Shown: positions 1 through 64,000 of the stretch, piece by piece
How positions within the stretch are numbered: the stretch's first letter is position 1
Layout: each line of letters opens with the position of its first letter
DNA from: Rhizobium sp. Root483D2
Lineage (GTDB): Bacteria > Pseudomonadota > Alphaproteobacteria > Rhizobiales > Rhizobiaceae
Assembly: GCF_001426685.1 (NCBI RefSeq)
Contig: NZ_LMFB01000018.1
Coordinates: 37,149-101,148, forward strand
DNA length: 64,000 nt
Direction: 5' to 3'
The notes under the pieces: generated by a model
What the model saw: the letters and a program-made list of their open reading frames with translations, nothing else
What the model was told of the DNA's origin: nothing
Databases searched by the model: none
Translations under genes and position numbers: made by a program

Positions 1-32
1 GCAGGGGAGAAGGGAAAAAGAGAGCGCAGGGC

Positions 33-1136
33 TCAGTTCGCAGCCGGCATGCCGGTGACGGTGAAGCCGTCCTTTCGCAACAGTTCGATGACGCCTTCGG
101 TTCCGGGCAGATGCAGGGCGCCGACGGCCATGAAGGCGGCGCCTTGGTCGAGGATCGGCTTGGCGCGGATCGCCATGGTCTTGTTGCGGTCGGTGATGAT
201 GCGCTGCTCGAAATCGGCATAGCCTGCGTCATCTCCAGAGGATTTCTCGTCCGAAACGGCTTTCATCATCGGCATGATCATGCCGGTATCGCCGGAGAGG
301 TAGAGTTCGGTCGTCGTTTCCATCACGTCGGTCACGGTGTCGCCGAGCGCCAAGGTTTCGATCAGCGCTTCCAGATGAAACTGCACCGGCAGCGCGTCCA
401 TGGCCTGCAATTGCTCGACGAGAGTTTCCAGACCCTTCAGGCTTTTCCCCTGGCTTAAGGCGTCTTGCGCCAGCTTCTTGTCGAGGAAGGCAGCGCCTGC
501 GGCCTTGCGGCTCATTTCGCAGGCCGGCAGGGCAACGAAGCTGGCAATCATCCATGGCTTCATCTTGGCCACCAGCGTCAGCGGGATGCCGCGCGCCTTC
601 AAGCCGGCCTCCAGCTTTTCCGTGTCTCCGGGTTTCAGGAAATCCTTGATCGTCTTGCCATCGGCAAACATCGTCAGACCCGGTTGCATCATGATCGCCG
701 CTGCTGCCTTGCGGTCATCGACGATCTCGTCGGATTCGACGATGACGGTTTTGGCCGTGTCATAGGCCTGGCTGGCGCCTACCGGCATGGCCAGAACGCG
801 CGGATCGGTCACATGCATGGTGCCGAGCAGATAGGATGGCGCAATGCCCGGCTTCTCGATCTTCCAGAACGTGCCCTTGCCGTTGGGAATGGCCGCCGCT
901 TCCGTTTCCAGCGCCGCAAACCTGGCCGGATCAGAGACCTTCATTTCGGTGATCAGGTTCTTGCCGCCGCAGGAGGCATCCTCTGCCCGGGCTGGCGAGA
1001 TCGACAGGAGGGTGACGACGAGGCTGAGCGCAAACAGGACATGCAGCGTGGCGATCAGCGCAAGGACGTTGTCGCCGAACCGGCCGGTCAATCGGTCTGC
1101 CAGGCTGCGTGCCGGTTTTGCCCAGTGCTGAAACAT
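33..1136 (-). CDS. TraB/GumN family protein, membrane-anchored or secreted
   Basis: 367 residues with a basic N-terminus followed by a hydrophobic stretch at about 27-48 ending in SPARAEDAS, which fits a signal peptide or a single membrane anchor, so the body should face the periplasm. Two motifs typical of the TraB/GumN (TIKI-like) family are visible: GTMH at about 105-108 and GALHLPG at about 339-345. Histidines in these motifs are proposed metal ligands of a protease-like fold in the family. The substrate is unknown. The gene lies alone downstream of xerC on the same strand, separated by about 100 bases with a small hairpin. The stop codon is inside the window, so the gene is complete. Family assignment is firm; biochemical role is not. 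Confidence 0.85.
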   Translation of the reverse strand: MFQHWAKPARSLADRLTGRFGDNVLALIATLHVLFALSLVVTLLSISPARAEDASCGGKNLITEMKVSDPARFAALETEAAAIPNGKGTFWKIEKPGIAPSYLLGTMHVTDPRVLAMPVGASQAYDTAKTVIVESDEIVDDRKAAAAIMMQPGLTMFADGKTIKDFLKPGDTEKLEAGLKARGIPLTLVAKMKPWMIASFVALPACEMSRKAAGAAFLDKKLAQDALSQGKSLKGLETLVEQLQAMDALPVQFHLEALIETLALGDTVTDVMETTTELYLSGDTGMIMPMMKAVSDEKSSGDDAGYADFEQRIITDRNKTMAIRAKPILDQGAAFMAVGALHLPGTEGVIELLRKDGFTVTGMPAAN

Positions 1137-1180
1137 CGTCGATCCCGTCTGCGAAATATCAATCCGGCGATTCTAGCTGG

Positions 1181-1198
1181 ACAGGCCTCACGGCCTGT
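1181..1198. other. 7-bp hairpin between xerC and the TraB/GumN gene
   Basis: ACAGGCC and GGCCTGT form a perfect 7-bp stem with a 4-base loop. No long T run follows in the xerC direction, so a terminator role is only possible, not shown. Confidence 0.4.
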
Positions 1199-1235
1199 TT
1201 AACAAAACTGGTTAATGACGGCTAACGGCCGAAAT

Positions 1236-2177
1236 TCAAGCGCGCGGATGGGCGCGGTCGTAGATTTCAAGCAGCCTTGCCGAATCGACACCGGTATAGA
1301 CCTGCGTGGTTGATAGGCTCGCATGGCCGAGCAGTTCCTGGATGGTTCGAAGGTCGCCGCCGCCGGCCAGAAGATGGGTGGCGAAGGAATGGCGCAGCGC
1401 ATGCGGCGTGGCCGTATCCGGCAGGCCGAGCGCGCCGCGCATCTTCTGCATTTCGCGCTGAATGATCCCCGCCTGCAGCTTGCCGCCCTTGGCGCCGCGA
1501 AAGAGCGGGCCTTCCGGGCTAAGATGATAGGGGCAGAGTTTTTCGTAAGCGCGTACGGCATCGATCGCCGCCGATATCAGCGGCACGACGCGGGTCTTGC
1601 CACCCTTGCCGTGAATGCGCAACGCGCTCGGCGTTCCCGCAAAATCGGCGGGGGTCAGATCCAGCGCCTCGGAAATGCGCAGGCCGCAACCATAAAGCAG
1701 CGTCAGCACCGCCGCGTTGCGGGTGGCGATCCAGGGCTCCTCGGCAAGCTGTGCGTCGCTGGTGACGACCATCAGGGCATCGACCGATGTCAGCGGTTTC
1801 GGCAGCGATTTCGGCTGTTTGGGCGAGCGTACGGCGGAAGCGCCGGCGGCATTGGCAAGACCCTTCTTTTCCAGATAGCGCAAAAAGGAGCGTAAGCCCG
1901 CCAGCCCGCGGCCAAGCGTTCGGGCGCCGGCGCCGTCCCTGCGGCGGGATGCGAGGAAGCCACGCAGGTCGCCGGGGCGCAGCGCGCTGATATCGCTGAG
2001 CCTCGCCGGACCGCTGAGATGGCCGGTCAGGAAATGCAGGAATTGCCGTGTGTCGCGCTCATAGGCCTCGACTGTTTTGCCCGACAGGCGCCGCTCCTCG
2101 CCAAGGCCCGAGAGCCAGCGCTGGCGCTCGGCCATCAGTTCGGGATGACCTATGATCAGGAGTTCGTTCACAGCCAT
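1236..2177 (-). CDS. xerC: Tyrosine recombinase XerC
   Basis: 313 residues, the usual XerC length. An N-terminal SAM-like DNA-binding domain (about 12-105) precedes a tyrosine recombinase catalytic domain. The catalytic set is complete: Arg167 in GLRISE, Lys191 in GKGGK, His259 and Arg262 in HALRHS, His285 in LGHASL and nucleophile Tyr294 in TQVYTG. XerC works with XerD at the chromosomal dif site to resolve chromosome dimers at division. No dif-like site was recognised here and no phage or transposon genes flank it, so it is read as the housekeeping enzyme rather than an element integrase. It is divergent from the acyltransferase gene. Confidence 0.93.
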   Translation of the reverse strand: MAVNELLIIGHPELMAERQRWLSGLGEERRLSGKTVEAYERDTRQFLHFLTGHLSGPARLSDISALRPGDLRGFLASRRRDGAGARTLGRGLAGLRSFLRYLEKKGLANAAGASAVRSPKQPKSLPKPLTSVDALMVVTSDAQLAEEPWIATRNAAVLTLLYGCGLRISEALDLTPADFAGTPSALRIHGKGGKTRVVPLISAAIDAVRAYEKLCPYHLSPEGPLFRGAKGGKLQAGIIQREMQKMRGALGLPDTATPHALRHSFATHLLAGGGDLRTIQELLGHASLSTTQVYTGVDSARLLEIYDRAHPRA

Positions 2178-2306
2178 GCTCCGCGCGTTCGAGATGGCAG
2201 ACTCTGCGCTCCCGCCGGTTATGTTTTTCCTAACGGCTCTTGGAATTTGTCATGCCTGGATCATATTCAACTGCGATAGCTCAAGCGCAGACGAGGCGGA
2301 AAAGCG

Positions 2307-3233
2307 ATGGCGCGACGGGATTCGGCAGGCGGGTTCACCCATTTCGCGGAGACTTTGGCGCTGGTGTCGCATGGCCAGCCCGGCCATATCGTCGATACGC
2401 TGATTGCCGAACGCGGACAGCGCATCGTCAAGCATCCGCTCTGGCCGGTGCTGCGGCCGTTTCTCTATACGGTGCTGAATTACCGCAAGGCGATCGAGTT
2501 TGCCGATGCCGTCGCCAATGCGCCGGGCTTTCAGGCCTTCGAGCATCTGAGCCGGACCCTGTCTCTCAATATCCGCGTGCGCAATGAAGAGCGCATTCCC
2601 GAAAAAGGCGGCTTCCTCCTGGTCAGCAACCATCCGACCGGCATTGCCGATGGCATCGCGGTGTTCGATCTGTTGAAAAGCCGCCGACCCGACATGATGT
2701 TCTTTGCCAATCGCGATGCGATCCGGGTCAATCCGCGCTTCGTCGAGATGGTTATCCCGGTCGAATGGCGCGAGGATTACAAAAGCAAGCTGAAGGCGCG
2801 CGAAACCCTGCAGATCACCAACCGGGCGATCTCGGAGGGCAAGGCGACGGTGCTGTTTCCCTCCGGCCGGATCGCCTATTGGGCGGATGGACGGCTCAAT
2901 GAGCGGCCCTGGAAAACCTCGGCCGTCGGCTTTGCCCGCAAATACAATCTGCCGATCCTGCCGGTGCATATGTCGGCGCGCAATTCCGGGCTGTTCTATT
3001 GGCTGGCGAAATGGTCGACGGAACTGCGCGACATGACGGTGTTTCACGAGCTCCTGAACAAGAAGGGCGACCTGTTCGATTTCACCATCGGCAACCTGAT
3101 TCCGCCGGAAGTGCTGGATGGCGATCCCATGGCGGTGACGCGGGCGTTGGAGCGGCATACCGTCGTCGATCTCGCCCTTGACGGCGATGCGCGGTTCTCC
3201 AACCCGGTTCCGTTGCCGGAGATGATCGGGTAA
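2307..3233 (+). CDS. PlsC-like (hemolysin-type) glycerophospholipid acyltransferase
   Basis: 308 residues. The acyltransferase block I motif appears as NHPTGIADG, with His109 and Asp115 (H-x5-D spacing, as in the hemolysin-like branch of the PlsC superfamily rather than the usual H-x4-D). Block III is FPSGR at 184-188. These enzymes transfer acyl chains to lysophospholipids or related acceptors at the inner membrane; the acceptor cannot be told from sequence. No membrane segment is obvious. It ends 6 bases before the ATPase gene on the same strand, so the two are probably co-transcribed. The ATG at 2307 follows a GGCGGAAAAGCG stretch that may act as a weak ribosome binding site. Confidence 0.78.
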   Translation: MARRDSAGGFTHFAETLALVSHGQPGHIVDTLIAERGQRIVKHPLWPVLRPFLYTVLNYRKAIEFADAVANAPGFQAFEHLSRTLSLNIRVRNEERIPEKGGFLLVSNHPTGIADGIAVFDLLKSRRPDMMFFANRDAIRVNPRFVEMVIPVEWREDYKSKLKARETLQITNRAISEGKATVLFPSGRIAYWADGRLNERPWKTSAVGFARKYNLPILPVHMSARNSGLFYWLAKWSTELRDMTVFHELLNKKGDLFDFTIGNLIPPEVLDGDPMAVTRALERHTVVDLALDGDARFSNPVPLPEMIG

Positions 3234-3239
3234 ATCTGC

Positions 3240-4376
3240 GTGATGCAGATTCGCTCGATGTTCGCCGCCAATTACCGGTCGCTCAAATCCATTCGCATGG
3301 ATATGGCTGGCGTCAACCTGTTCATAGGCGAGAACGGCGTCGGCAAATCCAATCTCTACCGCGCCCTGCAGCTGATCCAGGCTGCCGTGCGCGGGCGGCT
3401 TGCCCATGAGATTGCCCGCGAAGGCGGCATGGCGTCTGCATTGTGGAGCGGCAAGCGCCGCAGCGGCGATCCCGTGCGGATCAAGCTCGAGGTCGAGTTG
3501 CTCGACGAGGTCCAGGCGCTCAGTTTCCTTTACCGGGTGGAGGCCGGATTGCGGCCGCCGAAAGCGGCTGCCGGTTTCGCGTTCGAGCCGCAGGTGAAGG
3601 AGGAGGAACTGAAGGCCGATGCCGGCCGGCCGGTGACCGTGATGAAACGGGCGGGGCCGGGCATCTTCGTCCGCAACGCTGCAGGCCGGATGGAGGAATA
3701 TCCGGAGCAGGCGCTGACCTCGGAAACCGCGATCGCGCTGTTGGGGGATGCCGGGCATTATCCGGAGATCGGCACGTTCCGCCGCGCCATCGACGGCTGG
3801 CGTTTTTTCCATGGGTTCCGCACCGACCGCGATTCGCCGCTGCGCTCCCCCTGCCTTGCCGTCACCGCGCCGATGCTGGACGAGGACGGCTCCAATCTCG
3901 CCGCCGTCTTTGCAACGCTGTTTCATACCCGGCAGGACACGGTCGATCTCGATCGCGCCATTGCCGATGCCTTTGGCGGCGCAAGGCTCATCGTGCCGCA
4001 ACCGCAAGAATTTGCCGAATTTTCGCTGGTCTTTCCGGATTTCCCGCTGCGCCAGTTTTCGCCGCGCGAACTGTCGGATGGACAAATGCGGTTTCTGGCA
4101 CTTGCCGGGGCGCTGCTCTCCTATCGCAAGCCCCGCTTCATCGCGCTCAACGAGCCCGAAACCAGCCTGCATCCCGACATGCTGCCGGCGCTTGCCGACA
4201 TGATCGCCCAAGCCTCCAGCGACAGCCAGATCTGGATCGTCACGCATTCGGAACTGCTGGCGACCGAAATCCAAAAACGCTGCGGCACCCGCCCGAAACG
4301 GGTCATCCGCAACGACGGCGCGACCTGGATCGAGGGGATGCGGCTGACGGGCGTGATCGATGAGGATGAGGATTGA
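3240..4376 (+). CDS. Predicted ATPase of the RecF/OLD-like AAA group
   Basis: 378 residues counted from GTG at 3240; an ATG lies one codon later at 3243. The protein starts with the RecF-like order of motifs: Walker A GENGVGKS at about 30-37, then a signature-like ELSDGQMRF segment, a Walker B region FIALNEPETSLHP at about 300-312 and a switch His in IWIVTHSE near 336. In Walker B the usual Asp before Glu is Asn (N304). There is no TOPRIM nuclease domain, unlike OLD nucleases. It resembles the conserved predicted ATPases often filed under COG4637. Function is unknown; coupling to the upstream acyltransferase suggests a shared transcript but not necessarily a shared pathway. Confidence 0.75.
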   Translation: MMQIRSMFAANYRSLKSIRMDMAGVNLFIGENGVGKSNLYRALQLIQAAVRGRLAHEIAREGGMASALWSGKRRSGDPVRIKLEVELLDEVQALSFLYRVEAGLRPPKAAAGFAFEPQVKEEELKADAGRPVTVMKRAGPGIFVRNAAGRMEEYPEQALTSETAIALLGDAGHYPEIGTFRRAIDGWRFFHGFRTDRDSPLRSPCLAVTAPMLDEDGSNLAAVFATLFHTRQDTVDLDRAIADAFGGARLIVPQPQEFAEFSLVFPDFPLRQFSPRELSDGQMRFLALAGALLSYRKPRFIALNEPETSLHPDMLPALADMIAQASSDSQIWIVTHSELLATEIQKRCGTRPKRVIRNDGATWIEGMRLTGVIDEDED

Positions 4377-4383
4377 AAACAAA

Positions 4384-4416
4384 AAGCCCCGCGATCATCT
4401 CGCAGGGCTTGTCTTT
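4384..4416. terminator. Bidirectional intrinsic terminator between the ATPase gene and the transaldolase gene
   Basis: AAGCCC with GCGA pairs with TCGC and GGGCTT (4384-4394 with 4400-4410) around a 5-base loop with one internal mismatch. Read on the minus strand it runs into TTTTTG, a good fit for ending the transaldolase transcript; the plus-strand T tract is weaker. Confidence 0.8.
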
Positions 4417-4436
4417 CATTCCATGCCTGAAAAATA

Positions 4437-5090
4437 TCAGGCGATCTTCTGGCCGGTCTTGGCCCAGTCGGCCAGGAAAGTTTCGAGGCCCTTGTCGGTC
4501 AGCGGGTGCTTGACGAGGGCTTTCAAAGTGGCCGGCGGGGCGGTGATGACGTCGGCGCCGATCAGGGCGGCTTCCTTGACGTGGTTGACCGTGCGGATCG
4601 AGGCGGCGAGGATTTCGGTCTCGTAGCCGTAATTGTCGAAGATCTGGCGGATTTCGCGGATCAGGTCCATGCCATCGACGGCGATGTCATCGAGGCGGCC
4701 GACGAAGGGTGAAACGAAGGTGGCGCCGGCCTTGGCGGCGAGCAGGGCCTGGTTGGCCGAGAAGCACAGGGTCACGTTGGTCAGGTGACCATCGGACGAG
4801 AGGTTCTTGCAGGCCTTGAGGCCGTCGAGCGTCAGCGGTAGCTTGATGCAGATATTGTCGGCGATCTTGGAAATGACAGCCGCTTCCTTCATCATCTGCT
4901 CGTATTCGGTGGCCGCGACTTCGGCGGAAACCGGACCTTCGACGATGCTGCAGATTTCCTTGGTCACTTCGACGATGTTACGGCCGGATTTCAGGATCAG
5001 CGAAGGGTTGGTCGTGACGCCGTCGACGAGGCCCAGGTCATTCAACTCCCGGATTTCATTCACATCGGCTGTATCGACAAAAAACTTCAT
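4437..5090 (-). CDS. tal: TalC-type transaldolase / fructose-6-phosphate aldolase-like protein
   Basis: 217 residues, the length of the short transaldolase (TalC/Fsa) branch. The N-terminus [13 protein letters not shown] and the segment GVTTNPSLI are family hallmarks, and the Schiff-base lysine is Lys83 in CIKLPLT. It acts in the cytosol, most likely exchanging dihydroxyacetone units between sugar phosphates in the non-oxidative pentose phosphate pathway; bacterial members split between transaldolase and fructose-6-phosphate aldolase activity and sequence reading alone does not decide. A GGGAGAA ribosome binding site lies just before ATG 5090. It is divergent from priA with under 100 bases between them. 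Confidence 0.88.
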
Positions 5091-5186
5091 GGAATTCTCC
5101 CTTTCGGCGCTCGGGCGGACGATGCGCGGGCTGCTCTGTTGTTTCGGGGTTTTCTTTAACGCAATCCGGAGGCAAGGTCACGGCCG

Positions 5187-7391
5187 ATGACTGAAGATTC
5201 GACCGATTTGTTTGACGACCTGTTCGCCCGCCGCGTCGTGCCCGTTCTGGTGCCGATGCCCGCCCCGAAACCATACTCCTATGCCGTGCCGGAGGGAATG
5301 GCCGTCGAGCCCGGATCGATCGTCCAGGTGCCGCTTGGTCCCCGGCAGGTGCTGGGCGTGGTCTGGGACGGGATCGACGACGGCAGCGTCGATCCGCAAA
5401 AACTGAAATCCATTACCCGCGTTTTCGATTGCCCGCCGCTGACCAAGGACATGCGCACCTTTCTCGACTGGGTCGCCACCTATACCGTTTCGCCACCCGG
5501 TCTCGTCGCGCGCATGGCGCTGCGGGCGCCCGCAGCGTTCGATCCCGAGCCGATGATCGAGGGTTTGCGGCTGACGGATGCCCGGCCGGAGCGGATGACA
5601 TCGGCGCGCGAGCGGGTGATTGCGATGGCCGAAAACGGCTTGACCTGGACGCGGCCGGGACTGGCGCATGCGGCGGGAACATCCTCCAGCGTGATCGACG
5701 GACTGACGGCGCAAGGCGTGTTCGAGACGGTGTTCATGCCGCCGCCGCCGGTGGTGGCGGTCCCCGATCCTGATTATGTGGAACACCGGCTTGAAGGGCC
5801 GCAGAAAAAGGCGGCGCTCGATCTTCTTGCAAGCGTCGATGCTGGCGGTTTTTCCGTCTCGCTGATCGACGGCATTACCGGTTCGGGCAAGACCGAGGTC
5901 TATTTCGAGGCGATCGCCGCGACCTTGAAGGCCGGCAAGCAGGTGCTGATCCTTCTGCCGGAAATTGCGCTGACGGCGAGTTTTCTGGAGCGCTTTCAGG
6001 ACAGGTTCGGCTCAAAGCCGGCCGAATGGCATTCGGATCTGGCACCGCGCACCCGCGAAAAAGTCTGGCGGCAGGTAACGGAAGGGGGCGTGCGGGTTGT
6101 GGCCGGCGCGCGCTCGGCGCTGTTCCTGCCGTTCGAGAATCTCGGGCTGATCGTCGTCGATGAAGAACACGACCCGGCCTACAAGCAGGAAGATCGCGTC
6201 TTTTACAATGCCCGCGACATGGCGGTGGTGCGGGCGCGGATCGGCGAATTTCCGGTCGTGCTGGTCTCGGCGACGCCGTCGGTGGAAAGCCGGGTCAATG
6301 GCGATCTCGGCCGTTACAATCCGATCCATCTGCCGACGCGGTTTGGCGATGCCGCGCTGCCCGATCTTGGCCTGGTCGATATGCGAAAACATCCCCCCGA
6401 GCGCGGCGGCTTTCTGTCGCCGGTGATGCTGCGCTATATCGGCAAGGCAGTGGAGCGGGGCGAGCAGGCGCTGTTGTTTCTCAACCGGCGTGGCTATGCC
6501 CCGCTGACGCTCTGCCGCGTCTGCGGTCATCGCTTCCAATGCCCGGATTGCTCCAGCTGGCTGGTCGAGCACCGGTTTCGCGGCCAGATCCAGTGCCACC
6601 ATTGCGGCTATGCGCAAAAGACGCCGGAAAGCTGCCCGGAATGCGGCACGCTCGACCATCTGGTAGCCTGCGGGCCCGGCGTCGAGCGGATTGCCGAAGA
6701 AGTGGACCGGCATTTTCCCGATGCGCGCACCATCGTGCTGTCCTCCGATCTGATGGGCGTCAAGCGGCTGCGGCTGGAGCTGGAGGCCATCGCCAAAGGC
6801 GAGGCTGATATCGTCGTCGGCACGCAGCTGGTCGCCAAGGGGCACAATTTTCCGATGATGACCTTCGTCGGCATCGTCGATGCGGATATCGGCCTTGCCA
6901 ATGGCGATCCGCGTGCGGCTGAACGCACATTCCAGCTGCTGAGCCAGGTGACGGGCCGGGCCGGGCGAACCGGCCTGAAGAGCTTGGGCCTGTTGCAGAC
7001 CTACCAGCCGCAGCACCCGGTGATGCAGGCGATCGTCTCGGGTGATTCGGATGCTTTCTACGAGCGCGAGATCAGCGAGCGGGAAAAGGCGCTTCTGCCG
7101 CCCTTCGGGCGCCTCGCATCGATCATCGTTTCCGCCGATACCCGCTCCGATGCGGAGGGACATGCCCGCGGCCTGCGCCAGGCGGCACCCAAGGTCAGCG
7201 GCATCAGCATTCTGGGCCCGGCAGAGGCGCCGCTGGCGCTGATCCGCGGCCGCCACCGTTTCCGGCTTCTCGTCCACGGCCGCCGCAACAGCGACATGCA
7301 GGCTTTCGTGAAGACGATGATGGCCAACGGGCCGAAGATGCGCGGCTCGGTGAGCGTGCAGCTCGATATCGATCCGCAGAGTTTTTTGTGA
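5187..7391 (+). CDS. priA: Primosomal protein N' (replication restart helicase PriA)
   Basis: 734 residues. An N-terminal fork-binding region is followed by a superfamily 2 helicase core with Walker A GITGSGKT at 229-236 and DEEH at 325-328, then eight cysteines at about 443, 446, 452, 455, 470, 473, 483 and 486 that bind two zinc ions, as in all PriA proteins. PriA recognises stalled forks and D-loops and reloads the replicative helicase. The C-terminal domain is intact. A GGAGG sequence lies rather far (about 12 bases) before the ATG. It is a housekeeping gene with no sign of transfer. Confidence 0.95.
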   Translation: MTEDSTDLFDDLFARRVVPVLVPMPAPKPYSYAVPEGMAVEPGSIVQVPLGPRQVLGVVWDGIDDGSVDPQKLKSITRVFDCPPLTKDMRTFLDWVATYTVSPPGLVARMALRAPAAFDPEPMIEGLRLTDARPERMTSARERVIAMAENGLTWTRPGLAHAAGTSSSVIDGLTAQGVFETVFMPPPPVVAVPDPDYVEHRLEGPQKKAALDLLASVDAGGFSVSLIDGITGSGKTEVYFEAIAATLKAGKQVLILLPEIALTASFLERFQDRFGSKPAEWHSDLAPRTREKVWRQVTEGGVRVVAGARSALFLPFENLGLIVVDEEHDPAYKQEDRVFYNARDMAVVRARIGEFPVVLVSATPSVESRVNGDLGRYNPIHLPTRFGDAALPDLGLVDMRKHPPERGGFLSPVMLRYIGKAVERGEQALLFLNRRGYAPLTLCRVCGHRFQCPDCSSWLVEHRFRGQIQCHHCGYAQKTPESCPECGTLDHLVACGPGVERIAEEVDRHFPDARTIVLSSDLMGVKRLRLELEAIAKGEADIVVGTQLVAKGHNFPMMTFVGIVDADIGLANGDPRAAERTFQLLSQVTGRAGRTGLKSLGLLQTYQPQHPVMQAIVSGDSDAFYEREISEREKALLPPFGRLASIIVSADTRSDAEGHARGLRQAAPKVSGISILGPAEAPLALIRGRHRFRLLVHGRRNSDMQAFVKTMMANGPKMRGSVSVQLDIDPQSFL

Positions 7392-7421
7392 AGGCCTGCC
7401 ACCTGCATGGTCTGCGCGTCA

Positions 7422-7464
7422 CATTATCCCTCTGGGCCTCGATTTTCACGCAGAAGGGATAATG
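7422..7464. other. 10-bp inverted repeat downstream of priA
   Basis: CATTATCCCT (7422-7431) and AGGGATAATG (7455-7464) are perfect reverse complements separated by 23 bases. It lies between priA and the small membrane protein gene. It could be an operator for the downstream gene or a weak hairpin; no T tract supports termination. Confidence 0.45.
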
Positions 7465-7562
7465 CGTTGTATTTCAGGTGGATGCAGAAATCGGATCGTC
7501 TTCCCGGACATATCCGTCTGTGCGATAAGCGATTCGTCTGATCGAGCGAGGAGCATTGCGTG

Positions 7563-7949
7563 ATGGAATTCTACATTCCGACCGAAACGGGAGAATTCCT
7601 GGCGTTTTGCGCCGCCGTGGTGACGTCGCTGCTCGGGCTCTTGTTTCTGTTTGCGCCGGGTATCGCCTTTCGGGCCTTGGGGATTGATCTGCGCGAGGGG
7701 CGTCGCGGGGGGTATGCCGAGGCGCGCTCGACGATGGGCGGGTTTCATCTGGGGCTTGGTATTGCAGCACTGCTGCTTGCGCAGCCGATGGTCTATCTGG
7801 CGCTGGGCGCTGCCTTTGCGCTTGCGGCGTTTGGGCGCATCCTGTCGATGCTGTCGGACAGCGGCAATACAGTTGTGAACTGGTTGTATCTGATCGTCCA
7901 GATCGTACTTTCGGCTTTACCCTTGGCCTATGTCTTTGGTTTTATCTGA
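7563..7949 (+). CDS. Small four-helix membrane protein, DUF4345-like
   Basis: 128 residues from ATG 7563 (a GTG lies directly before it at 7560; GGAGCA upstream can serve either). Four hydrophobic segments are visible at about 10-35, 55-75, 75-95 and 105-128, with a charged first cytoplasmic loop GIDLREGRRGGYAEARS. Length and pattern fit the DUF4345 family of small inner-membrane proteins, whose function is not known. It sits between priA and the atp operon on the same strand, about 260 bases before atpH, and is probably a separate unit. Confidence 0.6.
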   Translation: MEFYIPTETGEFLAFCAAVVTSLLGLLFLFAPGIAFRALGIDLREGRRGGYAEARSTMGGFHLGLGIAALLLAQPMVYLALGAAFALAAFGRILSMLSDSGNTVVNWLYLIVQIVLSALPLAYVFGFI

Positions 7950-8105
7950 GCCCGGCCAGCCAGCGCCTACAGAGCAGACCTCGTCAGCTCATACCCAATT
8001 TTTGTCAAAATTTGGCCAAACCGGGCGATCTTAAGCGCATTCGTGCGGTTCGCGTGTTGCGAGTCCAGATATCCTATGCTAGACGAACCGCGACTTGTGG
8101 GGGAA

Positions 8106-8123
8106 ACAGGCCGCCCGGCCTGT
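8106..8123. promoter_or_regulatory. 8-bp inverted repeat in the atp operon leader
   Basis: ACAGGCCG and CGGCCTGT are perfect reverse complements with only two bases between them, about 90 bases before atpH. As RNA it would form a tight stem; as DNA it could be an operator. A further 10-bp palindrome, TTTGGCCAAA, lies at 8011-8020. No convincing -35/-10 pair was identified in 7950-8211. Confidence 0.45.
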
Positions 8124-8211
8124 ATGTCCTTTAAAATATAGCAACAAATTCAAAGTGTTGGGTTTACGGTTCTCCGCAGACATCGCCCTTGAATTAAAAT
8201 AAGAGAAGCTT

Positions 8212-8778
8212 GTGCCCGTGGCAGACACATCCCAGCTTATTTCCGGTGTTGCAGAAAGGTACGCGTCTTCGCTTTTCGATCTGGCCCTGGAAGCAGGTTC
8301 GGTAGAGAGCGTGGCGGCGGATCTGGACAAATTCCAGTCGCTGATCAACGAGAGCGCCGATCTGAAGCGTCTTATCGTCAGCCCGATCTTTTCTGCCGAC
8401 GACCAGTTCAAGGCCATTTCCGCGCTGATCGCGAAGGCCGGTATCACGGGTCTGGTCGGTAATTTCCTCAAGGTGGTTGCACGCAATCGCCGCCTGTTTG
8501 CAGTGCCTGGCATCGTCAAGTCCTATCGCGAAACCGCCGCCCGTCATCGTGGCGAAGTTTCTGCCGATGTGACGTCGGCGCATGCCCTGACGGCCGCGCA
8601 GCAGACTGAATTGAAGGCGGCGCTCAAGGGCGTCACCGGCAAAGACGTGACGCTCAACGTCACGGTTGAACCCTCTATTCTCGGTGGTCTGATCGTCAAG
8701 GTCGGGTCCCGCCAGATTGACACTTCCCTTCGCACAAAGCTTTCTAGCCTTAAGCTTGCACTGAAAGAGGTCGGCTGA
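8212..8778 (+). CDS. atpH: ATP synthase F1 subunit delta
   Basis: 188 residues from a GTG start, giving [23 protein letters not shown], the N-terminal pattern seen in rhizobial AtpH; a second GTG two codons later is the alternative. Delta forms part of the peripheral stalk that ties the F1 catalytic head to the membrane F0 sector. It is the first gene of the F1 operon; the F0 genes are not in this window, as expected for alphaproteobacteria, where atpIBEF are elsewhere. Its TGA overlaps the atpA ATG by one base, implying translational coupling. Confidence 0.95.
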
Positions 8779-10307
8779 TGGATATCCGCGCCGCGGAAAT
8801 TTCCGCAATTCTCAAAGATCAAATTAAAAACTTCGGCCAGGAGGCAGAAGTCTCCGAGGTTGGCCAGGTGCTGTCCGTCGGTGACGGTATTGCCCGCGTC
8901 TACGGTCTGGACAATGTCCAGGCCGGCGAGATGGTTGAATTCCCGGGTGGAATTCGCGGCATGGCGCTGAACCTTGAAGCCGACAATGTCGGTGTGGTTA
9001 TCTTCGGTGCCGACCGTGGCATCAAGGAAGGCGACACCGTCAAGCGGACCGGTTCCATCGTGGACGTTCCGGTTGGTCCGGAACTGCTCGGCCGCGTCGT
9101 TGACGCGCTCGGCAACCCGATCGACGGCAAGGGCCCGATCAATGCCAAGCAGCGCTCGCGCGTTGACGTCAAGGCTCCGGGCATCATCCCGCGCAAGTCG
9201 GTTCATGAGCCGATGTCGACAGGCCTCAAGGCGATCGACGCCCTGATCCCGGTCGGCCGCGGCCAGCGCGAGCTGGTCATCGGTGACCGTCAGACCGGCA
9301 AGACCGCCATCATTCTCGACACGATCCTCAACCAGAAGGCCATTCACGACAATGGCCCGGATGCTGAAAAGCTGTATTGCGTTTATGTCGCTATCGGCCA
9401 GAAGCGTTCCACGGTTGCCCAGTTCGTCAAGGTGCTCGAAGAGCGCGGCGCACTGAAGTATTCGATCATCATTGCTGCCACGGCGTCCGATCCGGCTCCG
9501 ATGCAGTATCTCGCACCGTTCGCCGGTGCTGCGATGGGCGAATATTTCCGCGACAACAGCATGCATGCGCTGATCGGCTACGACGACCTGTCCAAGCAGG
9601 CTGTTGCCTACCGCCAGATGTCGCTGCTGCTGCGCCGTCCTCCGGGCCGCGAAGCTTATCCGGGCGACGTTTTCTACCTGCATTCGCGTCTTCTCGAGCG
9701 GGCTGCGAAGCTCTCCGACGAAAATGGCGCCGGCTCGCTGACCGCTCTGCCGGTTATCGAAACCCAGGGCAACGACGTTTCGGCGTTCATTCCGACCAAC
9801 GTGATCTCGATCACCGACGGCCAGATCTTCCTTGAAACGGACCTGTTCTACCAGGGTATCCGCCCGGCCGTTAACGTCGGTCTGTCGGTTTCCCGCGTGG
9901 GTTCGGCCGCTCAGATCAAGGCGATGAAGCAGGTTGCCGGCTCGATCAAGGGTGAGCTTGCCCAGTATCGCGAAATGGCGGCATTCGCCCAGTTCGGTTC
10001 CGACCTCGACGCTGCAACGCAGCGCCTGTTGAACCGTGGTGCGCGCCTGACCGAACTCCTGAAGCAGCCGCAGTTCTCGCCGCTGAAGACGGAAGAACAG
10101 GTCGCAGTCATCTTCGCCGGTGTGAACGGTTACCTCGACAAGATCGCCGTCAACAAGGTTGGCGCGTTCGAGCAGGGTCTGCTGTCGTACATGCGTTCGG
10201 AAGGCAAGGACATTCTCGAGGCTATCCGCAAGGAGAAGGCAATCAGCGACGACGTCAAGGGCAAGCTCAAGTCTGCCATCGACACGTTTGCGAAATCCTT
10301 CGCCTGA
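8778..10307 (+). CDS. atpA: ATP synthase F1 subunit alpha
   Basis: 509 residues, full family length. The nucleotide-binding P-loop GDRQTGKT is at 169-176, and the conserved region around [21 protein letters not shown] is intact. Alpha subunits carry non-catalytic nucleotide sites and alternate with beta in the F1 hexamer at the cytoplasmic membrane face. Overlaps atpH by one base and is followed by atpG after 27 bases. No unusual substitutions were seen. Confidence 0.98.
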
Positions 10308-10334
10308 TCGGGTACCAGTTAGGACGGACAACGG

Positions 10335-11219
10335 ATGCCTTCACTTAAGGATCTGAAAAACAGGATCGCCTCCGTCAAGGCGACGCAGAAGATCACCAAG
10401 GCGATGAAAATGGTCGCCGCGGCGAAGCTTCGGCGTGCGCAGGAGGCGGCCGAGGCTGCCCGGCCTTACTCGCAGCGGATGGCGATCGTTCTTGCGAACA
10501 TTGCCGAAGCCGTGGGCACGGACGATAGCGCCCCTCGCCTGATGACGGGCAATGGCCGCGACCAGACGCATCTGCTTGTGGTCTGCACGGCAGAACGCGG
10601 ACTTTGCGGCGGTTTCAACAGCCAAATTGCCCGCTTTGCCCGCGATCACGTGCGCAAGCTGCTCGCCGAAGGCAAGACGGTCAAGATCATCTGCGTCGGC
10701 AAGAAGGGCTTCGATATCCTTCGCCGCGAATTTTCATCGCTGATCATCGATCGTGTCGATCTGCGTGAAGTCAAACGGGTCGGCTTCGAAAATGCCGACC
10801 TGATCGGCAAGAAGGTCATCAGCCTGTTCGAAAAGGGCGAATTCGACGTTTGCACTCTGTTCTATTCGGAGTTCAAGTCGGTCATCAGCCAGGTTCCGAC
10901 AGCGCTTCAGCTGATCCCGGCCGCTGCTCCTGCAGTTGCCAAGACCGACGAAGCATCCGCTGCGGCGATCTATGAATACGAGCCAGATGCGGGCGAGATC
11001 CTCAACGATCTTATTCCGCGCAACATTTCGGTGCAGGTTTTCCGGGCTTTGCTCGAAAATGTTGCGGGTGAAATGGGTGCCAAAATGAGCGCGATGGATA
11101 ATGCCACGCGCAATGCCGGTGAAATGATCAACAAGCTGACATTGTCCTACAACCGTCAGCGCCAGGCTCAGATCACCAAGGAACTCATTGAAATCATTTC
11201 GGGCGCGGAAGCGCTCTAA
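10335..11219 (+). CDS. atpG: ATP synthase F1 subunit gamma
   Basis: 294 residues. The N-terminal [27 protein letters not shown] and the C-terminal coiled-coil segment [22 protein letters not shown] are the defining conserved ends of gamma, the rotating central shaft of F1. It lies between atpA and atpD in the standard alphaproteobacterial order. An AGGACGGACAACGG leader before the ATG supplies the ribosome binding site. Confidence 0.97.
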
Positions 11220-12806
<1,587 letters not shown>

Positions 12807-12816
12807 TGACTTTCGA

Positions 12817-12841
12817 CCGGGGCGCCCTTGCGGTGCCCCGG
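12817..12841 (+). other. GC-rich 10-bp hairpin between atpD and atpC
   Basis: CCGGGGCGCC (12817-12826) pairs with GGTGCCCCGG (12832-12841) with one G-T pair and a 5-base loop, starting 11 bases after the atpD stop. There is no T tract, so it is more likely an RNA-stability or processing element within the operon than a terminator. Confidence 0.6.
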
Positions 12842-12934
12842 CCGTCACTCGCTGCGGCTGGCACGATCCGGCCGCGCCGAACGGGATTTTCTGCCGGGGT
12901 TTTTCGCCGGTAGCGCCAAAAGAAGCGAATGATC

Positions 12935-13342
12935 ATGGCTGATTTCAATTTCGAACTCGTCTCCCCGGAACGGCTGCTGCTGTCCGAGCGCGTCAGCGAA
13001 GTCGTTCTTCCGGCAACGGAAGGCGAAATGACCGTCATGGCCAACCATGCGCCGACAATGACGACCATCAAGCCGGGCGTGGTGAGCGTCAAGGCTGCGG
13101 ATGGCACCGTAACACGCTATGTCGTGTTCGGCGGTTTTGCCGATATCCTGCCGACCGGCTGCACGCTGCTGGCTGAATCTGCCGTTCCCGTCAGCGAAGT
13201 CGATGCCAAGCTGATCGACAAGCGCATCGAGGCAACCAAGTCGGAACTCGACGATGGCTCGCATAGCGACGAGCACAAGACGCGCCTCGAAAGCTTCCTT
13301 GCCGAGCTGACACAGCTCAACGAGATCGTCGTCGCCGCCTGA
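12935..13342 (+). CDS. atpC: ATP synthase F1 subunit epsilon
   Basis: 135 residues from ATG 12935 (MADFNFELVSPERLLLSERV, the form seen in rhizobia); an in-frame ATG at 12929 would add two residues and lies closer to the AAGAAG ribosome binding sequence, so the exact start is open. An N-terminal beta-sandwich is followed by a helical C-terminus. Epsilon binds gamma and restrains ATP hydrolysis. Last gene of the operon, 128 bases after atpD, followed at once by a terminator. Confidence 0.95.
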   Translation: MADFNFELVSPERLLLSERVSEVVLPATEGEMTVMANHAPTMTTIKPGVVSVKAADGTVTRYVVFGGFADILPTGCTLLAESAVPVSEVDAKLIDKRIEATKSELDDGSHSDEHKTRLESFLAELTQLNEIVVAA

Positions 13343-13365
13343 AAGGCATGAACGGTCTGGATTTC

Positions 13366-13393
13366 AAACCCTGCTTCGGCGGGGTTTTTTATT
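13366..13393 (+). terminator. Terminator of the atp operon
   Basis: AAACCC-T-GC pairs with GC-G-GGGTTT around a TTCG tetraloop (13366-13387) and is followed by TTTTTTA. This is a canonical intrinsic terminator 24 bases after the atpC stop. Confidence 0.92.
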
Positions 13394-13423
13394 GTCCGGA
13401 GCTTGCGCGGTGCGTTTCCTGCA

Positions 13424-13548
13424 TTCCCTTCTCCCCTGCGGGGAGAAGGTGCCCGAAGGGCGGATGAGGGGGAGTTACCTCCTGGGCTTGTGGCCCCCTC
13501 ATCGCCTCGCTGTGCTCGGCACTTCTCCCCGCGGGGGAGAAGAGGGAG
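13424..13548. repeat. RIME-like palindromic mosaic element (copy A, complete)
   Basis: Two hairpins, CCTTCTCCCC/GGGGAGAAGG (13427-13449) and CTTCTCCCC/GGGGAGAAG (13522-13542), flank an inner inverted pair GATGAGGGGG (13463-13472) and CCCCCTCATC (13494-13503). The whole block is an imperfect inverted repeat. Similar blocks occur at five other places in this window. Such mosaic intergenic elements are known from Rhizobium (RIME); the match to that family is from memory of the pattern, not a search. Confidence 0.8.
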
Positions 13549-13636
13549 CCCGGCGTTGGGGCCGGCAGTTCTATTCTCTAGCCATTTGATATGGCAGGAG
13601 GGTCAGTGCGTTTCATTGATGAAACCGGCGCAAAAA

Positions 13637-13662
13637 CGCCCGGGATCGTGGGATCCCGGGCG
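13637..13662 (-). terminator. Terminator of the saccharopine dehydrogenase-like gene
   Basis: CGCCCGGGATC and GATCCCGGGCG are a perfect 11-bp stem with a GTGG loop. On the minus strand it runs into TTTTTG, 33 bases after the stop of the gene starting at 14798. Confidence 0.88.
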
Positions 13663-13694
13663 CTGCGGTTTCGAAGTCTTTTTATCCCCGCAGG

Positions 13695-14798
13695 TCAGCT
13701 GGCCAGCTTGTCGGCATAGGCGCGCTGTTCGTAGTGATGTCCAAAGCGGCTCTTGAGGAAGGCGTCGAGGCCTATTTCTTCTTGGCGGATGAAGCCCTTG
13801 GTGGGCAGTTCGCCCTTGGCCAGCATGTCGAGAACGGCGCAGATGCTGGTTGCCGTGGTGATCTGGATGGCGCTCATCATGCGGCCGGCAACAACGGCGC
13901 TGTAGACCTTGTTGGCATAGGTTTCCTGCACCAGGCGGCCTTCCTTGCGGCCGGAAACGGTGACGAAGATGATGACGACGTCCTGCATGGTCGATGGCAG
14001 CGAGTTTTCGAAGATGTCCTTGAGGACTTCGCGACGGTGGCGCAGGCCAAGGTCATTGAGAAGCGCCTTCATGATCGCGGCGTGGCCGGGATAGCGGATG
14101 GTGCGGTAGTTGAGCGTGCGCACCTTGCCCTTCAGCGTTTCGCACAGCGTGCCGAGGCCACCCGAGGTGTTGAAGGCTTCATAGGTGACGCCGTCGAGCG
14201 AGAATTCCTCGCGCTCTTCCAGCGCCGGCACTTCGATCAGCTGACCTTCGACGATGGCTTCGCAGGGCTCGATATATTCGTTGATGACGCCGTCGGTGCT
14301 CCAGGTCAGGTTATAGTTGAGCGCGTTGGACGGGTACTGCGGCAGGGCGCCGACGCGCATGCGGACGCTGTCGAGCGTGTCGAAGCGGCTGGCAAGGTCG
14401 TTGGCGACGATCGAGATGAAACCCGGTGCGAGGCCGCATTGCGGGATGAAGGCGGTGTTGGCGGTTTCTGCGATTTCCTTGACGCGGCGGGTGGATTCAA
14501 CATCCTCGGTCAGATCGAGATAGTGCACACCGGCCTTGGAGGCAGCTTCGGCAATGGCGATCGTCAGGTGGAACGGGGCGGCGCTGAGGACGGCGAATTT
14601 GCCTGTCAGCAGGGAGATCATGGCGGCGCTGTCGGAGATGTCGATCTGCGTGACCGAGAGAGCATCGTGCTTTTCGATCATGGCGAGCTGTTCGGCGCTG
14701 CGGTCAGCCAGCGTCACCTGGTAGTCGCCGGAATGGGCGAGAAGGCGGGCGATGGTCGAGCCGATCTTGCCGGCGCCGATGACAACGATGTTTTTCAT
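13695..14798 (-). CDS. Saccharopine dehydrogenase-like oxidoreductase (possibly lysine 6-dehydrogenase)
   Basis: 367 residues from ATG 14798, chosen over upstream in-frame codons because MKNIVVIGAGKIGS begins directly with the Rossmann strand and because GGGGGGACC precedes it. The NAD(P)-binding motif GAGKIGS is at 8-14 and the family motif CGLAPG at 121-126. The family includes saccharopine reductases, carboxynorspermidine synthases and L-lysine 6-dehydrogenases; an Agrobacterium enzyme of the last kind is known. The divergent Lrp/AsnC regulator favours an amino-acid catabolic role, so lysine oxidation is the preferred inference. The substrate is not proven. Confidence 0.75.
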   Translation of the reverse strand: MKNIVVIGAGKIGSTIARLLAHSGDYQVTLADRSAEQLAMIEKHDALSVTQIDISDSAAMISLLTGKFAVLSAAPFHLTIAIAEAASKAGVHYLDLTEDVESTRRVKEIAETANTAFIPQCGLAPGFISIVANDLASRFDTLDSVRMRVGALPQYPSNALNYNLTWSTDGVINEYIEPCEAIVEGQLIEVPALEEREEFSLDGVTYEAFNTSGGLGTLCETLKGKVRTLNYRTIRYPGHAAIMKALLNDLGLRHRREVLKDIFENSLPSTMQDVVIIFVTVSGRKEGRLVQETYANKVYSAVVAGRMMSAIQITTATSICAVLDMLAKGELPTKGFIRQEEIGLDAFLKSRFGHHYEQRAYADKLAS

Positions 14799-14880
14799 AA
14801 TGGGTCCCCCCGAATTAAACTGTCTGAGCGTCCATTGTCGTCTGTCTGGTGATTGATCTGAAGCGGTGATCTGATAAAAA

Positions 14881-14907
14881 TGCCGGTCAATAGTCGGCAT
14901 AGTGCCG
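14881..14907. promoter_or_regulatory. Candidate operator between the saccharopine dehydrogenase-like gene and the Lrp gene
   Basis: TGCCG (14881-14885), CGGCA (14895-14899) and TGCCG (14903-14907) make two overlapping inverted repeats just before the regulator start, in the shared divergent promoter region. Lrp/AsnC proteins usually bind such short imperfect repeats beside their own gene; the assignment here is by position. Confidence 0.45.
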
Positions 14908-14922
14908 ATAAGGATGTTCATA

Positions 14923-15354
14923 ATGACGTTGGCAGACAAGGACCGGCATCTTCTGGCGATTCTCAGCGAGAATGCCCGCATGCCGACGGCGCTCCTGGCG
15001 CGCAAACTCGGCCTGTCGCGCACCACGGTGCAGGCCAAGCTTGAACGCTTGGAGCGGGACGGCGTGATTGCCGGCTATGGCGTCCGGCTGTCGGATGATT
15101 TCGAGAAGGGACTGGTCAAGGCGCATGTGCTGATCACGCTGGCCGCGAAAGCGCTGGGGCGGGTGACCCAGGAGCTGCACGATATCGAGGATGTGCGCAC
15201 GTTGCATTCGGTCAGCGGCAGCTTTGATCTCATCGCCATCGTTGCGGCGTCATCGATCAGCGAACTCGATCTGGTGATCGACCGGATCGGCGAGATCGAC
15301 GGCGTGGAAAAGACGCTGTCGTCGATCATTCTGTCGACGCGGATCAATCGGTGA
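14923..15354 (+). CDS. Lrp/AsnC family transcriptional regulator
   Basis: 143 residues from ATG 14923, supported by AAGGA at 14910-14914 with an 8-base spacer; in-frame starts at 14902 and 14914 are less well placed. An N-terminal helix-turn-helix (LLARKLGLSRTTVQAKLERLERDGVI, about 24-49) precedes the ligand-sensing RAM domain. Members respond to amino acids and form octamers. Divergent transcription from the saccharopine dehydrogenase-like gene suggests local control of that gene, most simply induction by its substrate amino acid. Confidence 0.88.
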   Translation: MTLADKDRHLLAILSENARMPTALLARKLGLSRTTVQAKLERLERDGVIAGYGVRLSDDFEKGLVKAHVLITLAAKALGRVTQELHDIEDVRTLHSVSGSFDLIAIVAASSISELDLVIDRIGEIDGVEKTLSSIILSTRINR

Positions 15355-15380
15355 ACATTCGGCTGAGGTTTGCGGGATTG

Positions 15381-15495
15381 CCCCTCACCCTAGCCTTCTC
15401 CCCGCAGGCGGGGAGGGAGGATGACGGAATTTGCCGCCTGGTCCTTCTCCCCGTCATGACGGGGAGAAGGTGCCTGACAGGGCGGATGAGGGGCG
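15381..15495. repeat. RIME-like mosaic element (copy B)
   Basis: A degenerate hairpin at about 15393-15420 is followed by a perfect 28-base palindrome at 15443-15470 (arms CCTTCTCCCCGTCA and its complement) and a GGGCGGATGAGGGG tail. It separates the Lrp gene from the convergent OFA transporter gene; no other terminator was seen there. Confidence 0.78.
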
Positions 15496-15514
15496 ATGTG
15501 CCCCGCAAGTTTCT

Positions 15515-17167
15515 CTATCCGAACAGCACCATGCTCGCCCGCAGCGTCACCCAGACGCCCCAAAGCATCGGGATGCCGACTATCGCCCAGGCGATCAGGG
15601 CCTTGCCATCGAAGCCGCCCGTGCCGATGCCGAAGGAGCCGGTCGGGCCGGCATTGGCCGCGGCGGTCTTGGCCTGCAAGGCTGCCACTTCCTCGTCCTT
15701 CATGAACCACTTGTCCGAGAGCGGCCGCACCAGCGCATTGGCAATCAGGCCGAGCGCCAGCATTCCGGCGAGGATGTACATCGTGCCGGTGTAGAGTTCC
15801 GGTCCGGGGGCGACGCCGGCCGAGATCTGCGCTTCGCGGATATAGTTGACCACAACCGGGCCGACGATCCCTGCCGTTGCCCAGGCCGTCAGCAGCCGCC
15901 CATGGATGGCGCCGACGAACTGGGTGCCGAAGATGTCGGCGAGATAGGCGGGAATGGTCGCAAAGCCACCGCCATACATCGACAGGATGATGCCGAAGGC
16001 CAGCACGAACAGCGCCTTGTTGCCAAGGCCGGCCAGCGTGGGAGCCAGCGCATAGAGCACGATGCCGAGCACGAAGAAGCAGAAATACGTGTTCTTGCGG
16101 CCGATCTTGTCCGACAGCGATGCCCAGAAGAAGCGGCCACCGATATTGAACAGCGAGAGAAGCCCGGTAAAGCCTGCGGCAATCGCCGCGATCGAAGCCT
16201 TTTGCGTAGTGTCGAGATCGGCAAAGGCGACATCCGGCAGGCCGATCAGCGAGCCCGCGAAAATCTCCTGCAGCATGGGCGAGGCCATGCCGATGACGCC
16301 GATACCGGCCGAGACATTGAGGCAGAGCACGGCCCAGATGAGCCAGAACTGCTTTGTCTTATGAGCATCGCGCAGATGCACGTGCTTGGTGGTGATCATC
16401 GTGCTCTTGGAGGCGGGGGCAGTCCAGCCTTCCGGACGCCAGCCGGCCGGCGGGATGCGGTACCCGAAGGCGCCGCCCATCATGAAGACGAAATAGATGA
16501 TGGCCATGACGACGAAGGTCTGCCAGACGCCGGCCGACATATCGGTGCGGAAATAGGTCATCAAAAGGTTGGCAAGCGGCGCGCCGATCATTGCGCCGCC
16601 ACCAAAACCCATGATCGCCATGCCCGTCGCCATGCCGCGCCGGTCGGGAAACCATTTGATCAGGGTGGACACCGGGGAGATATAGCCAAGGCCCAGACCG
16701 ATACCGCCGATGACACCGGCGCCAAGCCACATCAGCCAGAGCTGGTGGGTGTAGACGCCAAGGGCAGCAACGAGAATGCCGCCGCACCAGCAGCAGGCCG
16801 AGACGAAACCGGCTTTGCGCGGCCCCGCACGCTCCAGCCAGCCGCCCCAGATGGCGGCCGAACAGCCGAGAAGCACGAAGAACAGTGTGTAGATCCAGCC
16901 GAGATCGGAGACACGCCAGTTGCAGCTGGTGGTGAACAGGGCGGAGGCAAGGTTCATGGTGGAGCAGGTATCGGGCGCGGGGCCGATGGCCTTGGACAAA
17001 GGCAGCCAGAAGACGCTGAAGCCATAGGCCATGCCGATGCAGAGATGGATGGCAAGCGCTGCGGGCGGTACGAGCCAGCGATTGAAGCCCGGTTGAGCGA
17101 TGATGCGCTCGCGGTCGAGCAGGCCGACCGAGCCTCCATTGCCAAGGGTTTGCGTTGTTGCTGCCAT
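15515..17167 (-). CDS. OFA family major facilitator superfamily transporter
   Basis: 550 residues with about 12 hydrophobic segments. The N-terminal region (RWLVPPAALAIHLCIGMAYGFSVFWLPLSKAIG) and the loop IKWFPDRRGMATGMAIMGFGGGA are typical of the OFA group, which includes the oxalate/formate antiporter OxlT; actual substrates in the group vary among small carboxylates. GGAGGAAC lies before ATG 17167. Upstream sits a sigma-54 promoter and two palindromes, and the neighbouring operon encodes an NtrC-type regulator and its kinase, so expression is probably induced by an external carboxylate. A link with the formate dehydrogenase cluster 8 kb away is possible but only inferred. Confidence 0.82.
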   Translation of the reverse strand: MAATTQTLGNGGSVGLLDRERIIAQPGFNRWLVPPAALAIHLCIGMAYGFSVFWLPLSKAIGPAPDTCSTMNLASALFTTSCNWRVSDLGWIYTLFFVLLGCSAAIWGGWLERAGPRKAGFVSACCWCGGILVAALGVYTHQLWLMWLGAGVIGGIGLGLGYISPVSTLIKWFPDRRGMATGMAIMGFGGGAMIGAPLANLLMTYFRTDMSAGVWQTFVVMAIIYFVFMMGGAFGYRIPPAGWRPEGWTAPASKSTMITTKHVHLRDAHKTKQFWLIWAVLCLNVSAGIGVIGMASPMLQEIFAGSLIGLPDVAFADLDTTQKASIAAIAAGFTGLLSLFNIGGRFFWASLSDKIGRKNTYFCFFVLGIVLYALAPTLAGLGNKALFVLAFGIILSMYGGGFATIPAYLADIFGTQFVGAIHGRLLTAWATAGIVGPVVVNYIREAQISAGVAPGPELYTGTMYILAGMLALGLIANALVRPLSDKWFMKDEEVAALQAKTAAANAGPTGSFGIGTGGFDGKALIAWAIVGIPMLWGVWVTLRASMVLFG

Positions 17168-17298
17168 GTTCGTTGTTCCTCCATTCGCCCCTGTCCCGTT
17201 GGGCGTTCCCAGTGAATGTCATGTCGGGGAATGGCCGAGTGTATCGCCCACACGCGCTCCTCCACGCGTTGGTCGCCCTGCCGTCCCTACCATCACAG

Positions 17299-17315
17299 AG
17301 CAATCGGCGTGCCAA
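17299..17315 (-). promoter_or_regulatory. Sigma-54 (-24/-12) promoter of the OFA transporter
   Basis: On the minus strand the sequence is TTGGCACGCCGATTGCT, which matches TGGCACG-N4-TTGCT with the invariant GG and GC exactly 12 bases apart. Transcription would start near 17288, about 120 bases before the transporter ATG. The neighbouring gene encodes a GAFTGA-containing activator of the type that works only with sigma-54. Confidence 0.88.
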
Positions 17316-17366
17316 ATCGGGCCATTCAAGATTTCAATGACTTATGGCGGAGGCGTTACAGGTATT

Positions 17367-17402
17367 GGACAAAATGTCCGGACGGCAGCGGACATTTTGT
17401 CC
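17367..17402. promoter_or_regulatory. Paired palindromic upstream activator sites
   Basis: GGACAAAATGTCC (17367-17379) and GGACATTTTGTCC (17390-17402) are each near-palindromic (GGACA-N3-TGTCC) and are exact reverse complements of each other, centred 23 bp apart and about 85 and 108 bp upstream of the predicted sigma-54 start. Position and paired symmetry fit enhancer sites for the adjacent NtrC-type regulator. They begin 3 bp after the sensor kinase stop; absence of a T run argues against a terminator. Confidence 0.75.
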
Positions 17403-17405
17403 GGT

Positions 17406-19409
17406 TCAGTTGGCTTCCGGCAGCCAGATGGAAAAGGTCGTGCCTTCTCCGGGCTCGCTTTGAACGGAGATCTGGCCGTTCTGGCGCGCGATCAGGCGCT
17501 GGCTGATGGAGAGGCCAAGGCCCGTTCCTTCCTGCCGCTTTGTGGTAAAAAACGGATCAAAGATCTTGCCGATCAGCTCCGGCGTCATGCCGACGCCGGT
17601 ATCTGCGATGTCGATGCGCACGCCGGGCCGCGTCTCAAAATCCTGATCCAGAATGCGGATCGTCAACACGCCGCCTTTCGGCATGGCATGTATGGCATTG
17701 ACGATCAGGTTGACCGCCACCTGCTGCAGTTCGGTGCGGTTCATCAGCACCAGCCGCCGGGCGCGGTCGTCGCGGACGAGCTTGATCTCGGCCTTGTGGA
17801 GCAGATGCTGGACCAGCGGCAGGCAGTCGGAGATCACGTCCGATGGCGCATGGCGCTCGACATAGCCGGCATATTCCTCGGGCTTGGCAAATTGCAGGAG
17901 CTTGGTGACGATCTGGCTGATGCGGTGGATCTGTTCGTCGATCAGCCGGAACTCGACCTTTGCTTCGTCTGCCCTTGCGCCGAGAACGCTGCGGACCACA
18001 TCGAGATTGCCCTGGATGACCGCGATCGGATTGTTGATCTCATGGGCGACGCCGGCGGTGATCTCGCCGATGGCGGCGAGTTTTTCAGACATGATCAGCT
18101 GCTTGGTGGTCGCCTCGATCTGACGGTTGGCCAGCTCCAGTTCGCTGGTGCGCTCGGCCACGCGGTCGTTCAATTCCTCGTTCCATTGCCGCAGCTCGCG
18201 GTCGCGCTGCTGCAGCTGATCGAGCAACCCGTCGAGATGCAGCGCCACCCGGCCGATCTCGTCGCTTGCCGCCCTCAACTCTGTGCGGGCGCCCATATTG
18301 CCGCCTTCGACACGGGTGATGGTGTCGCTCATGCGTTCCAGCGGCTTGAAGATCGCCCGCGCCCAGCGCAGGAAGATCGGCACGCTGGCGGCGGTGACCG
18401 CCAGAAAGGCGAGCACGATGGTGAGCAGCGTCGTGTATTTCGCCTGGCGGAAGGGCGTCTCCAGAAAGCCGACATAGAGCATGCCGACGCGCTTGCCAAA
18501 ACTATCGACGATCGGCTCATAGGCCGAGATGTACCAGTCGTTGACGACAAAGGCGCTGTCGAGCCAGGTGCGGCCCTCGCCCAAAACGGCTGTGCGCACG
18601 GCAGCGGACACGCGGGTTCCCAGCGCCCGGCGATCCTCGAACAGGCGCACATTGGTGCTGACGCGCACGTCATCGAGAAACAGCGTCGCGGTGCCCTTGC
18701 TGCCCTCCGGCAGGCTCGCCTCACGGTAGACGAGATCATTGATGGTATCGATGAAGACGAGATTCTGATTGAGCAGGATGCCGCCGACCAATGCGGCCTT
18801 GACGCTGTTCGCAAGTGTTACCGGACTGGCCGAATGCACGGTCATGCCGCGCGTCTCGCTCTTGCGGCCGGTCGGCACGGCGTTCGGGGTTTCGACCAGC
18901 TCGATGCGGGCGCGCTCGGCCAAGGCGGGCGACAGTGCGGCCAGCTGCTCGCTGGAGAAGATATCGATGGCGGTCGAGGAGGTGCCATTCAGTGCTGCGG
19001 CCACGACCGGCCACGCGCCCTGTGCCGGCCCTTGCGCATGCAGCGGCCGTCCCTCTTCATCGACAAGCATCAGGAAGTCGAGGCCGAGCGTCCGGCGGCT
19101 GTCTTCCAGGAAATTTGGCAGGCCTGCTGCGTCACCGCCGCCCACCGTGTCGCGAAATGCGGCGGAGACGGCCAGCGCCTGGATATGCTCGCCGGTATTT
19201 TCGAGGATGCGGGAGAGATATTGATGGGCGATGGTCAGGTCGCCATTGACCTTGGTGATCAGCAGCGCATCGAATTTTGCGTTCCAGCGGACAATGGCGA
19301 TACCCAGCAGCAGCGGCAGGATGACCAGCGTCGGCAGGAGCGCGATGGCCAGAAGCCGGAAGCGGATGGAGCGGGCAGGGCGCTCCTTAAGGCGAGGCTG
19401 TTCAGCCAT
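17406..19409 (-). CDS. Membrane sensor histidine kinase with periplasmic Cache-type domain (DctB-like)
   Basis: 667 residues from ATG 19409, whose ATGGCTGA overlaps the response regulator stop by 8 bases. Transmembrane segments at about 20-41 and 325-348 enclose a roughly 280-residue periplasmic region that looks like a Cache sensor. HAMP (about 349-400), a coiled coil, the H box AHEINNPIAV with phospho-His near 456, N box near 566-572, G1 DTGVGM, F FDPFFTTK and G2 GTGLGLS are all present. The kinase should sense an extracellular small molecule, probably a carboxylate, and phosphorylate the partner regulator. DctB itself senses C4-dicarboxylates; the ligand here is unknown. Confidence 0.88.
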   Translation of the reverse strand: MAEQPRLKERPARSIRFRLLAIALLPTLVILPLLLGIAIVRWNAKFDALLITKVNGDLTIAHQYLSRILENTGEHIQALAVSAAFRDTVGGGDAAGLPNFLEDSRRTLGLDFLMLVDEEGRPLHAQGPAQGAWPVVAAALNGTSSTAIDIFSSEQLAALSPALAERARIELVETPNAVPTGRKSETRGMTVHSASPVTLANSVKAALVGGILLNQNLVFIDTINDLVYREASLPEGSKGTATLFLDDVRVSTNVRLFEDRRALGTRVSAAVRTAVLGEGRTWLDSAFVVNDWYISAYEPIVDSFGKRVGMLYVGFLETPFRQAKYTTLLTIVLAFLAVTAASVPIFLRWARAIFKPLERMSDTITRVEGGNMGARTELRAASDEIGRVALHLDGLLDQLQQRDRELRQWNEELNDRVAERTSELELANRQIEATTKQLIMSEKLAAIGEITAGVAHEINNPIAVIQGNLDVVRSVLGARADEAKVEFRLIDEQIHRISQIVTKLLQFAKPEEYAGYVERHAPSDVISDCLPLVQHLLHKAEIKLVRDDRARRLVLMNRTELQQVAVNLIVNAIHAMPKGGVLTIRILDQDFETRPGVRIDIADTGVGMTPELIGKIFDPFFTTKRQEGTGLGLSISQRLIARQNGQISVQSEPGEGTTFSIWLPEAN

Positions 19410-20763
19410 TCCAGACAGCGCATTTGCGGTCGATGGTCTTGCGCGAAATGCCAAGGCGGCGGGCCGCCTCATCGCGGTTGCCGCCTGTTTCCTCCAGAAC
19501 GGCCAGGATATGCCGCCGCTCGACATCGTCCAGCGTTTCGCCGGCGAGTTCGGCCTCCTGCGTTCGGCCGCCGCGGAAATCATCGGGAAATTTGCCGAGG
19601 ATCAGCGAGCGCTCGATGAGATTGCGCAGCTCGCGGACATTGCCGGGCCAGGCGTAGCGCGTAAGCGTCGCGCGCACCGGCGCGTCGATCGGCACCGGCG
19701 GCATCCCCAGCTGTTGCGACAGTTTCTGCATAAACAGGTCTGCCAGTTCCTGCACGTCATTGCCCCGGTCGCGCAGCGGCGGCAGATGGAGCTGCATGAC
19801 GTTGATGCGATAGAACAGATCGGCGCGGAAACGGCCTTTCTCGACCTCCTTCTGCAGGTCGGCATTGGTGGCGAATACGAAGCGCAGATCAACCGGAACC
19901 TCGCGCTCCGAACCGACAGGCCGGACGCGGCGGTCTTCGATGACGCGCAGCAGCTTGCTTTGCGTGGCCAGCGGCATTTCGCCGATCTCATCGAGAAACA
20001 GCGTGCCGCCCTGCGCATGGGTGAACAGGCCTTCGCGGTTGTTTTCGGCGCCGGTAAAGGCCCCCCTGATATGGCCGAACAGCTCGGTTTCGATCATGTC
20101 GGCGGGAATGGCGGCGCAATTGACCGGGACGAACGGCTTGTCTACCCGGTCGGACAAGGTGTGCAGCGAGCGGGCGGCAACTTCCTTGCCCGTGCCGGAT
20201 TCGCCGGTCAAAAGCACGGAGGTCGGCAGGGGGGCGACGCGCGCGATTGTATCGCGGACATCGCCGATCACCCGCGAGGTTCCGATCAGCCGGTCACGCA
20301 GCAGGATATGATCGGACGTAGCCTTCAGCTCGTAGCGCAGCACGAAATTTTCGCGCTGCAGCCGCATGCGATCAAGGCAGCGGGCGACGGAATTGAGGAT
20401 CTGGTTGGAGCGGAAGGGTTTCAAGACAAAATCGACGGCACCGGCACGCAGCGCCTGGATCGCGGTTTCAAGGTCGGCAAAGGCGGTGATCAGGATGGCT
20501 TCGGCAAAAAAGCCGATGGCGCGCTGCTCGGCCAGCCAATCGACGCCGTTCTTGCCGGGCATAATATTGTCGAGGATCACCACGTCGAAATGATGCGCGT
20601 CGAGCTTGCGGGAGGCCTCGTCGGTATCGGCCGCCTCCTCGATCCGTTTGCAGCGCGGACCGAGCGTGCGGACGAGGAAGTTGCGCATGCCCGGCTCGTC
20701 ATCGACGATCAGAATGGATGCCTGCGCAAGCCACGGACCGAACTCGGGATCCCGCTCCGGCAT
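19402..20763 (-). CDS. Sigma-54-dependent response regulator, NtrC/DctD type
   Basis: 453 residues from ATG 20763; a TTG at 20793 would add ten residues. The receiver domain carries the phospho-Asp in DVVILDNIMP (residue 65). The AAA+ domain has Walker A GESGTGKE, the sigma-54 contact loop GAFTGA and Walker B GGTLFLDEIGEMP; the C-terminus has a Fis-type helix-turn-helix (GGNRDEAARRLGISRKTIDRK). It forms an operon with the overlapping kinase gene. Its likely target is the OFA transporter gene directly downstream, which has a sigma-54 promoter and paired palindromes. No clear Shine-Dalgarno sequence decides the start. Confidence 0.9.
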   Translation of the reverse strand: MPERDPEFGPWLAQASILIVDDEPGMRNFLVRTLGPRCKRIEEAADTDEASRKLDAHHFDVVILDNIMPGKNGVDWLAEQRAIGFFAEAILITAFADLETAIQALRAGAVDFVLKPFRSNQILNSVARCLDRMRLQRENFVLRYELKATSDHILLRDRLIGTSRVIGDVRDTIARVAPLPTSVLLTGESGTGKEVAARSLHTLSDRVDKPFVPVNCAAIPADMIETELFGHIRGAFTGAENNREGLFTHAQGGTLFLDEIGEMPLATQSKLLRVIEDRRVRPVGSEREVPVDLRFVFATNADLQKEVEKGRFRADLFYRINVMQLHLPPLRDRGNDVQELADLFMQKLSQQLGMPPVPIDAPVRATLTRYAWPGNVRELRNLIERSLILGKFPDDFRGGRTQEAELAGETLDDVERRHILAVLEETGGNRDEAARRLGISRKTIDRKCAVWNG

Positions 20764-20937
20764 GGACGTTTTTCGCGCTGCCTCTCCCTGCAAAAGTCTC
20801 TATCTTTTGACAAGGCCGACCATAGCAAGGCTGACCGGCAGGGACCAAGCGGTTTCGCGTTTGTTTCGGTAAACAGCGGGATTGGTTAGGGCAGGCCGGC
20901 TGGCTGCGCCGAAACGGGGCTGGCTGAGGAGGGCCGC

Positions 20938-21642
20938 CTACCGCACTTTCAGGCCCAGTTCCGCAAGCAGCTGTCCTGCCTGATCGCGCGAGATGGTTGC
21001 GCCCTTGAATTGCTTGGCATTCAAAAGGCGGATGCCGCCGAGGTCGGCGCCGCGAAGGTCGGCGCCGTCAAAGCGGCAGTCGACGAGATTGGCGTCGCGC
21101 AGGCTGCAATCCTGAAAGATCGCGTCACGGAAATCGCATTTCTTGAGGTCCGCCATCTGGAAATCGAGCCCATTGAGACGGGCCTTTCGAAACGACAGGC
21201 CGGGCAGGCGGGCGTCGGCTAGGCGGGTTTCTGTGAAGGTGAGATTGAGGGTCTTTGCTTCCGAGAGGTTCGCGCCGGTCAGTTTACTGCGGACGATCTC
21301 AGCCCCGGTCAGCGTCGCGCCCCGGAAATTGCTGTTGTTGAAGTCGCATCCCTCGATCCGGCTTTCGGAGAGATCGCAGCCGGTAAAATCGGCAAGGCCG
21401 CCCTTGCAGCTCTTCCAGACAGTGCCGCTGAGCTTTGCGCCGGTGAAATGGACCTGCTTGACGTTGCAATCCTCAAGGATCCAGCCCTCGAGCATCAGGC
21501 GTGAAAGATCAGCCTCCTCCAGCACGCAGGCTGTGAGCCGGTGCGGGAGACCGGTTTTCGAAAGGCGTTCGACCGCGTTGCGATCAAGCTCGCTGTTCTC
21601 GATGATATTGGCCGGTAGAATCGGGTCCGGGGCGGTGGCCAT
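20938..21642 (-). CDS. Pentapeptide-repeat protein
   Basis: 234 residues from ATG 21642, preceded by AAGGA with an 8-base spacer. From about residue 40 almost the whole chain follows the A(D/N)LXX pattern with the central residue Leu or Phe (for example ADFTGCDLSESRIEGCDF), predicting a right-handed quadrilateral beta-helix. Qnr and MfpA proteins of similar length mimic DNA and protect gyrase, but most members have unknown roles and no Qnr-specific loop was identified. No signal peptide is visible. It stands alone between the two-component operon and the frameshifted reductase. Confidence 0.82.
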   Translation of the reverse strand: MATAPDPILPANIIENSELDRNAVERLSKTGLPHRLTACVLEEADLSRLMLEGWILEDCNVKQVHFTGAKLSGTVWKSCKGGLADFTGCDLSESRIEGCDFNNSNFRGATLTGAEIVRSKLTGANLSEAKTLNLTFTETRLADARLPGLSFRKARLNGLDFQMADLKKCDFRDAIFQDCSLRDANLVDCRFDGADLRGADLGGIRLLNAKQFKGATISRDQAGQLLAELGLKVR

Positions 21643-21869
21643 GTCGCTGTTCCTTGTTGGTGACCGAGGACACATGGCGCAGGACCACTCACCTTGCCGG
21701 CCACTGCTGATCGAACCGGTATCGTGGAAACGCGGCAAGCACCATAGACTGCTGACGGCAGGGACCGGAACCGGGCGAACTTTTTCGGTATGGGCGGCTC
21801 ACCCGGATGCCGGTCTGGCTCAACGGCGGGTGGGCAAATTGTCATGGATCAGCGTAGCCCGGAACGCCG

Positions 21870-22885
21870 TCATCGCGTCCAGCTCCGCGCGGCAAGGCTT
21901 TCGGCGCAATCGATAATGGTTGTCTTGCCGGGGCGCGGCTGGAAACCCAGTACATCGCGTGCCTTTTGCCCAGACAGGAGGAATTTGCGGCCGATCAGGG
22001 GTGCAAGGGGTTTCAGGCTTGGCAGGAAGGGCAGTAACAACCGGACAAGTGCCGTCGGCAACTGGTATTTCGGTGCTTTGCGTCCAAGCTGGCCAGGGCT
22101 TTCGCGCAACGCCCCGGAAATATCGGCCATCCACATGAATTCCGAAGCGGCAATGAAGCGCTCGCCCGCTGAATGTGGCGAGAGCATTGCCTTGAAATGG
22201 ATATCCGCCAGATCGCGGACGTCCACGACCCAAAAACCGAGCTTCGGCATGGCTTTCGGCCGCCCCTCGACGAGATCGGCGATGATCCTGACCGAGCCGA
22301 GATTGTCTTCTGTCAGCACCGGGCCGAAAACCGCGCCGGGAAGGATGGTTGTGAATTCCGTTGCGCCGCCATGTTCTGCCATGAAATCCCATGCCGCCCG
22401 TTCGGCGAGGATTTTCGAGACCCGGTAGGCATCGAATTGCGGGTCATCGGGATCGGCCCAGATCGTTTCGTCGCTGATGCGTCCGGAATCTAGCGGCGGC
22501 CGCGCCGTCGCTGCGGCAGAGGTCATGACCACGCGTTTGACGCCTGCAGCACGGCCGCCTTCAAAACCCTGATCGTGCCGTCGCGTGCCGGGGCGACAAA
22601 CGAATTCCGGTCGCCCTGCGCCCCGCCCCCAAGCGGCGAAGCCACGTGGAGAACGTAATCGCAGCCCGCCATCGCGCTGTCCCAGCCTTCGTCCTGCAAA
22701 AGGTCTGCTACGGCGAAGGACAGCCGTTCGGTGTTTTCGACCACGCGCTTCACCGCATCGCGAATGTCCGGCTCCCGCTTCAGGGCGCGTACCGTGGTGC
22801 GGACGTGGTGGTTCTGCCGAAGCAGTTCGACGATGCACCATATGGCGACATAGCCGGTGCCGCCGGTAACGAGGACTGTTGCCAT
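21870..22885 (-). pseudogene. Frameshifted NAD-dependent epimerase / dihydroflavonol reductase-like gene
   Basis: The N-terminal part starts at ATG 22885 (MATVLVTGGTGYVAIW, a TGxxGxxA cofactor motif) and reads to about 22550 with HVASPLGGG, typical of the extended SDR dihydroflavonol-reductase group. The rest, from about AGVKRVVMTSAAATARPP through YRVSKILAE to the end, is in a different frame. The full span is 1016 bases, one short of a 339-codon gene, so a single-base loss near 22540-22560 fits. Both halves are otherwise well preserved, so this is a recent mutation or a sequencing error. It starts 5 bases after the PmtA-like gene and would be its operon partner. Confidence 0.82.
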
Positions 22886-22890
22886 GACGA

Positions 22891-23529
22891 TTACAGCTGC
22901 GAGGATGAAGGGCTGGCGGCGGCGGCCGGGTGGATCAGACCGGAAATGCCATGCCGCCGGCTGATACGGTAGACCGATGCGGGCGGCAGATTTTGCAAGG
23001 TCGTGCCGATCCGCCTTGCCTTCAGGCCAAGCCGGTCGAGGATCGGCCGGGGCACGGGGCACCGGGGTCCATAGGTAAACTGGTAGAAATTGCCGCCGGT
23101 CCTTATCCGGGAAAAGGCACCATTGAGGATCGACATCACCTTGCGAGGCGACATGGACAGCAGCGGCAAGCCGCTGATCACGGCGCCGGCCTCCTGCGTG
23201 ATCGGCAGCCGTCTGTCTCCAAGATGGGCGGCATCGAGATTGAACACGCTGGCTTGCGGAAATCTCTGCTTCAAAAGGCCGGTGAACTCCGCGCCATATT
23301 CGATCAGGACCAGATCGGCGGGGGAGAGGCCCCTGTCGAGGAGCGCCTTGGTGAAGACCCCGGTTCCCGGACCGAGTTCAATGACAGGTGCGTTTGCCAG
23401 AACGATTTCCTTCGTGATCAAACGGGCGAGAGACTGGCTGGAGGGCGCAATCGCTGCGACGCGGAACGGATCTGACGCCCAAGTCCGGAAGAAATGCCAG
23501 CGATCGGATGGGGTGCATATATGGGTCAA
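22891..23529 (-). CDS. PmtA-like S-adenosylmethionine-dependent methyltransferase
   Basis: 212 residues. SAM motif I is VIELGPGTGVFTKALL (ELGPGTG at 51-57), preceded by the pattern FFRTWASDPFRVAAIAPSSQSLAR and followed by ISGLPLLSMSPRKV and FYQFTYGPRCPVPR, all matching the rhizobial phospholipid N-methyltransferase PmtA, which methylates phosphatidylethanolamine towards phosphatidylcholine. It may be a paralogue with another lipid substrate. The protein is expected to be peripheral to the inner membrane. It is divergent from a TetR gene, with two palindromic operators between them, so repression by that regulator is likely. Confidence 0.75.
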   Translation of the reverse strand: MTHICTPSDRWHFFRTWASDPFRVAAIAPSSQSLARLITKEIVLANAPVIELGPGTGVFTKALLDRGLSPADLVLIEYGAEFTGLLKQRFPQASVFNLDAAHLGDRRLPITQEAGAVISGLPLLSMSPRKVMSILNGAFSRIRTGGNFYQFTYGPRCPVPRPILDRLGLKARRIGTTLQNLPPASVYRISRRHGISGLIHPAAAASPSSSQL

Positions 23530-23584
23530 AGGCAGATCCTCGTTTTCCGTTGGAAACGCTGCAGCGTCGTTGCAGTCGATTGTC

Positions 23585-23629
23585 TACAGCTGTATACTTC
23601 GGAAGCAATGATAAGTCTACAGGTGTAGA
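23585..23629. promoter_or_regulatory. Two palindromic operators between the PmtA-like and TetR genes
   Basis: TACAGCTGTA (23585-23594) is a perfect palindrome and TCTACAGGTGTAGA (23616-23629) a perfect 6-2-6 inverted repeat. They share the CTACA-GN-TGTA core and are centred 33 bp apart, close to three helical turns. Placement in the divergent promoter region is what TetR autorepression usually shows. Confidence 0.78.
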
Positions 23630-23646
23630 TTAAAAGAGGTATCACG

Positions 23647-24228
23647 ATGTTTTGCCGCAAACCGACCCGCTCGCGCGATGCCGCCGCCACGCGCGCGGCG
23701 ATCCTTGAATCAGCGCGTCATGCGTTTGTAACGTCGGGATATGACGGAGCTGGCGTGCGCGATATTGCCAAGGGGGCAGGCGTTACCGCCATGCTGATCA
23801 ATCGTTATTTCGGCTCAAAGGAAGCTTTGTTTGAGGAGGTTTTGGCACGCGCAAACCAGAGCCCGATCATCGCCACCGCAGAAACGCTGCACGCACCCGA
23901 CAGGGCTGCCAGAATCAGCAAGGCGCTGTTGCAGGTCACGCAACCCGGCGCCACGGCACTGGACGGCTTTCTGATCATGTTGCGATCGGCATCCAATGAA
24001 AGGGCGCTGGCGATCGCCCGGAATGTGATCGAGGATCACCACCAGAAAAACGTCAGCCTGGCGCTTTCAGGCGAGGCGGGGCCGCAGAGGGCGGCCGTGC
24101 TCCTGTCGCTTGTGGCCGGAATCCAGATCATGCGCCAAGTCATCGGGCTGGAGGCCTTGACGGAAAATTTCAACCCGGAGCTGGAAAAGGTCCTGCATGG
24201 GCTTGTGAGCCAGCTGGTCGAGGCGTGA
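23647..24228 (+). CDS. TetR family transcriptional regulator
   Basis: 193 residues, AGAGG 7 bases before the ATG. The N-terminal helix-turn-helix is clear (ILESARHAFVTSGYDGAGVRDIAKGAGVTAMLINRYFGSKEALFEEVL, in two parts, about 18-66). The C-terminal ligand domain resembles members that restrain lipid or efflux genes. It probably represses itself and the divergent methyltransferase-reductase pair through the two palindromes upstream. The inducer is unknown. Confidence 0.88.
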   Translation: MFCRKPTRSRDAAATRAAILESARHAFVTSGYDGAGVRDIAKGAGVTAMLINRYFGSKEALFEEVLARANQSPIIATAETLHAPDRAARISKALLQVTQPGATALDGFLIMLRSASNERALAIARNVIEDHHQKNVSLALSGEAGPQRAAVLLSLVAGIQIMRQVIGLEALTENFNPELEKVLHGLVSQLVEA

Positions 24229-24271
24229 CGGCAGGCGGCTCCCGGTTAAAGATAAAGCGCGCGAACGGGTC

Positions 24272-24610
24272 TCAGGCCTTTTCCGGAATGCTCGGTTCGG
24301 ACAGGGATTCGCCTGCCGCCGTGCCCTTGCCGCCCGGCGCGCCAGCGGCCGCATCGCTGCCGGTGCCGACAGCCTCGGAGCCGGAATAGGGTGGCTTGAT
24401 GATGGCGGCGGCGGAGATGACGAGCGGATCGAAGCCGGCGTCGCCCTGTTCGATCAGCTCAAAGAAAGCCTTGCGCATGCGTGGCTCCCAGAACTTGTTG
24501 ATATGGGTGGCCACGCCCTCGACGCGCTCGTCTTCCGGCTGCGATTTGAAGAAGGTGGCGATCTGGTTGGCCATGCGGACAAGTTTGCCATTGGTGTTAT
24601 CAAGCGACAT
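24272..24610 (-). CDS. fdsD: NAD-dependent formate dehydrogenase delta subunit
   Basis: 112 residues from ATG 24610. The core KLVRMANQIATFFKSQPEDERVEGVATHINKFWEPRMRKAF spans about residues 9-50 and is the FdsD family pattern; a Gly/Ala-rich tail follows. FdsD is needed for an active FdsABG enzyme in other bacteria, probably as a maturation factor. It overlaps the fdhD stop by 11 bases, so it is translated in coupling with it and is the last gene of the cluster. Confidence 0.88.
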   Translation of the reverse strand: MSLDNTNGKLVRMANQIATFFKSQPEDERVEGVATHINKFWEPRMRKAFFELIEQGDAGFDPLVISAAAIIKPPYSGSEAVGTGSDAAAGAPGGKGTAAGESLSEPSIPEKA

Positions 24611-25427
24611 CGGCGATGGCTCCGGATTGAATGCGGTGGGGTTGCGTGAAGATCTCGAAATCGGCGCCGCGCACCAGTGCAATCAGCGTCATCCCCGCCT
24701 CGTCCGCGGTGCGGATGGCAAGGGCCGTTGGTGCCGATATGGCGATGATGAACGGGCTGCCGATGATCGCGGTTTTTTGCACCATCTCGACGGAAACGCG
24801 GCTGGTGACGACAACGGCGCCGGTTGATCCGGCATGCCCGGTCCGGGCCGCAGCCCCTACCAGCTTGTCCAGCGCATTGTGGCGGCCGACATCCTCGCGC
24901 ACGGCGATCAGGCCCTTGCCGGGCACATAGAAGCCTGCGCCATGCACGGCGCGCGTTTCGAAATGCAGCGGCTGCTGGCCGTTGAGGAGGGCGACGGCCT
25001 CGATGATTTCCTGTTGCGACAGCCGCAATGCCGAGGCCGCGACCGACGGCGTCTTGCGCACGGCCTGCTCGATCGATTCGATGCCGCAAAGCCCGCAGCC
25101 GACGGGACCGGCCATGTGGCGGCGGCGCGAGACGAGCGCGTCGTTCTGCTCGTCCTTCAGCATGATCTGCAGGTCGATGCCCTTTTCATCGGCAACGGCC
25201 TCGATCGATTCGATCTCGCCGGGACGGGTGATGATCCCTTCCGTCAGGCTGAAGCCGACGGCAAAATCCTCGAAATCGCCGGGTGTGGCCATCATCACGG
25301 CATGGGTCGAGCCGCCATAGGAAAGCGCGATCGGCGTTTCCTCAGGCACCACGCGTGATCCGGCCGTGAGCTTGCCGCTGCGATGCGCAGTCTCGGAAAC
25401 GGTCTGGGTGAGGTTGAGCGGGGTCAT
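24600..25427 (-). CDS. fdhD: Formate dehydrogenase accessory sulfurtransferase FdhD (FdsC)
   Basis: 275 residues from ATG 25427, preceded by GAGGGAG with an 8-base spacer; a GTG at 25436 overlaps that ribosome binding site and is unlikely. The sulfur-relay cysteine pair lies in GCGLCGIES (about residues 111 and 114), and EDVGRHNALDK is conserved. FdhD passes sulfur to the molybdenum cofactor before insertion into formate dehydrogenase. The ribosome binding site belongs to the edge of a mosaic repeat that starts directly upstream. The gene completes the fdsGBA-C-D arrangement known from other bacteria. Confidence 0.92.
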   Translation of the reverse strand: MTPLNLTQTVSETAHRSGKLTAGSRVVPEETPIALSYGGSTHAVMMATPGDFEDFAVGFSLTEGIITRPGEIESIEAVADEKGIDLQIMLKDEQNDALVSRRRHMAGPVGCGLCGIESIEQAVRKTPSVAASALRLSQQEIIEAVALLNGQQPLHFETRAVHGAGFYVPGKGLIAVREDVGRHNALDKLVGAAARTGHAGSTGAVVVTSRVSVEMVQKTAIIGSPFIIAISAPTALAIRTADEAGMTLIALVRGADFEIFTQPHRIQSGAIADVA

Positions 25428-25435
25428 GCCGCGCA

Positions 25436-25490
25436 CTCCCTCTTCTCCCCAGCGGGGAGAAGGTGGCGCAAAGCGCCGGATGAGGGGGGC
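25436..25490. repeat. RIME-like half element (copy C1) abutting fdhD
   Basis: Hairpin CTTCTCCCC/GGGGAGAAG (25442-25462, 3-base loop) followed by the GCGCCGGATGAGGGGG tail. With copy C2 (25571-25625) it forms an inverted pair around about 80 unique bases. Its outer edge, read on the minus strand as GAGGGAG, is the apparent fdhD ribosome binding site. Confidence 0.78.
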
Positions 25491-25570
25491 GAAGCCACTT
25501 TAGCTTCGTAATCAATTTTACTGTTGAGAGACGAAACCGTGATTATCGGCGTATGCGGAACTGGCCTGCG

Positions 25571-25625
25571 GCCCCCCTCATCCGTCCTTCGGGCACCTTC
25601 TCCCCGCTGGGGAGAAGAGGGAGTT
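25571..25625. repeat. RIME-like half element (copy C2)
   Basis: CCCCCTCATC followed by a hairpin CTTCTCCCC/GGGGAGAAG (25597-25617, loop GCT), in opposite orientation to copy C1. Lies in the 333-base gap between fdsA and fdhD, which otherwise holds no gene. Confidence 0.78.
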
Positions 25626-25645
25626 TGCCGCGCATGCAGCAACCA

Positions 25646-25691
25646 ATCTCCCCCCTTGAGGGGGAGATGTCCCGGAGGGACAGAGGGGGGT
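25646..25691. repeat. Second type of palindromic intergenic repeat
   Basis: ATCTCCCCC/GGGGGAGAT (25646-25668, loop CTTGA) is followed by a small hairpin GTCCC-GGA-GGGAC (25669-25681) and AGAGGGGGGT. Layout resembles the RIME-like blocks but the sequences differ (ATCTCCCCC in place of CTTCTCCCC), so it is probably a related module type. Confidence 0.65.
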
Positions 25692-25759
25692 GCATGCGTC
25701 ACATTCATCATTCTTTTGTTCTTCTGCAGTCGCAGTTTGCCGCAGTTCGGCGTCACCTG

Positions 25760-28639
25760 CTACTCCGCAGCCTCCAGCTTGCCGGAAATCCGGCGGGACT
25801 GGCGGGCTTGTTCGTCGTAGTCGATCTGCCACTGCGAGGGGCCGTTGGACGGCGAGATCTGCACTGCGGTGACCTTATACTCAGGGCAGTTGGTTGCCCA
25901 GTCGGAGAAGTCGGTGGTGATGACGTTGGCTTGCGTCGTCGGGTGGTGGAAGGTGGTGTAGACGACGCCGGTTGCGACGCGATCGGTAATGAGCGCGCGC
26001 AGCGTCGTATCGCCGGAGCGGCTTTGCAGCTTCACCCAGTCGCCATCGCGCACGCCGCGCAGTTCGGCATCGTGCGGGTGGATTTCCAGCCGGTCCTCCT
26101 CATGCCAGACGACATTGTCGGTGCGCCGGGTCTGGGCGCCGACATTGTACTGGCTGAGAATGCGGCCGGTGGTGAGCAGAAGCGGGAAGCGCGGGCCGGT
26201 CTTTTCGTCGGTCGCAACATATTCGGTGCGGATGAACTTGCCCTTGCCGCGCACGAAGCCGTCAATATGCATGATCGGCGATCCGAGCGGCGCCTTCTCG
26301 TTGCAGGGCCACTGTACGGAGCCCATCTTTTCCAGATAGTCGTAGGAGACCATGGCGAAGCTCGGCGTCGTTGCGGCGATCTCGTCCATGATCTCGGAGG
26401 GATGGGCGTAGTTCCAGGCAAGGCCCATCGCCTGCGCCAGCTTCTGCGTCACCTCCCAATCGGCATAGCCGTTGCGGGGCGTCATGACGCGGCGGACGCG
26501 GTTGATGCGGCGTTCGGCATTGGTGAACGTGCCGTCCTTTTCCAGGAAGGTCGAGCCCGGCAGGAAGACATGGGCGTAGTTGGCGGTTTCGTTGAGGAAC
26601 AGGTCCTGCACGACGACACATTCCATGGCGGCAAGGCCGGCCTGAACATGCTTGGTATCGGGGTCGGACTGAAGAATGTCCTCGCCCTGGATATAGATGC
26701 CTTTGAAAGAGCCATCGACGGCGGCGTCCAGCATGTTGGGAATGCGCAGGCCCGGTTCGTTGGAGATGGTGACGCCCCAGAGCTTTTCGAAGGTTTCGCG
26801 GGTCGCATCGTCGGAGACGTGACGATAGCCGGGAAGCTCGTGCGGGAAGGAGCCCATGTCGCAGGCGCCCTGAACATTGTTCTGGCCGCGCAGCGGATTT
26901 ACGCCGACGCCCGTACGGCCGATATTGCCGGTGGCCATGGCGAGGTTGGCAATGCCGATGACAGTGGTCGAGCCCTGGCTATGCTCGGTGACGCCGAGAC
27001 CGTAATAGATCGCGCCATTGCCGCCGGTGGCAAACAGGCGGGCCGCGCCGCGAACCTCTTCGGCGGGAACGCCGGTCAGCTGCTCGATGGCTTCGGGGCT
27101 ATGATGCGGCTCGGACACGAAGGATGCCCAATCCTCGAATTCCGACCAGTCGCAGCGTTCGCGGATGAATGTCTCGTCGAACAGGCCCTCGGTGACGATG
27201 ACATGGGCCAGCGCCGTGACGATCGCGACATTGGTGCCCGGGCGCAGCGGCAGGTGATGCGACGCCTTGATATGCGGCGAGGAAACCATGTCGGTGCGGC
27301 GCGGATCGATGACGATCAGCTTGGCGCCCTGACGCAGGCGCTTCTTCAGGCGCGAGGCAAAGACCGGGTGGCCATCGGTCGGGTTGGCGCCGATGATGAT
27401 AACGACATCGGTAAATTCGACCGAATCGAAATTCTGCGTGCCGGCCGAGGTGCCGAAGGTGGCGCCGAGGCCATAGCCGGTCGGCGAGTGGCAGACGCGG
27501 GCGCAGGTATCGACATTGTTATTGCCGAAGCCGGAGCGGATCAGCTTCTGGACGAGATAGGTTTCCTCGTTGGTGCAGCGCGAGGAGGTGATGCCGCCGA
27601 TGGATTCGCGGCCATATTGATACTGGATGCGGCGGAATTCGCTGGCCGTATGGGCAAGCGCCTCCTCCCAGCTGACTTCACGCCAGGGATCGCTGATCTT
27701 TTCGCGGATCATTGGGTTGAGAACGCGTTCCTTATGGGTCGAATAGCCATAGGCAAAACGGCCCTTGACGCAGGAATGGCCGCGATTGGCCTGTCCGTCT
27801 TTCCAGGGCACCATGCGCACCAGCTCTTCGCCGCGCATCTCCGCCTTGAACGAGCAGCCGACGCCGCAATAGGCGCAGGTGGTGACGACGGAATGTTCGG
27901 GCTGGCCGATGGCGATGACGGATTTCTCGGTCAGCGTCGCCGTCGGGCAGGCCTGGACGCAGGCGCCGCAGGAGACGCATTCCGATTCCAGGAAGTTCTC
28001 GTGCATGCCGGGCGAAACGCGGGAGCCGAAGCCACGGCCCTCAATGGTCAGCGCAAACGTGCCCTGCACCTCTTCACAGGCCCGCACGCAGCGCGAACAG
28101 ACGATACATTTCGAGGGATCATAGGTGAAATAGGGATTGCTTTCGTCCTTCGGCATCCATTTGGCATTGATATCGCCGTTGTTGCGCGCCTTGACGTGGT
28201 TGTCGCCCTCGTAGCCATAGCGCACATCGCGTAGGCCGACGGCACCGGCCATGTCCTGCAGCTCGCAGTCGCCATTGGCAGCACAGGTCAGACAGTCCAG
28301 CGGGTGGTCGGAGATATAGAGTTCCATCACGCCCTTGCGGATGTCCTTCAGACGGCTCGTCTGGGTATGGACGGTGATGCCGGGGGCGACGGGGGTCGTG
28401 CAGGATGCCGGGGTGCCATTGCGTCCCTCGATCTCCACGAGACAGAGGCGGCAGGAGCCGAAGGCATCCACCATGTCGGTGGCGCAGAGCTTTGGCACCT
28501 GGATGCCGGCTTCCATCGAAGCCCGCATGATCGAGGTGCCCTCCGGCACCGTGATCTCGTTGCCATCAATGGTCAGCGTCACCATCTTTTCCGAGCGGGA
28601 GGCGGGTGTGCCGAAGTCGATTTCAGAGACGAGGGGCAT
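25760..28639 (-). CDS. fdsA: NAD-dependent formate dehydrogenase alpha subunit (molybdenum catalytic subunit)
   Basis: 959 residues, AGGAG seven bases before ATG 28639. N-terminal 2Fe-2S cysteines 52, 63, 66 and 80; a His112/Cys116/119/125 cluster site; two 4Fe-4S ferredoxin sets (178, 181, 184, 188 and 221, 224, 227, 231); then the bis-MGD domain with 4Fe-4S cysteines 255, 258, 262 and 290. The molybdenum ligand is Cys383, in CARVCHSPTGYG, followed by His384; it is cysteine, not selenocysteine. The enzyme oxidises formate to CO2 in the cytoplasm and passes electrons to FdsB for NAD+ reduction. Mosaic repeats lie on both sides of the gene. Confidence 0.96.
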   Translation of the reverse strand: MPLVSEIDFGTPASRSEKMVTLTIDGNEITVPEGTSIMRASMEAGIQVPKLCATDMVDAFGSCRLCLVEIEGRNGTPASCTTPVAPGITVHTQTSRLKDIRKGVMELYISDHPLDCLTCAANGDCELQDMAGAVGLRDVRYGYEGDNHVKARNNGDINAKWMPKDESNPYFTYDPSKCIVCSRCVRACEEVQGTFALTIEGRGFGSRVSPGMHENFLESECVSCGACVQACPTATLTEKSVIAIGQPEHSVVTTCAYCGVGCSFKAEMRGEELVRMVPWKDGQANRGHSCVKGRFAYGYSTHKERVLNPMIREKISDPWREVSWEEALAHTASEFRRIQYQYGRESIGGITSSRCTNEETYLVQKLIRSGFGNNNVDTCARVCHSPTGYGLGATFGTSAGTQNFDSVEFTDVVIIIGANPTDGHPVFASRLKKRLRQGAKLIVIDPRRTDMVSSPHIKASHHLPLRPGTNVAIVTALAHVIVTEGLFDETFIRERCDWSEFEDWASFVSEPHHSPEAIEQLTGVPAEEVRGAARLFATGGNGAIYYGLGVTEHSQGSTTVIGIANLAMATGNIGRTGVGVNPLRGQNNVQGACDMGSFPHELPGYRHVSDDATRETFEKLWGVTISNEPGLRIPNMLDAAVDGSFKGIYIQGEDILQSDPDTKHVQAGLAAMECVVVQDLFLNETANYAHVFLPGSTFLEKDGTFTNAERRINRVRRVMTPRNGYADWEVTQKLAQAMGLAWNYAHPSEIMDEIAATTPSFAMVSYDYLEKMGSVQWPCNEKAPLGSPIMHIDGFVRGKGKFIRTEYVATDEKTGPRFPLLLTTGRILSQYNVGAQTRRTDNVVWHEEDRLEIHPHDAELRGVRDGDWVKLQSRSGDTTLRALITDRVATGVVYTTFHHPTTQANVITTDFSDWATNCPEYKVTAVQISPSNGPSQWQIDYDEQARQSRRISGKLEAAE

Positions 28640-28701
28640 GGAGGGTCTCCTGCGTGAATGTCGCGGCGATATTTCTGTTGTGGGCGCGAGCGATGTGGCA
28701 C

Positions 28702-28832
28702 CTCTTCTCCCCGGCGGGGAGAAGGTGGCGCGTCGCGCCGGATGAGGGGGGCGAAGCCACGAATTGGAGGAAAGACCCCCTCATCGCCTCACTGCGTTCG
28801 GCACTTCTCCCCGCTGGGGAGAAGAGGGAGCA
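28702..28832. repeat. RIME-like mosaic element (copy D, complete) between fdsB and fdsA
   Basis: Hairpins at 28704-28724 and 28804-28824 (CTTCTCCCC/GGGGAGAAG, 3-base loops) flank GATGAGGGGG (28741-28750) and CCCCCTCATC (28776-28785). The architecture is the same as copy A. It sits in the 228-base gap inside the fds cluster. Confidence 0.8.
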
Positions 28833-28867
28833 AGCCGCTCGGTCCGTGTGGATAGGAAATTTCCGGA

Positions 28868-30424
28868 TCATTCCGCCGCCTCCACCAGAGGTGCCGGCCG
28901 GAAATCGTCCGGGAAGTGGTTCATCGCACTGGTCACCGGATAGGGTGTGAAGCCGCCGAGTGCGCAGAGCGAGCCGAATTTCATCGTGTTGCAGAGGTCG
29001 GCGAGCAGGGCGAGGTTCTTCTCGGGCTCGATCCCTTGCGCGATCTTTTCGGCGGTTTCCACGCCGCGGGTCGAGCCGATGCGGCAGGGGGTGCACTTGC
29101 CGCAGCTTTCGATGGCGCAGAATTCCATGGCGAAACGGGCCTGTTTCAGCATGTCGGCGGTGTCGTCGAAGACTGTAATGCCGGCATGGCCGATCAGGCC
29201 GTCCTTGGCTGCAAAGGCCTCGTAGTCGAATGGCGTGTCGAACAGGGCGCGGGGGAAGTAAGCGCCAAGCGGGCCGCCGACCTGCACGGCCTTGACCGGG
29301 CGCCCGCTTGCGGTGCCGCCGCCGATCTCATCGACGATCTGGCCGAGCGTCAGGCCGAAGGCCGCCTCGTACAGTCCACCATGCTTGACGTTGCCCGCGA
29401 TCTGGATCGGGATGGTGCCGCGCGAGCGGCCCATGCCGAAGTCCTTATAAAAGGCCGCGCCCTTGTCCATGATGACGGGTACTGAAGCAAGCGAGATAAC
29501 GTTGTTGATGACGGTCGGACAGTTGAACAGGCCCTTATGCGCCGGCAGCGGCGGCTTGGCGCGCACGATGCCGCGCTTGCCTTCCAGCGAGTTGAGAAGC
29601 GCCGTTTCCTCGCCGCAGACATAGGCGCCGGCGCCGGTGCGGATTTCGATGTCGAAAGCCCGGCCGCAGCCCATCACCGAAGGCCCCAGAATCCCGGCGG
29701 CACGGGCAATGCCGACAGCCTCGGTCATCGTTGCGATGGCGTGCGGATATTCCGAGCGGATATAGACGAAACCCTTGGTGGCGAGGGTTGCAAGACCGGC
29801 GATTGCCATGCCCTCGATCAGCACGAAGGGATCGCCCTCCATGATCATCCGGTCGGCAAAGGTGCCGCTGTCACCCTCGTCGGCGTTGCAGACGATATAT
29901 TTGCGGTCGCCGGCCGTATCGAGAACCGTTTTCCATTTGATGCCGGTCGGGAAGCCTGCGCCGCCGCGGCCGCGAAGGCCGCTTTCGGTGACCTGCGCCA
30001 CCACGTCGGCAGAGGTCATCGCCACGGCCTTGGCCAGGCCCTTCAGGCCGTCATTCGCCTTGTAGTCGTCCAGCGACAGCGGATCGATGATGCCGCAACG
30101 GGCAAAGGTGAGCCGCGTCTGGTTTTTCAGGAACGGCAGGTCCTCGGTCTTCCCGAGACAGAGCGGGTGGTAACTGCCGGTCACAAGGCCCGCATCCAAG
30201 AGAGAGGCAATATCGGAGGTCTTGACCGGACCATAGGCGATGCGGCCTTCAGGCGTTTCCACCTCGACCAAGGGTTCCAGCCAATGCAGGCCGCGCGAGC
30301 CATTTCGCACGATCGTGGCATCAAGGCCGCGCGTGCCGATCTCCTGCGACAATGCCTTGGCAACGCGATCGGCGCCAAGGGCCAATGCTGCTGCATCCTG
30401 GGGAACGAAAATCCGCACGGTCAT
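28868..30424 (-). CDS. fdsB: NAD-dependent formate dehydrogenase beta subunit (FMN/NADH)
   Basis: 518 residues, a fusion-type NuoF homologue: an N-terminal thioredoxin-like segment (about 1-110), then NADH-binding GRGGAGFPTG at 152-161, FMN-site CNADEGDSGTFADR, and 4Fe-4S cysteines 441, 444, 447 and 487. It accepts electrons from FdsA and reduces NAD+. Its ATG overlaps the fdsG stop (ATGA), so the two are translationally coupled. The following fdsA is separated by a mosaic repeat. Confidence 0.95.
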   Translation of the reverse strand: MTVRIFVPQDAAALALGADRVAKALSQEIGTRGLDATIVRNGSRGLHWLEPLVEVETPEGRIAYGPVKTSDIASLLDAGLVTGSYHPLCLGKTEDLPFLKNQTRLTFARCGIIDPLSLDDYKANDGLKGLAKAVAMTSADVVAQVTESGLRGRGGAGFPTGIKWKTVLDTAGDRKYIVCNADEGDSGTFADRMIMEGDPFVLIEGMAIAGLATLATKGFVYIRSEYPHAIATMTEAVGIARAAGILGPSVMGCGRAFDIEIRTGAGAYVCGEETALLNSLEGKRGIVRAKPPLPAHKGLFNCPTVINNVISLASVPVIMDKGAAFYKDFGMGRSRGTIPIQIAGNVKHGGLYEAAFGLTLGQIVDEIGGGTASGRPVKAVQVGGPLGAYFPRALFDTPFDYEAFAAKDGLIGHAGITVFDDTADMLKQARFAMEFCAIESCGKCTPCRIGSTRGVETAEKIAQGIEPEKNLALLADLCNTMKFGSLCALGGFTPYPVTSAMNHFPDDFRPAPLVEAAE

Positions 30425-30900
30425 GCCCGCACCTCCGCAACGAGGTCACGCACCGCATCCGCATCGAGCCGCCCGTGCACCTCGCCGTCGAGCATCGCGG
30501 CGGGTGCGGTGGAACAGAGCCCGAGACAATAGACGGGTTCCAGCGTCACCGCGCCATCGAGCGTCGTCTGGTGGAAATCGATGCCGAGCAGGGATTTTAC
30601 CCGTTCGGCCAGCGCATCGCCGCCCATCGATTGGCACGCTTCTGCCCGGCAGAGCTTGAGCACATGGCGGCCGGCCGGGTGATCGCGATAGTCGTGATAG
30701 AAGGAGACGACGCCGTGAACTTCGGCGCGCGACAGGTTGAGTTCGCGGGCGATGACCGGCAGGGCTTCCTGCGGCACATAGCCGAACTCGGCCTGGATCT
30801 CGTGCAGGATCGGCAGAAGCGGCCCTTCAAGCGACTTCATTTCGCTGACAATATCCAGCGTCCGTTCACCGATATCACGGCTTGATACATGCAGGTTCAA
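30421..30900 (-). CDS. fdsG: NAD-dependent formate dehydrogenase gamma subunit (2Fe-2S)
   Basis: 159 residues, NuoE-like thioredoxin fold. The 2Fe-2S ligands are Cys84 and Cys89 (LCRAEACQSMG) and Cys125 and Cys129 (YCLGLCSTAP). It completes the diaphorase module with FdsB. It is the first structural gene of the cluster; the 211 bases upstream hold a long hairpin and a LysR-type box. Confidence 0.94.
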   Translation of the reverse strand: MNLHVSSRDIGERTLDIVSEMKSLEGPLLPILHEIQAEFGYVPQEALPVIARELNLSRAEVHGVVSFYHDYRDHPAGRHVLKLCRAEACQSMGGDALAERVKSLLGIDFHQTTLDGAVTLEPVYCLGLCSTAPAAMLDGEVHGRLDADAVRDLVAEVRA

Positions 30901-30957
30901 CGTTCAGACCTCCCGAACTGAAATGAACAATCTGTCGTGATCTGCAATCCTTTAACC

Positions 30958-30985
30958 AAACGAAGTCCCCTCCAGAACTTCGTTT
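30958..30985. promoter_or_regulatory. 9-bp inverted repeat upstream of fdsG
   Basis: AAACGAAGT (30958-30966) and ACTTCGTTT (30977-30985) are perfect reverse complements with a 10-base loop. It lies about 60 bases before fdsG. It may be a leader hairpin, an operator, or a weak lysR terminator; no long T run follows. Confidence 0.5.
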
Positions 30986-31096
30986 ATCCGTGTTCCAGCC
31001 GGTAAGAGCCAGAAACACGCGGTTTTGCAGTCCACACACTGAAAACACAGGGTGTCAGCAGGTGGGAAGGGGGTCAATAGGCGTATTCCGTTAAGC

Positions 31097-31113
31097 GATA
31101 GATGTTTTCTATC
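31097..31113. promoter_or_regulatory. LysR-type box (ATAG-N7-CTAT) upstream of fdsG
   Basis: GATAGA and TCTATC are separated by 5 bases, giving ATAG-N7-CTAT, a form of the T-N11-A motif bound by LysR-type regulators. It overlaps the end of the lysR gene and lies about 200 bases upstream of fdsG. Confidence 0.5.
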
Positions 31114-32005
31114 AAAGAGCCTGCGCGTCAGCCAGAATGCGGGCCTCATGCAGCAGGGCTGAAACGAGCGGCGTGAACGGTTCGCGATGCGTTGCGACCA
31201 GGCCGACCGTGTGCCGGGCATCCGGTTCGATGATCGGGATCAGCTTGATGTCATCGTGAAAGCCGAAGGATTTCGCGACGTTATAGGGCATGATGCTGGC
31301 CCAGTGACCGGTGCGGACATGGGAGAACAGCACGATCATCGAGTTGGATTCCAGCGTTGGCGACACGGTGACGCCGGCTTCTGCAAAATGCTGGTTGATT
31401 ATGCGCCGGTTCTGCATGTCGGCCGTCAATAGGCAAAGCCGAATAGCTCCGACTTGCTTCCAGGTCACAGTTTCGCGATCGGCAAGGCTGGTGCCCGCAG
31501 CGGTAACCAGATGATAGCGCTCCACCTGCAACGGCACGCTGGTGACGCGGCCGAGCGGTTCGTTTTCCAGATAGGTGAGACCGGCATCGATCTCCAGGTT
31601 TTCCAGGAGGCCGAGGATTTTCAGGGATGTGGTGGAGAGAATGGAGAATGTGACGTCCGGATGCTTCTCCTGGAAGGGGCCGGTGATGCGCGGTACCATG
31701 GCAAGCGTGGTTGGAACCGCCGCCAGCCGGATATGACCGACAAGGCCACGGCGGGCGGCGCGCATCTCCTCGTGCATGGTGCGGCTATCACCAACGATCC
31801 GCCGTGCCCATTCCAGCACGCGCTGACCTTCCGGCGTCAGGCTCTGGTAGCGCGAGCCGCGATTGACCAGCATGACGCCGAGCTGATCCTCCAACTGCTT
31901 GATCGCAGCCGATAGCGTTGGCTGGGTGATGCCGCAGAGATCGGCGGCGCGGCCGAAATGGCGCTCCTGCGCCAGGGCGATGAAGAATTCCAGCTTATCG
32001 ATCAA
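31112..32005 (-). CDS. LysR family regulator, probable activator of the formate dehydrogenase cluster
   Basis: 297 residues from a TTG start at 32005, supported by GGGAGGG 7 bases upstream and by the typical family start MIDKLEFFIALAQERHFGRAA. An N-terminal winged helix-turn-helix (about 18-40, ADLCGITQPTLSAAIKQLE) is followed by the two-lobed effector domain. LysR regulators of fds operons are known in other bacteria (FdsR). Here the gene is on the same strand directly upstream of fdsG rather than divergent, and 30 bases downstream of the SDR gene, so it may be transcribed with either. Confidence 0.85.
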   Translation of the reverse strand: MIDKLEFFIALAQERHFGRAADLCGITQPTLSAAIKQLEDQLGVMLVNRGSRYQSLTPEGQRVLEWARRIVGDSRTMHEEMRAARRGLVGHIRLAAVPTTLAMVPRITGPFQEKHPDVTFSILSTTSLKILGLLENLEIDAGLTYLENEPLGRVTSVPLQVERYHLVTAAGTSLADRETVTWKQVGAIRLCLLTADMQNRRIINQHFAEAGVTVSPTLESNSMIVLFSHVRTGHWASIMPYNVAKSFGFHDDIKLIPIIEPDARHTVGLVATHREPFTPLVSALLHEARILADAQAL

Positions 32006-32035
32006 CCGCCACCCTCCCGCTGCGGAGATCTGCCC

Positions 32036-32806
32036 TTAGCAGATCAACTGGCCGCCATTCACTTCCAGCACCTGCCCGGTGATGTACCCCGAGAGCGCGT
32101 TCGACGCGAGGAACAAATAGGCCGGCGCGCAATCCTCGGCCGTGCCGAGCCGTAGCAAGGGGATAGTCTTGCGGGTGGCTTCGAGCTTTTCGGCGGATGA
32201 ATAGCGTTCGTGGAAATCGGTGGTGATCGTTCCCGGCGACACGCAGTTGACGCGAATGCCGTCCGGCGCCAGTTCGCGGGCGAGTGCCTTGGAATAGGTC
32301 GAGACGAAGGCCTTGGTGGCAGAATAGATCGCCGATCCAGCGCTGCCGCCGGTGAGGGCCGAGATGGAGACGGTGTTGACGATGGCCGGATGCGTGCCGC
32401 GCCGGATGAGCGGCAAGAGTGCGCGGGTGGTCTGCACCACGGAGGTCTGGTTCAGCTGAACCACCGTCTCATATTGCTCGTCCGTCAGTTCGCCGGCCAA
32501 AAACCGTCCGACCATCGTGCCGGCATTGTTGACGAGGACATCGATCGCCTGGAACCGCCTGGCAATACCGGCCGCCAGAAGCTCGATACCGCCTGCGGTC
32601 GAAAAATCGGCATAGGAGAGAAACGCCCGGCCTTCGGTCAGGGCCGCATCAAGAAAATCCGGCAGCGGTTCGCGCGCCATGCGGCCGCCGTGCAGATAGA
32701 CGGTGGCGCCGCAATCGAGAAACTGGCGTGCGACCTCCAGGCCGATGCCACGGCCGGCGCCGGTGACGACGATGTTGAGGCCCTTGAACAGAGATGGATG
32801 AAACAT
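32036..32806 (-). CDS. Short-chain dehydrogenase/reductase
   Basis: 256 residues from ATG 32806 with GGGAGGG 8 bases before it. Classical SDR motifs are intact: cofactor site TGAGRGIG, NNAGT, the catalytic Ser in VSISALTGG and YSATK with the active-site Tyr and Lys. The C-terminal NGGQLIC is unremarkable. The substrate cannot be told. It is divergent from glpR, and a polyol or sugar-alcohol role would fit that setting, but this is inference only. Confidence 0.85.
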   Translation of the reverse strand: MFHPSLFKGLNIVVTGAGRGIGLEVARQFLDCGATVYLHGGRMAREPLPDFLDAALTEGRAFLSYADFSTAGGIELLAAGIARRFQAIDVLVNNAGTMVGRFLAGELTDEQYETVVQLNQTSVVQTTRALLPLIRRGTHPAIVNTVSISALTGGSAGSAIYSATKAFVSTYSKALARELAPDGIRVNCVSPGTITTDFHERYSSAEKLEATRKTIPLLRLGTAEDCAPAYLFLASNALSGYITGQVLEVNGGQLIC

Positions 32807-32922
32807 GGTGAAAACCCTCCCGCGGCCGACAGGCTGTCGCATGATGACCGGAATTGCAACGCGGCGGTTCCGTCTTCCTGTTCCAAGGCTTCATTTTTCA
32901 AGCACTCGCCGCGTTTATGAAA

Positions 32923-32967
32923 TTGCGCTGCTTTCGTTTTTGCCTATTATGAAAGAAAACGAAAACG
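32923..32967 (+). promoter_or_regulatory. glpR promoter with TTTCGTTTT / AAAACGAAA operator
   Basis: A possible -35 TTGCGC (32923-32928) and -10 TATTAT (32945-32950) are 16 bases apart. A 9-bp inverted repeat, TTTCGTTTT (32932-32940) and AAAACGAAA (32956-32964), straddles the -10. The arms resemble the TTTTCG half sites known for GlpR in other bacteria, suggesting autorepression. Confidence 0.6.
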
Positions 32968-32983
32968 ACGGGGAGGAATAAAC

Positions 32984-33748
32984 ATGTATCTGACGGGGCG
33001 CCAGTCGGAAATCCTGGACCTTGCCAAGACCGAAGGCCGGGTTCTCGTCGATGAACTGGCGGCGCGCTTTTCTGTCACACCACAGACCATCCGCAAGGAC
33101 CTGAACGATCTCTGTGACGGCCGGGTGCTGACGCGTATCCACGGCGGGGCGATTTTTCCGCGCGGCAACGAGAATGTGAAATACGAGGCCAGACGTTCGA
33201 TCGCGGCCTTGGAAAAGCAGGCGATCGGCCAGGCGGCGGCGGCGATGATCCCGAACAATTCGTCGCTGTTCATCAATATCGGCACCACGACCGAAGCCGT
33301 CGGCGACGCGCTTCTCGACCACACGGAGCTGATGGTCATCACCAATAACATCAATGTTGCCAATCGGTTGCGGGTTTTTCCCTCGATCGAGGTGGTGATT
33401 GCCGGAGGCGTCGTGCGCGGTGCCGATGGCGGTATCGTCGGCGAGGCGGCGGTGGATTTCATCCGCCAGTTCAAGGTGGATTATGCCGTCATCGGCGCAT
33501 CCGCGATCGATCATGACGGCGCGCTTCTGGATTTCGATTATCGCGAAGTGAAAGTGGCGCAGGCGATTATCGCCAATGCGCGGCATGTCATTCTGGTGTC
33601 GGATTCAACCAAATTCGAGCGCACAGCGCCGGTCCGGATTGGCCATATTACCCAGGTTCACACCTTCATTACCGATATTTGTCCGATCGAGAACGTCCGC
33701 AATATCTGCCAGGAGCAGGATGTGCGGCTGATCGAAACCGCGCGCTGA
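32984..33748 (+). CDS. glpR: DeoR family repressor GlpR
   Basis: 254 residues, GGGGAGGA 8 bases before the ATG. An N-terminal DeoR helix-turn-helix (LVDELAARFSVTPQTIRKDLNDL, about 20-43, followed by IHGGA) precedes the sugar-phosphate sensing domain with NIGTTTEAVGDAL and ITNNINVANRL. GlpR proteins release DNA on binding glycerol-3-phosphate. Genes for glycerol-3-phosphate dehydrogenase and a glycerol transporter follow directly, which supports the name over other DeoR proteins. Confidence 0.88.
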   Translation: MYLTGRQSEILDLAKTEGRVLVDELAARFSVTPQTIRKDLNDLCDGRVLTRIHGGAIFPRGNENVKYEARRSIAALEKQAIGQAAAAMIPNNSSLFINIGTTTEAVGDALLDHTELMVITNNINVANRLRVFPSIEVVIAGGVVRGADGGIVGEAAVDFIRQFKVDYAVIGASAIDHDGALLDFDYREVKVAQAIIANARHVILVSDSTKFERTAPVRIGHITQVHTFITDICPIENVRNICQEQDVRLIETAR

Positions 33749-33786
33749 AATTGCTGATTTTAGCGGCGTCCTGTTTTCTATAAACA

Positions 33787-33833
33787 TTCGTTTGACATTC
33801 GTACGGTTTTCGCTTTAATTATTTTTGCTTTCG
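33787..33833 (+). promoter_or_regulatory. glpD promoter overlaid by helically phased TTCG repeats
   Basis: A sigma-70 type promoter TTGACA (33792-33797), 16-base spacer, TTTAAT (33814-33819) is covered by TTCG motifs at 33787, 33798, 33809 and 33830, spaced 11, 11 and 21 bases. They would lie on one face of the helix, as expected for cooperative binding of a repressor such as GlpR. Confidence 0.65.
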
Positions 33834-33877
33834 CATCTGCTCAAAATTGTGCAATGCGAAATGTGGGAGGGGAAGCA

Positions 33878-35395
33878 GTGCCTGCGCAGGATGTACTCGA
33901 CATTTTCGTGATCGGTGGCGGCATCAATGGGTGCGGCATCGCCAGGGATGCGGTTGGCCGTGGGTACTCGGTCGCACTAGCGGAAATGGACGATTTCGCT
34001 TCCGGCACATCCTCACGCGCCACCAAGCTCATTCATGGCGGGCTGCGCTATCTCGAACATTACGAATTCCGTCTGGTGCGCGAATCGCTGATGGAGCGCG
34101 AAGTGCTCTGGGCGATGGCGCCGCATATCATCTGGCCGATGCGCTTCGTGCTGCCGTTCCACAAGGGTGGCATCCGCCCGGCCTGGCTCATCCGTCTCGG
34201 CCTCTTCCTCTACGATCATATCGGCGGCCGCAAACTTTTGCCCGCGACCCGCACGCTCGACATGCGGCGCGATCCGGCTGCCAAGCCGTTGAAGGCGCTG
34301 TTTACCAAGGCTTTCGAATATTCCGACGGCTGGGTCGATGATGCCCGCCTGGTCGTGCTCAATGCGAAGGATGCAGCGCTGAAGGGCGCGCGGATCATGA
34401 CGCGCAGCCGCGTTGTGTCGGCGGAGCGCAAGGACGGCCTCTGGTCTGTCAATGTCGAGGATACGGCGACCGGTGCCGTCAGCACGTTCAAGGCGCGCAT
34501 GGTGGTCAATGCGGCCGGCCCCTGGGTCGATGTGGTTCTGTCCCATGCGGTGCGCAAGAACGATGTCCACAATGTCCGGCTGGTGCAGGGCAGCCATATC
34601 GTCGTGAAGAAGAAGTTCAGCGATCCGCGCGCCTATTTCTTCCAGAACCCAGACAACCGCATCATCTTTGCGATCCCCTACGAGACGGATTTTACGCTGA
34701 TTGGCACGACCGACAACGATTTTACCGGCGATCCGAAGAACATCCAGATCACCGAAGGCGAGATCACCTATCTCTGCAATGCGGCGAGCGAGTATTTTTC
34801 CGAACCCGTGAAGCCCGCCGATGTGGTCTGGACCTATTCCGGCGTGCGGCCGCTGTTTGATGACGGTGCGTCGAAGGCGCAGGAAGCAACGCGCGACTAT
34901 GTGCTGAAGGTCGATGGCGCAGAGGGCGAAGCGCCGCTGCTCAACGTCTTCGGCGGCAAGCTGACGACCTATCGCCGTCTCGGCGAGCACGCGCTGGAAA
35001 AGATCGCCGGCGCGATCGGTGCAAAGGGCAATCCGTGGACCGCAAAGAGCGTGCTGCCGGGCGGCGATTTTCCGGCGACCGGCTATGAGGCCGAGGTGGC
35101 CAAGCTCAAGAGCCGCTATCCCTTTCTGGCCGAGCGCTACGCCCGCCGCCTGGTTCGGCTTTATGGGACGCTGGCAGTCAGCCTGCTCGGCAATGCCGGC
35201 AAGACGGAGGATCTTGGGCGGCATTTCGGCGCTGATCTCTATGAGGTCGAGGTGCAGTGGCTGATGGGGCAGGAATGGGCGCGGCATGCCGAGGACATCC
35301 TGTGGCGCCGCACCAAGCTCGGATTGACATTGACCCAGGCGCAAGCCGCCGGGTTGGAGGAATACATGCGGGAGACTATCCGCAACGTTGCCTAA
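33878..35395 (+). CDS. glpD: Glycerol-3-phosphate dehydrogenase (FAD, aerobic)
   Basis: 505 residues from GTG 33878, chosen because GGGAGGGG lies 5-6 bases before it and because the protein then starts MPAQDVLDIFVIGGGINGCG, close to the FAD site; an ATG at 33854 would place the ribosome binding site inside the gene. FAD-binding GGGINGCG is at about 13-20, and FASGTSSRATKLIHGGLRYLE and VFGGKLTTYRRLGEHAL are family signatures. The enzyme oxidises glycerol-3-phosphate to dihydroxyacetone phosphate at the inner membrane. No glpK lies in this window, so glycerol kinase must be elsewhere. Confidence 0.96.
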   Translation: MPAQDVLDIFVIGGGINGCGIARDAVGRGYSVALAEMDDFASGTSSRATKLIHGGLRYLEHYEFRLVRESLMEREVLWAMAPHIIWPMRFVLPFHKGGIRPAWLIRLGLFLYDHIGGRKLLPATRTLDMRRDPAAKPLKALFTKAFEYSDGWVDDARLVVLNAKDAALKGARIMTRSRVVSAERKDGLWSVNVEDTATGAVSTFKARMVVNAAGPWVDVVLSHAVRKNDVHNVRLVQGSHIVVKKKFSDPRAYFFQNPDNRIIFAIPYETDFTLIGTTDNDFTGDPKNIQITEGEITYLCNAASEYFSEPVKPADVVWTYSGVRPLFDDGASKAQEATRDYVLKVDGAEGEAPLLNVFGGKLTTYRRLGEHALEKIAGAIGAKGNPWTAKSVLPGGDFPATGYEAEVAKLKSRYPFLAERYARRLVRLYGTLAVSLLGNAGKTEDLGRHFGADLYEVEVQWLMGQEWARHAEDILWRRTKLGLTLTQAQAAGLEEYMRETIRNVA

Positions 35396-35442
35396 GGGCC
35401 GCGCCGGGATGGCGCTGCCTGCGGCTGGGAGGAAGCCTGAGA

Positions 35443-36537
35443 ATGCTGGAACTGAAAAACATAACCAAGGTCGTGGGGGCGGATACGCATATCCATCCGA
35501 CGGATCTTGTGCTGGAGCGGGGCTCGCTCAATGTGCTGCTCGGCCCGACGCTCTCCGGCAAGACGTCGCTGATGCGGCTGATGGCCGGCCTCGACAAGCC
35601 GACGACCGGGACCATCACCTTCGACGGCAAGGACGTGACCGGCGTGCGGGTGCAGGATCGCTCCGTCGCCATGGTCTACCAGCAGTTCATCAATTACCCG
35701 GCCATGACCGTCTACGAGAACATCGCCTCGCCGATGCGCATTTCCGGCAAGGATGCGGCAACGATCGACCGGGAAGTGCGCAAGGCGGCCGAGCTGATGA
35801 AGCTGACGCCCTATCTGGAGCGCACGCCGCTCAACCTGTCGGGTGGCCAGCAGCAGCGCACGGCGCTGGCGCGCGCCATCGTCAAGAATGCCAGCCTCGT
35901 CCTGCTCGACGAGCCGCTCGCCAATCTCGACTACAAGCTGCGCGAGGAACTGCGCGAGGAACTGCCCAGACTGTTTGCCGCCGCCGGTTCGATCTTCGTT
36001 TATGCGACCACCGAGCCGCAGGAAGCGCTGCTGCTCGGCGGCCATACCGCGACGATGCACCAGGGGCGCATCAGCCAGTTCGGGCCGACGATCTCGGTCT
36101 ATCGCAAGCCGGCCGATATAGTCACCGCGAAAACCTTTGCCGATCCGCCGCTCAATACGATCGACGTGGTGAAGGCCGGCAATGCATTCGAGCGTGGCGG
36201 GCTTAGCGTCCTGCCGGTGCCCGCACATCTTAGCGGCATGGCTGATGGCGCCTATACGATCGCCTTTCATCCGCACCACCTGTCGCTGGCGCGCCCGCAC
36301 GACACAGCGGCACCGCTGAAGGCACGCATTATCATTTCGGAAATCGCCGGTTCGGAAAGCTTCATCCATGTCGATTGTGCGGGATCGCGCTGGGTCATGC
36401 TCGAACACGGCATCCACGACATCGAGCCGGATACGGCGATCGAGCTTTTCGTCGATACCCGCCACCTGATGGCTTTCGGGCCGGAGGGACGCGCGATCGG
36501 CGGCTCTGCCGCAAGCCAGACCGTTCGGGGGGCGTGA
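35443..36537 (+). CDS. glpS: Glycerol ABC transporter ATPase GlpS
   Basis: 364 residues from ATG 35443 with GGGAGGAAG upstream. Walker A is GPTLSGKT (34-41), Q loop YQQ (80-81), signature LSGGQ (132-136), Walker B LLDEP (Asp156-Glu157) and a C-terminal TOBE-like regulatory region. The switch-loop His is absent: the segment reads VYATTEPQEA with Thr190 where other family members have His. The partner GlpT has the His but a degraded signature, so one of the two composite ATP sites is consensus and the other is not. Part of glpSTPQUV, a glycerol importer described in Rhizobium leguminosarum. Confidence 0.9.
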   Translation: MLELKNITKVVGADTHIHPTDLVLERGSLNVLLGPTLSGKTSLMRLMAGLDKPTTGTITFDGKDVTGVRVQDRSVAMVYQQFINYPAMTVYENIASPMRISGKDAATIDREVRKAAELMKLTPYLERTPLNLSGGQQQRTALARAIVKNASLVLLDEPLANLDYKLREELREELPRLFAAAGSIFVYATTEPQEALLLGGHTATMHQGRISQFGPTISVYRKPADIVTAKTFADPPLNTIDVVKAGNAFERGGLSVLPVPAHLSGMADGAYTIAFHPHHLSLARPHDTAAPLKARIIISEIAGSESFIHVDCAGSRWVMLEHGIHDIEPDTAIELFVDTRHLMAFGPEGRAIGGSAASQTVRGA

Positions 36538-36547
36538 GGAAAACATC

Positions 36548-37618
36548 ATGGCACGCATCAATCTCGACCATATCCGCCACGCCTACGGCCCCAACCCGAA
36601 GAAGCCCTCGGATTATTCGCTGAAGGAAGTGCATCACGAATGGAACGATGGCGGCGCCTATGCGCTGCTGGGCCCGTCCGGCTGCGGCAAGACCACGCTG
36701 CTCAATATCATTTCCGGCCTGCTGCAGCCCTCCGAAGGCAAGATCCTGTTCGACGGCAAGGATGTCACCAATCTGTCGACGCAGGAGCGCAATATCGCCC
36801 AGGTGTTCCAGTTCCCGGTGATCTACGACACGATGACCGTTTACGACAATCTGGCCTTTCCGCTGCGCAATCGCCGGGTTCCGGAAAATGAAGTCGATCG
36901 CCGCGTCACGGAAATCCTCGAGATGATCGGCCTGTCCGACCGTGCCAAGAAGAAGGCTCAAGGGCTGACCGCCGACCAGAAGCAGAAGATCTCGCTTGGC
37001 CGTGGTCTTGTCCGCTCCGATGTCAGCGCCATCCTGTTCGACGAACCGCTGACCGTTATCGATCCGCATATGAAATGGGTGCTGCGCTCGCAGCTGAAAC
37101 GGCTCCACAAGCAGTTCGGCTTCACCATGGTCTATGTCACCCATGACCAGACCGAGGCGCTGACCTTCGCCGACAAGGTCGTCGTCATGTATGATGGCGA
37201 GATCGTCCAGATCGGCACGCCGGCTGAGCTTTTCGAAAAGCCGAAGCACACATTCGTCGGCTATTTCATCGGCTCTCCGGGCATGAATGTTCTGCCGGCA
37301 AAGATCGATGGCGCGTCGGTCGATCTCGGTGGCGAGACGCTCGCCCTGTCGTTTGCGCCGAAATTCGCATCTGGCGCCAAGACGGAGCTCGGCATCCGCC
37401 CGGAATTCGTCCGGCTTGGCCGCGAAGGCATGCCGGTTGTGATTTCCAAGGTCGAGGATATCGGCCGCCAGAAGATCGTGCGCGCCACATTCGCCAACAG
37501 GCCGATCGCCATCGTCGTGCATGAGGACGGCGAGATCCCGGCGGAACCGAAGATCACCTTCGATCCTGCGGCCATCAATATCTACGCCGACAGTTGGCGT
37601 GTAGGCGGGGAGGCCTGA
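36548..37618 (+). CDS. glpT: Glycerol ABC transporter ATPase GlpT
   Basis: 356 residues. Walker A GPSGCGKT (42-49), Q loop near 88, Walker B LFDEP (Asp165-Glu166) and switch His199 in VYVTHDQTEA are intact, but the signature reads LTADQ (140-144) instead of LSGGQ. A TOBE-type C-terminal domain follows. It should form a heterodimer with GlpS under the two permeases. This is not the glycerol-3-phosphate antiporter that carries the same symbol in E. coli. Eleven bases separate it from glpS. Confidence 0.9.
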   Translation: MARINLDHIRHAYGPNPKKPSDYSLKEVHHEWNDGGAYALLGPSGCGKTTLLNIISGLLQPSEGKILFDGKDVTNLSTQERNIAQVFQFPVIYDTMTVYDNLAFPLRNRRVPENEVDRRVTEILEMIGLSDRAKKKAQGLTADQKQKISLGRGLVRSDVSAILFDEPLTVIDPHMKWVLRSQLKRLHKQFGFTMVYVTHDQTEALTFADKVVVMYDGEIVQIGTPAELFEKPKHTFVGYFIGSPGMNVLPAKIDGASVDLGGETLALSFAPKFASGAKTELGIRPEFVRLGREGMPVVISKVEDIGRQKIVRATFANRPIAIVVHEDGEIPAEPKITFDPAAINIYADSWRVGGEA

Positions 37619-37620
37619 TC

Positions 37621-38487
37621 ATGGAAAAGACCTGGAACAACAAGGCCTGGTTCATGGTCCTGCCGGTGCTGGTGCTGGTCGCCTTCTCGGCGGTCATCCC
37701 GTTGATGACGGTGGTCAACTATTCGGTACAGGACACGTTCGGCAACAATGAATTCTTCTGGGCGGGCACCGACTGGTTCATCCAGGTGCTGCAGTCCGAC
37801 CGCTTCTGGGATGCGCTGACGCGTAACCTGATCTTCTCCGGGATCATCCTGGCGATCGAGATTCCACTGGGTATCCTGATCGCGCTCAACATGCCAAAGA
37901 CCGGGTCCGGCGTTCCCGTGTGCCTCGTCCTGATGTCGCTGCCGCTGCTCATTCCGTGGAATGTCGTCGGCACTATCTGGCAGGTGTTCGGCCGCGTCGA
38001 TATCGGCCTGCTCGGCTATACGCTGGAAGCGATCGGCATTCGCTACAACTATGTCAACAACGTCTTCGACGCCTGGGTGACGCTGATCGTCATGGACGTC
38101 TGGCACTGGACGAGCCTTGTCGTGCTGCTCTGCTATGCCGGTCTGGTATCGATCCCGGACGCCTATTATCAGGCAGCCAAGATCGATGGTGCATCGCGCT
38201 GGGCCGTGTTCCGCTATATCCAGCTGCCGAAGATGAAGCGCGTGCTCCTGATCGCCTTCCTCCTGCGCTTCATGGACAGTTTCATGATCTATACCGAGCC
38301 CTTCGTCATCACCGGCGGCGGCCCCGGCAATGCCACCACATTCCTGTCGATCGATCTCGTCAAGACGGCCATCGGCCAGTTCGACCTTGGTCCGGCAGCA
38401 GCACTTTCGCTCATCTACTTCCTGATCATCCTGTTGCTCTCATGGATATTCTACACCGTGATGACCAATAGCGATGCGCAGAGCTGA
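37621..38487 (+). CDS. glpP: Glycerol ABC transporter permease GlpP
   Basis: 288 residues from ATG 37621 (GGGGAGG 8 bases upstream; starts within two bases of the glpT stop). About six membrane segments; the EAA loop that docks to the ATPase is in YYQAAKIDGASRWAVFRYIQLPKMK (two short parts, about 180-204). It belongs to the MalF/UgpA-type inner membrane permease family. Pairs with GlpQ to form the channel. Confidence 0.9.
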   Translation: MEKTWNNKAWFMVLPVLVLVAFSAVIPLMTVVNYSVQDTFGNNEFFWAGTDWFIQVLQSDRFWDALTRNLIFSGIILAIEIPLGILIALNMPKTGSGVPVCLVLMSLPLLIPWNVVGTIWQVFGRVDIGLLGYTLEAIGIRYNYVNNVFDAWVTLIVMDVWHWTSLVVLLCYAGLVSIPDAYYQAAKIDGASRWAVFRYIQLPKMKRVLLIAFLLRFMDSFMIYTEPFVITGGGPGNATTFLSIDLVKTAIGQFDLGPAAALSLIYFLIILLLSWIFYTVMTNSDAQS

Positions 38488-38507
38488 CGGGCGGAGGGAG
38501 GAAAACA

Positions 38508-39332
38508 ATGACCACCGCAACACATTCCACCGGCCGCAGCTTCTCCTGGATCGTGCCCACGATCTACATCATCTTCCTGCTCCTGCCGATCTACTGGCTC
38601 GTCAATATGAGCTTCAAGACGAATACCGAGATTACCGGCGCTTTCTCGCTATATCCGCATGCGCCGACGCTGCGCAACTATGCCGTCATCTTCACCGATC
38701 CGTCCTGGTATAACGGCTATATCAACTCGATCATCTATGTGGTGATGAACACCGTCATCTCGGTTTCGGTGGCGCTGCCTGCGGCCTATGCGTTCTCGCG
38801 CTACCGGTTCCTCGGCGACAAGCATCTGTTCTTCTGGCTGCTCACCAACCGCATGGCGCCGCCGGCCGTGTTCGCGCTGCCGTTCTTCCAGCTCTATTCT
38901 GCCTTCGGCCTGATCGATACGCATATTGCCGTGGCGCTGGCGCACTGCCTGTTCAACGTGCCGCTGGCGGTGTGGATCCTTGAAGGCTTCATGTCGGGCG
39001 TGCCGAAGGAAATCGACGAGACCGCCTATATTGACGGTTACTCCTTCCCGCGCTTCTTCATCCGGATCTTCATCCCGCTGATCGCATCCGGTATCGGCGT
39101 GGCCGCATTCTTCAACTTCATGTTCTCCTGGGTCGAACTGCTGATCGCCCGGACACTGACGACGACCGATGCCAAGCCGATTGCCGCGATCATGACACGG
39201 ACGGTGTCTGCCTCCGGCATGGACTGGGGCGTGCTGGCGGCGGCCGGCGTGCTCACCATCATTCCCGGCGCGATCGTCATCTATTTCGTCAGAAACTATA
39301 TTGCCAAGGGCTTTGCCCTGGGGAGGGTTTAA
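38508..39332 (+). CDS. glpQ: Glycerol ABC transporter permease GlpQ
   Basis: 274 residues, about six membrane segments, MalG/UgpE-type. The EAA loop is PKEIDETAYIDGYSFPRFF with the conserved Gly, and the chain ends IAKGFALGRV, a usual C-terminus for this permease type. The GGAGGGAGG upstream supports ATG 38508. This is the permease of the glycerol system, not the phosphodiesterase called GlpQ in E. coli. Confidence 0.9.
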   Translation: MTTATHSTGRSFSWIVPTIYIIFLLLPIYWLVNMSFKTNTEITGAFSLYPHAPTLRNYAVIFTDPSWYNGYINSIIYVVMNTVISVSVALPAAYAFSRYRFLGDKHLFFWLLTNRMAPPAVFALPFFQLYSAFGLIDTHIAVALAHCLFNVPLAVWILEGFMSGVPKEIDETAYIDGYSFPRFFIRIFIPLIASGIGVAAFFNFMFSWVELLIARTLTTTDAKPIAAIMTRTVSASGMDWGVLAAAGVLTIIPGAIVIYFVRNYIAKGFALGRV

Positions 39333-39751
39333 TGGCCGCTATCACCCAACGCACCAACCGCTGGCCGCTGGCACTAGCTGCCGTCCTCGTCGTCTACGCT
39401 GTCTTGACTGGGCTGCTGATCATGGCGCTGCCGGTCAAGGACGGCGCGCGCGACTGGTTTGCGCCGCTGGTCCGCGGCGGCTGGATGGCCTGGTCGTTTC
39501 CCGGCGCCATGTTCTTTCTGACGATCTTTGCACTTCTGTCGCTGATGGCGGTCTGGGAATATGCCAGCCCGGGCGGCAATCCGCGCGTCGGCATCCTGCG
39601 GTTCGAAACGACGCGCGGCGACCGGCTGTTCGTCTCGCTGCTCGGCAGCGCCTTCATTCATCTCGCATGGCTGGGACTTGTCGGTCCCAACGTGTGGTGG
39701 GCTCTTGCTCTTTCCGTTGTCTACGCCTTCGGCGTGTTCAAGCTGGTTTGA
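39332..39751 (+). CDS. glpU: Small membrane protein GlpU (DUF2160 type)
   Basis: 139 residues with four hydrophobic segments (about 11-32, 49-72, 95-115 and 118-138). It matches the DUF2160 family of predicted small integral membrane proteins found in glycerol transporter operons. The ATG overlaps the glpQ TAA by one base. Its role in transport is not established; it may stabilise the permease complex. Confidence 0.82.
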   Translation: MAAITQRTNRWPLALAAVLVVYAVLTGLLIMALPVKDGARDWFAPLVRGGWMAWSFPGAMFFLTIFALLSLMAVWEYASPGGNPRVGILRFETTRGDRLFVSLLGSAFIHLAWLGLVGPNVWWALALSVVYAFGVFKLV

Positions 39752-39826
39752 GACAAGATTACTGAAACGGATTGCCGGGGAGGCAGTCCGATACTGCAAT
39801 CGCAAAACCTTTAAGGGAGGACAATT

Positions 39827-41545
39827 ATGCGACGGCACCTTTTAACATCGACAGCAGTTCTGCTGCTGGCCTTTACCGGGTCCGCATATGCGGGCATGGA
39901 CGAAGCAAAGCAGTTCCTGGACAAGGAAGTCGGCGACCTCTCGTCGCTCGATCGCGCCTCCCAGGAGAAGGAAATGCAGTGGTACATCGATGCTGCGAAG
40001 CCTTTCGCCGGCATGGATATCAAGGTCGTTTCCGAAACCCTGACGACGCATGAATATGAATCCAAGGTTCTTGCCCCGGCCTTTACCGCGATCACCGGCA
40101 TCAAGATCACCCATGACCTGATCGGCGAAGGCGACGTCGTCGAAAAGCTGCAGACGCAGATGCAGTCGGGCGAAAACATCTATGACGCCTATGTCAACGA
40201 CTCGGATCTGATCGGCACGCATTGGCGCTACCAGCAGGTTCGCAACCTGACCGACTGGATGGCCAACGAAGGCAAGGATGTCACCTCGCCGACGCTCGAC
40301 CTGCCGGATTTCATCGGCACGTCCTTCACGACGGCACCGGACAAGAAGCTCTATCAGCTTCCCGACCAGCAGTTCGCCAACCTCTACTGGTTCCGGTATG
40401 ACTGGTTCAACGACGAGAAGAACAAGGCGGACTTCAAGGCGAAGTACGGCTACGACCTCGGCGTTCCCGTCAACTGGTCTGCCTACGAAGACATTGCCGA
40501 ATTCTTCACCGGCCGCGAGATCGACGGCAAGAAGGTCTATGGTCACATGGACTACGGCAAGAAGGATCCGTCACTCGGTTGGCGCTTCACCGATGCCTGG
40601 CTTTCGATGGCCGGCAATGGCGATAAGGGCATTCCGAATGGCTTGCCGGTCGATGAATGGGGCATCAAGGTCAACGAGAAGTCCCAGCCGGTCGGTTCCT
40701 GCGTCGCGCGTGGCGGCGATACCAATGGCCCGGCCGCCGTTTACTCCATCCAGAAATATCTCGACTGGATGAAGGCCTATGCACCGCCGGCAGCCCAGGG
40801 CATGAACTTCTCCGAATCCGGCCCGGTTCCGGCCCAGGGTGAAGTTGCCCAGCAGATCTTCTGGTATACGGCGTTCACCGCCGATGCCGTCAAGAAGGGC
40901 CTGCCTGTCGTCAACGAGGACGGCACGCCGAAATGGCGCATGGCACCGTCGCCGCATGGCGTCTACTGGAAAGACGGCATGAAGCTCGGCTATCAGGACG
41001 TGGGTTCCTGGACGCTGATGAAGTCGACACCGGAAGACCGCGCCAAGGCCGCATGGCTCTACGCGCAGTTCGTGACCTCGAAGACCGTTGATGTGAAGAA
41101 GAGCCATGTCGGCCTGACGCTCATCCGCGAATCCTCGATCCGCCATGAAAGCTTCACCAAGCGTGCGCCGGAACTCGGCGGTCTGATCGAGTTCTACCGT
41201 TCGCCGGCCCGCGTCCAATGGTCGCCAACCGGCACCAACGTTCCGGACTATCCGAAGCTGGCGCAATTGTGGTGGCAGGCTGTGGGTGATGCCGCAGCTG
41301 GCAACAAGACGCCGCAGGAAGCCATGGATTCGCTGTGCGCCGAGCAGGAAAAGGTGCTTCAGCGCCTTGAGCGCGCCGGTGTCCAGGGCGATATCGGTCC
41401 GAAGCTCGCCGAAGAGCACGATCTCGAATACTGGAACAAGGATGCCGTCTCCAAGGGCAATCTTGCACCCCAGCTGAAGATCGAGAACGAAAAAGAAAAG
41501 CCGGTTACCATCAACTATGACGAACTGGTCAAGAGCTGGCAGTAA
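39827..41545 (+). CDS. glpV: Glycerol ABC transporter substrate-binding protein GlpV
   Basis: 572 residues with a clear signal peptide (hydrophobic core about 6-18, cleavage after AYA near residue 22), so it is periplasmic. It has the size and fold pattern of the large type I extracellular solute-binding proteins and completes the glpSTPQUV set. AAGGGAGGAC precedes the ATG. The last gene of the operon, followed by a strong terminator. Confidence 0.9.
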   Translation: MRRHLLTSTAVLLLAFTGSAYAGMDEAKQFLDKEVGDLSSLDRASQEKEMQWYIDAAKPFAGMDIKVVSETLTTHEYESKVLAPAFTAITGIKITHDLIGEGDVVEKLQTQMQSGENIYDAYVNDSDLIGTHWRYQQVRNLTDWMANEGKDVTSPTLDLPDFIGTSFTTAPDKKLYQLPDQQFANLYWFRYDWFNDEKNKADFKAKYGYDLGVPVNWSAYEDIAEFFTGREIDGKKVYGHMDYGKKDPSLGWRFTDAWLSMAGNGDKGIPNGLPVDEWGIKVNEKSQPVGSCVARGGDTNGPAAVYSIQKYLDWMKAYAPPAAQGMNFSESGPVPAQGEVAQQIFWYTAFTADAVKKGLPVVNEDGTPKWRMAPSPHGVYWKDGMKLGYQDVGSWTLMKSTPEDRAKAAWLYAQFVTSKTVDVKKSHVGLTLIRESSIRHESFTKRAPELGGLIEFYRSPARVQWSPTGTNVPDYPKLAQLWWQAVGDAAAGNKTPQEAMDSLCAEQEKVLQRLERAGVQGDIGPKLAEEHDLEYWNKDAVSKGNLAPQLKIENEKEKPVTINYDELVKSWQ

Positions 41546-41557
41546 CAAGCGAGCAAA

Positions 41558-41583
41558 CCGGCGCCGGGTCATTCCGGCGCCGG
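41558..41583 (+). other. Paired CCGGCGCCGG palindromes after glpV
   Basis: CCGGCGCCGG occurs at 41558-41567 and 41574-41583. Each copy is a palindrome and together they can form a 10-bp stem. No T tract follows, so this is probably a stabilising 3-prime hairpin ahead of the true terminator. Confidence 0.55.
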
Positions 41584-41611
41584 AGCGCGCTTTCAGCACC
41601 CGTTGAAAATG

Positions 41612-41650
41612 AAACCGCCCGGAGAGATGATTTCCGGGCGGTTTTCGTTT
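41612..41650. terminator. Bidirectional terminator between glpV and the sugar transferase gene
   Basis: AAACCGCCCGGA and TCCGGGCGGTTT (41612-41623 and 41633-41644) form a perfect 12-bp stem. The plus strand continues TTCGTTTG and the minus strand begins with A-rich sequence, so it can end both convergent transcripts. Confidence 0.88.
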
Positions 41651-41672
41651 GTTAAAATGGGATGCGCGGCGG

Positions 41673-42410
41673 TTAGAAACGTGTCTGGCGCTTCACAGCA
41701 TTGATCGCTGTGTGAAAAATGATCTTCATGTCCAGGAACAGCGAGAAATTCCGGATATAGTCGGCATCGCAGATGATCTGGCGGATCGCCATCCAGCGCT
41801 GGCCGGCCGGGCCAGTGAGGCCGCGCGTTTGCGCCAGTCCGGTCAGGCCCGGCCGCATCAGGTTGCGGTCTTCATATCCCCGCACGAGGCCGTCATAGCT
41901 GCGCCCAGCAGCCATCATGTCGGGAACATGCGGGCGCGGGCCGATCAGCGAAAGGTCGCCTACGAGCACGTTCCACAATTGCGGCAATGCGGCGAGGCGG
42001 GTCCTTGTCAGGAAGCGTCCCAGCGGCGTGAACGGAGGATCGAGGACAGGCTGGCGTGGGGTCTCCGCCGTATCGCAGCGGAATGTCAAAAGTTCGAACG
42101 GGGCGCCGTTGAGGCCCGTGTGCAGCTGCCGGACGAAAACCGGACCTCTGCTGTCCAGCTTGATGAGGATGGCAATGGCCGTCAGGGCGGGAGATAGCAC
42201 GATCAGCCCCAGAAGAGCGCTGGTGGCATCGATGGTTCGTTTGATTGCAAACTGAACAGGCAGGTTCGGGACTCGGACCGGGGTGAGGTAAAATTGGCTG
42301 GCGTCCGCGTGGGATTGCTCGCCGCGAAGCGTGGCGGCGCTTGCGCTCAGCGGGCCGCTCTCGATTGTGCGGATCAGCGCTGTTGGTTGCGGCAATGTTT
42401 TTTCCGTCAT
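41673..42410 (-). CDS. Bacterial sugar transferase (phosphoglycosyl transferase, ExoY/WcaJ-like)
   Basis: 245 residues from ATG 42410. One N-terminal hydrophobic re-entrant or membrane segment (ALLGLIVLSPALTAIAILI, about 67-85) is preceded by KRTID, then GPVFVRQLHTG, LLTFRCD, ALPQLWNVLVGDLSLIGPRP and LMRPGLTGLAQTRG, the recognisable order of the undecaprenyl-phosphate sugar phosphotransferases that start exopolysaccharide synthesis. The usual DEL before PQLWNVL is AAL here, so activity may be altered. No polysaccharide cluster surrounds it, so it is an orphan; the adjacent uncharacterised protein may be functionally linked. Confidence 0.82.
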   Translation of the reverse strand: MTEKTLPQPTALIRTIESGPLSASAATLRGEQSHADASQFYLTPVRVPNLPVQFAIKRTIDATSALLGLIVLSPALTAIAILIKLDSRGPVFVRQLHTGLNGAPFELLTFRCDTAETPRQPVLDPPFTPLGRFLTRTRLAALPQLWNVLVGDLSLIGPRPHVPDMMAAGRSYDGLVRGYEDRNLMRPGLTGLAQTRGLTGPAGQRWMAIRQIICDADYIRNFSLFLDMKIIFHTAINAVKRQTRF

Positions 42411-42715
42411 GATTTTACATCTCGTCGGCTTTGGACAAGCAATCCGTTGTCGCATCGATCGTTCTCAATGAAGAATTCGCGGCAGAGGCGGAGTTGCAGT
42501 TGTATAGAGCGCCGAATGCAGCTGATGATGCGTCAGATGCTTTCGGGACTGTTCCGTCTTGGGCGCGATATCGTCCATTTTAACGATTTGTTAAAGAATA
42601 GCCTCTTTGCGAAAGCCTCGCGAATCCAATCCGTTGCCGTGGTTAATATGCGGCGGGCCGGAATTGCCCGGCCGGGCTTCCAACGAGCTCGAAGTTTGCG
42701 GCTGAATTGCCGGTT
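42411..42715. other. Intergenic region without a supported gene
   Basis: About 305 bases between the sugar transferase start and the end of the next gene. It should hold the sugar transferase promoter. An inverted repeat TTTAAC-GATTT-GTTAAA at 42579-42595 is the only structure noted. A plus-strand frame starting at 42468 has no ribosome binding site and an Arg-rich, shadow-like composition. Confidence 0.5.
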
Positions 42716-43594
42716 TTAAGGCGCCGGGGTGCCTGGTTCTGTCAGGGGGAGACCGCCTTTGCTTTCGCCAGCCATCATGCCATCTATCATCGGCAGTCCG
42801 TCCGTGCCGGTGAGCGGAAACCATTTGCTCCGGTCGAAGAACAGGTCTCCCGGCACGTTGCGGTCCGGCTTGCTGATCTGATTGGCAAGGAAATTGTAGC
42901 GCGGGATTTCGCCGAATTCCCGTTTGAGCTGGATGCGGCTGCCGAAATTGCTGACATCGAAGGGTTCAAGCGCCTGGATTTTGGCAATGATCTCTTCCGG
43001 GTTTCCCCAGCGAACCTGATGCAGGAAGATGTTGGCGGCTTTCCCGGCGCGTTCGGCAACCTCAGCCGTGTCGGCTGTGTTTTCGATATTCAGTTTGACG
43101 CGAAAGGAGGTGACGCGGTTTTCCCCGTCGCCCTTGATCAAGATGAAAAGCGACGACTGCACGGTTTGAGCAGCGCCTTCTGCCGGAAGGTCTATCGACG
43201 AGGAGCATTCCCAATTTTCATTGTTGGCGCGGCTGCTCGTCCACTCCAATTGGCCGAAACCACCGTCCCGCAACTGCTCGCACAGGGTGCCTGGATCGCT
43301 TTGGATCAGGCGGATGAAGCGCTGCTCTGCGGTCTTCAGATTGGCAAAGGCGTAGACCGGCAGGACCATGCGCGCCGGCGGCAGCCGTATGCCGCGGCTG
43401 TGCTTGATCGTCACTTTTTGTGGCGGCGGGGCGGGCTTGATGATCAGGCCGGGATAGCCGAGATAGGTCAGCAGCAGATCGAGATTGCGGTGATTGTTGG
43501 CTAGCAGAACCGTCGCCAGAATGCCGGCAAAGACCAGCCCGACGGCAGCAAGAAAGAAAATCTTTCCGGACCGGTTTTTTCGCGGCACGTTCAT
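42716..43594 (-). CDS. Uncharacterised membrane-anchored protein
   Basis: 292 residues. A basic N-terminus (MNVPRKNRSGK) is followed by one membrane segment at about 11-31, so the rest is predicted periplasmic. The body includes two Cys (in GTLCEQL and NWECSSS), which could pair. A DUF6030-like assignment comes to mind for rhizobial proteins of this look, but I cannot confirm it. The gene is on the same strand as, and upstream of, the orphan sugar transferase, so a role in the envelope or polysaccharide is possible. Function unknown. Confidence 0.7.
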   Translation of the reverse strand: MNVPRKNRSGKIFFLAAVGLVFAGILATVLLANNHRNLDLLLTYLGYPGLIIKPAPPPQKVTIKHSRGIRLPPARMVLPVYAFANLKTAEQRFIRLIQSDPGTLCEQLRDGGFGQLEWTSSRANNENWECSSSIDLPAEGAAQTVQSSLFILIKGDGENRVTSFRVKLNIENTADTAEVAERAGKAANIFLHQVRWGNPEEIIAKIQALEPFDVSNFGSRIQLKREFGEIPRYNFLANQISKPDRNVPGDLFFDRSKWFPLTGTDGLPMIDGMMAGESKGGLPLTEPGTPAP

Positions 43595-43851
43595 GGCGAG
43601 ACCTGAAACGCGCAGGTTTCACCAGTCCTAGACGTCATCGATCCGCATGCCCTAGCCATCCGGCGCTTCCCGCTACCCTGGCGATAGGTATTGTCGAGAA
43701 AAAACAGACATATCAAGGTATAAAAATGACCGAGGCCTCACCATCGCGTGACGCTCGGGAGTTTGTCGCAGGAAAAAGCCGACTTCACGCGGATTCATCC
43801 CGGTATGGCCACCGGTAACCTGCGCAGGCATCGTGACTTCAGTTCTGCTTT

Positions 43852-44250
43852 TTACTGCAGAGCGGTTGCCCGGCTGGCCGATGTTTCGCCGCCGAAGATG
43901 ATCACCGCAAACAGCAGGACGCCCGCGAACGTGATCAGCGATGCGATGGCGACAACCGGCTCCATCTCCGGGTACCCGGTCAGCATGAGGTAGAGTGCCG
44001 GCACCATCAGCGCGACGCCTGCGGTATAGACCAGATATTGGATCATCGCGATCCGCCGTAGGGCCTTGGCAGGGTTCAGCGCGTGATATCCGCCAAAGAT
44101 CGCCATGGTCACCCAGCCGAGCAGATTGGCATGGGCATGGGCGCCGATGGCGCTGTGATCCTGCGAGATGGCCATGTTCAGGCCCATGGCGATGCCGATG
44201 ATCAGGAAAATGATGGCCGTGCGGAAATAGAGCGTTGCGATGCGTGGCAT
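43852..44250 (-). CDS. Small four-helix membrane protein with oxidase-like HAH motif
   Basis: 132 residues with four hydrophobic segments (about 8-28, 44-56, 66-92 and 98-122). GAHAHANLLGWVTMAIFGGYH (His38, His40 and His56) resembles the start of the heme-copper oxidase subunit I core, and similar short rhizobial proteins are often labelled cytochrome c oxidase. With only four helices it cannot be an oxidase alone; it may bind heme or act as an accessory protein. No oxidase genes are nearby. Function unknown. Confidence 0.72.
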   Translation of the reverse strand: MPRIATLYFRTAIIFLIIGIAMGLNMAISQDHSAIGAHAHANLLGWVTMAIFGGYHALNPAKALRRIAMIQYLVYTAGVALMVPALYLMLTGYPEMEPVVAIASLITFAGVLLFAVIIFGGETSASRATALQ

Positions 44251-44348
44251 TGTGTCTTCCCCCGAAGTGTAACCCCGGGAATATTAGCATTCCCTCCAGC
44301 TCTGCGCGAGAAGCCAAATTTGGCCGTTTCCAAACCGCGACGGGTTCT

Positions 44349-45155
44349 TCAACTTCCCTCGTCGGGAATGTTGAGGACATGGCCGCAGGCCTTGCAATGC
44401 ACCGCATCGGCATCGTGACGCTGCAGGCCGCATTGCGGGCAGGGGAAGACGACCTTGTGCGGCCGCACGATCGCCTGCGCCAGCCGCACGAACAGCGAGA
44501 TGCCGAAAATCATCGTGATGATCGAGGTCAGCTTGCCGAGCGTTCCGGGCAGGGTGATGTCGCCGAAGCCGGTTGTCGTGATGGTGGCGACGGTAAAATA
44601 GAGCGCATCGACGAAGCCCTCGATGCCTGCCGCCTGATGATAGAAGAACGCGGTATAGACAAAGCCGGTGACGAGGAACAGGAAGGTGACGAAGTTGATG
44701 CAGGCGCGGACCACTTCTTCCCATTCGCCGTATCCTGCCCGTTTGATCAGCAGCGTGAACACCTTGCTCTGGCCGAGCGACCAGATGCGCAGGGCGCGCA
44801 GGAAGGCGAAGTTGGAAAACTGCGCGGGAAAGAGCAGGGTCGCGAGGATGGCAATATCCACCCAGGTCATCGGCCTGGTCAGCCAGCGCCGGAAGCTTGA
44901 GGCGATCAGCGCCCGGGCGCCAAGCTCGAAGGCGATCAGGGCGGCGATGGCATAGTCGATGATGAGAAAGGTGCTGCCGGCGGCGAAATAGGGGCCGACG
45001 AGGAAGAAGATGATGATGGCGAGATCGATGATCGCCATGGTGATCTGGAACCGGATGGCCCGCAGACTGGTGCCCAGATAGAGCATGCGCAGCCAGGCGC
45101 GTACACCCTGCAAAACCGGTTGTTCGGGTTCATCAATCTTTGCGTGCTTCGTCAT
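44349..45155 (-). CDS. Potassium-channel-like ion transporter with C-terminal zinc ribbon
   Basis: 268 residues from ATG 45155. Helices S1-S4 occupy about 38-135 with Arg-containing S4 (FAFLRALRIWSLGQS), then S5 (about 152-172), pore and S6 (about 205-228). The selectivity filter is TTTGFGD (193-199), close to the canonical TVGYGD. The tail carries C-x2-C pairs at Cys239/242 and Cys254/257 (CPQCG and CKACG), a zinc ribbon that may sense metal or redox state or hold the tetramer. Channel assignment is good; ion specificity and ribbon role are inferred. Divergent from lpiA. Confidence 0.82.
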   Translation of the reverse strand: MTKHAKIDEPEQPVLQGVRAWLRMLYLGTSLRAIRFQITMAIIDLAIIIFFLVGPYFAAGSTFLIIDYAIAALIAFELGARALIASSFRRWLTRPMTWVDIAILATLLFPAQFSNFAFLRALRIWSLGQSKVFTLLIKRAGYGEWEEVVRACINFVTFLFLVTGFVYTAFFYHQAAGIEGFVDALYFTVATITTTGFGDITLPGTLGKLTSIITMIFGISLFVRLAQAIVRPHKVVFPCPQCGLQRHDADAVHCKACGHVLNIPDEGS

Positions 45156-45374
45156 GAAATTGAGATAGGCTGGTGCGCCGGAGCGGTCAATGCTGCGCAT
45201 GCGGGACGCAGGCATTGTTCGCCGCAATGGCCTTCGAATTTGCGGGCGTTTTGACCGTCGCGGGAACGCCTGGAATCCGGCAGATGAAGATTACATTAAG
45301 TTCACTTTATTTAGCTGTTGCAGGATGTATATCGTTGGAGAAATCACAGTCTGCAATGCCCCACCAGGTGCTCC

Positions 45375-47975
45375 ATGTCCAATCCAGCCGATAGAAACGA
45401 TGAGCCCGGCGGCGCTCAGGTCCTTGTTCAGCGGGTGTGGCTTCAGGGCCGGCTGCTGACGGCGATTGCCACGATCCTCATCCTTGCCCTTGCGGGTTAC
45501 GCAATCTTCCACCTGACGAGTGAAGTCCGCTACGAAGACGTGATGTCGGCGCTGGACAAAACCAGCGCAACAGCCATCGCGCTGGCGATCGGTTTTACCG
45601 GCTTGAGCTTCTTCGCGCTGACCTTCTACGATGTCGGGGCGTTGATCTATCTGAAGAAAAAATTGCCCTATGCGGATGTCGCGCTGACGGCGGCGGCGGC
45701 CTATGCCGTTGGCAATACCGCAGGTTTCGGGCCGCTCAGTGGCGGCGCCATCCGTTACCGCGCCTATTCGCGGCTGGGGTTGAAGCCTGAGGAAATCGGC
45801 GGGATCATCGCCTTTGTCACGCTTGCCTTCGGACTGGGGCTGGCAAGCGTCGCAGCGCTCAGCCTGTTGATGATCGCTCCGGAAGTGGCGCCGCTGGTCG
45901 GCATGAGTTCATCTGCGCTGCGCGCCATCGCGATTTTGATCCTCGCCGTTCTTGCCGCGCTGATGGTGGCCGGACGGGACAATCGCACCCTGCAACTGGG
46001 GCAGTTTTCGCTGCGTGTTCCCGATTCGCGCACGGCGTCCCGCCAGTTTCTCGTCACCGTCTTCGATCTCGCCGCCTCGGCCTCCGTCCTTTACGTGCTG
46101 TTGCCCGATAATGTCATCGGCTGGCCGGCCTTTCTGGCCATCTACGCGGTGGCTGTCGGGCTTGGCGTACTCAGCCATGTGCCGGCTGGCCTTGGCGTGT
46201 TCGAGACCGTCATCGTTGCCGCGCTTGGCCAGGCTGTCGATGTCGATACGGTTCTGGGTGCGCTCGTCCTTTACCGCCTGATCTACCATGTCCTGCCGCT
46301 GCTTCTCGCCGTCATCTTCGTCATCGGTGCCGAGTTGCGCAGCCTGTACCGCAAGCCGATGGCTTCCAGTCTTCGCCGGGTTGCCGGGCGGTTGACGCCG
46401 CTGCTGCTTGCCACGCTGGCGCTGATCCTGGCCGCCATGCTGGTGTTTTCCAGCGTCACGCCGACGCCGGACGACAATCTGGCCTTCCTGTCGGATTACG
46501 TGCCGTTGCCGATCATCGAAGGCACGCATTTCCTGGCAAGCCTGCTTGGCCTCGTTCTCGTCATTGTCGCGCGCGGTCTTGCGCGGCGGCTGGACAGCGC
46601 CTGGTGGGCGGCACTTGTGGTTGCCGTCATTGCCCTGCTGTTTTCGCTCCTCAAGGCGGTCGCGCTGATCGAAGCCAGCCTACTGGCCTTCTTCATCGTC
46701 AGCCTGCTGGCCACGCACCGCCTGTTTGACCGGCCGGCAAACCTGTCGAACGAACGGCTGACGCTGCCCTGGCTGACGGCGATGCTGGCGCTCTGCGCCT
46801 TCGCCGTGATCGTGCTGTTGTTCGTCTATCGCGACGTCGAATACAGCAATACGCTCTGGTGGCAGTTCGAACTGTCGGAGGAAGCGCCGCGTGGCCTGCG
46901 TGCGGTGCTCGGCTTGACGATCTTTTCGGGTGCGGCCGCACTCTGGAGCCTGTTGCGGCCGGCCAAGGGTCCACGCGAAGCGTCGTCCACGGCCGATATC
47001 GACAGGGCGATCGCCATCGCGAGGGCGCAGGACATGTCGGACGCCAATCTCGTGCGGATGGGCGACAAGAGCCTGATGTTTTCGACCGATGGCCGCGCCT
47101 TCATCATGTATGGCCGCCAGGCCCGGTCCTGGATTGCGCTGTTTGATCCGGTCGGCCCGCGCGATGCCTGGCCGGACCTGATCTGGCAGTTCATCGAGGA
47201 GGCACGGTCTTGCGGCTGCCGCCCGGTCTTCTATCAGGTGTCTCCCGCCGGACTGTCCTATTACGCGGATGCGGGGCTGCGGGCGTTTCGCCTGGGCGAG
47301 CTTGCGACGGCCGATCTGACGACGTTCGAGCTCAAGGGCGGCAAATGGGCCACCCTTCGCCAGACCGTCAGCCGGGCGCAGCGCGATGGGCTGGAATTCG
47401 CTGTGGTCGAGCCGGATGGCATCCCCGCCATCATGGGCGATCTGGTTGCGGTCTCCGACGCCTGGCTTGAGCATCACCGTGCCAAGGAAAAGGGGTTTTC
47501 GCTGGGAGCGTTCAATGCCGGCTATATTGCCGCCCAGCCGGTTGGAATTCTCAGGCTGAACGGCAAGATCGTCGCCTTTGCCAACATTCTCGTGACCGAT
47601 GTCTGCGAGGAAGGGACGATCGACCTCATGCGCTTCCTGCCGGATGCACCAAAGGGCTCGATGGATTTTCTGTTCGTATCGCTGATGGAATATCTGCGTG
47701 ACAAGGGGTTCAAGCGGTTCAATCTGGGCATGGCGCCGCTCGCTGGACTTTCGGGACGGCGGTCGTCGCCGGTGTGGGACAAGGTCGGCCGCACGGTTTT
47801 CGAACACGGCGAACGCTTCTATAACTTCAAGGGCCTGAAGGCCTTCAAGTCGAAATTCCATCCGCACTGGCAGCCGCGCTACATGGCGGCGGGTGGTGGT
47901 ATCAATCCCGTTCTGGCACTGATGGATGCAACATTCCTGATTGGCGGCGGCGTAAAGGGAATTGTAAAGAAATGA
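45375..47975 (+). CDS. lpiA: Bifunctional lysyl-phosphatidylglycerol synthase/flippase LpiA (MprF)
   Basis: 866 residues from ATG 45375. The N-terminal half (to about 500) has around 14 hydrophobic segments and forms the flippase; the C-terminal half, from about 540, is the cytosolic aminoacyl-transferase domain (DUF2156) that moves lysine from Lys-tRNA to phosphatidylglycerol. Lysyl-PG reduces envelope negative charge and protects against cationic peptides and acid. In Rhizobium tropici lpiA is acid-induced and followed by atvA, an acvB homologue, as here. The stop overlaps the acvB start (ATGA). Confidence 0.93.
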   Translation: MSNPADRNDEPGGAQVLVQRVWLQGRLLTAIATILILALAGYAIFHLTSEVRYEDVMSALDKTSATAIALAIGFTGLSFFALTFYDVGALIYLKKKLPYADVALTAAAAYAVGNTAGFGPLSGGAIRYRAYSRLGLKPEEIGGIIAFVTLAFGLGLASVAALSLLMIAPEVAPLVGMSSSALRAIAILILAVLAALMVAGRDNRTLQLGQFSLRVPDSRTASRQFLVTVFDLAASASVLYVLLPDNVIGWPAFLAIYAVAVGLGVLSHVPAGLGVFETVIVAALGQAVDVDTVLGALVLYRLIYHVLPLLLAVIFVIGAELRSLYRKPMASSLRRVAGRLTPLLLATLALILAAMLVFSSVTPTPDDNLAFLSDYVPLPIIEGTHFLASLLGLVLVIVARGLARRLDSAWWAALVVAVIALLFSLLKAVALIEASLLAFFIVSLLATHRLFDRPANLSNERLTLPWLTAMLALCAFAVIVLLFVYRDVEYSNTLWWQFELSEEAPRGLRAVLGLTIFSGAAALWSLLRPAKGPREASSTADIDRAIAIARAQDMSDANLVRMGDKSLMFSTDGRAFIMYGRQARSWIALFDPVGPRDAWPDLIWQFIEEARSCGCRPVFYQVSPAGLSYYADAGLRAFRLGELATADLTTFELKGGKWATLRQTVSRAQRDGLEFAVVEPDGIPAIMGDLVAVSDAWLEHHRAKEKGFSLGAFNAGYIAAQPVGILRLNGKIVAFANILVTDVCEEGTIDLMRFLPDAPKGSMDFLFVSLMEYLRDKGFKRFNLGMAPLAGLSGRRSSPVWDKVGRTVFEHGERFYNFKGLKAFKSKFHPHWQPRYMAAGGGINPVLALMDATFLIGGGVKGIVKK

Positions 47976-49351
47976 TCTTGAAGACATTTTGCCAGGCCGC
48001 CTTCGCAGCCAGTCTGTTGCTTGCCGCAGTCCCGGCGCGGTCGCAAGATCCGGCCGCCTTCGATACCGGCATGATCCCTTCGCCGCATATCCTCATGCCA
48101 TCCGGCGACGTCGCAGCCGCCGTCGTCCTGATTTCCGACAAGGCCGGCTGGTCGGACAAGGAAGACACGCTTGCCAAGAGCCTCACGGATGGCGGGGCGC
48201 TGGTCATCGGTATCGATCTGCCCAGCTATCTGGCGTCGCTCTCAAAGGATGACGGCGACTGCATCTATATGGTCTCCGATATCGAGGCGCTGAGCCAGCA
48301 GGTTCAGCGGGCCGCAAAAAACAATGATTACCGGCTGCCGATCGTTGCCGGTGCGGGGGCGGGCGGTGCCTTGGCCCTTGCCATTGCCGCGCAGACCCCG
48401 GCAGCGACGATCGGGCAGACGCTGGCGATCGATCCGGAGGCCGGGATCGCGCTGAGCAAGCAACTCTGTACGCCTGCCGAGAAGAAAAAGCTGGGCGATC
48501 ACATGCTCTATGGCCTGACCGACGGGCCGCTTCCCGATCCGGTCACCGTGCTGTTCACAAAGGACGCACCGGCCGATGGCCGCGCCCATGTGGCGGAACT
48601 GACCGCCAAGCATAGCGATATCGAGATCACCGAAACGGATGACGACATGTGGACGGCCTTTTCCGATGCGCTGTCGGCGCTGGTGACCGCATCTGCAGGT
48701 GAGGACAATCCGCTCGGCCTGCCCTTGACCGTGCTTGAGGCCAAGCCGACGCGCGATACGATGGCGATCGTCTATTCCGGCGACGGCGGCTGGCGCGATA
48801 TCGACAAGGAAGTCGGCGATGTCCTGCAAAAGCAGGGCATGCCGGTGGTCGGCATCGATTCGCTGCGTTACTTCTGGTCGGAACGCCAACCGCAGGAAAC
48901 CGCCGATGACCTGCACCGCATCATCGCGCTCTATAGCAAGCGCTGGAGCGTCAAGCACATCCTGCTGATCGGCTATTCCTTCGGCGCCGATATTCTGCCG
49001 AGGACCTACAATCTCCTGCCGCAGGCCGATCGCGACCGCGTGGCGCAGGTGTCGCTTCTCGCCGTATCGCATCAGGTGGATTACAAGATTTCGGTGCTTG
49101 GCTGGCTGGGTGCGTCTGCCGCCGATGGGGCGGGCGATCCGGCAGATGATATCACCAAGATGAAGCCGGCGCTCGTGCAGTGCATCTATGGCACGGACGA
49201 AGAAGACGACGTATGCCCGACCTTGAAGGATACCGGCGTCGAAGTCATCGGCATCGAGGGCGGTCATCATTTCGATGAGGACTATCCGGCGCTGGTGAAG
49301 CGCATCCTGGATGGATTCGACCGCAGGATTGCTGCGGGCGCCAAACCTTGA
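47972..49351 (+). CDS. acvB: AcvB/VirJ-type periplasmic protein (AtvA), probable lysyl-PG hydrolase
   Basis: 459 residues with a signal peptide (hydrophobic core about 8-20, cleavage near ARS-Q at 24). Two related alpha/beta-hydrolase-like halves are present. The C-terminal VirJ domain has the nucleophile elbow GYSFGAD (Ser336) and late histidines in GGHHF (432-433). The N-terminal half has GAGAGG at the matching place and so lacks a Ser. In Agrobacterium AcvB hydrolyses lysyl-phosphatidylglycerol, the LpiA product, and is needed for virulence. The coupled lpiA-acvB operon would balance synthesis and turnover of the lipid. Confidence 0.9.
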   Translation: MILKTFCQAAFAASLLLAAVPARSQDPAAFDTGMIPSPHILMPSGDVAAAVVLISDKAGWSDKEDTLAKSLTDGGALVIGIDLPSYLASLSKDDGDCIYMVSDIEALSQQVQRAAKNNDYRLPIVAGAGAGGALALAIAAQTPAATIGQTLAIDPEAGIALSKQLCTPAEKKKLGDHMLYGLTDGPLPDPVTVLFTKDAPADGRAHVAELTAKHSDIEITETDDDMWTAFSDALSALVTASAGEDNPLGLPLTVLEAKPTRDTMAIVYSGDGGWRDIDKEVGDVLQKQGMPVVGIDSLRYFWSERQPQETADDLHRIIALYSKRWSVKHILLIGYSFGADILPRTYNLLPQADRDRVAQVSLLAVSHQVDYKISVLGWLGASAADGAGDPADDITKMKPALVQCIYGTDEEDDVCPTLKDTGVEVIGIEGGHHFDEDYPALVKRILDGFDRRIAAGAKP

Positions 49352-49373
49352 GGTATAGTCAAAGACACAAAAA

Positions 49374-49407
49374 AGCGCTGGACCAAATTTGCGGTTGGTC
49401 CAGCGCT
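49374..49407. terminator. Bidirectional terminator after acvB
   Basis: AGCGCTGGACCAA (49374-49386) and TTGGTCCAGCGCT (49395-49407) form a perfect 13-bp stem with an 8-base loop. On the minus strand it ends in TTTTTTGTG, so it also serves the convergent hypothetical gene. Confidence 0.88.
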
Positions 49408-49436
49408 CTATTGAAAACTGTCGTCTGCTGTCGACG

Positions 49437-49910
<474 letters not shown>

Positions 49911-50011
49911 TCAAGCTTGCGTTCTGCACCACGGCGAGATGCCTGAATTGCAGATCCGGCCCCTGATTTTGGCCAGCAAGACGGGCCGCAAAGACAGTTG
50001 CCGGAATGCAA

Positions 50012-50035
50012 AAAGAGCGGCCGGAGCCGCTCTTT
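50012..50035 (-). terminator. Terminator of the mcp-cheW operon
   Basis: AAAGAGCGGC (50012-50021) and GCCGCTCTTT (50026-50035) form a perfect 10-bp stem with a 4-base loop; the minus strand continues TTTTGC. It lies 26 bases after the cheW stop. Confidence 0.88.
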
Positions 50036-50060
50036 GATGGATGAAAATGAAGCGCAGCGA

Positions 50061-50540
50061 TCAGGCTGCGACGTCGTCCAGTTCGCGATCCTTGAACATG
50101 CGCGCAAGGTTGAGGAAGCAGATCATGCCGGTTTCGTTGGCGATGATGCCTTCCGCATAGCTCTTGTCGAAGGATGTGGTGATTTCCGGAACCGGCTGCA
50201 CCTGGTCGCCGCGAACGGTCAGGATGTCGGAGACGCGGTCGACGACGAGGCCGATGACCATGTTGTGGACTTCGGCGACGACGATGGCGCTGCGCTCGTT
50301 GGCAACCGTGCTCTTCATGCCGAGCTTATGGGCAAGGTCGATGATCGGAATGACGGTGCCGCGCAGGTTCATGACGCCGAGAACGTCGGCCGGCGAATGC
50401 GGGATCGGGGTGGAGGGCGCCCAGCCGCGGATTTCGCGGATCGTCGTGGTCTTCACGCAAAATTCCTGATCGTGAAGACGGAAGGCGATGATCTCGAGTG
50501 TTTCGTGACCAAAGGTACCTGTAGAGATCGTAGTGTTCAT
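50061..50540 (-). CDS. cheW: Chemotaxis coupling protein CheW
   Basis: 159 residues from ATG 50540; a TTG codon directly before it is less likely. The chain has the CheW beta-barrel pattern: IIAFRLHDQEFCVKTTTIREI, ADVLGVMNLRGTVIPIIDL and AIVVAEVHNMVIGLVVDRV. CheW links receptors to the kinase CheA. It overlaps the receptor stop by one base (TGATG). No cheA, cheY or cheR lies in this window, so the pair must use kinases encoded elsewhere. Confidence 0.93.
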   Translation of the reverse strand: MNTTISTGTFGHETLEIIAFRLHDQEFCVKTTTIREIRGWAPSTPIPHSPADVLGVMNLRGTVIPIIDLAHKLGMKSTVANERSAIVVAEVHNMVIGLVVDRVSDILTVRGDQVQPVPEITTSFDKSYAEGIIANETGMICFLNLARMFKDRELDDVAA

Positions 50541-52330
50541 CAAAATTCTTCCCAGCTATCCCGATTGGCGGCAACTGCCATGTTTGAACTAAAGGCCTTC
50601 GCTACCCGGTTGGCCATGGTTCGGGCCGGGGAAGCGACCGGTTTTGCGTCCTGCCGCGCTGTCGCCAAGCGACCCTGCGATGCCTCGCCGACCTTGAACT
50701 GGCTGAGCAGACTGAAAAGACTGTCCGCTTCCTTTGCCAAGGCATGGCTGGCAGCCGTGGATTGCTCGACCATTGCTGCATTCTGCTGTGTACCTTGGTC
50801 CATTGTATTCACAGCCAGGTTAATTTCTTTCAAACCTGTCGCCTGTTCTTTTGCACCTTCGACAATCGCGGTCACATTGGTGTTGATCTGATGCACCTGT
50901 GCCAGGATTTCCTCCAGCGCCTTGCCGGCTTGCCCGACGAGGGAGACGCCGGTCTTGACCTGATCGCTGGAGGTGGTGATGAGGCTCTTGATTTCCTTGG
51001 CCGCTTTTGCCGAGCGCTGGGCAAGTTCGCGCACTTCCTGCGCCACCACCGCAAAGCCCTTGCCGGCATCGCCGGCGCGGGCCGCCTCGACGCCGGCATT
51101 CAGCGCAAGCAGGTTGGTCTGGAAGGCGATCTCGTCGATGACGCCGATAATGCTGGAAATCTCGCGCGAGGAGTTTTCGATCCTGCCCATCGCCTCGACG
51201 GCGTTTTGCACCACAGCGCTGGAGCGCTCGGCGCCGAGCTTGGTCTGTGCCACCAGCGTGCCTGCCTCTTCGGCGCGGCGGCTGCTGTCTGCCACCGTCG
51301 TGGTGATCTGTTCGAGGGCGGCGGCAGTTTCCTCGATCGATGCTGCCTGCTGTTCCGTACGCTTTGAAAGATCCACGGCCGCATTGTGGATCTCGCTCGA
51401 TCCGGCAGTGATCGCTTGCGCATTGGTGCCAACGGCGCGCATGGCCTGTTTCAGCTTGTCGATGGACTCGTTGAAGCTGATGCGCAGGTTTTCGAGCGCC
51501 GGGATGAATTGCCGGTCGAGATGCTGATCGAGATTGCCCTCGGCCAGATCCTTCAGCGCGCCTGCCAGTTCCTGGCTGTTGTTGACACGGCCGGTCACGT
51601 CGGTGGCGAACTTGACCACTTTCACGACCGATCCATTCAGGCCGAAAATCGGATTGTAGCTTGCCTGGATCCAGACCTGCCTGCCGCCCTGACCGATCCG
51701 CTTGAATTCATCGGCGATGAACGCGCCGGTGCGCAGCTTGGCCCAGAAGTCCCTGTATGCGTCACTGCGGCTATAGGCGGGCTCGCAGAACATGCTGTGA
51801 TGCTTGCCCTGGATATCGGAGAGTTTGTAGCCCAGCGTGGCGAGAAAATTCTCGTTCGCGCTCAGGATATCGCCGTTCGGGGTGAATTCGATGACGGCCT
51901 GGGCGCGCGAGATCGCATCGATCTTGCCGGCATCCTCGGCGTTTTTCAGTTTTGCTTCTGTGACGTCGGTTGCAAACTTGATGATCTTGTAGGGTTTTCC
52001 TCCCCGGAAGACGGGATTATAGGATGCCTCGATCCAGATTTCCCGGCCACCTTTTCCGATGCGTTTATATTGGCGGCGATCGAACTCGCCACGGGCAAGC
52101 CGCTGCCAGAACTGGCTATACTCGGCGCTAACCGCATCAGCCGGATCGACAAAGATGCGGTGGTGCTGGCCGATGATCTCGGACAGGCTGTAGCCCAGGG
52201 TTTTGCAGAAGTTCTCGTTGGCTGTCAGGATCTTTCCCTGCAGATCGAACTCGATGATGGCCTGCGATCGCTGCATCGCAGACAGGATTGCCTTGGCATC
52301 GCGGCCGAAAGGCGATGGGAAACTGCTCAT
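50540..52330 (-). CDS. Soluble methyl-accepting chemotaxis protein with two PAS domains
   Basis: 596 residues, no membrane segment. Two tandem PAS domains (about 12-128 and 134-252), each with a C-terminal PAC-like FATDVT, precede a HAMP-like linker (about 255-310) and the methyl-accepting domain with the conserved hairpin EIAFQTNLLALNAGVEAARAG. The chain ends SWEEF, a CheR/CheB-docking-type pentapeptide (xWxxF). It is therefore a cytoplasmic receptor, perhaps for redox or energy state through PAS-bound cofactors. The layout recalls the cytosolic S. meliloti receptor McpY, but identity is not claimed. Confidence 0.9.
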   Translation of the reverse strand: MSSFPSPFGRDAKAILSAMQRSQAIIEFDLQGKILTANENFCKTLGYSLSEIIGQHHRIFVDPADAVSAEYSQFWQRLARGEFDRRQYKRIGKGGREIWIEASYNPVFRGGKPYKIIKFATDVTEAKLKNAEDAGKIDAISRAQAVIEFTPNGDILSANENFLATLGYKLSDIQGKHHSMFCEPAYSRSDAYRDFWAKLRTGAFIADEFKRIGQGGRQVWIQASYNPIFGLNGSVVKVVKFATDVTGRVNNSQELAGALKDLAEGNLDQHLDRQFIPALENLRISFNESIDKLKQAMRAVGTNAQAITAGSSEIHNAAVDLSKRTEQQAASIEETAAALEQITTTVADSSRRAEEAGTLVAQTKLGAERSSAVVQNAVEAMGRIENSSREISSIIGVIDEIAFQTNLLALNAGVEAARAGDAGKGFAVVAQEVRELAQRSAKAAKEIKSLITTSSDQVKTGVSLVGQAGKALEEILAQVHQINTNVTAIVEGAKEQATGLKEINLAVNTMDQGTQQNAAMVEQSTAASHALAKEADSLFSLLSQFKVGEASQGRLATARQDAKPVASPARTMANRVAKAFSSNMAVAANRDSWEEF

Positions 52331-52431
52331 GGCTGTCGGTCCTTATGGCATGGCGAAGCAAGGCGCGCGGATGCGCGCCGCTCGATCGGGGCGAAGTTGC
52401 GTTGCTTGGAAATGCGCACGTCTGGAACGGT

Positions 52432-52450
52432 ACCCTCATCGTGTGAGGGT
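52432..52450. promoter_or_regulatory. Inverted repeat upstream of the mcp gene
   Basis: ACCCTCA-TCGTG-TGAGGGT, a perfect 7-bp inverted repeat about 100 bases before the receptor start. The surrounding 52331-52601 holds no supported gene and should contain the mcp promoter, though no confident -35/-10 was seen. Confidence 0.45.
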
Positions 52451-52601
52451 CCGTCAGTTCATGCCGGGTTACCGGCGTTGCGCGAAAGCGTCATGCCCGG
52501 TCCTTACCGGTCGCGTAGCAATATCTAGGGGTTAAAACTTGAACAGATATTTAAGATTTGGCGTTTCCCGATCAGGATCGGCAAAAATATGACAAATAAA
52601 A

Positions 52602-52624
52602 ATACCCGGCTCAACGCCGGGTAT
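52602..52624 (-). terminator. Terminator of the arginase-ornithine aminotransferase operon
   Basis: ATACCCGGC and GCCGGGTAT pair over 9 bp with a 5-base loop; the minus strand continues TTTTATTTGTC. It lies about 65 bases after the rocD stop. Confidence 0.88.
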
Positions 52625-52688
52625 GGAGTGAAAATCGGGCACATTCAAAGGGTGCAGAAAGCCGCATTTTCAGGCTTTGCGCCGCCAA

Positions 52689-53894
52689 TCACTGTGCGGT
52701 GAGAACGCCGGCGAATTGTTCGACGGCCCAGTCCACCTGATCGGCCGTTATGACCAGCGGCGGAGCGATGCGGATCGTGTCACCATGGGTGTCCTTGGCA
52801 AGGATGCCGCGTTCTTTCAGCGCTTCGCAATATTTGCGGGCGCCGCCGGCTTCAGGAACCAGTTCGACGGCGAGCATCAGGCCACGGCCGCGCACCTCCT
52901 TGATGATGTTGGAGCGGATATCCTTGAGGCCCGCCTGGAAACGATCCCCCATGCGGGCGGAGTTGCCGATCATGTCTTCGTCCGTCAATGCTTTCAGCGA
53001 GGCGCGGGCAATGGCGCAAGCCAGCGGATTGCCGCCGAAGGTCGAGCCATGCTGGCCGGGCTTCAGGACGCCCAGAACCTCGGAATTGGAGAGCACGGCC
53101 GAGACCGGATAAAAGCCGCCCGAGAGCGCCTTGCCGATCAGGGTCACGTCGGCTTCGATGCCCTCGTGTTCTTCGGCAAGCAGCTTGCCGGTGCGGCCAA
53201 GGCCGGTCTGGATCTCATCAAGGATCAGGGTAATGCCGTGCTTGGAGCAAAGCGCGCGCACTTCCGGGAAATAGCCCTGCGGCGGGATCATCACGCCGGC
53301 TTCGCCCTGGATCGGCTCGATCAGGAAGGCCACGGTGTTTTCATTGATAGCAGCGCGGAAGGCTTCGATATCGCCGAACGGAACGGTCTTGAAGCCGGGT
53401 GCGAACGGGCCGAAGCCCGAGCGGGCGTCCGGGTCGGTGGAGAAGCCCACAATGCCCATGGTGCGGCCATGGAAATTGTTGGAGCAGACGATGATCTCGG
53501 CCTTGTTCTCTGCAACGCCCTTGACCTCGTAACCCCATTTACGCACCGCCTTGACGGCGGTTTCGACGGCTTCGGCACCGGAATTCATCGGCAGGATCTT
53601 GTGGCTACCGGTCAGGGCTGCCAGTTCCTCGTAGAAATGCGCGAGCTGGTCGTTGCGGAAGGCGCGCGAGGTGAGCGTCAGCTTGCCTGCCTGCTCGACC
53701 ATCGCGGCAAGGATCTTCGGGTGGCAATGGCCCTGATTGACGGCAGAATAGGCCGACAGGCAGTCGAGGTAACGATTGCCGTCGAGGTCCCAGACATAAA
53801 CGCCTTCGCCGCGCGACAGGACGACGTCGATCGGTTTGTAGTTATGTGCGCCCAGCCGGTATTCGGTTTCGATCAGTGCGTTGGTCGTGTTCAT
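52689..53894 (-). CDS. rocD: Ornithine aminotransferase
   Basis: 401 residues, class III PLP aminotransferase. The PLP lysine is Lys255 in [12 protein letters not shown] and the PLP-ring Asp is in LILDEIQTG (Asp226). The length and the motif [15 protein letters not shown] fit ornithine delta-aminotransferase, which converts ornithine and 2-oxoglutarate to glutamate-5-semialdehyde and glutamate. The gene starts 24 bases after the arginase stop, so the two act in sequence in arginine breakdown. Confidence 0.94.
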
Positions 53895-53918
53895 GGTTCC
53901 TCCGGTCGTTTGTTTGGG

Positions 53919-54854
53919 TCAGGCGCTACGGGTCGGGCGATCAAGGATGCGGCGGCCGAACAGGCTGGCTGTCAGCTCGACGAGGATGCGGGCGCTCTTG
54001 CCCCGGTCGTCGAGAAAGGGGTTGAGCTCGACCAGGTCCAGCGAGGAGACGAGGCCGCTGTCGCAGAGCATTTCCATGATCAGATGCGCTTCGCGGAAGG
54101 TCGCGCCGCCGGGAACCGTTGTGCCAACGCCGGGTGCCAGTTCGGGATCGAGAAAATCGACGTCGAGGCTGACATGCAGCAGGCCATTGGCGGCTTTGAT
54201 CGTGGCGATGATCTCGTGCATGATATGGGCCATGCCGGTCTCGTCGATGGCGCGCATGTCATAGACATTGACGCCATGCGCGGCGATTTCCTCGCGTTCG
54301 CGGTCATCGACCGAGCGGATACCGACCTGAAAGACGTTCTTCGGATCAACCATCGGCCGGTCCTTGTCGAGGATCGGCGTGAATTCGGCCTGGCCGCAGA
54401 AGAAAGCCACCGGCATGCCATGCATGTTGCCGGACGGCGATGTTGCGGGCGAATTGAAATCGGCATGGGCATCGAGCCAGAGGACGAAGAGCGGACGGCC
54501 CTGCTCCTTGGCATAGCGCGCCATGCCGGAGACCGAGCCCATCGACAGGGCATGATCGCCGCCGAGGATCACCGGGAATTTGCCGGCGCGGGCAGCCTGA
54601 TGCACCGATTCGTCGAGCGCGCGGGTGATGGCCGCGACGATCTGCAGATTGTTGGCCTTCGGATGATTGGGCAGGTCGCGGGCAGGAAGCGGCCTCAGGT
54701 CGCCTTCGTCGGTCACGTTGTGGCCAAGGCCGGCCAGGATGGTGTCGAGACCGGCAATGCGCAGGGCCGCCGGACCCATGGCCGCACCGCGGCGGCCGGA
54801 GCCTTCTTCGAGTGGCGCGCCGATAAGCACAATGTTCTTGTTGGATTCAGCCAT
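53919..54854 (-). CDS. Arginase
   Basis: 311 residues of the ureohydrolase family. The manganese ligands are in GGDHALS (98-104), DAHADFN (128-134) and SLDVDFLDP (Asp231, Asp233). The pattern SGNMHGMP fits arginase rather than agmatinase. It splits arginine to ornithine and urea. GGGGAAG precedes the ATG. First gene of the operon with rocD; divergent from an Lrp/AsnC gene that probably controls it. Confidence 0.93.
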   Translation of the reverse strand: MAESNKNIVLIGAPLEEGSGRRGAAMGPAALRIAGLDTILAGLGHNVTDEGDLRPLPARDLPNHPKANNLQIVAAITRALDESVHQAARAGKFPVILGGDHALSMGSVSGMARYAKEQGRPLFVLWLDAHADFNSPATSPSGNMHGMPVAFFCGQAEFTPILDKDRPMVDPKNVFQVGIRSVDDREREEIAAHGVNVYDMRAIDETGMAHIMHEIIATIKAANGLLHVSLDVDFLDPELAPGVGTTVPGGATFREAHLIMEMLCDSGLVSSLDLVELNPFLDDRGKSARILVELTASLFGRRILDRPTRSA

Positions 54855-54923
54855 GATCTTCCCCGCAAGTTCGCGTGATGCCGGTTTGCCCGGTTTGTGC
54901 GCGGATTATACGGGTTTGTTCGT

Positions 54924-54963
54924 TGGCAAATAGATGGAAAACTGGCAAATAGGCAGCTATAAT
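54924..54963. promoter_or_regulatory. Direct repeats and -10 element between arginase and Lrp genes
   Basis: TGGCAAATAG occurs twice, at 54924-54933 and 54943-54952, 19 bp apart. TATAAT at 54958-54963 faces the regulator gene and ATTATA at 54905-54910 (TATAAT on the minus strand) faces arginase; neither has a good -35. The repeats are candidate Lrp-type binding sites. Confidence 0.5.
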
Positions 54964-54983
54964 TGACAGTATGAGAAGTGCGG

Positions 54984-55436
54984 ATGGACAGAATGATAAG
55001 TCTTGATGATCTCGATCATTCCCTGATCAGTGCGCTGCGTCACAATGCCCGCACGCCGGTTTCCGCCCTTGCCGCGACAACCGGCGCATCACGCGCGACG
55101 GTCGCTGCCCGCATCGACCGGCTGGTGGCGTCCGGCACTATTGCCGCATTCACTATCCGGACCGGGGCGGAGCTTTCCGGCAGCGGCGTGCGCGCTATCG
55201 TCATGATCGAAATCCACGGCAAGATGGCCGACCGTGTCGCCATGCAGCTGCGCGGCCTGCCGCAGGTGCGGGCGCTTCACTCGACCAATGGCCGGTGGGA
55301 TTTCATTGCGGAGCTGGAGGACAAGGATCTTGCGACTTTCGACGAGACATTGCGCCTCATCCGGCTGATCGACGGGATCAACCTGACGGAGACGAACATC
55401 CTCTTGAAGACCAGCAAGATTTCAGCGGCGGTTTAA
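54984..55436 (+). CDS. Lrp/AsnC family regulator, likely of arginine catabolism
   Basis: 150 residues from ATG 54984, with AGAAG upstream; in-frame GTG 54978 and ATG 54993 are alternatives. Helix-turn-helix at about 22-45 (SALAATTGASRATVAARIDRL) and a C-terminal RAM domain. Divergent from arginase and rocD, the standard place for an arginine- or ornithine-responsive activator. It is convergent with tamB, with 29 bases between stops and no clear terminator. Confidence 0.86.
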   Translation: MDRMISLDDLDHSLISALRHNARTPVSALAATTGASRATVAARIDRLVASGTIAAFTIRTGAELSGSGVRAIVMIEIHGKMADRVAMQLRGLPQVRALHSTNGRWDFIAELEDKDLATFDETLRLIRLIDGINLTETNILLKTSKISAAV

Positions 55437-55465
55437 TCCAGGACGGTATCGAGCGGCTTCGCCGC

Positions 55466-58400
55466 TCAATATTCCTTCTCATAGAAGATACCGCCGCCAG
55501 CGCCGCTGGCGCCAGCTTCGCCGCGCAGCTTGACGCCCCGGCCGACATCGAGATTGATGATCGCCTTGCCGCCACCGGCCTCGGCGCCCGATTGCAGTTC
55601 GAGATAGGTCCGGTCGTTGAGATACTTTCCGGCCGTCACCGTGGCCCCGCCGGTCGCGTCCGTCGAAACGTCGAGATCATCCACACCCAGCTTGTTGCGC
55701 AGCCCGCTCAAGAGCGAGTTGGAGCCACCGCCGGCCAGTTCGCTCACCGCGCTGGCGAGCTGCGCGATCTGCAGGGCCGACAGATTGGACAGCGACCGGT
55801 TGAAGATCAGCTGCGCCAGGATTTCGTCCTGCGGCAAGGCAGGCGACGAGGAGAACGTGATGGCCGGGTTGTTGGCCGGGCCGGCGACGTTGACGGTGAC
55901 TGTCGTTGATCCGGCGGTGGAAGTAGCGTCGAGATCGAGCGTGGGCACCAGATTGCCGCCGAAGCTGATCGTGCCATCGGCAAAGGTGAGACGCTTGCCG
56001 AGAATTTCCAGCCGGCCGCGCCGCATTTCGAAAGCGCCGGAAACGGCGGGTTCGGCTGCGGTGCCGCGAATGGTCAGGTCGCCGCCGAGTTCGGCATCGA
56101 TACCGCGTCCGCGCACGAACAGTTTGCTTGGCGCGCTGACGGCCAGATCGAAAGCAATGCCGCCGCTCTTGGTGCTGCCGCCGCTGCCCGTATCCTTGCG
56201 GACGTCCGCTTCCATCTGCCTTACCTTGGCAGGCGCGTTCTTGTGCTTGATGTCGATCTCCGACAGCGACGCGGGAAGCTTTTCGGGAATGGTGATCGCG
56301 GCCTTGCTGATCGTCACCTTGCCGCCCAGCACCGGCGTTGCGGTCAAGGAACCCGTCAGCGTCAACGCACCATCAACGCTGGCTGTAAACAGGCTGCCAT
56401 CGACATAGGTTGCCTTGGCCAGGCGGATGGAAAGATTGGCCGGAAAGCCGGACCCTGGGGCGATGCCGACCGTTCCGGTGACATCGAGCGTGCCGCCGCT
56501 GGCGAGCTTGCCGGAAAGCTTCTGGATATTTGCCTGCCTGCCATCGAGCGCAACATTGGCGGTCAGATCGGTGATCGCCACATTATGCCGGACATCGACG
56601 AAGCGTGCGCCTGATGTGGAGATCGTGCCGGTAACCTGCGGTGCGGTGGCGGCACCCGTGATGGACAGATCGACATTGGCTCCGCCGGTCAGGGTAAAGC
56701 CCTGTGCGGCCAGGAGGTCTGCGGCAAGGCCGAAGGGCAGATTGCCGGAGGCCTTGATGTCGAGCGGCATATTGCCGGTGATGCCGACCTTGCCGCCGGC
56801 TTTGAAGGCGAGGCCGCCGGCGCCATTCAGCGTGGTGTCGAGCGTCACGACATTGTTGGCAAACTGGCCTTTCGCTGCGATATCGAGCGCGCCGACGCCG
56901 GCGGATTTCGCCTGCGCGATTGCGGCATTTGCCCAGCGCAGATCATAGGCGACGACGGGTGCTGCCGATGTTCCGGTGACATCGACCTTGCCGCTGATGG
57001 CGCCATCGGCCCCGAGCGACGGCACGAATGTGTTGGCGAGGCTTGCGGGCAAGGCATTGAGGTTGACGTCGAGATCGAGCTTTTCTCCGGCCGCGCCGGT
57101 GACAGCGACCGTACCTCCGGAGGCGCCGATCGTCAGCTTCTGCAGGCTGACCCTGCCGTTCTCGATGGTGATCGTCGTTGGCGCCGACAGTTTGACCGGG
57201 ATTTTTCGTGGCGTCGCGGTAAAGGACGCCAGATTGACGGTCGTCTTGCCGTTCACCGTCTGGATATCGGCCCGTAGGTTGAGCGGCGCACCGTCATACC
57301 GGCCGTCGAGCGTCACGTCGGTCTTGCCGGCCTGCTGGGTGAAGTCGAGCTTCAGGCCGTTGACGCGGTTTTGACCCTGCGCAAAGGCCTCGACCGAGAG
57401 ATTGCCCTTGATCGCCAGAGCCTTGAGGTCGGCGATCGTGATGTCTGCGACGGGCTTTGTGATAACGAGATCGCCGCGCCTGATGCCCGAACCGCTGGCT
57501 TTCAGCGCAATCGAGGTCTTGCCGCCGTCGCTGTTGATTGACGCCGATCCGGCCAGATCGCCGGAGGCCTTTTCGCCCGCCATGGCGGCCAGCAGGCCGA
57601 CATCGGGGAATGTGAAGTCGATATTGCCCTGCGGCAGGAAATCGGTGGTGAACTGGATCTTGCCGTTCAGCCTGTTGTCGCCGATCTGCACCTGCAGAAC
57701 CGGAAGGCTGGTGCGGCCATTCTCGGAGACGAGCTCGGCATTGACGTTGATCGCCTGGCCGCCCAGCGCGCCGGTGGCCTTGATCTTTGCCTGCGGATTG
57801 TCCGGGTTGGCGGTCGCATCGGCGGTGAGCTGAAGGTCGCTCAGGGTGCGCCCGGCCAGCGTCGCGCCGCTGGAGGTGACTTCGGCCTTGATGGCGAGAT
57901 TGTCGAGCGGGCCGGTGGCATCGACCTTGAGATCGGCAATGCCGCTTGCATCCGCCAGTACCTTGCCGAGATCCGGCAGGGTGCCGGTCAAAGCGGCCGT
58001 AAGAGCGCCATCCTTGAGGCCGACGGAGCCGGCGACCTGGATCGTACCGGAACCGACGGCCAGCCTGCTGACATCCACTGCACCATCCGCACCGGTGGTC
58101 ACCATGCCGGACAATGTGATTGGGGTGTCGAACTTGGTGGAAACGGATGTGGGAAGGCCGGCCGGGAGAATGGAGAGGTTGAACCCGGCATTCAGCGACT
58201 TTGCAGCAATCTCGTACGCGCCGTTGACCGTGCCGCCAAGATGGTTGCTGTCGATGGTAACGGGATCAAAGCCGATCCGGTTCGGAGACACATCGAGAAC
58301 GGTTTCGACCTTCAACGGCCCTTTCACCAGACGGTCGAGATCGGCGCTCGTCAGTTGCGTATTGCCGGTCTCGATGCGGGTGTTGATCAGGCCGGTCTGG

Positions 58401-61177
58401 GTCGACAAGTTGAAGGCATCGCTGCGAGCCGTCAGCCTGATCGCTTCGAGGCGGCCTTGCGGCAGGGCGAGCTGGCCGATATCGGCGCGGACGTCGAGCA
58501 CGGCGGACTGCATTGTGCCGGTGATCGATGCGGTGCCGGTATCGAGCACGACATGCGCCTCGCCGTTTTCCAGCGGCAGGCGTGCGTCGATGCCGGCGAG
58601 TGCCGCGGTGATATCGAGCTTTTCACCGGCGCTGCCGTTCAGGGTCACCGTGCCGCCGGATGCGGCGATCGCCAGTTCCTGCAGATTGACCGCGCCGTTT
58701 TCGATCGTGATCGTCGTTGGTGCTGCCAGTTGCAGCGGGATCTTCTTCGGTGCTGCGGCAAACGACTGGAGATTGATCGTCGTCTTGCCGCCAGCGCTTT
58801 CAAGGTCGCCGCGCGCTGTCAGGGGCGCTGCGTCATAGGTGCCGTCGAGGGCGAAGTTCGTCTTTGGCCCCTGTTGCTCGAAGCCGAGCTTGAGCCCGGC
58901 AAGACGCGTGTCGCCCTGGCTGATCTCTTCGACGGTGACCGCGCCCTTGATCGCCAGCGCCTTCAGATCGGCGATGGCAATGTCGGCTGCGGGTTTGCTG
59001 ATGACGAGATCGCCCCGCCTGATGCCCGACCCGTTGGCCTTGACGGCAACCGAGGTGACACCGTTGTCGGACGTGATGCTGGCCGTGCCCGCAAGGTCTC
59101 CGGACGCGGTCTGGCCGGCCATGGCGGCAAGCAATCCGAGGTCGGGGAAGTTGAAGGTGAGCGCGCCATTCGGCTGGAAATCCGCCGTCAGGTCGAGCGC
59201 CCCCGTCAGCGTGTTCTGGCCGATTGTCGCTTCGATCGAGGGAAGGCTGGTCGCACCTTTGGCAGACGCGATTTCGGCCTTGGCGTTGATGGCCTGTCCA
59301 TCCAGGGCGCCGGTGGCGGTCACTGTCGCATTCGGGCCGTTCTGGCCGACTGTCGCGTCGGCGTTGATTGCCAGATCGTTGAGCGTGCGCCCGGCAAGCG
59401 TTGCGCCGTTCGCCGTTACCTCGGCCTTGATCGCCAAAGCATCGAGCGGGCCGCTGACATCCGCCTTGAAATTGGCCGCACCCTTGGCGTCTGCGAGGAA
59501 CCTGCCGATTTCCGGGACGACGCCGCTGATGGCCGCTGTCAGGTTTCCGGTTTCGAGTGCCGCCGAGCCCGTCGCCTCCACGGTTCCGGACTTCAGCGCG
59601 AGATCGCTCACCGTGACATTGCCATTCGCCCCGGTGCCGAGATTGCCGGTCAGCGCAATGGTCGTATCGAATTTTGCCGCAAGCGCCGGGGGCAGGACAG
59701 CAGGAAGGGCGAAGAGCTTGAAGCCGGTGGCAAATGTGTTTTCGGCGATGGTGTAGGAGCCGGTGAGCGTTCCGCCAATACTGGCGCTTTCCAGCGTCAG
59801 CGGATCGAAAGAAACGGTTTCGGGGGTGACCGACAAAGTGCCATCGATTTTCACGGGGCCTTTGACCAGGCGGTCGATATCGGCGCTGACGAAGCGTGTG
59901 GCGCCCGTCTCGATGGCTGTCTTCAAGGGGCCGGTTTTGGTCGAGAGATTGAAGCCGTCGCTGAAGGCATGCAGCTTGATCGCCTCGATCTCGCCCTGCG
60001 GCAGCGTTGCCTTGCCGATATCGGCGCCGATGTCGAGGACGGCGGCCTGAGCTTCGCCGATCAGCGAAACGCTGGCATTGTTGATCGAGAGCTGCGCCTC
60101 GCCCTTGGCCAGCGGCAGGCGGAAGTCGATCGGGCCATTGGTCCCGGTCAGACTTGCCTGCAGGTCGTTTTGACCGGCTGTGCTATAAGTGCCGGATGCG
60201 GCAAATGTCAGCGCGGCGGTGGAGAATTTGCCTCTGTTGATGCGCATGGTCGTGCCATCGAACGCTGCCGACAAATCGATGTCGGTCGTGCCTTGAAACA
60301 GCGGCCGGAAGGCGGGCGGCAGGAGATCGCTGAACGTGCCGCCGCCCTTCAGCGACAGGGTGCGGAATCCATCCGGAGCCAGCGTGTGCTCGCCGTCCAC
60401 CTTCAGCACTTCATTGCCATCTAGGGCTGCGGTTGCCGTGCCTGTCCATTTCGTCAGCGGACCATCGCCGGTGACGGAAATGCTGACCGCCGGTTCGCCC
60501 GGCAGGCGCATGGCCTTTGCCAGCAATCCGCCCTTCGGTTCGTTGATCGTGGTTTCGAGCTTCAGCTCGTTGGCGGCCGGATTGAAGACGATATCGGCAA
60601 TCGCCTTGGCGTCCGGCCGGTCGCGCTGCGCAACCGCAAGGGCTGCGGCAATGCTGGCATTGGTCGCATTCAGCTTACCTTGCGCATTCAGGAACTGATC
60701 GACGCCGGCAATATCCTTGCCGATGATGATTTCTTCCAGATCGAAGGCATCGATCTTGACCTCGAGCGGCAGGGCGAAAGATTGGCGGACTTCCCTGGTT
60801 TCCTGCGAGGGGATCGGCAGCCGTTCAAGGCGCACGGATCCTGCCGATACGTTTGCCGCATCAAAGCGCTTGGAGAACAGGGCTGTCGGCGACCAGTCGA
60901 TCTTGACTTCGCGGATTTCCGCATAGACGCCCTTGCTGTCGAACAGGGTCACGCTGGAAGCGGTGAAATCACCGGTCAGGAGTGCGCTCGGGTCGTTGAT
61001 GCGAACGATCTGGTCCGGGGTCGAGGCATATTTCTCGATCATCGCGGCGACAAAACGCGCGCCGGGCGCGGTAAAACCTGCGAATAGGACCAGAAGCACG
61101 AGGGCGATCAGGGCAAAGCCTGCGCCATAAGCCAGCCAGCGCGACGCGATTTTCAGAAAACGGAGCAAACGATTCAT
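55466..61177 (-). CDS. tamB: Translocation and assembly module protein TamB
   Basis: 1903 residues. An N-terminal signal anchor (about 12-35) is followed by a very long beta-rich repeat region and the C-terminal TamB domain (about 1550-1903), ending in an aromatic-rich strand (GGIFYEKEY) that contacts the Omp85 partner. TamB bridges inner and outer membrane and helps outer-membrane protein insertion or lipid transport. Residues about 353-865 and 866-1378 are a tandem duplication with an exact 513-residue period. Follows tamA by 98 bases on the same strand. Intact and in frame. Confidence 0.93.
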   Translation of the reverse strand: MNRLLRFLKIASRWLAYGAGFALIALVLLVLFAGFTAPGARFVAAMIEKYASTPDQIVRINDPSALLTGDFTASSVTLFDSKGVYAEIREVKIDWSPTALFSKRFDAANVSAGSVRLERLPIPSQETREVRQSFALPLEVKIDAFDLEEIIIGKDIAGVDQFLNAQGKLNATNASIAAALAVAQRDRPDAKAIADIVFNPAANELKLETTINEPKGGLLAKAMRLPGEPAVSISVTGDGPLTKWTGTATAALDGNEVLKVDGEHTLAPDGFRTLSLKGGGTFSDLLPPAFRPLFQGTTDIDLSAAFDGTTMRINRGKFSTAALTFAASGTYSTAGQNDLQASLTGTNGPIDFRLPLAKGEAQLSINNASVSLIGEAQAAVLDIGADIGKATLPQGEIEAIKLHAFSDGFNLSTKTGPLKTAIETGATRFVSADIDRLVKGPVKIDGTLSVTPETVSFDPLTLESASIGGTLTGSYTIAENTFATGFKLFALPAVLPPALAAKFDTTIALTGNLGTGANGNVTVSDLALKSGTVEATGSAALETGNLTAAISGVVPEIGRFLADAKGAANFKADVSGPLDALAIKAEVTANGATLAGRTLNDLAINADATVGQNGPNATVTATGALDGQAINAKAEIASAKGATSLPSIEATIGQNTLTGALDLTADFQPNGALTFNFPDLGLLAAMAGQTASGDLAGTASITSDNGVTSVAVKANGSGIRRGDLVISKPAADIAIADLKALAIKGAVTVEEISQGDTRLAGLKLGFEQQGPKTNFALDGTYDAAPLTARGDLESAGGKTTINLQSFAAAPKKIPLQLAAPTTITIENGAVNLQELAIAASGGTVTLNGSAGEKLDITAALAGIDARLPLENGEAHVVLDTGTASITGTMQSAVLDVRADIGQLALPQGRLEAIRLTARSDAFNLSTQTGLINTRIETGNTQLTSADLDRLVKGPLKVETVLDVSPNRIGFDPVTIDSNHLGGTVNGAYEIAAKSLNAGFNLSILPAGLPTSVSTKFDTPITLSGMVTTGADGAVDVSRLAVGSGTIQVAGSVGLKDGALTAALTGTLPDLGKVLADASGIADLKVDATGPLDNLAIKAEVTSSGATLAGRTLSDLQLTADATANPDNPQAKIKATGALGGQAINVNAELVSENGRTSLPVLQVQIGDNRLNGKIQFTTDFLPQGNIDFTFPDVGLLAAMAGEKASGDLAGSASINSDGGKTSIALKASGSGIRRGDLVITKPVADITIADLKALAIKGNLSVEAFAQGQNRVNGLKLDFTQQAGKTDVTLDGRYDGAPLNLRADIQTVNGKTTVNLASFTATPRKIPVKLSAPTTITIENGRVSLQKLTIGASGGTVAVTGAAGEKLDLDVNLNALPASLANTFVPSLGADGAISGKVDVTGTSAAPVVAYDLRWANAAIAQAKSAGVGALDIAAKGQFANNVVTLDTTLNGAGGLAFKAGGKVGITGNMPLDIKASGNLPFGLAADLLAAQGFTLTGGANVDLSITGAATAPQVTGTISTSGARFVDVRHNVAITDLTANVALDGRQANIQKLSGKLASGGTLDVTGTVGIAPGSGFPANLSIRLAKATYVDGSLFTASVDGALTLTGSLTATPVLGGKVTISKAAITIPEKLPASLSEIDIKHKNAPAKVRQMEADVRKDTGSGGSTKSGGIAFDLAVSAPSKLFVRGRGIDAELGGDLTIRGTAAEPAVSGAFEMRRGRLEILGKRLTFADGTISFGGNLVPTLDLDATSTAGSTTVTVNVAGPANNPAITFSSSPALPQDEILAQLIFNRSLSNLSALQIAQLASAVSELAGGGSNSLLSGLRNKLGVDDLDVSTDATGGATVTAGKYLNDRTYLELQSGAEAGGGKAIINLDVGRGVKLRGEAGASGAGGGIFYEKEY
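57044..60121 (-). repeat. Tandem internal duplication within tamB (two 1539-base units)
   Basis: Unit 1 is about 58583-60121 and unit 2 about 57044-58582. Landmark pairs RLPLAKGE/RLPLENGE, GATLAGRTL, GIRRGDLVI and TTITIENG each recur after 513 residues, so there is no net insertion or deletion between copies even though residues have diverged. Confidence 0.85.
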
Positions 61178-61275
61178 TGTTCATCCATAGCGCAAGTCGC
61201 GTTGCGGTGAAATTGCGGTTCCCCAAAACCGGCGCTTTGCATCCGGAATCAGGCCGTGGTGACTGCCTCAGGCAA

Positions 61276-63186
61276 TCAGAAGGATTGGCCGATACCGGCG
61301 TAGATTCCATATTTCGTGCCGCCCGGATAGGGATTCAGCGGCACGGCGACATCCAGCCGAATCGGCCCGAACGGCGTATTGTAGCGCAAGCCGATGCCGG
61401 CGCCGGCGCGGATATCGGAAAAATCCGGTGCCGTCTTGGCCGAGACAGTTCCCGCATCGATGAAGGGAACGATGCCGATCGTATCGGTAATGCCGATGCG
61501 CGCTTCCACCGTTCCGTTGACATAGGAGCGTCCGCCGAGGATTTCATCGTCGCCGTTGCGCGGGCTGATCTCCTGATAGGAATAGCCGCGCACGGTGCCG
61601 CCGCCGCCGAGATAGAAACGCCGGTTTGCGGGGATGGAGGCCAGGCCATCACCACCCGCAATCACACCGGCGCCGAGCCTTCCGGCGAGAACGAAACGGT
61701 TTTCCGCACCCAACCCGACATAGGCCGCCGCCGACCCTTCAAACGAACTGAAGAAGCTCTGGCCGTTGATCTCGTAGCTCGGCTTGGCATTGATCGAGGC
61801 GCGGTAGCCGGTTGTGGGATTGAGCTTATTGTCGCGGGTATCGCGGATATATTCGATCGGGATCGATGCGGTCAGATACTCGTTCTTTCCAAACGCATCC
61901 TCGACATCGGCCCAGGAAACCTCGCCACCGGCCGAGACCGTGTCAGTATCGGACAACTCGAACGTCGCCCCGGCCGCGCCCGTGAAAATCGTCGCCTTGT
62001 AGGCATCGGGATCCAGCAGCTGCGCCTTCAGGCTGGCATTGAAAGTGGAGGCAGGCCCGAATGCGCCGGGCTTGGCGAACAGAAGACCGGCCGAATAATC
62101 GAGGCTGCCGACATCGGTGGTTTCGCCGATGCGGCTGACCGATCCCTCCAGGCGCAGGGATTCAGCTCGCCCAAACAGGTTGCGGTGGCCCCAGTAACCC
62201 TGCAGGCCGAAGCCGTCCGTGGTGGAATATTGCGCGCCGGCGCCGAAATAGCGCTGCTTGCCTTCGGAAACCTCGATGGTCATCGGAATGGTGCCGTCAG
62301 GAGCAAGCTCGTTTGCCTGCTTGATGGTGATGCTGGAAAATACACCGAGCTGGCGCAACCGGTCGGACGCCTTGCGCAGGGCTTCCGGAGAATAGGGCTT
62401 GCCGCCGTTCAGACGGGAATAATCGGCAACGAAAGTGGGGTCCACGGTCTTGGTGCCGTTGACGGTGACGGTGCCCACCGGAGCGACGGGGCCGCCTTCG
62501 GCTGCGATCGTGACATCGACGGTGTTGGTGGCGTGATCAGCGACGACGCTGCGCTCGACCAGCTTGGCAAGCGGGCGTCCTTCTTCCTTCAAATCCTCGA
62601 CGATCTTCTCGCCGGCCTTGATGATCAGCGTCGAATCTGCCCTGGCGCCGGACTTCAGATATTCGTCGGGACGGCGGCCGACGGCGTCACCTTTCAGAAC
62701 GACGTCGCCAAGGGTGAAAACAGGGCCGGGGGTCACGGTGATCTCGACGGGCACCGGTGCGCCGTCCGGAAAGACGGGATCGGGCGGCAGCGTGTCGATA
62801 TCCTGACCGTTGACCTTGACGGCGACGGTGCCGCCGTAACGGGCCTGTTCGTAAAGCGCTGCCAGCAGGCGGTCGCGGTCGTCACGCGCCTTGATGGCCA
62901 GGCCAAGATCACCGGAAACCGGCTTGTCCTTGTCCTGAAACAGCCGCGAGCTGTTTTCCAGCGCCTCTTTCAGGTCGGGGTCGGCGGAGGATTCGTTCAG
63001 TGTCAGGGTGAAATTGACGGGATCGACGATGTCGTTGGGTTCTTCGTCTTTTTCAAAAAACCGCATGCCGAAAATCTTGAAGGCATAGGCATCGGTCACC
63101 GACAAAGGTCCGCAGGCAGCCAGAGCCGCGACCGCAAAAGCAGCACCAACCTTCCGATACGCAACACTCATTGTCGGCAAACGCAT
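61276..63186 (-). CDS. tamA: Translocation and assembly module outer-membrane protein TamA (Omp85 family)
   Basis: 636 residues from ATG 63186; ATG 63171 is a possible later start. A signal sequence (about 1-34, ending DAYA) is followed by POTRA domains (for example GPVFTLGDVVLKGDAV and EVSEGKQRYFGAGAQYS near the barrel) and a 16-stranded Omp85 barrel that ends with Phe (GIGQSF), as outer-membrane barrels do. A Cys within the signal region (AALAACGPLS) could make it a lipoprotein, but barrels of this family normally are not. Works with TamB encoded directly downstream. Confidence 0.92.
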   Translation of the reverse strand: MRLPTMSVAYRKVGAAFAVAALAACGPLSVTDAYAFKIFGMRFFEKDEEPNDIVDPVNFTLTLNESSADPDLKEALENSSRLFQDKDKPVSGDLGLAIKARDDRDRLLAALYEQARYGGTVAVKVNGQDIDTLPPDPVFPDGAPVPVEITVTPGPVFTLGDVVLKGDAVGRRPDEYLKSGARADSTLIIKAGEKIVEDLKEEGRPLAKLVERSVVADHATNTVDVTIAAEGGPVAPVGTVTVNGTKTVDPTFVADYSRLNGGKPYSPEALRKASDRLRQLGVFSSITIKQANELAPDGTIPMTIEVSEGKQRYFGAGAQYSTTDGFGLQGYWGHRNLFGRAESLRLEGSVSRIGETTDVGSLDYSAGLLFAKPGAFGPASTFNASLKAQLLDPDAYKATIFTGAAGATFELSDTDTVSAGGEVSWADVEDAFGKNEYLTASIPIEYIRDTRDNKLNPTTGYRASINAKPSYEINGQSFFSSFEGSAAAYVGLGAENRFVLAGRLGAGVIAGGDGLASIPANRRFYLGGGGTVRGYSYQEISPRNGDDEILGGRSYVNGTVEARIGITDTIGIVPFIDAGTVSAKTAPDFSDIRAGAGIGLRYNTPFGPIRLDVAVPLNPYPGGTKYGIYAGIGQSF

Positions 63187-63370
63187 AATTTCCGCATTCC
63201 GCTGTTCAGGCCACTTCGAACACCTGCCTGCCATCACGGCAGGGGCACAATCGCATGACAAGGTTTGCCGTTAGTTAACGATGACCCTACACAGCATTGA
63301 CCGGAGGATGAAGACTTTTTGCCCTCTTTTTATGGAAAACCCCTTGAGGTGTGGCATGAGGGGAACAAAA

Positions 63371-63392
63371 AACCCCGGATTTCTCCGGGGTT
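63371..63392 (-). terminator. Terminator of the glycine-zipper lipoprotein gene
   Basis: AACCCCGGA (63371-63379) and TCCGGGGTT (63384-63392) form a 9-bp stem with a TTTC loop; the minus strand continues TTTTGTTCC. It lies about 50 bases after the stop. Confidence 0.9.
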
Positions 63393-63442
63393 AAACGTGG
63401 AAAAGCGGCGAACTGCCTGCCTTTTCCCGGTCGCGCCTGCAA

Positions 63443-63700
63443 TCAACGCGGGCAGTCGTCGATGTAGCGGCGGCCGTAGCGGTCGCGGTAGTAGCACTGG
63501 CCGGGCTGCTCAGAAACGTTGCCGATCACGGCGCCCGAAACGCCACCGATCGCAGCGCCAACGGCTGCACCGCGCACGTCGCCGGTGATGGCGCCGCCGA
63601 TGATTGCGCCGGAAACCGCCCCGATACCGGCACCCTTTTCAGTCTGCGTGCAGCTCGCGACGGATAAAGCGAGCAGGACAAGCACGATGGCCTTCTTCAT
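63443..63700 (-). CDS. Glycine-zipper lipoprotein
   Basis: 85 residues from ATG 63700, GGAGAAAC just upstream. A lipoprotein signal peptide ends SVASC with lipidated Cys17. A glycine-zipper segment follows (GAGIGAVSGAIIGGAITGDV and AAVGAAIGGVSGAVIG), then a short C-terminus with two Cys (QCYYRDRYGRRYIDDCPR). Such proteins sit in the outer membrane or periplasm and resemble YMGG/Rick17-type zippers; exact function is unknown. Confidence 0.85.
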   Translation of the reverse strand: MKKAIVLVLLALSVASCTQTEKGAGIGAVSGAIIGGAITGDVRGAAVGAAIGGVSGAVIGNVSEQPGQCYYRDRYGRRYIDDCPR

Positions 63701-63956
63701 TTGTTTCTCCAAATTCTGGACGCGAGAGGCAAGTTCCCCGCCGTCCGTTTCTCCCCAGGAATGGAAGCTGGACTTTAAGGTCCCCCTCCGGTCGAACTTG
63801 CACCTTCGAAAGATAAATGCCTGTCTGTGAAAGTCTACAGACATCCCGCACAATCCCCGTGGTGCCAAGTAATGCTATTCAACCTGAACGGAAGCTGAAG
63901 GCTGTTCCCTTAGTGACAGGCCGGTGCGTTTTCCCGCCCGCCAGGCCCTGCTGCGC
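63701..63956. other. Intergenic region at the right edge, no supported gene
   Basis: About 256 bases upstream of the lipoprotein gene, which should include its promoter. No hairpin, repeat, RNA gene or convincing reading frame was seen. Confidence 0.5.
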
Positions 63957-64000
63957 ATGACGATTACCGCTGATCCGATTGAAACAGAATATAAGGACGG
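63957..64000 (+). CDS. Possible start of a gene running off the window
   Basis: ATG 63957 opens a frame (MTITADPIETEYKDG) that is still open at the last base. No ribosome binding site is evident and too little is present to identify a family. It may be chance. Confidence 0.25.
   Translation, partial: MTITADPIETEYKD

Follow-up and report, generated by a model that had tools for sequence, protein, structure and literature searches.

The locus analysed here, from a soil bacterium, encodes a sensor kinase, a response regulator and a membrane carrier, and raises two questions: do these genes form a regulatory circuit of their own, and which small carboxylate would serve as its signal and cargo? 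The window, that is, the whole stretch of 64,000 nucleotides analysed, contains the following features:

24272..30900, minus strand: fds formate dehydrogenase gene cluster, metabolic neighbour (ORFs; tblastn synteny with the transporter loci)
19402..20763, minus strand: NtrC-family response regulator, 453 aa (Pfam Response_reg, Sigma54_activat, AAA_lid_14, HTH_8; translation)
17406..19409, minus strand: sensor histidine kinase, 667 aa (Pfam sCache_3_3, HAMP, HisKA, HATPase_c)
17390..17402, no strand assigned: distal palindrome GGACA-N3-TGTCC, centre near -107 (site scan; kept in 33/33 kinase-bearing loci)
17367..17379, no strand assigned: proximal palindrome GGACA-N3-TGTCC, centre near -84, 23 bases from the distal one (site scan; conserved)
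17299..17314, minus strand: sigma-54 (-24/-12) promoter TGGCACGCCGATTGCT (motif scan; orthologous loci)
15515..17167, minus strand: OFA-type MFS transporter, 550 aa, predicted formate/monocarboxylate carrier (Pfam MFS_1; NCBIfam; PDB relatives)

Gene arrangement and regulatory sites

The three genes of the putative circuit lie at the coordinates first given for them. The regulator and kinase do not, however, face the transporter, as had been stated: all three genes are on the minus strand and read in the same direction, in the head-to-tail order regulator, kinase, two palindromes, promoter, transporter. Two other details of the original prediction can be read directly from the coordinates and the translation, namely the 8-base overlap of the kinase start with the regulator stop (19402-19409) and the GAFTGA-type activator. 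The regulator consists of a receiver, a sigma-54 AAA+ domain with GAFTGA and a Fis-type HTH (Pfam matches above cut-off; GAFTGA in the translation), and the assignment of the kinase to the Cache type agrees with the Pfam sCache_3_3 match in its periplasmic region. The genome has a single sigma-54 gene and a single kinase of this kinase family. From their translations, we take the genes of the fds cluster to be fdsG, fdsB, fdsA, fdhD and fdsD, which recur beside the transporter in the related loci.

The sigma-54 promoter expected before the transporter is an exact match, TGGCACG-CCGA-TTGCT at 17314-17299 (minus strand). It is the sole exact occurrence of TGGCACGNNNNTTGCW in the window, the other nine matches having two mismatches each, and one of 13 exact TGGCACGNNNNTTGC sites in the genome. 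The number of TGGCACGNNNNTTGCW matches in the window at up to two mismatches is not above that in shuffles; the promoter and palindromes rise above chance because they are conserved in other genomes (see below). The pair of GGACA-N3-TGTCC sites reported upstream of the transporter was likewise recovered, with GGACAAAATGTCC (17367-17379) and GGACATTTTGTCC (17390-17402) being the only two exact sites in the window. The 6.04 Mb genome has 16 such places, two of them at this locus. A wider regulon in the same genome was considered and rejected: of the 14 other exact places, 13 were inspected (the remaining one had no locus), and none of the 13 had a sigma-54-like site (up to two mismatches) within 250 bases or a second palindrome with at most one mismatch nearby. 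Autoregulation was also rejected, as neither a palindrome (up to one mismatch) nor a promoter (up to two) is present in the 300 bases before the annotated or estimated regulator start in the window and 33 loci, the estimated start being unreliable for L017, L033 and L036 with a split or cut frame.

Conservation across transporter loci

The kinase is found upstream of the transporter in 33 of 80 related transporter loci. Conservation of the sites before transporter orthologues, which had been proposed as a check, was observed in every one of these: all 33 kinase-bearing loci have the promoter (up to two mismatches) and both palindromes (up to one mismatch each) at near-fixed spacing. The promoter is exact in 18 of them, has one mismatch in 12 and two in 3. 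By the same thresholds, neither promoter nor palindrome was detected in any of the 47 transporter loci without the kinase. For the loci L077 and L086, the upstream sequence comprises just 180 and 172 bases. Based on changes of the kinase label on the transporter tree, the system has been gained or lost at least nine times. The kinase and the sites could be removed by a single deletion, and their joint loss is therefore weaker evidence than conservation.

Three bases separate the palindromes from the stop codon of the kinase, and the two can base-pair, as might be expected if they served the kinase operon as a transcription terminator or RNA hairpin rather than as activator sites. We regard this explanation as highly improbable, because the palindromes are not followed by a run of T and the geometry of the region is held while the spacer drifts. 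Including the window, in 33 of 34 cases the palindrome centres are 20-24 bases apart and 64-67 bases separate the proximal site from the -24 element downstream; where the offsets are equal (11 rows), identity is 48% for the spacer, 91% for the palindromes and 81% for the promoter. In the locus L067, both palindromes are displaced together by about 23 bases, or approximately two helical turns. Moreover, in more distant kinase loci (L144 and L146-L150), similar sites precede other genes in a different arrangement.

The view that a self-contained sigma-54 two-component circuit lies upstream of an OFA-type transporter is thus upheld by a conserved promoter and paired sites confined to kinase-bearing loci. 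With high confidence, as judged from these comparisons, kinase, regulator, sigma-54 promoter, paired sites and transporter would constitute one circuit. Our literature search, which covered few subscription papers and judged some papers by title and abstract, returned no report of a sigma-54-controlled OFA transporter or of a formate-sensing kinase.

Candidate signal and cargo

Formate dehydrogenase markers are located near the transporter in 59 of the 80 loci (18 of 33 with the kinase and 41 of 47 without it; a low-identity match of 24% in L066 was excluded from the count). Among the loci lacking the kinase, 28 have the start of fdsD less than 1 kb upstream of the transporter; in kinase-bearing loci, the kinase is situated between the fds genes and the transporter (e.g. 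L023, L036, L045, L046, L082). For all 15 kinase loci with no local marker, fdsA is encoded elsewhere, at 73-92% identity. In the class, formate dehydrogenase alpha homologues are frequent (200 of 385 genomes), and their presence in 9/9 kinase genomes (one-sided Fisher p 0.0025) was dropped as proof, being weak evidence given that 191 of the 376 kinase-less genomes encode one too.

To represent diversity, 20 of about 30 other kinase-bearing genomes were sampled and 10 close ones omitted. Formate dehydrogenase markers were found in 13 of these 20 more distant kinase loci, and formate dehydrogenase, TupAB (tungstate uptake) or MobA (molybdenum cofactor) genes in 18, compared with 0/20 control stretches of the same genomes, for a marker set that was picked after seeing the neighbours, partly at the same loci, and then used unchanged on controls at fixed offsets. 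A qualifying promoter-palindrome pair is absent from the scanned stretch in 9 of the 20. In seven of the 20 distant loci (L144-L150), genes for a TupAB-like tungstate transporter and MobA are the neighbours in divergent orientation; L154 has TupAB-like genes downstream. These neighbours could mean that what the kinase tracks is not formate itself but molybdate/tungstate or the condition of formate dehydrogenase. We consider that very unlikely: the ligands solved in Cache domains close to this sensor are organic, the window has an MFS carrier as the regulated gene, and formate dehydrogenase is what the two types of neighbourhood share.

The sensor of the kinase offers a second line of evidence for formate, based on two features:

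18426..19292, minus strand: periplasmic sensor region, residues 40-328, two-module Cache-like model (AlphaFold2, Foldseek)
18615..18665, minus strand: codons of R249, T252 and T265, aligned with PacF R142, T145 and T158 (R-x2-T-x12-T spacing, as given for PacF in PMC12501870)

The AlphaFold2 model of the sensor (mean pLDDT 85.8, pTM 0.85) matched dCache domains and formate-bound sCache domains in Foldseek. When the sensor profile was compared with the PDB, only 8py1 (3.8e-4) and 8py0 (8.2e-4), both formate complexes by title, were retrieved at E < 0.001, as weak matches. PF17202 (sCache_3_3) is matched by 33/33 aligned sensors (E up to 0.01), and by that of the window with 99.5 bits against a cut-off of 28.8. 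PMC12501870 links R142, T145 and T158 of PacF to formate binding and places formate in the membrane-distal module. The R-T-T triad is shared by the window kinase and 32/32 aligned orthologues, with 19 RTT and 2 RTS in a second set of 21; L017, whose frame is broken, was excluded from the kinase alignments. Unlike the PacF site as described there, the R-x2-T-x12-T motif of the window kinase lies in the second, membrane-proximal half of the sensor. The motif also occurs in 4/4 sCache_3_3 proteins without a full-length match to this sensor, taken from sampled genomes of the same family, and it is therefore a mark of a domain family in which the members tested bind formate.

The proposal that the kinase senses the carried carboxylate can accordingly be narrowed, by neighbourhood, PDB sensor matches and the R-T-T residues, to formate as the likeliest compound, and formate is quite probably the signal of the kinase. 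The same circuit might instead respond to and carry lactate, pyruvate, glyoxylate, acetate or oxalate. Ligands of other sCache families include lactate, pyruvate and acetate (PMC12415202, PMC12501870), and the transporter has two sequence relatives in the PDB, of which the best, SfMCT, is labelled an L-lactate transporter, the other being OxlT. Against another carboxylate, the loci checked adjoin formate dehydrogenase and not lactate or oxalate genes, and the nearest solved sensor domains hold formate. The second carboxylate-binding residue of OxlT is also missing. Whereas the substrate arginine of SfMCT/OxlT is retained (OxlT R272 as R345), the oxalate-binding Lys355 of OxlT corresponds to Trp429, invariant in 12 aligned transporters; the roles of the arginine and lysine in substrate binding are taken from PMC10070484. 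Furthermore, no oxalyl-CoA decarboxylase was found above cut-off in this genome, and sub-threshold matches, which the broader enzyme family would be expected to give, also occur in 13 of 14 control genomes. Oxalate is thus a less likely substrate, because of both the lysine replacement and the lack of an above-cut-off decarboxylase, and we judge another carboxylate in general to be unlikely.

By its profile matches, the transporter is an MFS carrier that resembles OFA proteins but falls outside the curated TIGR00890 members: it scores 306.2 bits with the NCBIfam SfMCT model (cut-off 320) and 143.5 bits with TIGR00890 (OFA; cut-off 374.85), and its tail matches NF047966 above cut-off. Its main substrate is likely to be formate. 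The direction of transport could be the reverse, with the transporter mainly exporting or exchanging formate and the circuit acting as a relief valve for formate stress, since OxlT, one of the OFA members, exchanges oxalate for formate and releases the latter (PMC10070484). We hold this to be slightly less probable still than another carboxylate, as a periplasmic sensor would report outside formate, which better fits uptake, and the transporter gene is located with an oxidising, formate-using enzyme.

The formate-responsive circuit that we predict as the probable reading would therefore be one of uptake. Periplasmic formate would bind the Cache sensor of the kinase, which, as in its family, would phosphorylate the NtrC-family regulator. 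The latter may bind both GGACA-N3-TGTCC palindromes, candidate sites by spacing and co-occurrence, on the same helix face, and would drive sigma-54 RNA polymerase at the -24/-12 promoter, of which the OFA-type transporter is the only product seen here. Formate, or a monocarboxylate like it, would enter through the transporter and supply the NAD-linked formate dehydrogenase of the fds cluster, 7 kb away.

Known systems and a possible wider family

DctB/DctD of rhizobia form a C4-dicarboxylate system with a sigma-54 promoter and paired upstream sites. The present system similarly combines a Cache-type kinase, an NtrC-family regulator and a carboxylate transporter whose sigma-54 promoter is preceded by two paired sites; in contrast to DctB/DctD, its target is an OFA/MFS and not a DctA-type C4-dicarboxylate transporter, its palindrome is presumably a different one, and its neighbourhood is formate dehydrogenase. 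The description 'DctBD-like' holds for the architecture but, for the sensor, comes down to a fold match (Vibrio DctB sensor domain 3by9, TMq 0.49), since the sensor profile had no sequence match to DctB in the PDB at E up to 1. Closer in sequence are the formate chemoreceptor domains PacF, Atu0526, 8py0 and 8py1, with aligned R-T-T residues. These drive chemotaxis, whereas the sensor here belongs to a histidine kinase.

Sensor relatives stand beside genes of formate-oxidising enzymes in other bacteria, so formate sensing of this kind is possibly widespread. On balance, the sequence comparisons favour a family of sigma-54 two-component systems, as yet undescribed, that would sense formate in the periplasm and have one conserved operator and re-wired outputs. 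It would range over Alphaproteobacteria and other groups of the same phylum, with GGACA-N3-TGTCC or the GACA-N3-TGTC core as operator. Proposed outputs are the formate transporter in many alphaproteobacteria, FdhE-like formate dehydrogenase maturation in a single Bradyrhizobium-like genome, and elsewhere a tungstate importer together with MobA. An orphan two-component system present across many proteobacteria thereby gains a candidate ligand, target and operator, and the question of what these kinases sense is reduced to one binding assay. If right, the proposal shows how rhizobia and their relatives detect outside formate, coupling uptake to oxidation, and provides a compact formate-inducible promoter for one-carbon biotechnology.

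It would also add a second sigma-54 route of formate control beside FhlA, sensing outside rather than inside the cell. In E. coli, FhlA activates sigma-54-dependent expression of formate hydrogenlyase; it detects cytoplasmic formate and has no partner kinase. The shared logic would be formate-responsive control through sigma-54, exerted here, unlike in FhlA, by a membrane kinase and a response regulator. The FhlA model of NCBIfam matches the AAA+ part of the regulator, well below its cut-off.

Organization of the circuit in the window

The locus holds a conserved sigma-54-dependent two-component circuit of which the transporter is the clear local target, a reading that is well supported and in which we have high confidence. 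The original prediction had positioned the three genes correctly but described them as facing each other, whereas all of them lie on the minus strand. The elements are as follows:

20763-19402, minus strand: NtrC-family response regulator (GAFTGA type)
19409-17406, minus strand: Cache-type sensor histidine kinase, overlapping the regulator by 8 bases
17402-17390, read along the minus strand: distal palindrome (GGACA-N3-TGTCC), starting three bases past the kinase stop
17379-17367, read along the minus strand: proximal palindrome, in the kinase-transporter gap
17314-17299, read along the minus strand: -24/-12 promoter (TGGCACG-CCGA-TTGCT), in the same gap
17167-15515, minus strand: OFA-type MFS transporter, following the kinase after a 238-base gap
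24272-30900: fds-type formate dehydrogenase cluster, with a LysR gene alongside

The anticipated sigma-54 promoter before the transporter was recovered as the sole exact match within the window, and the two palindromes as the only two exact copies. Genome-wide, the exact palindrome occurs in 16 places, 14 of them outside the locus; the 13 of these that were inspected lack both a good promoter nearby and a second close palindrome. The regulator comprises receiver, sigma-54 AAA+ and Fis-type HTH domains, and the kinase an sCache_3_3 match followed by HAMP, HisKA and HATPase. The genome encodes one sigma-54, one kinase of this family (E ≤1e-60) and one such transporter. Likeness to DctBD, also proposed originally, holds for the mode of working; the circuit is not a DctBD member, because its target and probably its sensor differ.

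Four additional genes at 20938-24228 separate the formate dehydrogenase cluster from the two-component genes. One encodes a pentapeptide repeat protein, and the others, named by translation only, are oxidoreductase-like, methyltransferase-like and TetR-like.

Conservation of the regulatory sites

The prediction that promoter and palindromes would be conserved before orthologous transporters was borne out in the loci with the kinase upstream. Among the best 80 transporter loci (identity 71-95%), 33 have a kinase match of >50% identity ending ≤700 bases upstream of the transporter. The sigma-54 site is present in all 33, matching exactly in 18, with a single mismatch in 12 and with two in 3. All 33 likewise carry both palindromes, which are both exact in 24 loci, have one mismatch in one copy in 7 and one in each copy in 2. 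Among the 47 loci without kinase, two of which have <200 upstream bases, the closest promoter-like match is off by 3 positions in 6 loci and by 4 or 5 in the others, and the best palindrome has at least 2 mismatches. Mapped on a tree of the 81 transporters, presence of the kinase switches 11 times, 9 of these switches being forced by well-supported branches. Since kinase and sites adjoin, one deletion could take both, and the evidential weight therefore lies in conservation where the kinase persists.

The geometry is likewise preserved. Across the window and the 33 loci, palindrome spacing is 20-24 bases (22 in 16, 23 in 11), and the proximal palindrome starts 64-67 bases ahead of the -24 element in 33 of the 34; at the remaining locus, L067, both palindromes lie about 23 bases farther away, corresponding to two helix turns. 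In 11 rows with equal offsets, identity is 48% in the spacer, 91% in the palindromes and 81% in the promoter, the last two values being inflated by selection of the rows with the same motifs.

Sequencing error or decay may account for split reading frames in the regulator and kinase of L017 and in the regulator of L036, and for a regulator match that stops at residue 396 in L033. Locus L046, on a contig labelled as an Arenimonas MAG, is nearly identical to Ciceribacter locus L045, and the contig is probably mis-binned.

Linkage to formate dehydrogenase and distant kinase relatives

Formate dehydrogenase markers were found inside 18 of the 33 fetched loci with kinase and 41 of the 47 without; at ≥45% identity the numbers are 10 and 32, and the marker loci below this threshold come mostly from Bradyrhizobium, a group in which the L058 gene nevertheless scores over the cut-off for the formate dehydrogenase alpha subunit. 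In the 15 kinase loci devoid of a local marker, fdsA is invariably encoded elsewhere (73-92% identical). The fdsD gene starts ≤1 kb upstream of the transporter in 28 loci without kinase, and lies immediately upstream of the regulator in L023, L036, L045, L046 and L082, as opposed to the four intervening genes in the window.

In samples of 385 genomes from the class and 398 from the phylum, the kinase was detected at E ≤1e-100 in 9 and 28, respectively. Twenty of these loci were fetched, along with an equal number of control stretches drawn from the genomes concerned. Markers of formate dehydrogenase (its alpha, beta or gamma subunit, FdhD, FdhE or fds) are present in 13 loci, and these or genes for TupAB-like (tungstate transport) proteins or MobA in 18, compared with 0 of the 20 controls. 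The two marker-less loci, L158 and L159, contain the transporter with both sites. Family cut-offs are exceeded by MobA (L144), FdhD (L160), FDH3 beta and FDH gamma (L152) and, among the transporter loci, a formate dehydrogenase alpha subunit in L058; TupA, TupB (equivalog model), FdhE, the L141 alpha subunit and a TorD-like protein score below them.

A promoter (≤2 mismatches) together with a palindrome having an exact GACA-N3-TGTC core occurs in 11 of the 20 distant loci: ahead of the transporter (L156, L158, L159), 3' of the kinase (L160), towards TupAB-like genes (L144, L146-L150) or towards a formate dehydrogenase cluster (L143). In the remaining nine, no such pair was found in the 500 bases ahead of the regulator or the 1000 that follow the kinase. 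In L144 and L146-L150 the kinase operon is divergent from the TupAB-like and MobA genes, with promoter and palindrome, a layout suggesting that tungstate supply at these loci is governed by the same regulator. At 9398-10427 of L160, from a Bradyrhizobium-like genome with no transporter nearby, a further exact sigma-54 promoter and exact palindrome precede an FdhE-like gene, a putative second kind of target.

Candidate signal and cargo

Gene neighbours, the nearest solved domains and conserved residues make formate quite likely to be the signal. With the predicted model of sensor residues 40-328 (mean pLDDT 85.8, pTM 0.85), Foldseek ranked dCache domains first (PctA, LuxQ, DctB); two formate complexes, 8py0 (rank 13) and 8py1 (rank 17), show the highest sequence identity listed (20%). 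8py0 superposes over 120 columns at 2.5 Å, and in a profile search of PDB sequences 8py0 and 8py1 were the sole matches under E 0.001. According to PMC12501870, formate binds in the distal module of the chemoreceptor PacF, its binding is affected by altering R142, T145 and T158, and R115 matters in Atu0526; R115A of the latter is reported to bind formate more tightly, yet to abolish chemotaxis (PMC8698456). An sCache_3_3 domain carrying the R/T/T residues of PacF is likewise reported to have formate as its ligand (PMC12415202). The PacF spacing points to R249, T252 and T265 in the window kinase. RTT is conserved in this kinase and, with L017 excluded, in 32 orthologues; the window and 20 distant kinases have RTT in 19 and RTS in 2, with a changed loop length in 8 of the distant ones. 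Two observations count against formate. The motif also occurs in four further sCache_3_3 proteins of the family, all lacking a full-length match to the sensor, and thus marks the domain family, not this kinase; and it lies here in the second half of the sensor, whereas PacF binds formate in its distal module.

Judging from neighbours and binding-site residues, formate is likely to be the cargo as well. The transporter falls short of the cut-offs of its two top NCBIfam models, scoring 306 bits against 320 for SfMCT and 143.5 against 374.85 for the OFA family, and its only PDB sequence relatives at E ≤0.001 are SfMCT and OxlT. In OxlT, oxalate is reportedly held between Arg272 and Lys355, both essential (PMC10070484). 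The aligned residues here, R345 and W429, respectively, are invariant among the 12 transporters aligned (of 81), a pattern that favours a monocarboxylate but does not single out formate. At its C-terminus, residues 523-550 (15515-15598, minus strand) match the tail model NF047966, 'MFS transporter small subunit', over cut-off, representing a fused form of what that model calls a small subunit.
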